IMG/VR virus record: IMGVR_UViG_3300009156_000067
Span: 1-32,127 of that record
Length of the DNA stretch: 32,127 nt
Source of the DNA: a virus
Direction: 5' to 3' (one strand)
The position numbers were made by a program, and so were the translations under genes. This document shows positions 1-32,127 of the stretch, piece after piece. The notes beneath the pieces are model-generated. The model had not been told where the DNA came from. It did not search any database and saw only the letters and a program-made list of their open reading frames with translations. How positions within the stretch are numbered: position 1 is the stretch's first letter; every line of letters begins with the position of its first letter.

Positions 1-2
1 CG

Positions 3-65
3 CCGGCGCCGGCCCCCGCCCGCAATGACCGCACCCCTCGGTCGGGAGGCCCGCCGCGATCATGA
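3..65 (+). CDS. C-terminal end of an HTH regulator (partial)
   Basis: This is the last 20 codons of a gene entering from the left edge, ending in NDRTPRSGGPPRS and a TGA that overlaps the integrase ATG (ATGA). The C-terminus of the XRE-type regulator at 31666-32055 is closely similar (NDRAPRAGGPPRS) and overlaps the next integrase start in the same way. The fragment is therefore inferred to be the tail of a related regulator translationally coupled to the integrase. About 12 of the last 20 residues match. The N-terminal part lies outside the window, so the HTH itself is not seen here. Confidence 0.6.
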   Translation, partial: PAPAPARNDRTPRSGGPPRS

Positions 66-1219
66 GTCAGCCCCCACCGCTCCCCCCCGGCATTAGTCAG
101 GACCCCGACGGGGCGTACCGCGTCCGGGTCATCTGTCGCCCGTTCCCGCCCCGCCGCAAACGGTTTCCCCGCGGGACGCCGATCGGGACCATGGTCCGGT
201 GGCGCGACACCCAACAGGCGGAGTTGCGGGTCATCCGGCGGAACACCGGGGCCGGCCAGCCCCAGGCCACCCGGGGGTCCCTGGCCGCCGACGTCGATCG
301 CTACCTCCGGGCCTGGACCTGTGACAATGCCGCCAGCCGGACCCAGCGGGCCCGCCATCTCGAGTATTGGGTGGGCGTGGTGGGGGGCCGGGACCGCCGG
401 AGCCTGACCCCGATCGAGATCCAGGAAATCCTGGAACGGTGGCGGACCACCGGCCTCCCGCTCTCCGCCCGCCAGGTAGAGCTCCGCGAGGGCGGCCGCC
501 GCGTCCGGGGGACCCCGCTCCCCCTCGCCTATGGGACCATGAAGAAGATCCGCCAGGCCCTCTATCAGGTGTATGCGGTCCTCGATCGCGGCCTGGGCCT
601 CCCGAATCCCGTCGCCGCCGTCCCCGACTATCCCACCCGCTACGACGATCCCCGGGCCCTCCCGGAGGGGTTCGTGGCGGAGGCCGTCCGCCACCTCCCG
701 CCGGCCGGCCTGGCCCGCCCGATCCTCCTGGTCCTCATGCTAGGCGTCCGGCCCTGCGAGCTCATGCGGGTCCAGCCGGGGGACTTCCAGGCCGGGGAGG
801 CCGCCCTGGTGATCCGGACCGCGAAGGGCGGCCCGAAGCGCCGACTCTGTCCCCTGCCCCCGATCGTGGTCCAGGCCCTCGAGGCCCTCGAGGCCGCGGG
901 CCGCCTGGGCGTCCCGTTTGAAATGGCGTGGGTGGGGCGGGTCTGGCACCGGGTCCACCGGGACGCCGCGGCCGCCCTGGGCATCCCCCCGCCCCCGTTC
1001 CGCCGGCCGTATGATCTCCGGCATACCATGGCCACGGAGGTCCTCGCCGCCACCGGCTCCGTCCATACGGCCCAGAAAATCCTGGGCCATTCGTCCGTCA
1101 GCCAGACCCAGCGCTATAGCCTGGCCGCGGGGGATCCCGCGATCCGGGCGGGCCTCGCCGCCGTGGCCCATACCGTCCCCAGCCCGGGGCCCCGGCTCGT
1201 CCGGGCCCCGGCCAAGTAA
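62..1219 (+). CDS. int: Phage tyrosine integrase
   Basis: Tyrosine recombinase of 385 aa that would integrate and excise the phage at the attachment site. The catalytic set is visible: R230 (GVRPCEL), K255 (RTAKGG), Y317-D-L-R320-H321, H343 (LGHSS) and nucleophile Y352 (QRYS). The first residue of the usual HxxR motif is Tyr here, a substitution seen in some family members. Residues about 15-50 form a basic arm-DNA-binding type N-terminal domain (KRFPRGT...RW), and 70-180 look like the SAM-like core-binding domain. The ATG overlaps the stop of the upstream regulator (ATGA), so expression is probably coupled to it. It heads a three-gene plus-strand operon ending in a terminator just before the att-like region. 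Length and motifs are typical, and the assignment is firm. Confidence 0.96.
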   Translation: MSQPPPLPPGISQDPDGAYRVRVICRPFPPRRKRFPRGTPIGTMVRWRDTQQAELRVIRRNTGAGQPQATRGSLAADVDRYLRAWTCDNAASRTQRARHLEYWVGVVGGRDRRSLTPIEIQEILERWRTTGLPLSARQVELREGGRRVRGTPLPLAYGTMKKIRQALYQVYAVLDRGLGLPNPVAAVPDYPTRYDDPRALPEGFVAEAVRHLPPAGLARPILLVLMLGVRPCELMRVQPGDFQAGEAALVIRTAKGGPKRRLCPLPPIVVQALEALEAAGRLGVPFEMAWVGRVWHRVHRDAAAALGIPPPPFRRPYDLRHTMATEVLAATGSVHTAQKILGHSSVSQTQRYSLAAGDPAIRAGLAAVAHTVPSPGPRLVRAPAK

Positions 1220-1233
1220 CGAAAGGTTCAGAG

Positions 1234-1704
1234 ATGCCCCAGCCCGATCCGTTGTCGTTTATCCGTGACCAGGTGGACCGCCTCGAGCGGGAACTGTCTG
1301 CTTGGCGGACCGTCCTCCAGGCCCTCACCCCCCCGACGCCCACCCTGGCGTCCGCCTATCTCCAGGAAATGCGGACGTCGTTTCCTGTGCCGCCGCGCCC
1401 CGAACGGCCGGGGCCCCGGGGGAAGGCCACCCCCGTCCGCGCCACCGCCGTCACCCCAAGCGGGAAACGGATCCGGAAACGCTTCCCGGCGGGGACGTCG
1501 CCGGACGCGATCGCGGCCTGGCGGAAACACGTCCAGGCGGGCCCCGCGAAACCCGCCGCCGCCCCCACGCGGAAGCCCGGCCGCCCACGGACCGCCACGC
1601 CCGCGGCCGCCACGCCCAAACGGAAGCGCGGCCGGCCCCGCAAGGTGACTGCCCCCCTCCCGATCTTCGCGGAGCCGGCCGCGGATCAGGGAGCGGAGGA
1701 CTAG
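1234..1704 (+). CDS. Arm-domain-like, twin AT-hook DNA-binding protein
   Basis: Protein of 156 aa starting 14 bp after int. Residues 9-30 are a probable coiled coil. Residues 67-100 resemble the arm-DNA-binding segment of the neighbouring integrase: KRFPAGT followed by AWR here, KRFPRGT followed by RWR in Int. Residues 113-119 (RKPGRPR) and 131-136 (KRGRPR) are two AT-hook motifs in a Pro/Ala-rich tail. A role as an accessory factor at the attachment site, such as a directionality or architectural protein, is inferred from this composition and position. No excisionase family could be recognised. It could instead be a nucleoid-like transcription factor. The resemblance to the Int N-terminus was seen by eye, not by a search. 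Confidence 0.7.
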   Translation: MPQPDPLSFIRDQVDRLERELSAWRTVLQALTPPTPTLASAYLQEMRTSFPVPPRPERPGPRGKATPVRATAVTPSGKRIRKRFPAGTSPDAIAAWRKHVQAGPAKPAAAPTRKPGRPRTATPAAATPKRKRGRPRKVTAPLPIFAEPAADQGAED

Positions 1705-2001
1705 GTGACGTCGATCGTCCAAGAGCTGTATACGGCCCTCAAAGCCGCGGGCGTAGACGAGGGCCTGGCGGTCCGGGCGGCCGGGGCCGTTCTGGGCCGG
1801 GAACGGGAGACCCCCGGCCATGAGCTCGTCACGGTCGATCATCTGCGGGCGGAGTTGGCGCCGGTGCGGGCGGCGATCGGGGTGACGGCCGCCGAGCTCC
1901 GGGCGGAGCTGGCCCAGGTGAAGGTGGAGATCATCCGGTGGAACGTGGGGACCCTGATCGCCCTGGCCGGGCTGGGAATCGCTGCCATGAAGTTACTCTA
2001 G
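1705..2001 (+). CDS. Coiled-coil protein with C-terminal membrane anchor (DUF1640-like)
   Basis: Protein of 98 aa starting with GTG directly after the TAG of the AT-hook gene, so translation is likely coupled. Residues about 44-78 form an amphipathic helix rich in Leu/Ala/Glu (AELRAELAQVKVEII), and residues 79-98 are one hydrophobic membrane segment ending in MKLL at the extreme C-terminus. This layout resembles small bacterial DUF1640-type proteins, whose role is poorly known. As the last gene of the integration operon it could be an inner-membrane protein expressed in the lysogen, for example for superinfection exclusion. That function is a guess; only the topology is seen. Confidence 0.7.
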   Translation: MTSIVQELYTALKAAGVDEGLAVRAAGAVLGRERETPGHELVTVDHLRAELAPVRAAIGVTAAELRAELAQVKVEIIRWNVGTLIALAGLGIAAMKLL

Positions 2002-2042
2002 CCAGACTCCCACACACACCGTGGCCCCGGGGGACGGGGCAG

Positions 2043-2070
2043 GGGGGCACCACCCTGGTGCCCCCTTTGT
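2043..2070 (+). terminator. Rho-independent terminator of the integrase operon
   Basis: A perfect 10-bp inverted repeat (GGGGGCACCA, loop CCC, TGGTGCCCCC) is followed on plus by TTTGTTTGTGT. It lies about 42 bp after the last gene of the int operon. The GGGGCACCA core recurs in the phased repeats downstream, so the region may serve both termination and protein binding. Confidence 0.8.
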
Positions 2071-2130
2071 TTGTGTACGGGTCTCCCAGAGGGCTGAGGA
2101 CGTGGCCCACGAAGGGCTAAAACATCAGGG

Positions 2131-2164
2131 GGGGCACCAGGAGGGGCACCAGGGGGGCACCAGG
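2131..2164 (+). repeat. Three phased GGGGCACCAGG repeats, putative integrase arm sites
   Basis: Three exact copies of the 11-mer GGGGCACCAGG start at 2131, 2143 and 2154, so centres are 12 and 11 bp apart, about one helical turn. Related copies occur in the terminator (2044-2052) and at 2384-2393 on the other side of the tRNA-like segment. Their position beside an att-like site and downstream of int suggests arm-type binding sites for the integrase or its AT-hook neighbour. The repeats are seen directly; the binding role is inferred. The rest of 2071-2278 shows no gene. Confidence 0.65.
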
Positions 2165-2278
2165 CCGGTTCCGTTGAACGTTTTTCCTAAGCTTTTTGAG
2201 GGCCGTTCTTCCACTTATGGTGCCCGGGCGAAAGTGAAAGTTCAGTGGAGACTGCCCGGTTTTGTTCGGGTTTTAGGG

Positions 2279-2325
2279 GTGTCCCCGCCGGGATTTGAAC
2301 CCGGGTTTTGGCCTTGAAAGGGCTG
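2279..2325 (-). other. tRNA-Glu-like 3' half, probable attP core
   Basis: On the minus strand this reads as the 3' half of a tRNA: anticodon stem-loop at 2309-2325 with loop CTTTCAA (anticodon TTC, Glu), a short variable region, a perfect T-arm at 2288-2304 (CCGGG, loop TTCAAAT, CCCGG), then CGGGGAC as the 3' acceptor strand. The matching 5' acceptor (GTCCCCG) and a normal D-arm are absent upstream, and only three inner pairs of the anticodon stem form. It therefore looks like a tRNA fragment rather than a functional gene. Such fragments are typical of phage attachment sites, because integration restores the host tRNA 3' end. Position downstream of int supports this. Alternatives are a degenerate tRNA or chance similarity. 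Confidence 0.55.
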
Positions 2326-2383
2326 AAACCTGCCGCACTTTAGCCTGTAGAATCAAGCACTTCCAGCAGGGGGGCCCCAGCGA

Positions 2384-2398
2384 GGGGCACCAGCCCCC
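2384..2398. terminator. Possible hairpin between att region and lysis genes
   Basis: GGGGC, loop ACCA, GCCCC forms a small hairpin followed on plus by CTTTC. It could stop read-through from either side, since the minus-strand late operon ends at 2506 and plus transcripts come from int. It also contains a further GGGGCACCAG motif. There is no real T-tract, so this is tentative. Elsewhere in 2326-2505 only G/C-rich inverted repeats, and no gene, are visible. Confidence 0.3.
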
Positions 2399-2505
2399 TT
2401 TCGCCTGCCAGGAGTGACAGGTCTGGGCACTCCGGGGGTCCGGGCCCCCCGGCCGCGCCCGGTCCCAGGGGGGATCTCTCCCGGAGGCCCGCCAGTCTAC
2501 TGCGA

Positions 2506-2700
2506 TCAGCCCAGGGGCCGCCGCCCGATCGGAATATCGAGCGCCGGGACGAAGATCGAGAGCAGCCAGAGCAGGACCACCACAATCACCACGATGTGGA
2601 TCAGCCGCTTCACCGTGGCGTCAATGGGGAGGAGCGCCTCGACCACGTACAGCAGGAGCCCGACGACGATCAGGGTCACCACGATCGAGAGCAGAGTCAT
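2506..2700 (-). CDS. Small two-helix membrane protein, holin candidate
   Basis: Protein of 64 aa with two hydrophobic helices, about 2-23 (LLSIVVTLIVVG) and 34-54 (LIHIVVIVVVLLWLL), joined by a short loop with Pro and Asp, and ending in a short basic tail. It resembles small membrane proteins of the Thivi_2564 type. The ATG overlaps the stop of the glycosidase-like gene (ATGA), which fixes the start and argues against longer upstream starts. Size, topology and position at the end of the late operon next to a hydrolase make it the best holin candidate in the window. It could equally be a membrane protein of unknown role. Confidence 0.7.
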   Translation of the reverse strand: MTLLSIVVTLIVVGLLLYVVEALLPIDATVKRLIHIVVIVVVLLWLLSIFVPALDIPIGRRPLG

Positions 2701-3482
2701 AGGGGATCTCCGTCGAGGGGGAGCGGGACCGGAACGGTCCACGCCGCGGGTTTCCAGCCGATCAGGGTCCCGTCCGGTTCGCACCGGCGGATACCAAATC
2801 CTTCCTCCGCCGTGGGCCCGTCGTTGAGCTGATAGAGAAACGCCGCCCGGGCCCCTTCCTTCAGCCAGAAGGCCCACTCCTGGGTGATGTACGCCGCCTG
2901 GTCCGCCTCCGTGACAAACCCCGCGCCGGTCCCGGTCTTATACCCGAACTCCGTCACCAGGTACGGCCGGCCGTCGCAGAGCTGCCGGAGGGCCACCACC
3001 TCGTCCTCCCGGGTCCGGAACCCCGGGTGGGACCAGTCGAAGGTCCCGTCCCCGTAGCGGTGGACGGAGATCCCCACCACGCCCGCCGGCCAGCCCTTGC
3101 CCCGGACCTGGTCGCACCACCGCAGCGAATCGAGATCGAGGTTCGAGATACAGGGGGCGACGATCGGGATCCCCAGGAGGGCCCCCAGGGCGGCCGCCGC
3201 GGCCAGACTGTCCCGATACTCCCGGGGCGGGGTGGTGAAGTCTAATTCGTTCCCCCACTCCACCCAGCGCCCCGGCGGGACGGCCTCGAGCCGATCGAGG
3301 TCATAGAGGATCGTGAGGGGCCGGAGCCCGGCCCCCTCCACGTCCGCAATCATGGTCTGCATGGTGGGGACGTCCACGGCCTGGGCGTCCAGGCGACACC
3401 AGCCGAACCCGAACCCGCGGACCGCCTCGAGGTCCGCCGCCGGAATCCGGGCGTCAAAGTGCGTCTGGAGGCCGTAGTGCAT
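2697..3482 (-). CDS. Glycoside-hydrolase-like (TIM-barrel) protein, endolysin candidate
   Basis: Protein of 261 aa with the pattern of a clan GH-A glycosidase: beta/alpha repeats, an Asn-Glu pair at N78-E79 (EWGNELD) as presumed acid/base, and E178 (LVTEFGYKT) as presumed nucleophile. There is no signal peptide. The gene precedes the holin-like gene with an ATGA overlap and lies 11 bp after the 951-aa tail protein. No amidase, lysozyme or peptidase was recognised elsewhere in the window, so this is the most likely cell-wall enzyme. A tail-borne polysaccharide depolymerase is the main alternative. Substrate cannot be read from the sequence. Confidence 0.65.
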   Translation of the reverse strand: MHYGLQTHFDARIPAADLEAVRGFGFGWCRLDAQAVDVPTMQTMIADVEGAGLRPLTILYDLDRLEAVPPGRWVEWGNELDFTTPPREYRDSLAAAAALGALLGIPIVAPCISNLDLDSLRWCDQVRGKGWPAGVVGISVHRYGDGTFDWSHPGFRTREDEVVALRQLCDGRPYLVTEFGYKTGTGAGFVTEADQAAYITQEWAFWLKEGARAAFLYQLNDGPTAEEGFGIRRCEPDGTLIGWKPAAWTVPVPLPLDGDPL

Positions 3483-3493
3483 CAGGAGCTCCG

Positions 3494-6349
3494 TCAGGCG
3501 GGCTGGTTCGTGTTCCCGCTCAGCCGCGGGTCGGGATTAAAGACCTTCGCCAGGCGAGCGGATCGGCCCATATCCCGGGAGAATTCAAAGGCCACCATGG
3601 TCCGCTGGATCCCCCACGTATGGGTGATCCGTTCCGCGTCCCCGATATCGTGGCCGCCGTCCTCGTCCGTCCCGCCGGTCGTATGGGCCTGGGTGTACTG
3701 TTCCGGCTCATCCGGGGGCCGCTGATAGAGGATCCCGGTCAGGTGGCGGGACTTGTCCCCGGTGGCCCACCAATCGGCCTCCCCGCGGGGATCGCTCGAG
3801 GTGTGGTTGTAGTCCGGCCAGCCCGTGATCCGCTCCGGGGTGAAGTGACAATAGACCAGCGCGTCCGATCCGAACGTCTGCCGGAGGGTCTGGGCGATCC
3901 GGAGGTGGGCGTCCCCGCTCCACGCGAAGTAGAGCCGGTTGCTATGCGGGCCCAGGGGGCTATAGCCGTGGGGGCCCGGCGCCAGGACGTGGCCCGTGGG
4001 CGTCCCCTCCGCCGACTCCCGGAGCCGCCGGATCTTCCGCATGAGGACATGGTGGGCCCGCTCCGCCGCGGTCTCCACCCCATGGGGGCGGGGATCCCAC
4101 GCCACCACGTCCACCGCCACCGGGGCCCCGGTCCCGCCTGGCAGGTTGCCGGTGGTCGAGCCGGGGGCCGTCTTGTCCCCGAAGCCGCTGTTAATCTGCG
4201 GGAATTCCCAGCCCGTGGCCACGATCCGGATCAGGTCCGTGAACTGACTCAGCCAATTCTTGATAAAGAGGTGGGCGTCATCCTCCGTATAGCCCGGGTC
4301 CCCGGGGAGCCCGTCCGTAATGCCGAACAGGACCACCACGCACCCGTCCGCCTGGGTCTCCGTGATCAGGTCCCGGAGGCCCTGGGGGTTCCGCCGGAAA
4401 TCAAATTGCGGCTCCGATCCGTACGCCCCCCAGGCCGCGAACGGGATATGGGTGAGCCCGGCCGCCTTGAGGGTCATGCGATAGGCGGCCCGTTTCTCCG
4501 CGGACCACCCGGGATACATGAACCCCCAGGTGTAGTTGGGGACGCCCAGAAAGGCGCCGTGGACCCGCCCCGCGAGCTCGATCGAGGGTTTACTCCCGGG
4601 AGGGGGGAGGACCGTCGCCGTCGATCCCGGCTCCGCCAGGAACACGGACCAGTCGTCCAGGCGGTCCCCGTTCACCCGGACCGCCCCGCCGCCGCCGTCC
4701 TCCGCCCAGAGATAGCCCCCGGTCCCCCGGATCGCGACCTCGCCGTCCGGGTCCACCTCGAGCGTGAAACACTCCCAGGACCGCCCGGCACTATCCCGCC
4801 CGATCGCCGTCCGGTCCGCCATCAGGAGCCCGGTATTCTGATCGGCCGACAAGTACATGCCGTTATCGGCCCGGAGCGCCACCGTCCCGTCCGCCTGGGG
4901 GACCGGGTGGAAGGACTCCCAGATATCAGGGATCCCCGTCCGGGTGGCGTTCACCTCCCGGCCGCCGCCGTTCTCCGCGCAGAACAGGAACCCGCTCTGG
5001 GTTCGAATCGCGAGCGTTTTGGGCCCCGCCGGCGGGATTGGCTCCGGGGGGACCGTGGCCGGCTGGACCGTCACGGCCCGCCGGGCCCCGGTCTGGTGGG
5101 TCCCCGCGTCGTTCACCCCGCGGGCGGCGATCAGCCAGACCCCCGGCTGGGTCCACCGGAACGAGTGATCGGGATCGGCGGGATCGTTACTCGCCACCAC
5201 CAGCCAGGGCGTCCCGGGCCCGTCTGGCCGGGTCAGCCACTCGATCCGTGCGAGGGGCCCGGAGCCGGTCTCGAGGCCGTAGACGGCCTTGCAGGGCTCG
5301 CCGCCGATCGTGACCGTCGTGGGGGTATAGGACGTGATCGTAATCTTGGGCGGTTTCATCGGTGGAGGCTCCGGATCGGGCGGTTTGGGGGGGATCGGCG
5401 TGACCGGGACGGGGACGCGGGTCCGGGGCGTGTCGGCCGGGACGTCCAGAATCCGGAGGACGGGCCCGATCGGCGCCACGTTCGCAAACGCCGCGATCCG
5501 GAAGAACGATCCGGCCGGGTCCGCCCAGACGTCGAAGGCGTCCCCCTGCGAGCGGAGCTCGAGACAGATCGCCCGATCATCGACCAGCCGCCCGTCCGGG
5601 GTGAGGGGCCGCCCGTAGACCCAGCCGGCCCCCGTGGGGTCATACGTGCCGCTCCAGGCCCACCGCGTCCCGTCCGGGGTCTTCACCACGGCCACCAGGC
5701 CCTCGGTCGCCCAGGGGGCCAGCGTGACGTCCCGCGGGGTCCCGTCCGGGAGCTCGAGGGCGGCCGGGCCGTAGTAGCCGAACCCGATCCACCCGTCCGC
5801 CGAGGTCCGCCAGAGGTTCGAGCCCGCCGGCCGGCCCCGCGTCCAGAGGTGGGACCCCGTGGGGAGGTCGAACCCGTGCCAGCGGTCCGGATTGCGATCG
5901 GCCACCACGATCGTCCGGCCGGCCGTGGGCCCGAGGCCGCCGTACTCGCCCGCGATCACCTGGCCGTTCATCGTCAGCCGCCAGCCGTCCACCAGGACCG
6001 ACGCCCAGCCGCCGGCGCCAGCCTCGCAGGTATTCCCCGCCGCCCGGCCCTCCGGGACCGCCACCTGGTCCGGGGTCCAGGCCGGCGCCCGGGCCCGCCA
6101 GAGCCGCGCCGTCCCGGGGCCCGTGGGTTGCCAGTAGACGATCGTGGCGGCGTCCAGCCAGCGGTAGGCGCCACACCGGCCGCCGGCCGGGAGCGGGAGG
6201 GGCCGGAGCCCGTCCGTGAGCGTCCAGACCGATCCCACCTCATCCCCGCAGACTACCGCCCCGTCCGGGCTGAACCGGGGATACCAGACATCCCCCCGGA
6301 CCTCGAGGTGAACCACGCCGGGGAGCGTTCGCCGCCGGCGGGCCGTCAT
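3494..6349 (-). CDS. Large multidomain tail protein with glycosidase-like C-terminus
   Basis: Protein of 951 aa. Residues about 1-300 show beta-propeller-like repeats (FSPDG, PDGTRWAW). Residues 316-335 are a Pro-rich linker. About 336-430 resembles an Ig-like domain. About 443-575 has three Gly/Asn-rich repeats like a fascin or beta-trefoil carbohydrate-binding module (FLFCAENGGG, MYLSADQN, YLWAEDGGGG). About 590-951 resembles a TIM-barrel glycosidase, with E715 (TGWEFPQ) as a candidate catalytic acid. The basic start MTARRRRTLP is not a signal peptide. The ATG overlaps the previous stop (ATGA). A tail spike or receptor-binding role that binds and perhaps cuts surface glycans is inferred from domains and location. 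Domain limits are by eye. Confidence 0.6.
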   Translation of the reverse strand: MTARRRRTLPGVVHLEVRGDVWYPRFSPDGAVVCGDEVGSVWTLTDGLRPLPLPAGGRCGAYRWLDAATIVYWQPTGPGTARLWRARAPAWTPDQVAVPEGRAAGNTCEAGAGGWASVLVDGWRLTMNGQVIAGEYGGLGPTAGRTIVVADRNPDRWHGFDLPTGSHLWTRGRPAGSNLWRTSADGWIGFGYYGPAALELPDGTPRDVTLAPWATEGLVAVVKTPDGTRWAWSGTYDPTGAGWVYGRPLTPDGRLVDDRAICLELRSQGDAFDVWADPAGSFFRIAAFANVAPIGPVLRILDVPADTPRTRVPVPVTPIPPKPPDPEPPPMKPPKITITSYTPTTVTIGGEPCKAVYGLETGSGPLARIEWLTRPDGPGTPWLVVASNDPADPDHSFRWTQPGVWLIAARGVNDAGTHQTGARRAVTVQPATVPPEPIPPAGPKTLAIRTQSGFLFCAENGGGREVNATRTGIPDIWESFHPVPQADGTVALRADNGMYLSADQNTGLLMADRTAIGRDSAGRSWECFTLEVDPDGEVAIRGTGGYLWAEDGGGGAVRVNGDRLDDWSVFLAEPGSTATVLPPPGSKPSIELAGRVHGAFLGVPNYTWGFMYPGWSAEKRAAYRMTLKAAGLTHIPFAAWGAYGSEPQFDFRRNPQGLRDLITETQADGCVVVLFGITDGLPGDPGYTEDDAHLFIKNWLSQFTDLIRIVATGWEFPQINSGFGDKTAPGSTTGNLPGGTGAPVAVDVVAWDPRPHGVETAAERAHHVLMRKIRRLRESAEGTPTGHVLAPGPHGYSPLGPHSNRLYFAWSGDAHLRIAQTLRQTFGSDALVYCHFTPERITGWPDYNHTSSDPRGEADWWATGDKSRHLTGILYQRPPDEPEQYTQAHTTGGTDEDGGHDIGDAERITHTWGIQRTMVAFEFSRDMGRSARLAKVFNPDPRLSGNTNQPA

Positions 6350-8055
6350 CCGCTCGTCCCCGTGACCGTGACCGTGTTCGTCCCCAGGGGGGTCTCGGCC
6401 GTCGAGACCACCGTGAGCGTGGACGTCCCCGCCCCCGTCACGGTGGGCGGATCGAAGGATTCACTCGTTTTGCTCGAGGCGCCACTGACGGAGAACGTGA
6501 CCGCCCCGGCAAACCCGCCGGAGGGCGTGACCGTCACCAGGTAGCTCGCCGTCTGGCCGGGCTGGATCGTGACCTGGGACGGGTCCACCGACAGGGCGAA
6601 ATCCTGCTGCTCGACACTCCGGCCCTCCACCAGGGTCGTAATGTTGAAGTACGCCGAACAGGTATGTTGGAGGCCGGCACTGGTCCCCGTGACCGTGATC
6701 GTGTTCGTCCCCACCGGGGTGGACGCACTGGTCGCGATCGTGAGGGTGGCCGTCCCCTGGCCCGCGACCATGGGCGGATCGAAGGTTTCGGACGTCCCGG
6801 TGGAGGCGCCGGCCACACTGAAGTTGACCGAATCCATAAACCCGCCGACGGCCGTCACCGTGACGCGATACGTGGCGGTCTCCCCGCTCACGATCGTCTG
6901 GCCCACCGGGGAGATCGCGATCGCGAACTCCGGTAGCAGCGCGGGTTGATCCGTGACCAGGAGCTCCGTGGTGGTGGCGTGCGAGATCGGCCCGGGATCG
7001 GGGCCAGGGTCCGGCCCGGGGTCCGGCCCGGGTTCTGGCTCTGGCGGGACCGGAATCCCTTCCCCGCCGCCCGCGAGCGGGACGCCGGCGGAGCGCCGGC
7101 CGTCCGGATCCGTCACATACACCCAGGCCGCGGCCCCGTCCGCGATCGCCCCCCGGTTGACGGTACAGGTGATCGCGCCGTCCGCCCAGGCCGTGGCCGG
7201 CTGGTATTCGAGCGTGGTACAGCCCTCCCAGGTGGGGGCGTCCCCGAGCTCCACGCGGGCCCAGGTGTCATCCACCACCACGTCCGCATAGTACAGGGGC
7301 ATCGGGCCGCCGGAGTACCCCCAGGAATCCCAGAACCCGATCACATAGGGCCGCTTGTCCTGGTGGCCGCCGCTATCGCTGCTGACGTTCGTCAGGACCG
7401 CCCGATCGTCCAGGATCGGGGTCTGGTCCACCCAGATCCGGAACACGCCGTCCGGGGCGTCCACCGCGGAATTCTCGCCGTACTCCGCCCGGAAGTGATG
7501 CCAGGCGTTCAGGCTAAAGGTCTGGTCCAGCCACGGGACCCCGTGGATGTAATCGTCATCACAGGATCCTTCGTGCTCGTACGCCCGCCGCCAATTCATA
7601 TTGTCGAAGCTATGGAGGACCGCGTCCACGTTCGTGTAGTTCGAGCCGGTGGGGAAAAACCGGACGATCTTGATATTGGCCAGGCCATCGTCCCCGCCGC
7701 CGTGGCCGGTGGTCCCCCAGTGCCAGGTGTCGGGGAGATAGACCCGCCACGACACATACCACCGGGGGGCCGTCCCCGCGTTGTACTGGAAGGAGCACCA
7801 CTGGCCGTCCGATCCGGAACTCTTGCTGTAGTCCGCCTGGGCCGCATGGGTCCGCCGCGGCCGGACCACCGCGGTCTGGTCATAGACCATCTCGCCGCCG
7901 GACGCATTGTTGGTCAGGGCGGAGGACTTCCGGCCGCCCGCGAAGGTCTCCCAGACCAGGGGGGCCGCCGTGGGTTTCGCGCCAAAGCCGGCCCCGGTCA
8001 GGGTCAGGGTTCCCCCCTCCGCCGGGTTTCCGCCGATCGTCTCAATCGTAGGCAT
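6346..8055 (-). CDS. Lectin/lyase-like tail protein with two Ig-like repeats
   Basis: Protein of 569 aa. Residues 3-25 look like an IPT/TIG-type start (GGTLTLTGAGFG). About 35-275 resembles a jelly-roll polysaccharide-lyase or lectin fold (WHHFRAEYG, DGVFRIWVDQ, YYADVVVDDTW). Residues 337-356 are a (DPGP)n linker. Residues 376-459 and 485-569 are two Ig-like repeats of the kind common in secreted and virion proteins (TATYRVTVTAVGGF / TASYLVTVTPSGGF). The chosen ATG at 8055 has GAGGGGG just upstream and overlaps the lipoprotein gene by 14 bp. A longer reading from 8169 would overlap that gene more and lacks domain support. It is probably a virion adhesin; enzymatic activity is not shown. Confidence 0.65.
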   Translation of the reverse strand: MPTIETIGGNPAEGGTLTLTGAGFGAKPTAAPLVWETFAGGRKSSALTNNASGGEMVYDQTAVVRPRRTHAAQADYSKSSGSDGQWCSFQYNAGTAPRWYVSWRVYLPDTWHWGTTGHGGGDDGLANIKIVRFFPTGSNYTNVDAVLHSFDNMNWRRAYEHEGSCDDDYIHGVPWLDQTFSLNAWHHFRAEYGENSAVDAPDGVFRIWVDQTPILDDRAVLTNVSSDSGGHQDKRPYVIGFWDSWGYSGGPMPLYYADVVVDDTWARVELGDAPTWEGCTTLEYQPATAWADGAITCTVNRGAIADGAAAWVYVTDPDGRRSAGVPLAGGGEGIPVPPEPEPGPDPGPDPGPDPGPISHATTTELLVTDQPALLPEFAIAISPVGQTIVSGETATYRVTVTAVGGFMDSVNFSVAGASTGTSETFDPPMVAGQGTATLTIATSASTPVGTNTITVTGTSAGLQHTCSAYFNITTLVEGRSVEQQDFALSVDPSQVTIQPGQTASYLVTVTPSGGFAGAVTFSVSGASSKTSESFDPPTVTGAGTSTLTVVSTAETPLGTNTVTVTGTSG

Positions 8056-8281
8056 GCCGATCCCCCTCGTGTTTCTCGTCGTGCCACCGCTCCGGGGCGC
8101 ACGTATAACCACAAAATCCCTGGGGACAGTCGCGCCCGACCAGGATCCGCACCGGGAACCCGTCCCCACACATCATCGACCGCGGGAGCCGCCGCATCAC
8201 CTCCCGCCTGGCCCCGCCGCCCGTGGCACACCCGCCGAGGAGCGCCAGGAGGACGAGCAGCCCGGCCCCCCGGGGGATCAT
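8042..8281 (-). CDS. Small lipoprotein
   Basis: Protein of 79 aa with a classic lipoprotein signal: basic MIPRG, hydrophobic LLVLLALL, and lipobox LGGC with Cys18. The mature part is short with further cysteines (C38, C51, C56, C61; DCPQGFCGYTCAP) that could form disulfides or bind metal. The ATG overlaps the stop of the previous gene (ATGA), fixing the start. It lies within the tail-fibre gene run. An outer spanin (Rz1-like) or a superinfection-exclusion lipoprotein are possible roles. Neither is demonstrated, and no Rz partner was recognised next to it. Confidence 0.7.
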   Translation of the reverse strand: MIPRGAGLLVLLALLGGCATGGGARREVMRRLPRSMMCGDGFPVRILVGRDCPQGFCGYTCAPERWHDEKHEGDRHAYD

Positions 8282-8616
8282 GGGCCCGTCCGCCCAGCCG
8301 GCGGATCGGGGGCGCCCGTCACGGTCCCCGGGAGGACCCCGTCCGCGGAGAGTTTCTGCAAGATCCGCTTGTGCATGGAGTTGACGGAGAAGTTGGCGGT
8401 ATTCATCCACTTCATCAGATCCGTCGCCTCCTGGCCGAGGTACTGGTGCGCGAAGGGCTCCCCCAGGTTGCTCCGGAGGTGGATCGACACGACGCCCGGT
8501 TCACTCGTCGCCGGCGCCTGCACCCGCGTCCACTCGAGGACGAGCGACGTCACCTTGTAACTCGCCGTGGTCTGCGGCGGCGTCGTCACCGGGTCGGTCA
8601 GTTCGAGTTCTTCCAT
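8278..8616 (-). CDS. Phage protein of unknown function in tail module
   Basis: Protein of 112 aa not assigned to a family. It starts MEELELTDP at an ATG overlapping the preceding stop (TGATG), and ends in a Pro/Gly tail after a helical stretch (MHKRILQKLSADG). The middle has alternating beta-like segments (SYKVTSLVLEWTR, VVSIHLRSNLGE). There is no signal peptide or membrane helix. Its place between a fibre gene and a lipoprotein suggests a minor virion or fibre-assembly role, but this rests on context only. Confidence 0.6.
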   Translation of the reverse strand: MEELELTDPVTTPPQTTASYKVTSLVLEWTRVQAPATSEPGVVSIHLRSNLGEPFAHQYLGQEATDLMKWMNTANFSVNSMHKRILQKLSADGVLPGTVTGAPDPPAGRTGP

Positions 8617-9581
8617 CAGGTGATCTCCCAGGTCATCGTCGTCATAAACCCCGTCGTCGTGCCGGCGGTGAAATTCGTACCGTTCATCTTGAAGAACTGC
8701 ACGGCACTCCCGCCCGTCGGTTGGCACAGCATCTCGGCGAGTACCCCGGCATCAATGCCGTACGCGACCCGCTGATAGATCGGGGTCGTGAACGTGATCG
8801 CCGGCAGGAAGACGTTCAGGCCCGTCACGGTCCCGGCGATCGTGTTTGATCCCGAGAACCACGACACATAGAGCGACCAGTGCACGGTCTTCCCGATCAC
8901 CGTGTAGCGGTTCAGGATGATGGCGCCGGCGCCGACCGTCCACGTCCCGCCCCCGCTCGCAGTGAAGTTGGCGGCACTGAACGGCACCGCCGTCCACGTC
9001 CCGCCCACCGGCGGGACCGTCCAGGCCCCGGTCCCGTCGAGGTACTGGGTGGCGACGTTCGAGAGCTTCCGGAGGAGCCCATGGGTGGACGTGGAGGCGT
9101 TGAGCGTCGAGACGTCCGTGGGGGCCGCGAGCGCGTCCAGCTTGACCGGGTCCGATCCGCCCGCCTGGTGCGTCGTGGCGTGGGGCGCCACCGCCGGTGC
9201 CGGGACCGTGGCAAAGACCCCGTCCGCCCGCAGGTACGTGGTCGTCCCGCCGGGGTACTTCTGCATGAGCCCGTGGGCGGACGTCGAGACGTTGAGCGCC
9301 AGGGTATCCGTCGGGCTCCCGAGCTCGTCCAGCTTGATCGGATCCGATCCGCCCGTCTTATGGGTGGGGGCGTGGGCGGCCGGGGCCCCGCCGCCGGCAC
9401 TCGGCGCCACGGCGACCCAGCCGGTATTCCCGCTGCCGCTTTCCTTGATGTAGAGGCTCGTCCCCGTGCCGCCGTCTTCGCGCAGATAGACACTGCCGAC
9501 CGGGCCGGCATGCACGCCCTCGGGCGCGCCGGCGCCGGTCACCAGCCAGCTTTTATTCAGGACGAGCACATTGGTCGGCAT
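8616..9581 (-). CDS. Tail fibre-like protein with duplicated segment
   Basis: Protein of 321 aa. Two similar segments of about 55 residues, roughly 70-125 and 132-188, share H-x3-H-x-(T/A)GGSDP, (I/V)KLD, LN(V/A)STS and HGL(M/L), then a conserved A-D-G or D-G-T-G-A turn. The H-x3-H/GG-D pattern recurs in phage fibre and minor structural proteins. The C-terminal 190-321 is beta-rich with aromatic residues and resembles a receptor-binding tip. It overlaps the downstream gene by one base and directly follows the 417-aa gene. The segment has far fewer CTCGAG sites than its neighbours. A fibre role is likely; the receptor is unknown. Confidence 0.65.
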   Translation of the reverse strand: MPTNVLVLNKSWLVTGAGAPEGVHAGPVGSVYLREDGGTGTSLYIKESGSGNTGWVAVAPSAGGGAPAAHAPTHKTGGSDPIKLDELGSPTDTLALNVSTSAHGLMQKYPGGTTTYLRADGVFATVPAPAVAPHATTHQAGGSDPVKLDALAAPTDVSTLNASTSTHGLLRKLSNVATQYLDGTGAWTVPPVGGTWTAVPFSAANFTASGGGTWTVGAGAIILNRYTVIGKTVHWSLYVSWFSGSNTIAGTVTGLNVFLPAITFTTPIYQRVAYGIDAGVLAEMLCQPTGGSAVQFFKMNGTNFTAGTTTGFMTTMTWEIT

Positions 9582-10835
9582 CTATCCGATCTCCAGCCGG
9601 ATCGTGCAGAAGGTCGCATAGGTCGCGGCACCCGCGCCCGCGACGATGGCCTCGGCCTTGTACGTCTGACCACTGACGACGGTCACCGCAATCGTCTGAT
9701 GTTGATTCGTGCCGCTATAGTCCGCCGCGCTGGCCGTACAGGCACTACCGGTCCCGGCGACCACCGCGGTCGAGGCATTCACGAGGCGCGGCGTCACACT
9801 CGCCGTCGCATCGAGGCTCCGGCAATCGGCGACGATGCGCGCCGTCGAGACGTTCATCACCGGCACGGTGAAGGCGGGCTCAGCGTTGACCAGATCGTAG
9901 GTCGCCGCGGCGAGCGGGAGACTGGCGGCCCGGCTGCCGCCGAGACTCACGGCGACCCACGTCGGGCCGATGTCACCGACCTCGAGCGGGCCAGCCGTCA
10001 CCTGCCCGTCTGCATCAATCGAGAGGATCGGATCGCCAGGCGTGCGCGCGGCCAGGAGGCCGAGGGCGAGACAGGAATCCACCGGGAAGGCGAGGTCACC
10101 GGGGTCGCCATCCTCCGGCGTGCCGATGGCGACCCGATCGGGGAAGTAACCCCGATCGGTCCGCGTCGTCGTCAGAAAGACACACGGTTCCGGCTCCGGA
10201 TCGGCACCTTCGAGGATGGTGGCGGAAAAGTCGAAGTGCCCGCGGACGTTCGAGGTGGACCCGCCGACTGTCGCATCGGAAAAGCCGCCGCCCGCAGGCG
10301 CGCCGATGTTGATGGTCGCACTCGGACTGAAGCCGCTATAGGTATTGCGCCAGCAGCCGCCCTGCTCGATGACCAGCCGATCGCCGGAGATCACATTGAC
10401 CGAGGTCAGCGACTGCGTACTCTGGAGCGCAATGTTGGCGGCGGCGCCGGAGGGAAAGTAGTTTGACCCCGAGGCGTCGCGGTAGTCGGTAAGCAGTGTC
10501 CCGCGCACGCTGTCCGAGTCGCCGACCGTCACATAAATGTGGAGATGCCAGTTCGTGAGCTGGTCCGGCCAGGTCGCGGCGGTTTGGAACACGAGGTTCA
10601 CGGTCCCGGCAATCGTCTGGGTCGAGAGCGGCACCGACACACTCCGCACGAGGCCGACGTCGTAATCGGCGGTCGCCACGTTCTCGACGCCGCTGATGCC
10701 GAGAAAGCTGTCGCTGACCACCGGCGCCTGGACCAGCGCTTTGGAGACGAAGGCGGTCGTATCGTCCCAGGCGCCTTTAAAGGTGGCCGGGCTATAGGGT
10801 GCGGCGGCGTTCTGCACGTAGTAGGTCGTCGCCAC
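9582..10835 (-). CDS. Tail-tip or minor structural protein
   Basis: Protein of 417 aa with a GTG start 2 bp after the hub gene stop. It is Thr/Ser/Ala-rich and beta-rich throughout, with no enzyme motif recognised. The N-terminal half (MATTYYVQNAAAP, ATFKGAWDDT) looks like a phage tail or capsid-decoration beta domain. About 215-300 is more mixed. The C-terminus (TVVSGQTYKAEAIV) resembles a carbohydrate-binding-type beta sandwich. Position between hub and fibre genes supports a distal tail role. The gene has only one CTCGAG and more varied codons than its neighbours, consistent with a separate origin for this fibre block. Confidence 0.55.
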   Translation of the reverse strand: MATTYYVQNAAAPYSPATFKGAWDDTTAFVSKALVQAPVVSDSFLGISGVENVATADYDVGLVRSVSVPLSTQTIAGTVNLVFQTAATWPDQLTNWHLHIYVTVGDSDSVRGTLLTDYRDASGSNYFPSGAAANIALQSTQSLTSVNVISGDRLVIEQGGCWRNTYSGFSPSATINIGAPAGGGFSDATVGGSTSNVRGHFDFSATILEGADPEPEPCVFLTTTRTDRGYFPDRVAIGTPEDGDPGDLAFPVDSCLALGLLAARTPGDPILSIDADGQVTAGPLEVGDIGPTWVAVSLGGSRAASLPLAAATYDLVNAEPAFTVPVMNVSTARIVADCRSLDATASVTPRLVNASTAVVAGTGSACTASAADYSGTNQHQTIAVTVVSGQTYKAEAIVAGAGAATYATFCTIRLEIG

Positions 10836-10837
10836 CG

Positions 10838-12595
10838 TCAGGGCTCCGGCACCGCGGGCGCGAGCGTCCCCGCCGGGTAGGCATAGGCGCCAGCGACCCA
10901 GGCCTCACCATCGGCATCGCTGATCTGCATCTCCATCCGGTAGTACTCCGCCGTCCCGGCCAGGAGGGTGATCTGAAACTCCTGGAACGCTTCCACGGTG
11001 TTCCAATCCGTGGCGTTCGTCGCGGTCCCGATCCCCACCTCCGCCGCCGCCTCGTATCCAGGGAAGGTCCCCTCAATCTCCACCACCCGCACGTTGACCG
11101 TGTAACTACTGTCGAGGACCCACGATTGACACCGCACCATCCAGATCGGCGACAGCGCCGGATCCAGAATCACGTCATTGAACTGCACGATCGGGGTCCA
11201 TTCCGTGCAACCGCTGACCGTCACGGTCCGGGACCCGCCCAGGAACATTGGCGCCACTCCGGTCCCGGGCGTCCCGCCGCCCCCGCCGCCGTCCCCACCC
11301 CCGCCGCCCGTGATAATCCCCACCCCGGCGGTCCCGCCGGTCCCGGCAGACTTCCGCCAGAAATCAATCCAGTTGCTCCGGCTCTTGTTCGCCGCGATCG
11401 CGTCCAGATCGAAGCGCCACCACGGATCGGTCCCCTCCGCCGCCGTCCCCGCGTGCACCAGGCGGACGGAGGTCAGGAGGATCGGCAGGAGATAGATCCC
11501 ATACTGGGGGAGCGTGATCAGGGTGGCTTGGCCGGCCATCAGGCCCGGCCGCCGGGTGGTCACCCGGAACAGGAGCGGAAAGGTACTCCGCCGCTCGAGC
11601 TCCGCCGTGGCGATCGTCTGGGCCACGTCCGGATCCGTGACGTTCGGGGCGTCCACGATCACGGCCCGTTCATACGCCGCCGGGACCGACGCCACCGCGT
11701 AGGACGGCCAGGCCACCTCGAACGTCATCGTGAGGGTATGGGTGGCATCGAGGACCGGGTCCGTGGGGTCCTGGAGGAGCTCACTGGCCGCATAGTCCCA
11801 GACCCAGCCGGTCCCCGGCGCGGGGAACACCGGGAGCGGGATCCCGTCCACCGTGACCACGTTCGGGCCCACCTTGATCGAGGTATAGGGCGGATCGTAG
11901 GTGCGCGTGCCGTTCCCCGGGGTGGTCCAGGTGAGACTGGTGGGGCTCCCCTCGCCGCCGCCGAACCGGACCCAGAGGACGGAGGCCGATCCCGCCCGGT
12001 CCCGTTCCATGGTGGCGGCCATCAGATCGTCCGGCTCGAGCTCCCAGGCCCCCGGGATCGCCCCCCAGGGATAAGCGCCGAGGACCTGGGCCGGGCTGAT
12101 CTTCCAGGTCCAGCCGCCGGCGGCCGCGGTCAGGTTGTTTAAGGCCGTGGTGTAGGTCTGGAAGGGATACGCCTGGGCCGGGAACGTGGGCCCGTCCGCC
12201 TGGGCCGGATCGAGCGTGAATCCGTAGCTCGACAGCCGGGTCAGCATCCACTCGAGGACGTCCTTGAGGGTCCCGGCCGGGCTGATATCGTTGATCAGGA
12301 CCCCGTCCGCCACCTCGAGCCAATCGGCACAGGTGACCTGGTAGACCATGGTTTCCCGATCACCCCAATCCTCCGCATCGACCCGGGTCACGATCCCGCC
12401 AAACACCAGAACGTCGTCGATCGTGACCTCGACAATTTCCTCCACGGAGGGGACGTGCGGGGGATTGATCAGGCCGAAGGAGCAGACCGCCCGGGCCGTG
12501 AGGACGTCCTCCACCCGGAGGGTTTCGCGGCGGAGGCCCACGCCGGGGACGTCCCCGATCATTTCGTGGCCGGCCACCGTGACGGAGACCGCCAC
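10838..12595 (-). CDS. Baseplate hub / tail-associated protein
   Basis: Protein of 585 aa with a GTG start 3 bp after the tape measure gene. The N-terminal 60-300 matches the pattern of phage hub proteins: V-F-G-G-I-V followed by a D-W segment (LVFGGIVTRVDAEDWG, YQVTCADW), a short helical block (LKDVLEWML) and several beta domains. A Gly-rich linker sits at about 437-452, followed by a C-terminal beta sandwich that may contact fibres. The order tape measure, hub, fibres is the standard siphovirus order. An alternative ATG start exists at codon 12. Exact family (gpJ-, Tal- or late-control-D-like) cannot be fixed by eye. Confidence 0.7.
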   Translation of the reverse strand: MAVSVTVAGHEMIGDVPGVGLRRETLRVEDVLTARAVCSFGLINPPHVPSVEEIVEVTIDDVLVFGGIVTRVDAEDWGDRETMVYQVTCADWLEVADGVLINDISPAGTLKDVLEWMLTRLSSYGFTLDPAQADGPTFPAQAYPFQTYTTALNNLTAAAGGWTWKISPAQVLGAYPWGAIPGAWELEPDDLMAATMERDRAGSASVLWVRFGGGEGSPTSLTWTTPGNGTRTYDPPYTSIKVGPNVVTVDGIPLPVFPAPGTGWVWDYAASELLQDPTDPVLDATHTLTMTFEVAWPSYAVASVPAAYERAVIVDAPNVTDPDVAQTIATAELERRSTFPLLFRVTTRRPGLMAGQATLITLPQYGIYLLPILLTSVRLVHAGTAAEGTDPWWRFDLDAIAANKSRSNWIDFWRKSAGTGGTAGVGIITGGGGGDGGGGGGTPGTGVAPMFLGGSRTVTVSGCTEWTPIVQFNDVILDPALSPIWMVRCQSWVLDSSYTVNVRVVEIEGTFPGYEAAAEVGIGTATNATDWNTVEAFQEFQITLLAGTAEYYRMEMQISDADGEAWVAGAYAYPAGTLAPAVPEP

Positions 12596-12598
12596 GAT

Positions 12599-15500
12599 CT
12601 ACGCCCCGATCCCGTAGGGGGCCATCACCCGGGGGATATGGCGGGCCGTGGAGCGGGCCAGGACCTCCCCGTCTACCACCACGGAGGCATTGACGGAGAG
12701 CGCGGACCCCTGGACGTCCGCCGAGAACGTGGGGAGCTCCGGGAAGTCATCGATATTGAAGGTCACCGGGATCTCGATTGTGGGCGTTTTAATGTTGTCC
12801 AGCGCGGTCTGGACGCCCTTGGCGCCGGTTTCCGCCCCGGCCACCATGTCCTTGGTGAGGACGTCGATCAGTTGGCCGATCCGGTCCACCAACTCCTGGA
12901 TCGCGCGCACCTGTTTATCGCCACTATCGCGGAACTGATCCCCGACGATCCCGGCGGCCTCCCCCTCGTCCAGGAGCTTCTGGGTAGCCTCGTCCACCGC
13001 GTACCCGTGATCCTTGGTGAGCTCCCAGACCCGTTGGAGCGGTTTCTGGATGAGGGCCAGCCCGGCCGCTCCGCCCTTGCCCATACTGACGAGCTCATTC
13101 CAGGTATTCGTCACCTCGCCGGCGAGGCCCGTAAACATCTCCTGGGTCAGGGCGCCGGTATTGGAGAGCCCGACCAGGAGATCGCCGAGGCCCCCGATCG
13201 CCTCGAACAGCGGGCCCGACACGGCATCGGACGCAAAGGCCGCCATGGTGGAGAGCTGGCCAAAGGCGGCCGACCCCGTGAAGCCCGTGACGGCGAGCTG
13301 CTGGGTGAGCGCCGCGATCGAGGGTTGGAGGGCCTGGAGGGCCTGGCCGGCGGACGCCCCCTGGCGCTGGAGATCCGCGAAGATCGCCCCGATCGCCGCC
13401 GTCGCCGCCGTCGCCCCGGCCTGACTCTTGAGGGCGGTCCGGCCAAACAATTCCATCGACAGCCGGGCCCGCTCCGCCGGATCCGCGATCCCGGCCAGGG
13501 CCGCCTGGAGTTTGTCGAACGCCTGCTCTGGCGTCAGGTCCTTTAATTTGTCGAAGGACAGGCCCAGCGTTTCCACGGCCGCCTTGGTCGATTTGCCCCC
13601 TTGGTCCAGGACCGTCCGCAAGTGGGCCAGGGCGTTCCCACTGGACGATACGAACGCCTGCAGCCCCTTCGCGGCGTTGTCGGTTTGCTCCTGGAAGAAT
13701 TTGAACGCCACGGCCACCTGCTGGGGTTGCAGGGACGTCCCGATCTTCGTCAATTCGTCTCTGAGCTCTGGCGTCAGGAGGGCCCCCCGCGCCGTCAGCG
13801 TGTCCAGGGCGGCCCCGAGCTTGTGGGTCTGGCGTTCCGCCTCCGCCATCGCGTCCGCGTACGCCACGGCGGCCGCTTTGGCACTCCCGATCTGGTTGGC
13901 CTGCAGGAGGCTGTCGAGGGCCTGGAGGGCCGCCGTATTCCCCTCCGCCGCGTCCCGCATCGTCTCGAGGCCACCGCCGGCCAAGAGGATCTGTTGGCGG
14001 AACTCGCCGGCCTGCTTCGCGGTCCCTTGCAGGAACTCGCCGAGCGCTTGCCCGAACCCCGACAGGAACAGGCTCACGAGCGGGCCGGCGAAGCTCCCGA
14101 CGATCCCGCCCACCGTCTTCCCGACGGCGCCCCCAATCCCTTCGGCGATCTGGGTGGACAGGACCTTCCCGATCTGCTGCCCGAGGGTCTGGCCGAGCCC
14201 GGCCCCAATCGTCCGCCCCACGTCCGCCGCGCTCGCCCCCTCCAACGCGTCGATCAGCCCCCGGCCGATCGTCTCGCCGATCTCCCGGCCGAGGTGTTCA
14301 AACGCTTCCAGCCGGACGAGGCGGGCCGCCCGGTCCAGTTCTTCCTGGACGGGGGCCGCGATATTCGGGGCCGCCCGGCCGCCAAAGAGCGCGTCCCACG
14401 GGAGTTGTTGGATCCCGACGATAAAGCCCCGGACCGCCTCCCCGGACGCCTGGAGCGCCGGCATCAGGGTGGCCGTGAGGTTCTGGGCGGAGAGGATGAT
14501 CTGGTTATTCCACTTAATCCATTCCGGGCTGACCTCCTCGCCGAGCCGCCGGGCGTTGTCGATCGCGGTCTGGAGGACCTGTTGAAATTCGCGGAGCTTG
14601 CTGGGATCGATCGAGAGCCCCTGCCGCTCGATTGCCTCGAGGACCTGGAGGAGCTCGTTGGCCTTTTGGCGGGCCCCCCGCCCGGTGGCCGCGTCGAGCG
14701 CTTTCTGGAACGCCTCAAAGGCGGTCGTGGCCTTTTTGAGGGCCTCGTCCGTCTCGTCGCCGAACTCCCCGATCGCCTTGCGGGCTTTCTTGGTGTTCCG
14801 CTCGAGATCGGCCATGGTCACGCCGGCCACCACGCCGAGCTCCGGGAAATCCTTGAACTCGAAGAGGGCGTCTTGGACTTCCCGGCTGAGCTCCCGGGCC
14901 GGGCCGGCAGTGGCCGACAGGGCCGCGGCCATGTCGTTGAGCCCCTCGATGACCGGCCCCATGCCCAGGGCCATCTCATGGTGCGCCTGTTGCGCGATCA
15001 CGAGCTCATCGGCCAGGGCCTTCCACTCCGCGGCCGCCGCCGCCGCCGCCTCCCGCTGGGTCTCGCTTTTCGCCTCGAGCGCGATCCCGCGGTTCGACAT
15101 TTCCATGGCCCGCGCAATCGCGATCGCGACGAACTCCATGGTCGAGGCCACGCCCGCCCAGCTCTGCACCACGAACCCCGCCGCCCGCACGGCGATCGCG
15201 GCCAGTTCAACAAAGGCCCGCGCCAGTTCCCGGGCTAATTCCTGTTGTTCGACCCCCACGGCCTCAGCGATCGCCGCCTTGAGATCGCGGGCGGCCAGCA
15301 CCAGATCGCGGTCTGTGAACGCCCGCCCCAGCTCGTTGATGAACGTCCCGGCCAACTCCGTGGTCGTGGTGATCAGATCGTTCAGGAGCGGGAGCATGGG
15401 GGCGAGGGCCTCCGCAATGAACGCCCGCCCCTGGAGTTTGAGAATGTCGAACTGATCGGCGAGCTTGGCCGCCGCCGCGATCGTTTCGGTCGAGATCACG

Positions 15501-16381
15501 ATCCCGAGCTGCCGCGCCTGGGCCACCGTCTGGGCCATCTCGCCCGTCAGGGCGGGGAGCAGCTCGAGGCCCTGTTTGCCGAAGATCTCGACGGCCCGGC
15601 GGGCCTTTTCCGCCGGATCGGCGATCTTGCCGATCGCATCGGCGGCCTTGATAAAGAGCTCGTCCGGCGCGAGTTGGCGGAGCTCGGCGACACTCAGCCC
15701 GACCTTTTCCAGGCCGCGCACCACCCCCTTGTCGCCGGCGACGAGGGCCGCCCCCAATTTCGTCGTCGCCTGGGTGACACTGTCCAGCGAGACGCCGCTT
15801 TGCTCCGTCGCGAACGCGAGCTCTTGCAGGCCCGTCGTGGTGATCCCGGTTTTCGCCTCGAGGTCCGCGAGATGATCGGCAAAGGCGATCGTATCGGTCA
15901 CACTCGCCGCGATCGCACTGCCCAGGCTGCGGACCGCGTCCGCCAGGAGGTTCCCGACGGCCGACGCTCCCGTGAGTTTGAGAAACGAGACGCCCATGGC
16001 CTCCGTTTCTCCCGCCGCCTTGCGTTGACCTTCCTCGAGGGCCTTGAACTCCCCGGCCAGCTTGGCAATCTGCGGGGGGACCGCCTGGCCCAGTGCCGTG
16101 TACTTGGCGATCGCCTCCGTGATCGTCCGGTTGGCTTTCGCCTGTTCCGCTTCCGTGAGCTTGGTCGCCCCGCCGATCTTGTCGATCGCGGCCGCGACCG
16201 TCGTCGCCTCCTGGAGGATCCGGTCCCCAGAAAACCCCGCACTCATTTTCTGGAAGGCTTTGGAGGCCGCCTCCGCTTCCTTGGTGACCTGGTCGATCTT
16301 GGAGGCCGCGCCCCCCATCTGTTGCTCGAACTGCGACAGGGCCGCGGTCAGCCGGACGGTCAGGGTGGCAATATCGGCCAT
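12599..16381 (-). CDS. Tail tape measure protein
   Basis: Protein of 1260 aa, by far the longest helical protein here, rich in Ala, Gln, Leu and Glu with long coiled-coil stretches. The N-terminus (TVRLTAALSQFEQQM) is typical of tape measures. Residues about 735-790 form a Gly-rich hydrophobic region (VGGIVGSFAGPLVSLFL) likely to act in membrane passage. Residues 215-280 and 915-985 are related repeats sharing a L-x-P-(D/E)-(E/Q) segment, then IADPAE(K/R)AR and E(I/L)FG. At about 1.5 Angstrom per residue the tail would be near 190 nm. It follows the tail chaperone genes as expected. It ends TAG, 3 bp before the hub GTG. Confidence 0.93.
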   Translation of the reverse strand: MADIATLTVRLTAALSQFEQQMGGAASKIDQVTKEAEAASKAFQKMSAGFSGDRILQEATTVAAAIDKIGGATKLTEAEQAKANRTITEAIAKYTALGQAVPPQIAKLAGEFKALEEGQRKAAGETEAMGVSFLKLTGASAVGNLLADAVRSLGSAIAASVTDTIAFADHLADLEAKTGITTTGLQELAFATEQSGVSLDSVTQATTKLGAALVAGDKGVVRGLEKVGLSVAELRQLAPDELFIKAADAIGKIADPAEKARRAVEIFGKQGLELLPALTGEMAQTVAQARQLGIVISTETIAAAAKLADQFDILKLQGRAFIAEALAPMLPLLNDLITTTTELAGTFINELGRAFTDRDLVLAARDLKAAIAEAVGVEQQELARELARAFVELAAIAVRAAGFVVQSWAGVASTMEFVAIAIARAMEMSNRGIALEAKSETQREAAAAAAAEWKALADELVIAQQAHHEMALGMGPVIEGLNDMAAALSATAGPARELSREVQDALFEFKDFPELGVVAGVTMADLERNTKKARKAIGEFGDETDEALKKATTAFEAFQKALDAATGRGARQKANELLQVLEAIERQGLSIDPSKLREFQQVLQTAIDNARRLGEEVSPEWIKWNNQIILSAQNLTATLMPALQASGEAVRGFIVGIQQLPWDALFGGRAAPNIAAPVQEELDRAARLVRLEAFEHLGREIGETIGRGLIDALEGASAADVGRTIGAGLGQTLGQQIGKVLSTQIAEGIGGAVGKTVGGIVGSFAGPLVSLFLSGFGQALGEFLQGTAKQAGEFRQQILLAGGGLETMRDAAEGNTAALQALDSLLQANQIGSAKAAAVAYADAMAEAERQTHKLGAALDTLTARGALLTPELRDELTKIGTSLQPQQVAVAFKFFQEQTDNAAKGLQAFVSSSGNALAHLRTVLDQGGKSTKAAVETLGLSFDKLKDLTPEQAFDKLQAALAGIADPAERARLSMELFGRTALKSQAGATAATAAIGAIFADLQRQGASAGQALQALQPSIAALTQQLAVTGFTGSAAFGQLSTMAAFASDAVSGPLFEAIGGLGDLLVGLSNTGALTQEMFTGLAGEVTNTWNELVSMGKGGAAGLALIQKPLQRVWELTKDHGYAVDEATQKLLDEGEAAGIVGDQFRDSGDKQVRAIQELVDRIGQLIDVLTKDMVAGAETGAKGVQTALDNIKTPTIEIPVTFNIDDFPELPTFSADVQGSALSVNASVVVDGEVLARSTARHIPRVMAPYGIGA

Positions 16382-16397
16382 AGGGGGAGCCCGTCGT

Positions 16398-17044
16398 TTA
16401 CTCGTCCGGGAGCGTGATCAGATCCTTGACCGTGAGCTTTTTCTTACTCCACGGGAGGAGCAGCCAGACCGCGAGCTGGGCCACCTGGCGCCACCGCCGC
16501 GTCTCCCGCCGGCGGGCCCCCTCGAGCAAGAGCCGCACTTCCCGCGGGCTGAGGCGATCGAACTCCCAGGGGAGCAGCCCGATCTCGAGCAGGGCCTGAT
16601 CGCCCCAGTCGTCTACGGACTCGAGACGTCGTCGCCGGCGCCGGGGGCCGCCGCCTCCGCCGGGGCCGGCGCCAGAGGGCCCGGCTTATGGCCGCTGTAT
16701 TCCGCCATGAGCTCGAGCATGAGGAGCTCCATGTTCGTCCCCACCTCGGCCGCCTGGTCGATCAGGCGGTCCGCCTCGTCCACCGGGATCGGCCCGTCGG
16801 TCACCCCGTAGGCAATGAGCAGGGAGGCCGCCCAGAGGGGCTGTTTGGTCAGGAGGTCGTGGGGCCGCTCGAGGGCCCCCAGCCCGTCCCGGACCCAATC
16901 ACGGGCCGCCTCCGCCAGGGCCCGTTCAAAGGCCCGTTTGCGCTTGTGTTCAAACTTGACCGGGCGGTCGGAGCCCGGGAGCCGGTACACCCGGCCCGCC
17001 CGCTCCCGGTCCGCCGTGGCCGGTGCGTCGTGGATCGTTGCCAT
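16398..17044 (-). CDS. Tail assembly chaperone, -1 frameshift fusion (G-T type)
   Basis: The longer chaperone is made by slipping -1 at 16676-16682 while reading the 143-aa gene. The product would be 123 residues in frame 0 plus 92 in the -1 frame, 215 aa, ending TAA at 16398-16400. The -1 frame is open from the slip site onward. It encodes a domain with LPWEFDRLSPREV and LLLEGARRR, followed by a Trp-rich helix and PWSKKKLT, a pattern usual for the second tail chaperone upstream of the tape measure. Known G/GT pairs guide tube assembly on the tape measure. Frame and open reading are seen directly; slippage itself is inferred. Confidence 0.75.
16613..17044 (-). CDS. Tail assembly chaperone, short form (G type)
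   Basis: Protein of 143 aa starting at an ATG with GGAGG upstream. Residues 15-45 are basic (KFEHKRKRAF), followed by helices with a hydrophobic core (LLTKQPLWAASLLIAYG, ELLMLELMAEY), the usual plan of the first siphovirus tail chaperone. The last 30 residues are Pro/Ala/Gly-rich and overlap the -1 frame. A longer reading from 17137 would run through a strong hairpin and lacks a ribosome site, so it was rejected. Lies between tail tube and tape measure genes. Most translation should stop here, with a minority extending into the fusion. Confidence 0.8.
   Translation of the reverse strand: MATIHDAPATADRERAGRVYRLPGSDRPVKFEHKRKRAFERALAEAARDWVRDGLGALERPHDLLTKQPLWAASLLIAYGVTDGPIPVDEADRLIDQAAEVGTNMELLMLELMAEYSGHKPGPLAPAPAEAAAPGAGDDVSSP
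16676..16682 (-). promoter_or_regulatory. Slippery heptamer GGGCCCT with downstream stem
   Basis: On the minus strand the heptamer G GGC CCT fits X XXY YYZ in the correct frame of the chaperone gene: Gly-Pro in frame 0 re-pairs as GGG CCC in -1. Two bases later GGCGCCGG can pair with CCGGCGCC about 21 bases further on, giving an 8-bp G/C stem. The spacer is short if the whole stem forms, but the lowest pairs could be open in the ribosome. The -1 frame then stays open to the TAA at 16398. Confidence 0.7.
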
Positions 17045-17101
17045 CAGGGTCCCCCCTCCCCAGGTGGACAAAATGAGTGGGCCCCGGTCACCACGGGGGA
17101 T

Positions 17102-17141
17102 CCGCATGATCGAGCCGGGGCCCGGCCCTCGACTCATGCGG
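17102..17141. repeat. Long imperfect hairpin between tail tube and chaperone genes
   Basis: CCGCATGA (17102-17109) and TCGAG (17110-17114) pair with CTCGA (17128-17132) and TCATGCGG (17134-17141), giving 13 pairs with one bulged C at 17133 and a G/C-rich loop. It lies in the only sizeable gap (17045-17165) of the tail operon. No T-tract follows on the minus strand. It may attenuate read-through or protect the tail tube message, so that tube protein exceeds chaperone. Confidence 0.5.
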
Positions 17142-17165
17142 GCCTCAATCTCCCCCTCGCCGGGC

Positions 17166-17831
17166 TTAGGCCCGCTCCCGGCCTTCCCGGCCCGATCGCT
17201 CCCGGGCCGCCAGCGCCCCCGGGGCCGCCCCGGCCGCCCACGCGGTCCCGTCCCAGTGGACGGACTCGAGGGCCGCGGTCCGGACGTACTGGCCGGCGGT
17301 CCAGGCCGAGGTCGGGCTGGCCGTGACGCCCGTCATTCCCGCCAGGTCCGCCGGCGCCCCGGATCCGCTGGGCGTATAGGCCCCGGGGATCCCGGCCGTG
17401 GCGCCCGTGGGGGCCGACAGGGTGTCAGAGGTGCGGGTCACGATCTTGATCTCGAGGGTGAAGGTGTAGAAATCATCCACCCCGGCCGTGGGCCCGATCA
17501 TGTACCCCACGTTACAGTCGCCCGTCCAGACCAGCCCGCCCACGGCCGTCCCCATGGGCCCCCAGGCGTAGGGGACCCCGGTCTGGCCCTCGATCGGATC
17601 CAGGAACTCCTGGGCCGCCGGGCTCCAATAACCCGTCAGGGTCACCGCCCGGGCCGGATCGCCCTGCACCCGGTAGCGCCGGGTGAAGGTGTCGCCCACG
17701 AGCTCCTGGGTATCGACGGCCGCGTCCACGTTGTTGAAGAACACCGAGACGTCGGTCACGGGCCCGGCGCCAGGGGCCTCCCCCAGCGCAAAGTAGGTTG
17801 GAAACGCCGCCACTGGATAATCAGAAGCCAT
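17166..17831 (-). CDS. Major tail (tube) protein
   Basis: Protein of 221 aa placed between the tail terminator and chaperone genes, where siphoviruses encode the tube protein. The fold is beta-rich (DVSVFFNNVDAAVDT, YTFTLEIKIVTR) with a single helix-like region, as in tube proteins. An Ala/Gly-rich C-terminal extension (about 165-221) with a charged end (ARERSGREGRERA) may be exposed on the tail surface. The start overlaps the zinc-finger gene by 11 bp. Identification rests on position, size and beta pattern rather than a catalytic motif. Confidence 0.75.
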   Translation of the reverse strand: MASDYPVAAFPTYFALGEAPGAGPVTDVSVFFNNVDAAVDTQELVGDTFTRRYRVQGDPARAVTLTGYWSPAAQEFLDPIEGQTGVPYAWGPMGTAVGGLVWTGDCNVGYMIGPTAGVDDFYTFTLEIKIVTRTSDTLSAPTGATAGIPGAYTPSGSGAPADLAGMTGVTASPTSAWTAGQYVRTAALESVHWDGTAWAAGAAPGALAARERSGREGRERA

Positions 17832-18012
17832 GGATCGTCCCTTTCCCGGCGGCCACCCAGTGACCGCAGATCGAACATTGATACCGATCGGGACCGCCCC
17901 GCCGGGGGACCCGCGTCACCCACTCGTCCGGATGCGTACACACCGGCCGATCCCCTTCCACCTTGGCCGCGATCGCCAGCAGCCACTCCGCCACCCAGGC
18001 CCGTACGCTCAT
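17821..18012 (-). CDS. Small zinc-binding protein
   Basis: Protein of 63 aa with candidate zinc ligands C25, H27, C46, C49 and H51 (PVCTHP, YQCSICGHW). The N-terminal 20 residues form one amphipathic helix (WVAEWLLAIAAKV). The ATG overlaps the stop of the tail terminator gene (ATGA) and its own stop overlaps the tail tube start, so it is embedded in the operon and translationally coupled. A role in virion assembly or regulation is possible but nothing specific can be read. Confidence 0.65.
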   Translation of the reverse strand: MSVRAWVAEWLLAIAAKVEGDRPVCTHPDEWVTRVPRRGGPDRYQCSICGHWVAAGKGTIHGF

Positions 18013-19067
18013 GCCACCGCCTGCCCCGTCGCCCAGGTCCGGATCCGGAACGTGAGGATCTGGGAGAACAGGAGGACCCCATCCTCCACCGCCGGGGTGG
18101 GGCCGTCCGAGACCACCGCCGTCAGGATCCCCGGGCTCCAGGCCGGCGCCAGATCGAGCCGCGTCTGGTCCAGGAGCTCGAACACGCGATGGGTCAGGGC
18201 CTCGAGGGCCGCCAGCTCCGCCGCTTCCACGACCAGGGTCAGGGTCACGTCCCGGCCGCCCCGCCGGAATTGGTTGACCGGGCTTTCCCCGGCCACCGCA
18301 TACGTCAGGAAGGGCACCGCCGCCCCCTGGGGGGCCACGGGCGCATAGAGGGCGGGTTCGCCGCCCAGGAGCGCCAGGAGGGCCTCATCGGCCAGGAGCC
18401 GGGCCACGACCGCCCGCCGGACCGTCCCGAGGGCGGAGCCGGCCCGGCTCCCGACCGTCCCGGCCGGGGGAACGGGCTCCGGGGGGACCGTCACCAGATC
18501 GCCGCCGCTCCAGTCGTCCAAGGCGTTGTTGTCGTACTCCCCGATAAAGAAGATCCCCGGCTGGCCGGTAGTCAGACGATCGGCGTGGGTGTCCACGTAC
18601 GTCGTGACGAGCTCATCCCCGCCGACGCCGCTATAGGCCCGGAGGGTGACACTGGCGCCCGTGGTTTCCACCTCGAGGCGGATCCGATCGCCGGCGGAGA
18701 CCACCCCGGCCCCGCCATACGCCAGGAGCGTGGAACTACCCGCCACGATCCGCTTGATCTCCCACCCGTTATCCGGGGGCTCCGGGGGGGCCGCGCCGAA
18801 CCGATAATGGGTCACCGCGGCCAGGGCCGCCCGCACGATCACCCCGCATTCCGGGCCGGCAATCGACAGGGCCGCGATCCGGGCGTCCGCGTACTGGTCC
18901 GCGCCGAACGTCGCCGCGTTCCACACCCCAACATTCGGCCCGGACGTCCCCAGCGCCCCGCACGCGTAGGCACTGATCCGCGTCCGGAGGGCCCCCGCGG
19001 GGACGGTCCAATTCGGGCCCAGCCCGGGGCCGTCCGGCCGGTTGAAATCGTCGGAGGCCGTGGCCAT
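18009..19067 (-). CDS. Lectin-like domain fused to tail terminator
   Basis: Protein of 352 aa with two parts. Residues about 1-190 resemble a concanavalin/LamG-type jelly roll: a D-D-F-N-R-P-D-G start, YADARIAALS, then IRLEVETTGASVTLRAY and DDWSGGDLV, as in many glycan-binding domains. A Pro-rich linker at 194-203 leads to 215-350, which matches the DUF3168 tail-terminator pattern (VRRAVVARLLADEALLALLG, PFLTYAV, FELLDQTRLDLAP, FRIRTW). The terminator ring caps the tail tube. Tail terminators are normally about 130-150 aa, so the N-terminal addition is unusual. The single open frame without gaps argues against an assembly artefact. It follows the gp10-like gene with TGATG overlap. Confidence 0.75.
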   Translation of the reverse strand: MATASDDFNRPDGPGLGPNWTVPAGALRTRISAYACGALGTSGPNVGVWNAATFGADQYADARIAALSIAGPECGVIVRAALAAVTHYRFGAAPPEPPDNGWEIKRIVAGSSTLLAYGGAGVVSAGDRIRLEVETTGASVTLRAYSGVGGDELVTTYVDTHADRLTTGQPGIFFIGEYDNNALDDWSGGDLVTVPPEPVPPAGTVGSRAGSALGTVRRAVVARLLADEALLALLGGEPALYAPVAPQGAAVPFLTYAVAGESPVNQFRRGGRDVTLTLVVEAAELAALEALTHRVFELLDQTRLDLAPAWSPGILTAVVSDGPTPAVEDGVLLFSQILTFRIRTWATGQAVA

Positions 19068-19567
19068 CAGCCGCCCGCCGATCCGCGGTTATAGGCCACC
19101 AGGGCGGCCTCGATCGCCGGGCCCCGCCGGAGCAGGGCGGACACAAACCAGCCCGAGGCCCCCTGGAGGGCCGGCCGGAGAAACGGGTGGTAACTGCCCC
19201 ACCCCCGCCGCCGCTTCATCGGGAATTCCACCGCCTTGATCCCATACACCCCGGGATTGCGGTGGAAGGTGTTCCGGCTCCCCCGACTGGCCAGATCAAT
19301 ATCCCGGATCCCCACCCGCCGGGTGAGGGACGTCGCCCGGCCGACGACGATCACGTTCCGGGGGAGGTCGCCACTCGAGCGCCCCCGCCGGGTGACGGAC
19401 GCCCGGGGGGCGCCGGACGCCGCCCGGCTCCGGACCATGTCGGCCGCCTCCCCCACCGCGCCCGCTAATTCCTTGCGGACCACCTGGGGGATCGCCTGCA
19501 TGGCCGCCCGGAACAGATCGGCCCCCTCGAGGCCGAACGAAAAGACGTCGCCGGAGGTCTTGGCCAT
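19067..19567 (-). CDS. HK97 gp10-like head-tail/tail component
   Basis: Protein of 166 aa. The N-terminal helix (DLFRAAMQAIPQVVRKEL) and the C-terminal signature HPFLRPAL match the HK97 gp10 family of neck or tail-completion proteins. The middle is basic (TRRGRSSGDLPRN) and contains a GVYGIKAVEFP strand. It sits between the head closure gene (2 bp away) and the tail terminator, exactly where this family is encoded. Acts in virion assembly at the neck. The family assignment is good by motif and order. Confidence 0.8.
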   Translation of the reverse strand: MAKTSGDVFSFGLEGADLFRAAMQAIPQVVRKELAGAVGEAADMVRSRAASGAPRASVTRRGRSSGDLPRNVIVVGRATSLTRRVGIRDIDLASRGSRNTFHRNPGVYGIKAVEFPMKRRRGWGSYHPFLRPALQGASGWFVSALLRRGPAIEAALVAYNRGSAGG

Positions 19568-19569
19568 GG

Positions 19570-19920
19570 TCAGGGGACCGTCTGGGTCATTTCCGCCAGG
19601 GTGAGCTCGAGCCAGGCCAGCGAGCCGCCGGTGTCGGGATCGATCTGGACGATCTCGAACCGCCGCCCGTCCGCCCCCGTGATCCGGTCCGTGAGTTGGA
19701 GATCCCGCGGGAGCCGGCCGCGGTAGATCCGGACCCGGGTGGTCCGGTGCGATCGCTGGGCGTGGGGGTCCAGGCCCTCGATCCCGCCGGCCGGGAGCTC
19801 CTCCGCGGCGATCGTCCCCGGGAGAGGCGTATAGGTCCAGACCTGGCCGCCGGCGCCGTCCGTCGTCCGGACGCCCCGTTCCACCGTGAGCCGGGCCCGA
19901 AACGATCCGAGGTCCGGCAT
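19570..19920 (-). CDS. Head closure / head-tail adaptor protein
   Basis: Protein of 116 aa starting MPDLGSFRARLTVERG, followed by beta strands and the motif RVRIYRGRLPRDLQLTDRI and DGRRFEIVQI, the usual pattern of SPP1 gp16-like head closure proteins. It seals the portal channel after packaging and joins the tail. Neighbouring genes are the connector and the gp10-like protein, 1-2 bp apart, as in HK97-type phages. Confidence 0.8.
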   Translation of the reverse strand: MPDLGSFRARLTVERGVRTTDGAGGQVWTYTPLPGTIAAEELPAGGIEGLDPHAQRSHRTTRVRIYRGRLPRDLQLTDRITGADGRRFEIVQIDPDTGGSLAWLELTLAEMTQTVP

Positions 19921-19921
19921 C

Positions 19922-20539
19922 TCAGCCGCTCCCCCAGCCGGTGGTCACCCAGTGCCCGGTCAGATCCCAGTGGCCGGTCAGATCTCCCAGGACCGGGCGG
20001 AGCTCCACCCGATAGGGGACGAGCAGGGCCGCCACCTGGTAGGGGAGGCCGTACTCCGGCCCCGTCGCGGTCCCCTGTTGATAGCGGAAGAACCCGTCCC
20101 GGACGAGCTCGAGGATCGCCCGGACCACCGGCGCCGGGACGTCCTCCGGGGCCGCCGGCCCGACCGTATAGGCCACCGTGAGGCCGCCGACGGGCTCGAG
20201 GGGGCCACGTGGAACAATCCACCGCAGGCGGCCCGGGACCCCCCAAACCCCGATCCCCTCCACCACGTACGCCGCCGGGTCCACCAGGGTGGCCACGCCG
20301 CCCAGGGGGACCTCTGTCACCGTTTCGACACTGGCGAGGGGGGCCCCGGGGAGCGGGGTCACCGCGCCCACGGGGCCATCCACCACCAGCGTCGTGGCCG
20401 CGGCCGTGAACGTCTGGCCCGTATAGGTTTCCGCCTGCATGCGCCCGGAGACAATCAAGAGATCGATCAACGGATCCTGATCGTCCAGGTCATACAAGAG
20501 GACCTGTTTGGCAAACGCCAGCGTCACGGGTTCGGCCAC
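19922..20539 (-). CDS. Head-tail connector (gp6-like)
   Basis: Protein of 205 aa. The start (LAFAKQVLLYDLDDQDPLIDLLIVSGRM) is the helical opening typical of gp6/gp15-like connector proteins that form the ring under the portal. A beta-rich middle and a helix (PAPVVRAILELVRDGFF) follow. The C-terminus carries a tandem repeat DLTGHWDLTGHW, produced by an 18-bp direct repeat at 19948-19965 and 19966-19983 with one mismatch. It lies 20 bp downstream of the capsid gene. The extension is unusual for the family. Confidence 0.75.
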   Translation of the reverse strand: MAEPVTLAFAKQVLLYDLDDQDPLIDLLIVSGRMQAETYTGQTFTAAATTLVVDGPVGAVTPLPGAPLASVETVTEVPLGGVATLVDPAAYVVEGIGVWGVPGRLRWIVPRGPLEPVGGLTVAYTVGPAAPEDVPAPVVRAILELVRDGFFRYQQGTATGPEYGLPYQVAALLVPYRVELRPVLGDLTGHWDLTGHWVTTGWGSG

Positions 20540-20559
20540 GGGTTACGTCCGCTTCGTCA

Positions 20560-21885
20560 CTAGCGCCGATCCCGATCGTCCCGGCCGGCGGGTTCGTTCC
20601 GGCTGGCGGGTTCATTCCGGCCGCCGGCGGGGCCGGAGCGCGTGCCGAGCGCCGGCGCCGTGCCGAGCCCGTCCACGATGCCGAACGCCGCGGGCGTATA
20701 CCAGACCGCCGCCTCCCGGATCTCCACCCGGATCACCGTGATGTTCTTAATGAAGAAATCGGCGTGACTGTTGGTCAGGGTGACCCGGACGCCGCGCTTG
20801 CGGAACAGTTGCGAATTCGTGGCAAACGCCCCCACCACCGCCGTCCCCGCCGTCAGGGCCGGGGTGGCGATCGTCTCGAGGCCCCAGATCCGGAACGGGA
20901 GCGGGGAACGATCGAAGGGGACGCCCGGGGTAATGAAGGTCCCCATGGCGGACTGGGTCAGCAGGAGCGCCGGCAGGGCCGCCGGGTGAATCGCGATCCC
21001 GGTGGGCATAAAGCCCGAGCTGGCGTAAATCGCCATGTACTGCTCGAGGATCGCCGCGGCCACCGTAGCACTGTCGCCCGTGACCGTGGGGGCGAGGCCC
21101 GTCAGGGTGGTCACGCCCTGGAGCTCGCCGGCGGTCCCGGTGCCCTTGATGAGTTGGCGGTCCTCATCGATAAACAGCATGTTGATCAGGAGGTTTTCGA
21201 GGACCGACTCCACCGCCGGGACGTCCTCGAGGAGCTGATCGGGGACCTGAATCCACCCGGCGATCGTCTCGACCGGGACGATCTTTTGGGTGATCGCCAC
21301 CACCGGCTCCACCTTCGCGGCCCCCTTCGCGGTCTGGGCCATGCTGGCGGGCTGGGTCCCCACGATCTCGACGTACGGGACCGCGCCCGCGTCCGTCGTC
21401 CCCTGGGCCATGAGGCCGGCCACCGTGGGCCGCCGGGGCGCCATCGGGGCAATCGTCGCCGCCGGGAGGGCGACGTCCGTCGCCGCCGGGACGTCCGGAT
21501 AGCCGATCAGGGCTTTGGCCTCGAGATCGAGGTCCAGCGAGATCGTCCCCCGGGCGGCCTTGTAGGTGGCAAACGACGGGGACTCCACCACCCGCCGGCT
21601 CCACTTCTTCACCTCGCCGGAGCCCAGGAAGGGGGCGCCGGAGAGCGTGGGGACGCCTTTCTGGCCGGACGGCGGGACCAGGCCGGCGAACTTCTCGCCA
21701 AACGCCAGGGACTCCCGCTGGGCCGTGATCCGCTTCCCCATCGCCTCCGCTTTCGCCTGGAGGTCCAGGAACCGCGTCCGTTCCCCGTCCGTCAGGTCCC
21801 GGTTCTCCGTCACGGCCGCGTCCGTGAGGCTCTTGGCCTCCGTGATCGCGTCGTGGAGCTCGTCGTAGATGGTTTTGGCACTCAT
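20560..21885 (-). CDS. HK97-type major capsid protein
   Basis: Protein of 441 aa. Residues about 1-100 form a helical coiled-coil delta domain (LTDGERTRFLDLQAKAEAMG) that serves as internal scaffold and is normally removed by the prohead protease. The remainder has the HK97 fold pattern, including an E-loop region, WIQVPDQLLEDVP, MLFIDEDRQLIKGTG and the P-domain GIAIHPAALPALL. The C-terminus carries two RNEPA repeats and a charged end (GRDDRDRR) beyond the usual fold. It follows protease and portal genes, and CGGAG lies upstream of the ATG. Firm by fold pattern, size and order. Confidence 0.92.
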   Translation of the reverse strand: MSAKTIYDELHDAITEAKSLTDAAVTENRDLTDGERTRFLDLQAKAEAMGKRITAQRESLAFGEKFAGLVPPSGQKGVPTLSGAPFLGSGEVKKWSRRVVESPSFATYKAARGTISLDLDLEAKALIGYPDVPAATDVALPAATIAPMAPRRPTVAGLMAQGTTDAGAVPYVEIVGTQPASMAQTAKGAAKVEPVVAITQKIVPVETIAGWIQVPDQLLEDVPAVESVLENLLINMLFIDEDRQLIKGTGTAGELQGVTTLTGLAPTVTGDSATVAAAILEQYMAIYASSGFMPTGIAIHPAALPALLLTQSAMGTFITPGVPFDRSPLPFRIWGLETIATPALTAGTAVVGAFATNSQLFRKRGVRVTLTNSHADFFIKNITVIRVEIREAAVWYTPAAFGIVDGLGTAPALGTRSGPAGGRNEPASRNEPAGRDDRDRR

Positions 21886-21927
21886 GATCCGTGTCTCCGT
21901 GATTGCATCCAGGGCCCCGGGGGGCCG

Positions 21928-22626
21928 TTACCGGGGGGGCATCAGCGCCCCGAGGCGATCGAGCCAGGCAGGATCCACGGGCCCCGGAGGCACAGGGGGC
22001 GGATCAGGGGGGGCCGCCCCACCCAGCAGAACCGGGCGGAGGGCGGCCAGGGCTTTCCGATCGAGATCCGAGAGCGGGGCGCCCGTCTCGAGGACCAGCC
22101 GGAGGGCCTCCGCGAGCGGGGCCACCTGGGCCAGGCCGATTCGGCCGGCGCCTTTGACGCCCAGCAGCCGGGTTTCCGGGTTCACCCCGACCAGACAGGG
22201 GCCCACCTCGAACAGGTCCACCGCCAGGAGCTCCCGGACCTCCGCCCCGTCCTCGAGGACGGTCCGGGCGGAGACCGTCTCGAACCCGAACGAGAATTCC
22301 GAGAGGCCGCCGGCTTTCATCCGGCGGTAGACGTTCGCCGCCTCCGCCGTTTCGAGATCGAGTTGGGCGTCCACCTCGAGGCCGCCCGCGGTCTCGTGGG
22401 CGGCCACCACCTCCCCCAGGAGCGCGTCCGTCCGGTCCCACGCGTGGGCGTAGACCACCGGGATTTTCGCCGGGCTCCGGGCCGCCCACGTGGCGAGGGT
22501 GGCCGTGAACGCCCCGGGGACGATCCGATCGCCGTAGCGATCCACGTTCCCCGTGACCGCCACCCGGGCGGTAAATCGCCCCTGGTCCTGGGCCGCGAGC
22601 GTCGAGACGCGTTTGTATTCGATCAT
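21928..22626 (-). CDS. HK97-type prohead protease (S78 family)
   Basis: Protein of 232 aa starting at MIEYKRV, with GGAG about 9 bp upstream. Motifs of the family are present: NVDRYGDRIVPGAF at 27-40, H61 in VYAHAW as catalytic His, and the serine of LSEFSFGFE (S109 or S112). It matures the capsid by removing the delta domain. The last 30 residues are Pro-rich (PPDPPPVPPGP), possibly a removable tail. A longer reading from 22710 would overlap the portal gene and lacks support. Lies between portal and capsid genes. Confidence 0.9.
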   Translation of the reverse strand: MIEYKRVSTLAAQDQGRFTARVAVTGNVDRYGDRIVPGAFTATLATWAARSPAKIPVVYAHAWDRTDALLGEVVAAHETAGGLEVDAQLDLETAEAANVYRRMKAGGLSEFSFGFETVSARTVLEDGAEVRELLAVDLFEVGPCLVGVNPETRLLGVKGAGRIGLAQVAPLAEALRLVLETGAPLSDLDRKALAALRPVLLGGAAPPDPPPVPPGPVDPAWLDRLGALMPPR

Positions 22627-22639
22627 GGGGGGATCTCCG

Positions 22640-23944
22640 TTATGCCTGCGCCGCGATGCCGGCCGCCTGGGCCTGGGCGATCGCCTGGTCCTGGGCGGCC
22701 TGGCCGGCATCCACGTTGAGCGGGACCACCGGAAGCGAATAGGCCGGATCCGGCAGGGTGGGGAGGTTTTCCTTGGCCCTGGCCTCGTTGACCGACATGA
22801 TCGGGACCCCCACGAGGGTCCGGATCGCCGCCGCCCGGTCTTCCTGGGCCCCGCGCAGCTTTTCGTCGATCAGGAATTCGAGGTAGACGTTCTCCCGATC
22901 GGGGAATTCGGAGAGGATCGCCCGCTCGATCTCTTGCTCGAGCAGCGCCAGGATCGGGCCCAGGGTGTCCTGATAGACCACCTTATGCATTTCCTTGGCG
23001 GAGCCGTAGGACATCGAGCCCTCGAGGATCCCCACGGCCTGGGCGGGAATCTGATAGAGCCCCGCCACCACCTCCCGATACCACCGCCGGAAGTCTTGCG
23101 CCTGGGCCTCCTGGGCGGACGGCCCGATCGGCTTGTACGTCATCCCGTCCTCGAGGACCATCATCCGGCCGGCCGGGACGATCCCCGCGTCCTCCGAAAA
23201 TTGCTGTTTCTGCGGGGGCGTCCACTTGGGGGCGTCCAGCGGGCGTTCGATCACCCCGGAGGCCCGGCCCTGTTGATACTGGGTCCGGGCGTATTTCTGG
23301 GCGGACCGCTCGAGGCTCAGGAGCTCGTTCAGGGTCCGGAGCGGGGACAGGCCCAGGGACGCCGGATCCGGGTCATACAGGCGGAAGTGCGCCAGGTCCC
23401 GGAGGGCGGCCACGCCGGGGGCCCCGCTGGGGTAGCGCCACTCCACCCCGGCCACCGCCTCGAGGCCGTCCGCCTCCGCCGGCGGGAGCCAGACGGGCCG
23501 GACGAGCGCCGGCGGGATCCGGACGAGCTGGAGGCCGCCGCCGGCGGGGTGGAGCTTGGCCCACAGGCCAAACCCGAAAATAAAGAGATCGTGAACGGTG
23601 GCGTCAATGAACTGATACGGGGTGGCGGAGGGGTTCGGGGCCGCCAGCGTCAGCGCCAGCCCGTGATCCCGGAGCCGCTCCCGCGAATTGTCCGGAAGCC
23701 GCCGGTAGACGTGCATGGGGAGCTGGGCGACGTTCCGCGCCAGGAAATCCGTACAGGTCCGGACCATCGGGTCCCGGACGTACTGGGTGGCGTAGTCGTA
23801 CGCCGCGTCACAGTCGGAGAGGGTGGCGATCGAGACCGCCCCCAGGCCGGAGAGCCCGAGGCCCGTGGGCGTGGGGTCCCAGGTGGCCTTCCACCCGCCC
23901 CACCGTTGTTGGAATCCTTGGACGAGGCCGGAAAAGACCCCCAC
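22640..23944 (-). CDS. Portal protein (HK97 family)
   Basis: Protein of 434 aa with a GTG start. Family features include the early helix YDYATQYVRDPMVRTCTDF, PMHVYRR, the wing-stem region (LSPLRTLNELLSLERSAQKYARTQYQQG), AGRMMVLEDGMTYKPIG and the clip/crown helix (YREVVAGLYQIPAQAVGI, MSVNEARAKENLP). It forms the dodecameric ring through which DNA is packaged. It lies downstream of terL and a small HTH gene and 13 bp upstream of the protease. An Ala/Gln-rich C-terminus follows the usual end. Confidence 0.93.
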   Translation of the reverse strand: MGVFSGLVQGFQQRWGGWKATWDPTPTGLGLSGLGAVSIATLSDCDAAYDYATQYVRDPMVRTCTDFLARNVAQLPMHVYRRLPDNSRERLRDHGLALTLAAPNPSATPYQFIDATVHDLFIFGFGLWAKLHPAGGGLQLVRIPPALVRPVWLPPAEADGLEAVAGVEWRYPSGAPGVAALRDLAHFRLYDPDPASLGLSPLRTLNELLSLERSAQKYARTQYQQGRASGVIERPLDAPKWTPPQKQQFSEDAGIVPAGRMMVLEDGMTYKPIGPSAQEAQAQDFRRWYREVVAGLYQIPAQAVGILEGSMSYGSAKEMHKVVYQDTLGPILALLEQEIERAILSEFPDRENVYLEFLIDEKLRGAQEDRAAAIRTLVGVPIMSVNEARAKENLPTLPDPAYSLPVVPLNVDAGQAAQDQAIAQAQAAGIAAQA

Positions 23945-23995
23945 GGGGGATCACGGTAGGGCCGCCGCCCACGCAGGGGAAGGGGGTCCGTGGAC

Positions 23996-24025
23996 GGATG
24001 TCCCCGGATGTCCCCGGATGTCCCC
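23996..24025. repeat. Three exact tandem GGATGTCCCC repeats
   Basis: Three exact 10-bp copies stand head to tail between the portal start (23944) and the stop of the small HTH gene (24032). Next to them CCCC-N9-GGGG (24022-24038) can form a hairpin. The helical-turn period suggests a protein-binding site, possibly for the adjacent HTH protein. There is no CRISPR-like spacing. Confidence 0.6.
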
Positions 24026-24031
24026 GCTTTT

Positions 24032-24214
24032 TTAGGGGCGGAGCCGGACCCGAACGCCCAGGCCGGGGGCCAGTCGAGTCTTTTCGACCACGCCTTTGTC
24101 CGCCCACCGGTGGACCGTTTTCCGGCTGACCGCCAGGGCGGCCGCGAGCTGGGCCGGCCGCTGGTATTCCCGGGGATCCTTCAGGGCGTGGGGACGGACG
24201 GGGTGGATCACCAT
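24032..24214 (-). CDS. Small helix-turn-helix protein
   Basis: Protein of 60 aa with a MerR/excisionase-like HTH: QLAAALAVSRKTVHRWADKGVVEK, followed by a basic wing (GLGVRVRLRP). The ATG at 24214 has GGAGG 11 bp upstream. A longer 103-aa reading from 24343 would overlap terL by 29 bp and is less likely. Its position between terL and portal is not standard in HK97-type phages. It may bind the three tandem repeats just downstream and regulate the head genes, or be an accessory packaging factor. Function is inferred from the HTH only. Confidence 0.65.
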   Translation of the reverse strand: MVIHPVRPHALKDPREYQRPAQLAAALAVSRKTVHRWADKGVVEKTRLAPGLGVRVRLRP

Positions 24215-24314
24215 CGGCAGTCGGGCCTCCAGACCCGTCACGGGATCGGCGGGCGGAAGTGAATCCCAGCCCCCCCGGCCGGCCGATCCGGTGCACCGTG
24301 ACAGGTCCCGCCGA

Positions 24315-25970
24315 TTATACGACCAGGAGCCGGGAATCCGCATAGGCGGAGGGGGCCCGGTGGCGGGTGGCCCGATCGAGGGCCATCACCGCCGCCACCA
24401 GGCCGTCGATCTTCGCGGAACTCTTTTCCTTGTCGGGTTTGAGGTTGCCGGCCGGGTCCCGCCGCACCACCAGGTTTTCCACCATCCACCGGATCACGGG
24501 GTGGCCGCCGTGGTGGAGGGCCTGGGCCCCCAGCAGCCGCTCGAACTCCCGCATCGCCGGCGCCATACTCAGGAACCCCTGGCCCATCCCAAACACCCGG
24601 AGGCCCTCCGCCGCGAGCTCGTTACTAAGCTGGGCGGCCTGGAACAGGCGATCGACGTTCAGGTCCACCACCTGGAACCGCCCCGCGTCCTCGAGAATGT
24701 CCGCCCGGACCTGGTCGTACTGGATCACCGCCCCCGGGATCACGGTCAGGTGACCGGTCTGGGCCCAGGCCCGATAGGACGCCCCCATCCGGCCCTGGAG
24801 TTGCGCCTCCGGGACCCAGAGCCGCCACCGGAGGACGTACTGGTCCGGCTCGTCCGTGGGGAACGCCAGACACCACCCCGTCAGGTCCGACACTGCCGAC
24901 AGGTCCAGCCCGCCGTAACAGGGCCGGCCGGCGAACCACGCCGGATCGGTGGGGTAGGGCTGGGCCTGGGCATCCCAGATCGTCCGGTCGATCCACTGGG
25001 CCGCGGTCTGGAGCCACTCGTTCAATCGCTTTTGCCGGAACACGTACTGCCGGGCCGGCATCCCGGCCGCCTGGCGGGCCTGTTTCTCGAGATCGTCCCG
25101 GGTGACCGACACCCCATAGTTGGGGTTCGCTTTGGCCCAGGAGCCTTCCTCCTGCCACGCGTCCCCCTCATCGATCCCCGTCACAAACGCGAACCAGGAG
25201 GGATCCTCGAGGGCCCGGGTGAGGACGTTCACGGAATAGGTATGATGTTCAAAACAGATACTTTCCCGGCTCACCCCGGCCGTGGTGATCTCCGCGATCA
25301 CCGGCTGGCGCCGGCCGCCCAGGGCGGAGTGCATGACGTCCACCACCTCAGACGTGGGGTGGGCGTGGAGCTCGTCGATCACCACCCCATGGGGGCGGAG
25401 GCCGTCGAGCTTCTGGGCGTCCGCGGAGACCGCCTCGAGCTTCCCCCCCCAGGCCGGCGCCGTGACCGCATGGCGGGAGACCGCGACAAACGGGCGGAGC
25501 TGGCCGGGGGTGGCGAGGACCAGCCCGCGGGCCGTGTCGAGGACGATCCGGGCCTGTTCCCGCTTGGTGGCCGCGCAGTAGACCTCCGCCGCCGGCTCAT
25601 CATCGAACGCCGTCAGGAGGATCGCCCACCCGGCCAGGAGCGTGGATTTGCCGTTGCTCCGGGGGACTTCGATATAGGCCACCCGAAAGCGCCGGCGCCG
25701 GCTCCGGGGCTCCACCCAGCCGAACAGGGAGCCGGTTAGGAACGCTTGCCACGCCATCAGTTCGAGGGCCTGGCCGGCCCACTCGCCTTTGAAGTGCCGG
25801 AGCTGGGGGAAGAACTCGATCGCGGACCGGGCCCGGCGCCGATCGAACACCCAGACCCCGTCCTCGAGGTCCCGGAGGTGGCGGGCGGCCGCGGCCCGGT
25901 GGTAGTGATTGGCGGGGACCTTCCCGGCCACCACCTGGCGGGCGTAGATCCCCACCGGGTCCGGGAGCAT
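24315..25970 (-). CDS. terL: Terminase large subunit
   Basis: Protein of 551 aa, the DNA-packaging ATPase and nuclease. Walker A is at 102-110 (VPRSNGKST) and Walker B at 196-200 (VVIDE followed by LHAHP). The nuclease domain shows D356 (GGLDLSAVSDLTGW) and D522 (KIDGLVAAVMALDRA). The pattern is that of the HK97-type Terminase_1 family. The ATG lies 3 bp after the stop of the 59-aa gene and the terS gene is next upstream. It packages DNA with TerS and docks on the portal. The family points to cohesive-end (cos) packaging, but no cos site was identified. Confidence 0.95.
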   Translation of the reverse strand: MLPDPVGIYARQVVAGKVPANHYHRAAAARHLRDLEDGVWVFDRRRARSAIEFFPQLRHFKGEWAGQALELMAWQAFLTGSLFGWVEPRSRRRRFRVAYIEVPRSNGKSTLLAGWAILLTAFDDEPAAEVYCAATKREQARIVLDTARGLVLATPGQLRPFVAVSRHAVTAPAWGGKLEAVSADAQKLDGLRPHGVVIDELHAHPTSEVVDVMHSALGGRRQPVIAEITTAGVSRESICFEHHTYSVNVLTRALEDPSWFAFVTGIDEGDAWQEEGSWAKANPNYGVSVTRDDLEKQARQAAGMPARQYVFRQKRLNEWLQTAAQWIDRTIWDAQAQPYPTDPAWFAGRPCYGGLDLSAVSDLTGWCLAFPTDEPDQYVLRWRLWVPEAQLQGRMGASYRAWAQTGHLTVIPGAVIQYDQVRADILEDAGRFQVVDLNVDRLFQAAQLSNELAAEGLRVFGMGQGFLSMAPAMREFERLLGAQALHHGGHPVIRWMVENLVVRRDPAGNLKPDKEKSSAKIDGLVAAVMALDRATRHRAPSAYADSRLLVV

Positions 25971-25973
25971 CGC

Positions 25974-26153
25974 CTAACCTGGCCTTTGTCCCTTTAGCTC
26001 ATCCCAGCGCCCCCGGCGGATCGCTTCATCTTTCAGCGACTTGAAGATCATCGCTACCGCCTGGATCATCTGCGTTAACGCCTCATCCGTTAGCGATCCG
26101 ATCGCCGCTGCCGTCCATTCGTCTGGAGAGAGGCCCTTTATGATCTTGGTCAT
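25974..26153 (-). CDS. Small helical protein between terS and terL (59 aa)
   Basis: Protein of 59 aa starting MTKIIKGLSPDEWTAAAIGS and ending KGQRPG. It is predicted to be almost entirely helical. It lies 1 bp after the terS stop and 3 bp before terL, so it belongs to the packaging operon. Codons differ sharply from all neighbours: GCG, GAT, CTA, TTA, ATA and AAA are used, and GC content is visibly lower. This suggests recent acquisition. No family was recognised. A terminase accessory role or a selfish small gene are both possible. The reading frame is clear and intact. Confidence 0.65.
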   Translation of the reverse strand: MTKIIKGLSPDEWTAAAIGSLTDEALTQMIQAVAMIFKSLKDEAIRRGRWDELKGQRPG

Positions 26154-26154
26154 T

Positions 26155-26676
26155 TCAGCCCCGGAGCTTGGCCCGGCCGGCCAGCCAGGCCCCGAACGGA
26201 TTGAGGCCCACGGCCGGCACCCCCGGCCCGTCCGGTTCGAGCTGGCGGACCCGGGCGGAGGACATGGGGGACCAGCCGAACTCGCCCAGGAACCGCATGG
26301 TCTGAAGCTGGAGCTTATCGAAGCGCCGATCGAGGGCCAGGGCCACCCGGTAGAACTCCGGGGTTCGGTCCTTGAGGGGGACCGCCCGGATCCGGGCCCG
26401 GTCCTGGGCTACGCGGGTGAGGTCCGCGATCGAGGTGGCGAGGATCGCCACCGCCTCCCCGTGCGAGGCGTTCAGGACCTTCGCCGCCATGAGCTCCGCC
26501 ACGATCCGCTGGTATTCCTCGAGGGCCACCGGGTCCCCCTTGATCCGGATCGGGGGCTCCGGGGCCACCTCGAGATAGACGGGTTCTGTTTTGTGGCGCC
26601 GGCGGAGCTCCGCCCCCTCCACCAGCTTGATCTGCCGGCTCTTGGGCCGCCGGCCCCGCCGCCAGGTCTCAGACAT
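26155..26676 (-). CDS. terS: Terminase small subunit (P27 family)
   Basis: Protein of 173 aa. The basic start GRRPKSRQIKLVEGAE, followed by a short Pro-rich acidic stretch (EVAPEPP), is the P27-family signature. Helices with a Y-x-x-A-x-x-L-D pattern follow (FYRVALALDRRFDKLQLQ). TerS recognises the packaging start and regulates TerL. It is the first gene of the late operon and is preceded by an AT-rich 120-bp region with operator-like palindromes. An AGGT lies upstream of the ATG. Good match by motif and order. Confidence 0.85.
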   Translation of the reverse strand: MSETWRRGRRPKSRQIKLVEGAELRRRHKTEPVYLEVAPEPPIRIKGDPVALEEYQRIVAELMAAKVLNASHGEAVAILATSIADLTRVAQDRARIRAVPLKDRTPEFYRVALALDRRFDKLQLQTMRFLGEFGWSPMSSARVRQLEPDGPGVPAVGLNPFGAWLAGRAKLRG

Positions 26677-26793
26677 ATAGGAGTTTACCTATGAAAACCT
26701 TAAGGAAAAGCCACAATTACGCCGTCATACGTAAAGACCTGACCGGGCGGTCCCCAGCGCCCCGGCCCCATGATTTGATCCCCCTTCCCCGCC

Positions 26794-26833
26794 GGAAACA
26801 TTTCATCGAAACTGTTTCGCGGAAAAGTTTTCC
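26794..26833. promoter_or_regulatory. Cluster of three operator-like palindromes upstream of late operon
   Basis: Three adjacent AT-rich pseudo-palindromes stand in very GC-rich DNA: GGAAACATTTC (26794-26804), CGAAACTGTTTCG (26807-26819) and GGAAAAGTTTTCC (26821-26833). Centres are about 13-14 bp apart. They overlap the 3' end of the 82-aa gene and lie about 120 bp upstream of terS. This looks like a repressor or activator site for the late promoter. The gap 26677-26793 is AT-enriched and contains CCTTAAGG, but no convincing -35/-10 pair was found. Confidence 0.5.
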
Positions 26834-27051
26834 CGCCGCGAGGCCGGCCGGGACACACCGGACAGGCGGACGAACGCGACCGCGGAGCGCGGGACCCAGG
26901 CCACCCCCCCCACCCCCAGCGTGCGGCCGGAGCGGAGCGGGGTGGGGGTCAGGGCCCGGACCCAGTAACGGACGGAGGTCCGGCCCACGATCTCCACCAG
27001 GTGATCGGCCGGCGCCCCCGCCCACGCCCCCAGCAGATAGCCCGTGGTCAC
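26803..27051 (-). CDS. Small conserved-looking phage protein (82 aa)
   Basis: Protein of 82 aa with a GTG start overlapping the previous stop (GTGA). The start MTTGYLLGAW and a beta-rich middle (VEIVGRTSVRYWVRAL, GVAWVPRSAVAFVRL) look like a compact small domain. The end becomes basic (SRRENFSAKQFR) where the operator-like palindromes lie. Function unknown. It may share an origin with the neighbour at 27048, since both combine a hydrophobic strand pattern with Arg-rich loops, but this is weak. Part of the early operon of small coupled genes. Confidence 0.5.
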   Translation of the reverse strand: MTTGYLLGAWAGAPADHLVEIVGRTSVRYWVRALTPTPLRSGRTLGVGGVAWVPRSAVAFVRLSGVSRPASRRENFSAKQFR

Positions 27052-27272
27052 CCCCCACTCCCCCCCGCCGCGGGGCGGGACACGAGATCCCAGGTGTAGA
27101 CCAGCACGGACCGCCAGCCCGTCCCGGTGGACTCATACAGGACCGCCCGCACCGGGCCCCGCGTGGGGACCACCCGGACCCGCGTCCCCTGGGGATACCG
27201 GACCGGATCGAACACCGGCGGGATCGCCCGCGCATCCTCCGACTCGAGCTCCAGATCGACCGCGGTCAGCAT
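27048..27272 (-). CDS. Small protein of unknown function (74 aa)
   Basis: Protein starting MLTAVDLELESEDARAI with mixed charged and beta-like segments (YPQGTRVRVVPTRGP, RAVLYESTGTGWRSVLVYTWDL), suggesting a small beta barrel. A GTG two codons upstream (27278) is an alternative start. The stop overlaps the following gene. No family was recognised. Its neighbours are small zinc-binding proteins and the late operon regulator region. Role unknown. Confidence 0.5.
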   Translation of the reverse strand: MLTAVDLELESEDARAIPPVFDPVRYPQGTRVRVVPTRGPVRAVLYESTGTGWRSVLVYTWDLVSRPAAGGSGG

Positions 27273-27298
27273 GGCCACCCCCCGCGCCCCGCCCCCGC

Positions 27299-27514
27299 CT
27301 ACGCCGCCGGGGGGGGCGGATCATCATCCAGAAACCTGTGACACCGGCCGCAGTACCGTTCCGCCACGTCCCGCGGGTGGAAGGACTCGAACCCACAGGT
27401 GAGACAGACCAGTGACTCCCGCCGGCCATGGGCCGCGGGGATCACCACCCAGCCCGGCCGGGGCGTGAGTTGTTGCACCGTCGCCACGAACCGATCGAGA
27501 TCGTCCCGGGTCAT
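27299..27514 (-). CDS. Small zinc-ribbon protein
   Basis: Protein of 71 aa with two Cys pairs: C37-x2-C40 (LVCLTCGFESF) and C55-x2-C58 (RYCGRCHRFL), the layout of a zinc ribbon. An N-terminal helix (DDLDRFVATVQQL) precedes it, and the end is acidic and Pro-rich (DDDPPPPAA). The ATG overlaps the previous stop (ATGA). Such short zinc ribbons are frequent in phage early regions, often binding nucleic acid or host proteins. Function is not evident. Confidence 0.65.
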   Translation of the reverse strand: MTRDDLDRFVATVQQLTPRPGWVVIPAAHGRRESLVCLTCGFESFHPRDVAERYCGRCHRFLDDDPPPPAA

Positions 27515-27744
27515 AGCACCAACCGCGCCGGAAATGCTTCCATAGCCCGGCCGGACGCCGGCCGCGGTAGATCCTGCTCCAGTAATTCCGCCTCAAAGGC
27601 CGACTGATCCTGATCACGGTGGACCGCTATTCGGGTGATTAGCACAATGACCTCTGTCCCCCGCTCAGTCCGTCCCTCCCAGACGCGGGCCGGGACACCA
27701 TTGACTTCAATAATCCTGCTCGTGTTTTCCAGCGTTAATGTCAT
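27511..27744 (-). CDS. Small protein of unknown function (77 aa)
   Basis: Protein of 77 aa, starting MTLTLENTSRIIEVNGVPAR at an ATG with GGAGG upstream and overlapping the next gene by ATGA. The core (VNGVPARVWEGRTERGTEV, VIVLITRIAVHRD) is beta-rich and the C-terminal half is acidic then basic. A longer reading from 27921 contradicts the ribosome site. Codons are somewhat less GC-biased than in neighbours. No family was identified with confidence. Confidence 0.6.
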   Translation of the reverse strand: MTLTLENTSRIIEVNGVPARVWEGRTERGTEVIVLITRIAVHRDQDQSAFEAELLEQDLPRPASGRAMEAFPARLVL

Positions 27745-27983
27745 CGTTCCCCCCTCCGCTTGCGTTGCGTCCGCCACGTTCCCGCCTGGGGACAATCGGC
27801 CACATGGGAGACCGCCCACCGCCGCCCATCCGTCCCCACCCGGATCGACGCCACGGAGAGCGGGAGGCGGACGCCCATGGGCGTCACCATCCAGACCACC
27901 GACGCCCCGCACGCCGGACACAGTTGGAGGAGCGGGTCCGGCTCCGGGACCAGATACTCGAGGGCATCCCCGGCCAAGCGCAT
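27741..27983 (-). CDS. Small zinc-binding protein (80 aa)
   Basis: Protein starting MRLAGDALEYLVPEPDP with C22-x2-C25 (LCPACGASV) and a later His and Cys (SHVADCPQAG, near residues 60-64) that could complete a zinc site. The middle (VRLPLSVASIRVGTDGRRW) is beta-like and the end is Arg-rich. A GTG one codon upstream (27986) is also possible. Overlaps the HNH gene stop, so probably coupled to it. Likely nucleic-acid or protein binding; function unknown. Confidence 0.6.
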   Translation of the reverse strand: MRLAGDALEYLVPEPDPLLQLCPACGASVVWMVTPMGVRLPLSVASIRVGTDGRRWAVSHVADCPQAGTWRTQRKRRGER

Positions 27984-28336
27984 CACCGCTCCCCCGGCCG
28001 GGCCCAGCCGCCGGCCGCCGTGATCTGACTATGGTGGGCGTGACAGAGCGCCACCAGGTTGTCCCAGGTATCGGGCCCGCCGTCCCGCTTGGCCACGCGG
28101 TGGTGGGCGTCTGTCGCCGGGAGCCGGCACCCCGCCACCTGACACTGGGGGTGCGCCCGCAGGAACCGGGCCCGGAGGTGGCGCCACCTGACCCCGTACC
28201 CCCGGCTCGCCGCCGTCCCCCGGAGGCGGTCCAGCTCCCCCTGCCGCTCCGTCTGGAGGGCCTGGGCGTGGGTGTCGCACCGTCCGCCCACCGTGGCCGG
28301 GAGGGGGCACCCCGACGCCTGACAGGGCCGGAGCAT
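27983..28336 (-). CDS. HNH endonuclease
   Basis: Protein of 117 aa with the HNH core DAHHRVAKRDGG, WDNLVALCHAHHSQ near its C-terminus: paired His, Asn and the final His-His. Two related Cys segments (CQASGCPLPAT at 5-15, CQVAGCRLPAT further on) probably bind zinc. HNH enzymes near terminase genes assist cleavage during packaging in HK97-type phages; homing nucleases are the alternative. The ATG overlaps the previous stop (TGATG). An earlier start at 28381 would overlap the neighbour by 46 bp and is less likely. Confidence 0.85.
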   Translation of the reverse strand: MLRPCQASGCPLPATVGGRCDTHAQALQTERQGELDRLRGTAASRGYGVRWRHLRARFLRAHPQCQVAGCRLPATDAHHRVAKRDGGPDTWDNLVALCHAHHSQITAAGGWARPGER

Positions 28337-28569
28337 CACCGCGCCTCGAGCCAGCAGGGCCGGCCGCCGGGGCGGAGACACCCGGCCTTACACCGCGCCA
28401 CCTCGCCAGACAGGGCCATGGCGTACGCCTCCCGGACCCGGGCGGCCTCGAGGACCTGGGTGAGGAGATCCCGCTCCGCCGGGAGCAGGGCCGCCCGTTG
28501 CACGATCGCCTCTGCCGCGTTCAGGAGGGCGTGGTCCTCGAGGACCCAGAGGGGGCGGAGGTCCGTCAT
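28336..28569 (-). CDS. Small helical protein of unknown function (77 aa)
   Basis: Protein of 77 aa, predicted mostly helical (LWVLEDHALLNAAEAIVQRAALLPAE in two pieces, then LTQVLEAARVREAYAMAL), with C60, C64 and C72 near the end (ARCKAGCLRPGGRPC). Coupled to the PP-loop gene by ATGA and to the HNH gene by TGATG. The cysteines could bind a metal. Its placement between the two genes is the only hint of function. Confidence 0.6.
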   Translation of the reverse strand: MTDLRPLWVLEDHALLNAAEAIVQRAALLPAERDLLTQVLEAARVREAYAMALSGEVARCKAGCLRPGGRPCWLEAR

Positions 28570-29369
28570 ACGCCGCAGACCCCCTGACACTCGTCGCCGA
28601 ACAGCCGGCCCTGGCCGTGGTCCTCCGCGGTGGAGAGATCCACGAGCTCGAGCGGGATCAGTTGCCGGTGCAAGTACCACGCTTCCCCGGCGGGCCGTTT
28701 GGGACCAGGGATGCCGGGGCGGATCGTCCGATCCATCGCCACGGCCTCCGCCCAGCCGGCCGGGTCCTCCCGCTGGAGATCCCGCCAGTACCGATCGTCG
28801 TGGTAGGGGCAGAACGTACAGGCGGACTTGGGGGGGCGGGGGAACCCGCTGGCCTCCAGCCAGTCCAGACAGGATCTCCGGGTCAGGTGGCGATCGACCA
28901 GGGGATAGGCATTGCGGATCCATCGGAACCGCGCATCGCGCATCCGGTGGGCCTCGTCCCAGGAGATCCCGATCCATTGCTCCACGGCCACCGATCGCGG
29001 GCCCCGGCTCCGGGGGCCGATCCCGGTTATGTCCCGGAGCTTGCGTTGAATCGGGACGATCTTGAAATCCTGTGAACACTCCCGGCGAATCATCCCGCCC
29101 CCGCCCGTATAAAAGGGCGGGCGGGCGTCCAGCCGGCGGTCCCCGGCCATGGCCGCGTGGATCGCCTCGCCCAGGTGGCCGGCCGTCACCCGGTGGATCG
29201 GGAACGGGACCACCCCCTCGAGCCAATCCAGGTGGCGGTAGACGCCCGCCGGCTCCGCTTGGGTGTCCGCAAAAATCGCCCCGTCGAGGGCCGGCAGCTC
29301 GCCCACGGCGGACATGAGGGCGAGGGTTGAACTTTGGACCCCGGCGCCCAGCGACAGGATCCGGATCAC
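28566..29369 (-). CDS. PP-loop ATPase, PAPS-reductase-like phage protein
   Basis: Protein of 267 aa. The N-terminal SLGAGVQSS (residues 6-14) is a PP-loop nucleotide-binding motif, followed by AIFADTQAEP. C98 (RRECSQDFKI) and C184-x2-C187 (SACTFCPYHDDRYW), with C261 and C265 at the end, could carry a metal or Fe-S centre. The set matches a group widespread in siphophages, annotated as phosphoadenosine phosphosulfate reductase family; the real substrate is generally unknown. Adenylating chemistry in nucleotide or DNA modification is plausible. Neighbours are a DUF1064 nuclease and an HNH gene, both translationally coupled. Confidence 0.8.
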   Translation of the reverse strand: MIRILSLGAGVQSSTLALMSAVGELPALDGAIFADTQAEPAGVYRHLDWLEGVVPFPIHRVTAGHLGEAIHAAMAGDRRLDARPPFYTGGGGMIRRECSQDFKIVPIQRKLRDITGIGPRSRGPRSVAVEQWIGISWDEAHRMRDARFRWIRNAYPLVDRHLTRRSCLDWLEASGFPRPPKSACTFCPYHDDRYWRDLQREDPAGWAEAVAMDRTIRPGIPGPKRPAGEAWYLHRQLIPLELVDLSTAEDHGQGRLFGDECQGVCGV

Positions 29370-29779
29370 CAGACCACCTCCGCCGTTTCCGTTACCGTCA
29401 GCCCGTGGATCGCGTGCATGAGTTTGACTTTGAGCCTGTAGGTTTCTGTCCGGGTCACGGCCGATCCCTTGTAATCCTCGATCACCTGGACCCCCGACGC
29501 CGCCACCCAGTAGACAAAATCCGCCACGTAGTGACCCACCACCTCCCCGTCCACGCCCACCGGGAGCGGAAAGGGGACCTGGATCTGGAGCGCCCGGATC
29601 AGCCCGGCCCGCTCCGCGTGGACGAGCTCGAGATACCGGGCGGCCTCGCCGCCAGAATCAAACATCCGGCCGGCCACCTCCGTCCGCCGGGCCCCGTACT
29701 TGGGCCGCCGTCTGGGGGGTGGGAGGCCCGCCCGCTCGAGCGCCGGGAGCCGGGTCCCCGCCGGGAGGTGAACGGTCAT
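29366..29779 (-). CDS. DUF1064 family PD-(D/E)XK-like nuclease
   Basis: Protein of 137 aa. Features are KYGARRTEVAGRMFDSGGEA near 27-46, then HYVADFVYW with D87, and VIEDYKG with E101/D102 and K104, a PD-(D/E)XK arrangement. E45 is a further possible metal ligand. The family occurs in phage replication and recombination regions and may resolve DNA junctions. The ATG overlaps the previous stop (ATGA). The core match is good, though biochemical function is not established for most members. Confidence 0.8.
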   Translation of the reverse strand: MTVHLPAGTRLPALERAGLPPPRRRPKYGARRTEVAGRMFDSGGEAARYLELVHAERAGLIRALQIQVPFPLPVGVDGEVVGHYVADFVYWVAASGVQVIEDYKGSAVTRTETYRLKVKLMHAIHGLTVTETAEVVW

Positions 29780-29925
29780 CGCTTCCCCGTCCGCTGGCCC
29801 AGGAGCCGCTCCAGGGCCTCCAGGCGGGTCGGGTGGTCCACCGGGTCTCGGCGCCGGACGCGGGCCCGGAGCACCCCCCAGAGGACGCCCAGGAGGACGA
29901 GCAGCCCGATCGCCGTCTGTCTCAT
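29776..29925 (-). CDS. Small single-helix membrane protein (49 aa)
   Basis: Protein of 49 aa with one N-terminal transmembrane helix (MRQTAIGLLVLLGVLWGVL) and a basic, helical cytoplasmic tail (RARVRRRDP, TRLEALERLLGQRTGKR). The ATG overlaps the stop of the upstream XRE gene (ATGA) and its own stop overlaps the DUF1064 start. A longer reading from 29979 is less likely because this ATG is coupled. Function unknown; a membrane-sited early protein. Confidence 0.6.
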   Translation of the reverse strand: MRQTAIGLLVLLGVLWGVLRARVRRRDPVDHPTRLEALERLLGQRTGKR

Positions 29926-30200
29926 CGGAACACCTCCGCCTGGAACGGGGTCAGGGGCGGGGCCTCCTGGAGGAGCCACTGGGAGATCTTGGCCAGGTTC
30001 CCCGGGTGGGTGGCCGCCGAGCCGGCCTCGAGGGCCCGCACCACCGCCACCGTGACCCCCGCCGATCGAGCCACGTCCGCCTGGGAGATCGCCGCCCGCC
30101 GACGATACCAGCCCAGCATGAGGCCCAGCCGCGTCTGGCGCCGGGCCCGCCGCCGGCGCCGTTCGGGGGTGACATAGGCGGCCGCCGAGGGGGCTGTCAC
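29922..30200 (-). CDS. XRE-type HTH protein
   Basis: Protein of 92 aa with a GTG start overlapping the previous stop (GTGA), which favours it over a longer reading from 30281. An Arg-rich segment (TPERRRRRARRQTR) precedes a Cro/CI-type HTH (ISQADVARSAGVTVAVVRALEAG). The C-terminal part (NLAKISQWLLQE) completes the helical domain. It probably regulates early genes, perhaps through operators in this region. The HTH is clear; its target is not. Confidence 0.7.
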   Translation of the reverse strand: MTAPSAAAYVTPERRRRRARRQTRLGLMLGWYRRRAAISQADVARSAGVTVAVVRALEAGSAATHPGNLAKISQWLLQEAPPLTPFQAEVFR

Positions 30201-30421
30201 GGGCGCCCCCGCCGCCACTCCAGACGATCCAGGACCTCCCAGATCGTCCGGGTGGAATAGGTCAAACCAGACCTGGCGCACGCCGTTTTGATCACCTCTG
30301 TCCGGTCAGATCCCGTGTCGGGGAGGGTCTGGGCGAGGGTCCGCGTCAGGGCCAGGATCACCCGGGGTGAGGCCGGATCCTGGGATCCCCGTTTCTTTAG
30401 TTGCCGCTTTTTGCTAGGCAT
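30197..30421 (-). CDS. Small winged-helix-like DNA-binding protein (74 aa)
   Basis: Protein of 74 aa with a very basic start (MPSKKRQLKKRG) and a helical C-terminal domain (TEVIKTACARSGLTYSTRTIWEVLDRLEWRR) resembling a short winged-helix recognition unit. It is encoded right beside the iteron-like array, so it may bind there. No family name can be given with confidence. The ATG lies 91 bp downstream of the array, and the stop overlaps the XRE gene. Confidence 0.55.
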   Translation of the reverse strand: MPSKKRQLKKRGSQDPASPRVILALTRTLAQTLPDTGSDRTEVIKTACARSGLTYSTRTIWEVLDRLEWRRGRP

Positions 30422-30457
30422 TTGACCAGAAGGGCCCCCCCGGTACCCCCCAAGTGC

Positions 30458-30474
30458 CCCGGGCTCCGCCCGGG
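30458..30474. repeat. Perfect G/C hairpin beside iteron array
   Basis: CCCGGGC, loop TCC, GCCCGGG forms a 7-bp perfect stem between the array and the 74-aa gene. No T-tract follows on either strand. It could slow transcription from the replication gene or be part of the origin. Two GTACAG copies stand next to it at about 30495-30506. Confidence 0.35.
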
Positions 30475-30511
30475 AGATCCCCGGAAGATCTTTGGTACAG
30501 GTACAGGTGTA

Positions 30512-30601
30512 CGCGTGACAAACGCGTGACTCACGCGCGTGACAAACCGCGTGACACCCCCACGGTCACGGCCGTGACAAACCGCGTGACTCACGCGTGA
30601 C
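30512..30601. repeat. Helically phased CGCGTGAC array, candidate origin or operator
   Basis: CGCGTGAC occurs exactly at 30512, 30523, 30536, 30548, 30583 and 30594, with a degenerate copy (GCCGTGAC) at 30571. Spacings are 11, 13, 12, 23, 12 and 11 bp, near one or two helical turns. A perfect 14-bp palindrome GTCACGGCCGTGAC sits at 30565-30578, and TCACGCGTGA and TCACGCGCGTGA palindromes also occur. The array lies immediately downstream of the replication-type winged-helix gene. It is read as iterons of a replication origin, or as an operator for the neighbouring HTH proteins. No reading frame across it has coding character. Confidence 0.65.
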
Positions 30602-30604
30602 ATG

Positions 30605-30946
30605 CTACGCCCCCGTCCGGTGGCGGGCCTGCCGCTCCCGCCACTGTTGCCGGAGCTCGAGGACCTCTGCCCGGGACTTATTCCACTGGAGATAATCGTG
30701 GACGATCCACCCGTCCACGGCCCGGGTCCACAGGCCGGCCCGCTCGAGCTCGTCCAGGTGGGCCCGGGTGATCTTGATCCCCGGGAGCAGGCCCGAGACC
30801 GCCTCCGCCGGCAGCCGGCCGTCCGTCAGGAATTCCTGACAGTAGACCAGGCCCGCGAGCCACAAGCGGACCCCCCGATCGGAGAGGCTGAGCATCTTAG
30901 GGTGACGTAAGGCGCCCAGCGCCACCACCGCATAGCGGATCGCCAT
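30605..30946 (-). CDS. Replication-initiation-type winged-helix protein
   Basis: Protein of 113 aa resembling the N-terminal domain of phage replication initiators or replisome organisers. It shows LSLSDRGVRLWLAGLVYCQEF, then DGRLPAEAV, GLW and a G-W-I-V-H-D-Y-L-Q-W-N motif, ending in a charged helix (SRAEVLELRQQWRERQ). Such domains bind origin DNA. It stands alone here, without a helicase-loading domain, primase or polymerase, so replication would rely on host enzymes. The array just beyond its stop is a natural target. Overall a good but not certain match. Confidence 0.65.
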   Translation of the reverse strand: MAIRYAVVALGALRHPKMLSLSDRGVRLWLAGLVYCQEFLTDGRLPAEAVSGLLPGIKITRAHLDELERAGLWTRAVDGWIVHDYLQWNKSRAEVLELRQQWRERQARHRTGA

Positions 30947-30949
30947 GGG

Positions 30950-31210
30950 TCACCCCGCCTTGCGCACCGGCCGCCGGGGGGCGGTCAGCCCTAAGCGCCG
31001 GACGAGGTCCGCCCCCACCCCGTCAATATCGCGGGCCACCTCCGCCCGGGGCGTCCGGGGCCGGCCGATATTCGGCAGACACCGCGGGCCCCAGGTCCCG
31101 GCCAGCCGCTTGTTCCGGATCGTCCGGGATGAGATCCCGTAGATCTCCGCCAGATCGCCGTCGGTCAGCAGATCGGGGTAATCCTCAAGTTTTCGTCCGC
31201 CGGCGCCCAT
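30950..31210 (-). CDS. Small HTH protein (excisionase/MerR-like)
   Basis: Protein of 86 aa starting MGAGGRKLEDYPDLLTDGD, with GGAGG five bases before the ATG. The HTH (DLAEIYGISSRTIRNKRLAGTW) resembles those of excisionases and other small DNA binders. It follows the XRE gene with a 26-bp overlap and precedes the replication gene by 3 bp. It could be the missing excisionase, although it is far from int on the map, or an early regulator. An upstream start (31345) is less likely because of the strong ribosome site. Confidence 0.65.
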   Translation of the reverse strand: MGAGGRKLEDYPDLLTDGDLAEIYGISSRTIRNKRLAGTWGPRCLPNIGRPRTPRAEVARDIDGVGADLVRRLGLTAPRRPVRKAG

Positions 31211-31463
31211 GGCCGCCTCCGTTGTCCGGGAAACAATCCGGGAACAGATCATCGAGGGACGCCTCGAGGATCCCGCTGAGTTGCACTGCGATATGGAGCT
31301 TGGGCGGACTCTTGCCCTGTTCCAATTCGCTGTAGCGGGGGACACTCATCCCTAATTGCTGGGCCACCTGGGCCTGGGTGAGGTCTCGCACCCGGCGCCA
31401 GGCCCGGAGACCTTTGAGGACCGGGGGCGGGTGATCACGTGCGGACGCCGCCGTATGCACCAT
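31185..31463 (-). CDS. XRE-type transcriptional regulator, first gene of early operon
   Basis: Protein of 92 aa with a Cro/CI-type HTH (LTQAQVAQQLGMSVPRYSELEQGKSPP) at about 28-54 and a short C-terminal part (ASLDDLFPDCF). The start at 31463 is chosen because a good minus-strand promoter has its -10 at 31567-31572, so starts at or above 31571 cannot be transcribed from it. The plus regulator at 31666 is divergent. A cro-like or repressor role at the divergent region is likely. Confidence 0.75.
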   Translation of the reverse strand: MVHTAASARDHPPPVLKGLRAWRRVRDLTQAQVAQQLGMSVPRYSELEQGKSPPKLHIAVQLSGILEASLDDLFPDCFPDNGGGHGRRRTKT

Positions 31464-31566
31464 TGCACCAAAATTCTCCACCAAGTGACGGAGTTGGGGG
31501 CCCCGCCGGGAAGGGGTGGCGAAAAGGTTATGGAATTCCGCTGGGCTAGACGGACCGAACCGGGAA

Positions 31567-31595
31567 TTCATACCCCGTGGAGACGATGGGGTCAA
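31567..31595 (-). promoter_or_regulatory. Promoter of the early minus-strand operon
   Basis: On the minus strand -35 TTGACC (31590-31595) and -10 TATGAA (31567-31572) are separated by exactly 17 bp, a sigma70-type arrangement. The expected start near 31560 leaves a leader of about 97 bp before the XRE gene. GAATTC occurs at 31533, 31564 and 31598, overlapping or flanking the -10 and -35, and could be part of an operator. Confidence 0.55.
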
Positions 31596-31615
31596 GAGAA
31601 TTCGACTACAATCCC

Positions 31616-31658
31616 CTACCGTCGTGGTAGTATTCGGTATTCCGGAAGTTTTTCCGGA
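31616..31658. promoter_or_regulatory. Two inverted repeats, putative operators before the plus-strand regulator
   Basis: CTACC, GTCGT, GGTAG (31616-31630) and TCCGGAA, GTTT, TTCCGGA (31641-31658) stand just before the regulator gene at 31666. The second resembles the GGAAAAGTTTTCC palindrome upstream of the late operon. They are probable binding sites for one of the XRE proteins. Binding is inferred. Confidence 0.5.
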
Positions 31659-31665
31659 TTAGCGT

Positions 31666-32055
31666 ATGTATACTGCTCACTTCGTGGCTCCCCCGCATTT
31701 GTCGTGGCACGCTGGCCACGTCGTCCGAGCCCTCCGGGAGCGCCAGCAGTGGACCCAGGTTACGTTAGGCGAACGGGCCGGGACCAAACGGGCCCCGATC
31801 TCCCCACAAACGATCCTCCGGCTGGAACACACCGGGACCGCGTCCCCGCGGGTCCAGGCCGGGGTGGCCCGCGCCCTGGACCTCACCTGGGCGGAGATCC
31901 TCGAGGCCGTCCCCATGGCCCTGTCCCCGGCCTGGGGGCAGATCATCGCGTCGTTGCGGATCTTCGAGATGAACCTCCGGGCGGAGCTGGCCCCGCCGGC
32001 GCCCGCCCAGAAAAACGACCGCGCCCCGCGGGCGGGAGGCCCGCCGCGATCATGA
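31666..32055 (+). CDS. XRE-type regulator coupled to integrase
   Basis: Protein of 129 aa with a Cro/CI-like HTH at about 20-72 (LRERQQWTQVTLGERAG, SPQTILRLEHTGTASP). The ATG lacks a clear Shine-Dalgarno site and TATACT at 31669-31674 looks like a -10, so the message may be short-leadered and start further in, for example at GTG 31684. The C-terminus is hydrophilic. Its TGA overlaps the next ATG (ATGA), which begins an integrase. It probably controls lysogeny together with int expression. The same arrangement, with a related C-terminus, stands at the left edge of the window. Confidence 0.7.
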   Translation: MYTAHFVAPPHLSWHAGHVVRALRERQQWTQVTLGERAGTKRAPISPQTILRLEHTGTASPRVQAGVARALDLTWAEILEAVPMALSPAWGQIIASLRIFEMNLRAELAPPAPAQKNDRAPRAGGPPRS

Positions 32056-32127
32056 GTGAGCCCCCTCCGCTCCCCCCCGGCATCAGTCAGGACCCCGACG
32101 GGGCGTACCGCGTCCGGGTCATCTGTC
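31991..32127 (+). repeat. Right-hand copy of the 137-bp unit-end similarity (left copy 1-137)
   Basis: Positions 31991-32127 align without gaps to 1-137 at an offset of 31,990 bp. The integrase part (76 bp) differs at 3 sites. The regulator tail (61 bp) differs at about 15. The boundary therefore repeats, but it is not an exact overlap. It implies a repeat unit near 32.0 kb and homologous junctions on both sides. Confidence 0.85.
32052..32127 (+). CDS. int: Start of a second integrase (partial)
   Basis: The first 25 codons of an integrase nearly identical to the one at 62: it starts MSEPPPLPPGISQDPDG where the first copy has MSQPPP, and the remaining visible residues match. It is truncated by the window end. 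Its ATG overlaps the regulator stop. It is a second, slightly different copy, or the same gene in a variant of a circular genome. Confidence 0.75.
   Translation, partial: MSEPPPLPPGISQDPDGAYRVRVIC

Follow-up and report, generated by a model that had tools for sequence, protein, structure and literature searches.

Just downstream of the tyrosine integrase gene (int) of this viral genome lies a reading frame for a small protein, P0001 (156 aa; 1234–1704, plus strand), which is predicted to combine a coiled coil, a domain resembling the N-terminal arm of the integrase (Int) and two AT-hooks. The presence of a stand-alone arm-like domain together with two AT-hooks beside int is supported by the sequence. 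As to function, the preferred reading, held at a probability of roughly 40 %, is that P0001 would serve the phage's own integration complex as an accessory protein that binds DNA. The evidence counted for this role comprises the arm profile with its controls, the superposed secondary structure, the clustered copies of the word GGGGCACCA and a pair of T5 tracts, and also the GGGGACCA flanks in relatives, the gene spacing and a terminator-like hairpin.

Proteins that bend the DNA or crowd Int at its arm sites steer both reactions of tyrosine integrases, integration and excision, and most of the known ones are either winged-helix proteins or host factors. If the reading is true, the reuse of Int's recognition module by a phage protein would represent a different solution, and competition for the arm sites would be directly testable. 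The window (the whole stretch analysed, 32,127 nucleotides) supplies concrete test DNA in the form of a tRNA core with mapped putative arm-type repeats, and the relatives offer both a slightly differing repeat and a slightly differing arm domain.

Layout of the int gene cluster and of P0001

Int (385 aa; 62–1219, plus strand) matches PF00589 (E 2e-8) and phrog_1 (E 1e-24) and carries its arm domain at residues ~10–57 with the motif RKRFPRGTPIGTMVRWR. Full lambda Int chains align over residues 3–368 of the Int model, with an rmsd of 21 that results from differing domain placement. PF14657 (Arm-DNA-bind_4) has no match anywhere in the window, Int included. The P0001 frame follows 14 nt past the int stop with AAAGG upstream, and a GTG-start frame begins directly after it at 1705. 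The latter, the last gene of the cluster (1705–2001, plus strand), encodes a CCDC90-like coiled-coil/TM protein of 98 aa (PF07798, E 9.5e-4, below the cut-off) in which the coiled coil is accompanied by a hydrophobic C-terminal stretch. Behind it, the hairpin scan found a terminator-like hairpin (2041–2067, plus strand) formed by an inverted GGGGCACCA pair (2044 plus, 2056 minus); terminator-like sites in 1–2700 numbered two, against 1.6 in shuffles. No sigma-70-like promoter was found by a scan of 1–2700, and an Rfam search of the window gave nothing above the gathering score. The P0001 gene probably belongs to the int operon.

The two ends of the window (1–137 and 31990–32127) overlap with 91 % identity over 134 columns, int start included. 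This probably reflects a circular genome that was opened within int, with a strain variant where the ends meet. On this circular reading a Cro/CI-type helix-turn-helix (HTH) gene (31666–32055, plus strand; PF13560, E 3.9e-5, below the cut-off) runs into int, since its stop overlaps the copy of the int start at the window end (ATGA).

Within P0001, a helix is modelled at residues 6–31 (1249–1326, plus strand) and shows the heptads of a coiled coil, with hydrophobic residues at all eight a/d positions of residues 7–31. The arm-like strand-strand-helix of the AlphaFold model occupies residues 68–102 (1435–1539, plus strand). Two AT-hooks follow, RKPGRPRT at residues 113–120 (1570–1593, plus strand; GRPR at 116) and KRKRGRPRK at residues 129–137 (1618–1644, plus strand; GRPR at 133). 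Both fit the definition given in a section of PMC11354804, a GRP core with basic residues on its flanks. No family in Pfam, PHROG or NCBIfam matches P0001; in particular, neither a recombinase domain nor a winged-helix or HTH_17 match was obtained from these collections, and the model contains no HTH. A sequence search of the PDB returned three chains, all irrelevant.

Resemblance to integrase arm domains

The pairwise likeness between P0001 and Int is weak (BLASTP E 0.004 across 22 residues). Shuffled versions of P0001 equalled the real score in 49 of 2000 cases against whole Int and in 19 of 2000 against Int residues 1–70, and the reversed protein even outscores the real one against whole Int (59 versus 56). 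These values, like the lack of a family match and of any homologue, would suit a convergent arm likeness, in which case P0001 would be a basic protein, rich in proline and partly disordered, that plays no part at attP. Such a convergence is judged distinctly unlikely, because the profile score described below lies far above that of shuffled sequences, motif-fixed ones included, and because the predicted secondary structure matches the Int arm.

As a yardstick, viral contigs were fetched by means of the motif written as a DNA pattern, its spacing taken from P0001 and Int. Among the 28 stretches returned, integrase-like reading frames were present in 21 and chance motif-bearing frames in six, and the last (L050) gave no motif frame; the arms of the integrase family obtained in this way have the form [RK]xFPxxTPxxxMxxWR. 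Since the fetching pattern came from the P0001/Int spacing, the motif does not count as independent evidence, and its invariance in the integrase alignment (A2) exists by construction, the set having been fetched by the motif, and was left unused. A profile comparison of A2 with the arm alignment A3 was set aside as circular, since A3 contains integrases. Int and P0001 are the two places of the window where the pattern F-P-x-[GDEN]-T-x4-[MILV]-x2-W-[RQK] occurs, and a background of 580,274 aa (6284 frames, 81 loci) has no instance of it; these counts are to be read with the fact that the pattern was partly picked after both proteins had been seen.

A hidden Markov model was built from 18 non-redundant integrase arms of other viral contigs, the sequences of the window being left out. 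P0001 scores 22.9 bits with this arm HMM and Int 49.2 bits; taken as a stop-to-stop frame among the 7951 frames of window and loci, P0001 reaches 22.3 bits (E 3e-5), and removal of the two integrases closest to Int leaves 21.7 bits (E 4.5e-5). The highest score among 5000 shuffles of P0001 was 11.8 bits (a score was reported for 3957), and chance motif-bearing frames score up to 17.6 bits. When the six motif residues were held fixed, one of 5000 shuffles (4997 gave scores) reached the observed value, and since such shuffles so rarely do so, the arm signal in P0001 extends beyond the motif. The match spans P0001 residues 73–111, which correspond to the second half of the arm and leave its first strand unmatched. 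The cores of the two arm segments are identical at just 30 of 54 DNA positions, so that they do not stem from a recent duplication. P0001 thus appears, with good confidence, to share sequence-profile similarity with integrase arms. The preliminary description had claimed that P0001 repeats the arm pattern of the integrase and adds two AT-hooks and a coiled coil; this is confirmed, and the profile comparison it had suggested came out positive, at 22.9 bits and far above shuffles.

The AlphaFold model of P0001, computed without an alignment, contains strands at residues 68–73 and 79–84 and a helix at 90–102 besides the helix at 6–31, with pLDDT block means of 90–92 for residues 71–100. For Int, an AF2 model with 15 alignment rows gave strands at 11–13, 19–25 and 28–35 and a helix at 41–63. 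If the shared FP is aligned (F84 of P0001 on F35 of Int, offset 49), the two strands of P0001 and the beginning of its helix fall on their Int equivalents, and strand 1 of the Int arm has no counterpart in P0001. Three strands and one helix form the arm-binding domain in the IntTn916 subgroup, according to a part of PMC8138268. The models therefore suggest that P0001 carries at best a reduced version of this domain, which may not fold or bind like the Int arm because the first strand is absent. Of the structural relation between P0001 and arm domains that had been put forward, two strands and a helix at matching positions stand, in a model made without an alignment, and the first strand is missing. 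Foldseek with P0001 yielded only weak, unrelated strand-strand-helix matches, none with E <= 0.001 in PDB or BFVD, and the best hit of VIA-align had a Z of 3.0, with ubiquitin-like and helical chains; integrase arms are absent among the matches listed by both programs, which excludes nothing.

The putative attachment site and its candidate binding sequences

Downstream of the cluster lies a tRNA-Glu(UUC)-like 3' half (2280–2323, minus strand), the putative attP core. ARAGORN reports a tRNA at 2278–2360 and types it as SeC, which is taken as a misreading of the tRNA half. The same half is found in L077 and L078, the loci of the closest integrase relatives (36 and 34 % identical to Int, on the same contigs as L072 and L062, respectively), and a tRNA-Glu(ttc) follows int in L049. 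The tRNA half at 2280–2323 with its GGGGCACCA flanks is likely attP, as judged from the sequence.

The window has six exact copies of GGGGCACCA, every one of them located at 2044–2392 around the tRNA half, and none of 100 shuffles reached that number. No other 9-mer of the window, its own one-base shift aside, has at least five copies confined to 400 bp. Three of them are direct repeats (2131–2162, plus strand; starts 2131, 2143 and 2154) spaced 12 and 11 bp apart. An eight-base copy, GGGCACCA, is found at 2218–2225 (minus strand) and a further GGGGCACCA on the far side of the core at 2384–2392 (plus strand), both by word search; all of these are putative arm-type sites. The phased repeats that had been pointed out earlier hold up in this form, as helically spaced repeats beside a tRNA 3' half that resemble arm-type sites. 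In the relatives, GGGGACCA flanks the tRNA half with seven of seven copies in L078 (13.1-kb locus) and four of five in L077 (9.7-kb locus); both words are absent from the more distant L080 and L049. Because the words flank the tRNA half in the window, L077 and L078, GGGG(C)ACCA is the probable arm-type site of Int and of the L077 and L078 integrases. P0001 may read the same word as Int, since the strand end RKRFPxGT is common to both.

Between the arm-type repeats and the tRNA core sits an AT-rich patch that contains a pair of T5 tracts at a distance of 12 bp (2181–2197, plus strand; tracts at 2181 and 2193), a candidate target of the AT-hooks. No other two of the ten such tracts of the window lie within 20 bp of each other, and the second most AT-rich 100-bp stretch of the window starts at 2177. 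Such a pair arose in 2 of 300 whole-window simulations and in 100 of 2000 with local composition, so that it is not very rare locally.

The position of the repeats also bears on another function. A coiled coil joined to AT-hooks is a layout of small silencer-like proteins, and P0001, which has this layout, might be a local regulator or nucleoid-type protein that binds the GGGGCACCA sites or AT-rich DNA and so acts on the int operon or on nearby promoters, with only an indirect effect on recombination. One GGGGCACCA pair does form the terminator-like hairpin of the cluster, and AT-hooks often accompany major-groove DNA-binding domains, as a section of PMC11354804 states, a pairing that would fit a regulator as well. 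However, the six exact copies are all placed downstream of the cluster around the tRNA half, with none upstream, and the promoter scan of 1–2700 was empty; a regulatory role is therefore held to be fairly unlikely.

Possible roles in recombination and distribution among relatives

If P0001 is an accessory protein of the integration complex, as preferred here, it would dimerise via the coiled coil, and with its arm-like domain it would occupy the GGGGCACCA sites or share them with Int; the AT-hooks might grip the T-tract patch 2181–2197 between arm sites and core. The DNA would be bent or bridged by P0001, much as by IHF or Xis elsewhere, and P0001 would either shape the integrative complex or cap it by competition. 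A cofactor or brake is preferred over a separately switched excisionase because P0001 would be made together with Int. As for the control of recombination direction proposed in the preliminary description, probable co-transcription with int speaks for a cofactor no less than for a directionality factor. More doubtful is the idea that an arm module split off from Int was rebuilt as a dimeric AT-hook protein for the same arm sites, where it would tune recombination by competition or bridging.

IHF is an architectural protein of recombination, and HMGA with its AT-hooks occurs in retroviral preintegration complexes. By analogy, the AT-hooks of P0001 could bend DNA beside a recombination core, but P0001 differs from both in being phage-encoded next to int and in bearing an integrase-type arm domain. 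It is like the arm-binding domain of tyrosine integrases (IntTn916, lambda) in its strand-strand-helix and in an FPxGTxxxx[MI]xxWR motif spaced as in the neighbouring Int. In integrases this domain is N-terminal to the core-binding and catalytic domains, whereas the arm of P0001 is unfused to a recombinase, lacks the first strand and is located mid-protein between coiled coil and AT-hooks. No stand-alone arm-domain and AT-hook protein at attP is described in the literature searched, which was partly judged by titles. Should P0001 be a directionality or architectural factor, which is somewhat doubtful, it would be of a kind undescribed in that literature.

With Xis, Apl and RdfS, P0001 shares small size, basic character, a DNA-binding type and a place near int, and like the repeats treated in part of PMC7498355 its candidate direct repeats are about one turn apart; it is unlike them in having no winged helix or HTH and in being probably transcribed with int. 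As such a factor, P0001 would bind the one-turn repeats, displace or redirect Int and drive excision in place of a winged-helix Xis. The spacing of the three direct repeats (12 and 11 bp) agrees with this proposal, known directionality factors binding direct repeats about one turn apart (part of PMC7498355), and so does the gene upstream of int, which encodes a clear HTH_17 protein in L080 (directly upstream, E 1e-11) and a Cro/CI-type HTH protein in the window. The expected co-expression with Int from the same cluster and the lack of an HTH speak against it, and there is another candidate for Xis. On the opposite strand L080 possesses, besides its Xis-like gene, a further HTH_17 gene (E 4e-6), and the window holds just a weak member of this second kind (30953–31270, minus strand; phrog_66 E 8.7e-4, HTH_17 E 0.019), which could itself be Xis. 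An Xis like that of L080 may be missing from the window, and P0001 could then be its substitute, with the 30953–31270 gene as a rival. In sum an excisionase function of P0001 is considered unlikely. The statement of the preliminary description that no classic excisionase lies next to int is correct for the direct neighbours; once the ends are overlapped, however, the weak match to phrog_66 (excisionase and regulator) at 30953–31270 comes into view.

The integrase set comprises 22 distinct contigs (the 21 found by the motif DNA pattern and L080), 12 of which extend 1.1 kb or more past the int gene. In none of these 12 was a second arm-profile frame (at least 30 aa, E < 0.5) detected, and the other ten likewise have none in the DNA covered. 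The pairing of arm domain and AT-hooks next to other integrases, for which the preliminary description had suggested a search, was thus not recovered (0 of 12 related contigs, none more than 36 % identical over Int). The missing conservation beside int that it had named as counter-evidence was thereby observed in part, in a set that contains no close relative of the phage. P0001 appears to be a singleton so far among the sequences searched, and since no homologue was found, conservation gives its function no support. Searches of viral contigs with the single P0001 sequence (137 stretches) and with the arm alignment A3 (26 stretches) gave no confirmed relative, and phages and plasmids no match. 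A search of viral contigs with RKRFPxGT codons returned 39 stretches, 38 with the peptide and none of them in an integrase-like frame, which was taken as chance; a combined arm and AT-hook pattern hit one viral contig, where the L080 match is an integrase start with GRPR out of frame. Matches in 5 of 398 genomes of the phylum of G001 (E 3e-5 to 7e-4, each with 2–4 internal stops) and a weak second P0001-like match in the window (5406–5642, one stop) were dropped as low complexity.

Int itself, as a single sequence, found no match in viral contigs and one catalytic fragment in genome contigs. Ten phage and 30 plasmid records matched Int, all of them partially and with less than 60 % identity. 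What the genomes of the G001 phylum returned were generic Xer-like enzymes, both with Int (1 of 50 at E 1e-10) and with the integrase alignment A2 (32 of 398 at E 1e-25).

Some further genes near these integrases may be mentioned. In L074 a frame of 68 aa (3370–3573) begins right at the stop of int and has a match to phrog_11545, a family of unknown function (E 1.8e-5). L062 (3474–3929) and L077 (7444–7878) each encode, near the integrase, a Cro/CI-type HTH joined to a C-terminal half that matches phrog_66, possibly a repressor-excisionase fusion. At the other end of the window, four copies of CGCGTGACA (30512, 30536, 30548 and 30594) are embedded in GTGAC-type repeats at 30490–30620, a candidate iteron-like origin that adjoins a replication-initiation-like gene (30605–30946; phrog_2447, E 5e-21).

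Follow-up and report, generated by a model that had tools for sequence, protein, structure and literature searches.

The window analysed here, meaning the whole stretch of DNA (32,127 bases of an uncultured virus record), carries a normal tailed-phage module on its minus strand, in which genes for a terminase, a portal and a protease accompany those collected in Table 1. The genes follow the standard order of capsid, adaptor, stopper, gp10-like protein, terminator, presumed tube protein and tape measure, and it is at the terminator that a single frame joins a jelly-roll domain, a short linker and the terminator domain itself.

Table 1. Features of the fusion gene and of its neighbourhood in the window.
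Feature	Position	Strand	Basis or remark
Tape measure protein	12599..16381	-	PHROG 8462 E 5e-15, PHROG 9483 E 4e-14 (tail length tape measure)
Probable major tail (tube) protein	17166..17831	-	By gene order, after the terminator and before the tape measure
63-aa ORF between terminator and presumed tube gene	17821..18012	-	Start overlaps terminator stop (ATGA)
Fusion gene: jelly roll (CBM/receptor-binding type) + linker + tail terminator	18009..19067	-	352 aa, single ORF
Tail terminator domain, residues 208-352	18012..18446	-	Pfam, AlphaFold2, RcGTA structural match
Pro-rich linker, about residues 194-207 (VPPEPVPPAGTVGS)	18447..18488	-	Sequence; low-confidence start of C-terminal model
N-terminal jelly-roll domain, residues 1-~193	18489..19067	-	AlphaFold2, structural matches, PHROG 2804
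HK97 gp10-like / Neck1, upstream neck gene	19067..19567	-	PF04883 E 0.0012, just under cut-off; PHROG 5 E 0.0065
Head-closure (stopper) protein	19570..19920	-	PF05521 E 5.6e-9; PHROG 25 head closure Hc1 E 6e-7
Head-tail adaptor	19922..20539	-	PHROG 442 E 6e-20
Major capsid protein (HK97 fold)	20560..21885	-	PF05065 E 1.3e-23; PHROG 10 E 4e-31

The presumed tube protein had no family match by sequence. Its residues 142-216 make up a C-terminal module of about 75 aa (PADLAGMTGVTASPTSAWTAGQYV...HWDGTAW), two tandem copies of which occur, at 49% identity, in another phage's 294-aa protein (L153); it probably represents a second kind of decoration module on the virion. The 63-aa ORF bears a zinc-ribbon-like pattern (CxH...CxxCxH) and had no match in PHROG. 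Elsewhere on the minus strand, a 607-aa tail-region protein (6346-8169) has a possible jelly-roll-like N-terminal part and ends in two similar Ig-like repeats of about 80 residues (FAIAISPVGQTIVSGETATYRVTV and FALSVDPSQVTIQPGQTASYLVTV), and a 951-aa protein (3494-6349) includes at residues ~455-520 a weak fascin/DUF7910-like (beta-trefoil) stretch (E 9e-5, below cut-off) which is possibly another sugar-binding part at the tail end. The plus strand encodes a tyrosine integrase (62-1219; PHROG 1, E 1e-24), and the phage is therefore probably temperate.

Reading frame and domains of the fusion gene

The gene runs from an ATG at 19067 to a TGA at 18009 and is open throughout its 352 codons with no frameshift, its ATG overlapping the stop of the upstream neck gene by one base (TGATG) and its stop overlapping the start of the next ORF downstream (ATGA). 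Across residues 185-243 the sole ATG, GTG or TTG codons are GTG192, where the jelly roll ends, and GTG221, which falls inside the terminator's first helix (modelled by AlphaFold2 at residues 212-226); no ribosome-binding site was seen at the right spacing before either. As read from the DNA, the gene has no usable internal start ahead of the terminator and constitutes a single translation unit, and the single fused protein of the original prediction is upheld, with its coordinates exact. GC3 is high in the N-terminal half (0.88), the linker (0.93) and the C-terminal half (0.93). The linker is short (~15-20 residues), and its region at the start of the C-terminal model was predicted at a pLDDT of 52-61 (AlphaFold2). 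The halves were folded separately, a joint full-length alignment (A4) having been discarded with its C-terminal rows misplaced.

The N-terminal domain was modelled from 12 sequences as an all-beta structure (AlphaFold2, pLDDT 87.0, pTM 0.87). Its best structural match is the C-terminal domain of the Douge central-fibre protein (CFP-CTD, Z 22.1), followed by the receptor-binding domain (RBD) of TM4 gp23 (Z 19.6), the C-terminal lectin domain of galactocerebrosidase (Z 19.1), the CBM of Douge BppU (Z 18.7) and a bacterial CBM66 (Z 18.6), with legume lectins ranking lower (Z about 15); the matches at Z 22.1, 19.6 and 18.6 span 159-189 residues. Foldseek places CBM66 first (E 1.9e-7), and among the BFVD viral models the closest that carry a name are minor tail proteins, tail fibre proteins and putative receptor-binding proteins. 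By sequence, the domain matches PHROG 2804 ('virion structural protein', E 1.3e-4), as do all 12 of the 12 members of its family alignment. The window's own domain matched no Pfam family, and a PDB sequence search with its A5 profile gave no match of note; single members of the alignment weakly match PF23918, PF21708, PF13385 and PF06439. When the profile was built without the window protein, its sole match among the 350 window ORFs was the fusion (E 1.7e-34, residues 1-195). On the modelled structure, the fold is a jelly roll of the phage receptor-binding/CBM66 type, and the lectin-like jelly roll of ~190 residues that had been proposed at the N-terminus finds its counterpart in these matches to glycan- and receptor-binding domains. 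A likeness of fold does not alone show function, a point which counts against reading the domain as an adhesin.

The C-terminal half matches PF11367 (Tail_completion_gp17, formerly DUF3168) over residues 218-308 (18144-18416) with E 1.2e-7, scoring 32.3 bits where the curated cut-off is 24.5, and a terminator profile built without the window matched only this half among the 350 window ORFs (E 1.4e-5). Its AlphaFold2 model (ten sequences, pLDDT 80.7) is most similar to the RcGTA tail terminator 6tba_4A (Z 16.7, 130 of 134 residues aligned, rmsd 2.5; Foldseek E 7.4e-7), which the terminator profile also reaches by sequence (E 0.0024). After RcGTA come the terminators of SaPI1, phiCD508, Mu, T5, lambda and others, those of T5, Mu, SaPI1 and lambda at Z 11-14. 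For nearly all of the 50 PDB terminators listed, the alignment starts within the first few residues and meets the model at residue 8-22 (full-length ~202-216). This argues that the terminator half is complete and that all residues before it are extra, although the resolved ranges compared may hide disordered N-termini. The larger terminators listed also match from their very beginning, which places their additional segments internally or at the C-terminus. The DUF3168 domain expected in this half is borne out, and on its model the half is a complete tail terminator. The gene product, as modelled, is a terminator to which a carbohydrate-binding-type jelly roll is covalently joined at the N-terminus.

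Occurrence of the fusion and of its parts

Relatives of the N-terminal domain were found by viral-contig scans in 12 other contigs (29-35% identity) and, in addition, in one bacterial genome, in each case aligning over the same ~190 residues; an N-terminal SDxF, Arg79 and a C-terminal DxWSxxD are invariant among them. Their settings are diverse. Some are free proteins of ~190-208 aa, in three contigs (L012, L014 and L015) the domain is followed by repeat regions, in another (L011) by parts of no recognised identity, and in L004 its gene sits between capsid and adaptor-type genes. The cultured Gordonia phages Cleo and Tiamoceli carry members of the same sequence family (PHROG 2804; Cleo gp28, Tiamoceli gp38) as free 234-aa proteins in or adjoining the minor-tail region, unlike the terminator-joined domain of the window, and in neither the 12 contigs nor the Gordonia phages was the domain found joined to a terminator. 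The bacterial relative, in a Candidatus Doudnabacteria genome (L061, 4908-8912), heads an apparently secreted protein of ~1300 residues with an apparent signal peptide, in which FN3-like repeats come after the jelly roll and the C-terminus is dockerin-like.

For the terminator, a sample of 65 distinct cores was drawn from scans with the capsid and with the terminators of related phages, and in 65 of 65 the start codon falls at the onset of the terminator domain. Long frames before the terminators of L025, L045, L039, L097, L128, L134, L136-L138, L140 and others were considered and rejected as fusions: what precedes the terminator in them is the upstream gene read off-frame, rich in Arg, and a start codon lies at the terminator. 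No second ORF matching both the N-domain and terminator profiles was found in the viral contigs sampled or in a single genome scan that used the N-domain pattern, a survey that is a sample and not a census. The whole fusion protein had no relatives among 50,697 phage records, and the terminator half alone, as query, none in the viral contigs. The two closest capsid relatives (L016 and L018) have no detectable PF11367-type terminator within the stretch examined, and as such they are uninformative about the fusion. Both have a different tail module, yet identity between the capsids is 39%, which suggests a probable exchange of head and tail modules.

A terminator with an N-terminal lectin or CBM was not found in the open-licence literature, and a covalent union of CBM and terminator is absent among the solved terminator structures listed. 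The fusion is a rare domain transplant, seen once in our sample, and having no second example, it draws no support for a function from conservation. Both halves are of known kinds and neck-borne CBMs are known; the covalent union with the terminator is the new element.

Proposed neck display and possible role of the jelly roll

Sugar-binding modules of phages are spread over capsid, tube, neck and tip, and the terminator ring is usually regarded as purely structural. The fusion resembles the PF11367 terminators (RcGTA Rcc01690, lambda gpU, SPP1 gp17, T5 p142) in a sequence match above cut-off, in its full fold and in the placement of its gene between the gp10-like gene and the presumed tube gene (a tube by position), but those proteins begin at the terminator domain and here ~207 residues come first. 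The N-terminal domain shares its jelly-roll fold with phage surface domains (Douge CFP-CTD, the Douge BppU CBM and the TM4 gp23 RBD) at a sequence identity of 13-17%. In Douge these domains belong to the tail tip, in fibre or baseplate, and have been shown to bind host glycans, whereas the window domain is predicted at a neck ring and is like them by fold only.

The lactococcal NPS proteins (936 group, TP901-1) offer a parallel at the neck, in that the fusion, too, would place CBMs there in multiples of six for weak, ancillary adsorption. Of the NPS traits, the fusion has the carbohydrate-binding-type module (by fold). The NPS hallmarks of a BppU-like N-terminal ring domain and a trimeric coiled coil are absent, and neither model contains a helical fibre segment: an NPS is a separate protein of 500-900 aa with a BppU-like ring domain and a coiled-coil fibre, whereas the fusion consists of a CBM-type domain, a short linker and a terminator. 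Extra outward neck parts are also seen in the Ig-like domain of the R4C adaptor and the neck decoration proteins of phage 812. The former is carried on the adaptor and the latter are separate proteins, and both have been proposed to stabilise and not to adhere.

Terminators are hexamers located between stopper and tube (PMC7296036, PMC11784142), and because homologous terminators form hexamers, six copies of the fusion per virion are to be expected. The terminator half would form a ring capping the tail beneath the stopper, as in RcGTA, T5 and lambda, with its N-terminal helix at the outer, head-side edge. Given that helix 1 of the RcGTA terminator, at its N-terminus, contacts the stopper (PMC7296036), and that the main terminator helices of R4C are peripheral (PMC10276861), a linker at this place should run outward and lead each jelly roll away from the ring, such that six would surround the neck. 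The linker being short and a coiled coil lacking, they would hug the neck and not form long whiskers; the 'whisker-like' function suggested at the outset is not quite right. In such a position the jelly rolls may bind host-surface or environmental glycans, weakly and multivalently, and this may aid reversible adsorption alongside the adhesins of the tail tip, a role also proposed for the neck-borne sugar-binding modules in lactococcal phages.

We infer both the display at the neck and the binding of glycans, for which there are precedents. The Douge CFP (as a construct of tip and CTD) and BppU CBM proteins, when expressed, bound M. smegmatis cells and LAM/AM glycan fragments (PMC13033339), and the CBM of the lactococcal neck passage protein binds host cells with low affinity (PMC6669499). 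This neck-CBM precedent favours ancillary adhesion, and on models and analogy we regard it as reasonably probable, and as the best explanation, that ring-borne jelly rolls around the neck provide ancillary glycan adhesion. That a tail-tip-type receptor-binding domain has moved onto the terminator, in a first case of a one-gene, covalent crown of six glycan-binding domains by which the terminator itself would become an adhesin, may hold or fail with about equal chance.

The main rival casts the jelly roll as structural decoration or as an assembly aid, its sugar binding lost or irrelevant; it would either brace the junction of stopper, terminator and tube or keep the terminator soluble and unstacked until the tail is complete. 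It owes this rank to the neck decorations argued to stabilise and to a result with T5. The terminator decoration proteins of phage 812 are thought to reinforce the neck (PMC12886913), and the Ig-like domain of the R4C adaptor is argued to serve local stability and, given its place beside the head, was considered unlikely to take part in adsorption (PMC10276861), which also counts against the adhesion reading. So does the finding that the T5 terminator stayed monomeric with an N-terminal tag (PMC11784142), as in some terminators an addition at the N-terminus may impede ring formation. Furthermore, CBM66 has been studied as a fusion partner in heterologous protein expression (PMC8715580). However, the nearest structural relatives of the domain are receptor- and glycan-binding domains and not known neck braces, the Pro-rich linker is probably flexible and fits display better than bracing, and 65 related terminators work without such a domain; we consider a structural or assembly role rather unlikely.

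It is more doubtful still that an adhesin-type gene recently inserted ahead of the terminator lost its stop by accident and has merely been tolerated, or that the N-terminal half is trimmed by a protease in the virion. The single instance in the sampled viral contigs and one genome scan speaks for such an accident, but the jelly-roll fold is complete, with nothing missing between its first and last strands, the linker resembles those commonly seen between domains, the start codon is tied to the gene upstream, and the codon-position GC is that of a maintained gene. Last, it is highly improbable that metagenome misassembly or sequencing error joined two genes. The sequence is an uncultured virus record, and no close relative turned up in the collections searched, but a spurious junction would need to preserve the reading frame, introduce no stop, produce a plausible linker and keep the TGATG and ATGA overlaps as well; no two-gene version was seen.

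Should the neck display and glycan binding of the ring-borne jelly rolls be confirmed, the N-terminus of a terminator would be seen to tolerate a cargo of ~20 kDa in six copies, and the virion would gain one more site for ancillary adsorption. The benefit that binding at the level of the neck may bring to adsorption would then become a testable question.

Follow-up and report, generated by a model that had tools for sequence, protein, structure and literature searches.

Breaks in an assembly graph leave contig ends that overlap by the length of a k-mer, and such breaks are caused by alternative paths, e.g. those created by strain variation (COBRA, PMC10914622). For the MEGAHIT assemblies made at JGI, the k-mer lengths are stated to be 23,43,63,83,103,123 (PMC6478937; PMC6243002). 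The window analyzed here, i.e. the entire 32,127-base IMG/VR record IMGVR_UViG_3300009156_000067, has ends that are homologous but not identical. We consider it highly likely that this contig represents one full turn, of approximately 31,990 bp, of a circular, non-integrated temperate tailed phage, with two alleles meeting at the ends, and the phage is best read as a temperate siphophage. Its structural genes follow an order like that of Marinobacter phage AS1 (MK088078), namely TerS - TerL - portal - protease - capsid - tail, tape measure and fibres, and the large terminase subunits (TerL) of the two are 38% identical. AS1 differs in its host and its integrase, the integrase gene lies at another distance, and no close DNA similarity to the window is reported.

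In an ungapped comparison, the first 137 bases of the window were found to be homologous to the last 137 at an offset of 31,990, with 18 differences. Fifteen of these are located upstream of the integrase gene (positions 2,6,9,12,15,18-23,26,33,38,42) and three within it (positions 68,76,94), which are also the counts given in the earlier note. The local alignment of one end against the other reached a score of 205, whereas 199 stretches of 400 nt drawn at random from the window gave 36 at most, and the terminal pair is the sole direct repeat longer than 41 nt. An exact repeat from the first base to the last was not found; identity is confined to the final 43 nt of both copies (95-137 and 32085-32127), which constitute the longest exact repeat in the whole window. 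The density of differences changes from 15/42 to 3/95 (Fisher p = 1e-6, for a split point that was picked post hoc on data already seen). Since positions 43-67, which span the border between the regulator and integrase genes, are identical in the two copies, the divergence shifts within the regulator tail, near position 42, and not at the gene border. The left end opens with a 23-nt run consisting of G and C only. As this G/C-only stretch also codes for proline and alanine, the alignment of the first approximately 24 nt is ambiguous, and a shift of 3 nt fits too.

The variable stretch corresponds to the proline/alanine-rich tail of an HTH regulator. In the left copy (allele A), positions 1-65 translate to PAPAPARNDRTPRSGGPPRS followed by a stop, while in the right copy (allele B), positions 31993-32055 translate to PPAPAQKNDRAPRAGGPPRS followed by a stop. 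Both alleles are in frame and end at the same stop, which overlaps the integrase start as ATGA. Translation of the divergent tip stays in frame, the amino-acid changes including R/K, T/A and S/A, and of the three integrase codons that differ, two changes are silent and one is Q/E. We find a pair of homologous coding alleles a better explanation of the end differences than random error. It had been suggested from the first reading that two related phages share a conserved integrase next to a diverged regulator. This description holds for the 65 nt of regulator sequence present in allele A, but not for the whole regulator or for two distinct phage types, because the variable part is the Pro/Ala-rich tail and allele A covers nothing but that tail. 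A tblastn search next to the Acidobacteria integrases revealed no homologue of this regulator. The true start of the divergent repressor-like gene next to the regulator may lie downstream of 31595.

Table. Location of the main features of the window, with the evidence for each.
Feature	Position	Strand	Content or evidence
Left end, allele A	1-137	+	HTH regulator, partial (1-65: final 20 codons plus stop); integrase gene, first 76 nt
Right end, allele B, same locus	31991-32127	+	Regulator tail, then first 76 nt of integrase gene
HTH regulator, 129 aa (allele B)	31666-32055	+	PHROG 5823, E=5e-5; HTH_31 slightly under cut-off; joined frame
Tyrosine integrase, 385 aa	62-1219	+	PHROG 1 integrase, E=1e-24; PF00589 above cut-off
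Divergent HTH_3 repressor-like gene	31185-31595	-	PF01381 above cut-off; PHROGs repressors and regulators
Large terminase subunit (TerL)	24315-25970	-	PHROG 9, E=4e-150
Portal protein	22640-23944	-	PHROG 2662, E=1e-80
Major head protein	20560-21885	-	PHROG 10, E=4e-31
Tail tape measure protein	12599-16381	-	PHROG 8462, E=5e-15
attP core, 3' half of tRNA-Glu(UUC)	2281-2323	-	Shared with two related phages; tRNA-Glu genes of Acidobacteria match with 2 mismatches
GGGGCACCA sites, six copies flanking the att core	2044-2392	.	Five on one side, one on the other

Genes for terminase, portal, capsid and tape measure were all matched in PHROGs, which places the phage among the tailed phages (Caudoviricetes). 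Besides genes for head, connector and tail, the window encodes both terminases, the integrase, a repressor, a regulator and a replication initiator. It also encodes two nucleases, one of the HNH type and one of the DUF1064 family, the latter listed by PHROGs as a Holliday junction resolvase. No host gene was recognised in it. The phage gene set, covering terminase, head, tail, replication and lysogeny functions, supports the circular reading, and taken together with the end join it suggests a complete genome of approximately 31,990 bp. That the IMG/VR record gives no completeness estimate counts against the same reading.

Other parts of the window have features of their own. The gene at 30605-30946 matches phage replication initiation proteins (PHROG 2447), and the adjoining 90 bp of intergenic DNA (30513-30601) contain six GCGTGAC repeats, a candidate iteron-type replication origin or operator. 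The gene at 28566-29369 matches PHROG 424 (E=5e-40), a phage family of phosphoadenosine phosphosulfate reductases. On the minus strand at 3494-8169, two large proteins of 951 and 607 aa are encoded that lack PHROGs matches, the smaller one being built with repeated Ig-like modules; both are probable tail fibre or host-binding proteins.

The att-like tRNA fragment reported within the window proved to be real. Its similarity to tRNA-Glu ends at the anticodon stem, as expected for an attP. Within the genome collection, exact copies of a 22-nt piece of the core are limited to three records, all of them from Acidobacteria, and each copy sits inside a complete tRNA-Glu gene. A 36-nt att pattern had no match in genome contigs, and among the sampled Acidobacteria genomes the full 43-nt core was found with two mismatches in three and three mismatches in a fourth, with no exact match. 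GGGGCACCA occurs six times in the window, each time around the core, compared with 0.81 copies expected window-wide and fewer than six in each of 100 shuffles; these sites are probably arm sites of the integrase, judging by this clustering. An att core with arm-like sites on both sides is in line with an intact circle, and phage genes are present on both sides of the att region. The combination of a tyrosine integrase with a nearby tRNA 3' half as attP is that of a tRNA-targeting temperate phage. From the sequence, the predicted host belongs to the Acidobacteriota, and the integrase would insert the phage into the 3' half of tRNA-Glu(UUC). When 396 genomes of this phylum were searched for an integrated copy, distant integrases only and no close prophage were found. 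A tRNA-SeC call made by ARAGORN at 2278-2360 was rejected, its 3' part being the tRNA-Glu half and its 5' part having no acceptor-stem pairing to it.

A scan of viral contigs for the att core led to two phages, L084 (IMGVR_UViG_3300048917_000458) and L087 (IMGVR_UViG_3300043602_000055). In both, the gene of a related integrase is closely followed downstream by the same half of tRNA-Glu(UUC) and, as in the window, separates the terminase side from the tail side. The two phages are distant relatives, with 28-31% protein identity for the integrase and 35% for TerL, and this distance counts against the circular reading, as does the different small gene found directly upstream of the integrase in L084. 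In L084, the head genes and TerL are followed by the integrase, att and tail-side genes in an unbroken series with a single integrase gene, and this order (TerL - int - att - tail genes) becomes that of the window only once the window ends are joined. Because the join keeps both the regulator frame and the ATGA overlap, and L084 is continuous at the equivalent place, the gene order of the window is continuous across the joined ends. In L087 (18,984 bp), bases 1-134 correspond to 18851-18984, with four mismatches in the first 11 nt followed by 123 identical nt. L084 aligns through this end join, so that the closure of L087 is independently supported by a third contig, and ends that are homologous but not identical thus recur in a related phage. 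L087 closes with a single integrase gene at about 18,850 bp, as against 31,990 for the window, and the closed genome so implied carries capsid, terminase and tape measure genes. Another shared element is the cysteine motif CGDGFPV...CPQGFCGYTCAPERW, which in the window belongs to a small ORF (8042-8410, minus strand) within the larger lysis/tail region and in L084 and L087 adjoins att.

Searches for nearer relatives gave little. Neither the integrase nor a 585-aa protein (10838-12595) had a relative in viral contigs; TerL found one short, distant contig. Furthermore, no match was obtained for the exact 43-mer or for the pattern of the junction, the integrase had none in phage records and matched only distant integrases in plasmids, and the portal relatives were set aside as too distant to serve as a guide to the junction. 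By these sequence comparisons the phage would seem to stand without a close relative, although near kin may be missing from what was searched.

An assembly of a mixed population could have produced these ends in the following way. If the sampled population contained at least two alleles of the junction between regulator tail and integrase start, the assembly would start at base 1 on allele A, within the G/C-only stretch, go once round the genome and return on allele B. It would then stop where the allele B path merges into integrase sequence already used, which would leave the exact overlap of 43 nt. Given such a path, the ends of the window would be alternative versions of one locus and not two loci. 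The exact overlaps in the window and in L087, of 43 and 123 nt respectively, both occur in the JGI MEGAHIT k-list, a match that supports a graph break without proving it, as the contig's assembler may be another. An overlap at k=43, and not at the largest k, would call for a further explanation, for instance low coverage. Three elements of this account are inferred, namely a population with two alleles, a break in the graph, and the state of a free circle rather than a tandem array.

A tandem array is the other reading that the earlier note had offered alongside the strain-mixed circle. Two related phages would then lie head to tail at one tRNA-Glu gene, and the window would run from the integrase of the first, through the central att, to the integrase start of the next. 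In a tandem array, the att at the centre is equal to attP, as established for lambda dilysogens, and a single period of sequence therefore fits this arrangement too, with the same gene order, an internal att amid phage genes and differing end alleles. Against it, two related phages would have to be integrated at one site, and the two related contigs with an internal att would all have to be arrays as well; moreover, the window contains neither host DNA nor a further, distinct set of phage genes. No datum requires or favours tandem prophages, and we regard them as unlikely. More doubtful still is the specific case of a tandem pair at one Acidobacteriota tRNA-Glu gene that shares an integrase and differs in its regulators, and so perhaps in immunity. 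Of the two readings first proposed, it is thus the strain-mixed circle that has gained, through the continuity of L084, the ends of L087, the intact att and the complete-looking gene set.

The window could also be a linear piece of a larger genome in which the regulator-integrase junction occurs twice through a local duplication of the integrase, with phage genes beyond both ends. Such a duplication agrees with the right end holding only the start of a second integrase copy and with a contig that is not closed by an exact repeat. With the genes for head, tail, packaging, replication and lysogeny already complete inside the window, a single integrase in the continuous TerL - int - att - tail series of L084, and L087 closing with a single integrase too, we find this very improbable. 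Lastly, the circle could be clean, with one true allele, and its low-coverage tip the product of faulty sequencing or assembly. This reading would suit the G/C-only run at the left end and the L087 mismatches, likewise confined to the extreme tip, but hardly deserves credence, as errors would not respect codons in the way that the in-frame tip (R/K, T/A, S/A) and the silent or Q/E integrase differences do.

The mismatched ends are thus very probably what the assembly of a mixed phage population ordinarily leaves behind, and not evidence for side-by-side prophages. A complete circular phage genome can pass for a linear fragment where population variation makes its ends differ, and of the three related phage contigs analyzed, two had homologous but not identical ends. 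Together, these contigs add a candidate phage group for Acidobacteriota that shares the tRNA-Glu(UUC) attachment site. The contig breaks described in the COBRA paper resemble that of the window in having an end overlap of k-mer length. They differ in that the window has both alternatives at the two ends of one contig, homologous but not identical, so that a check for an exact end repeat would miss them.
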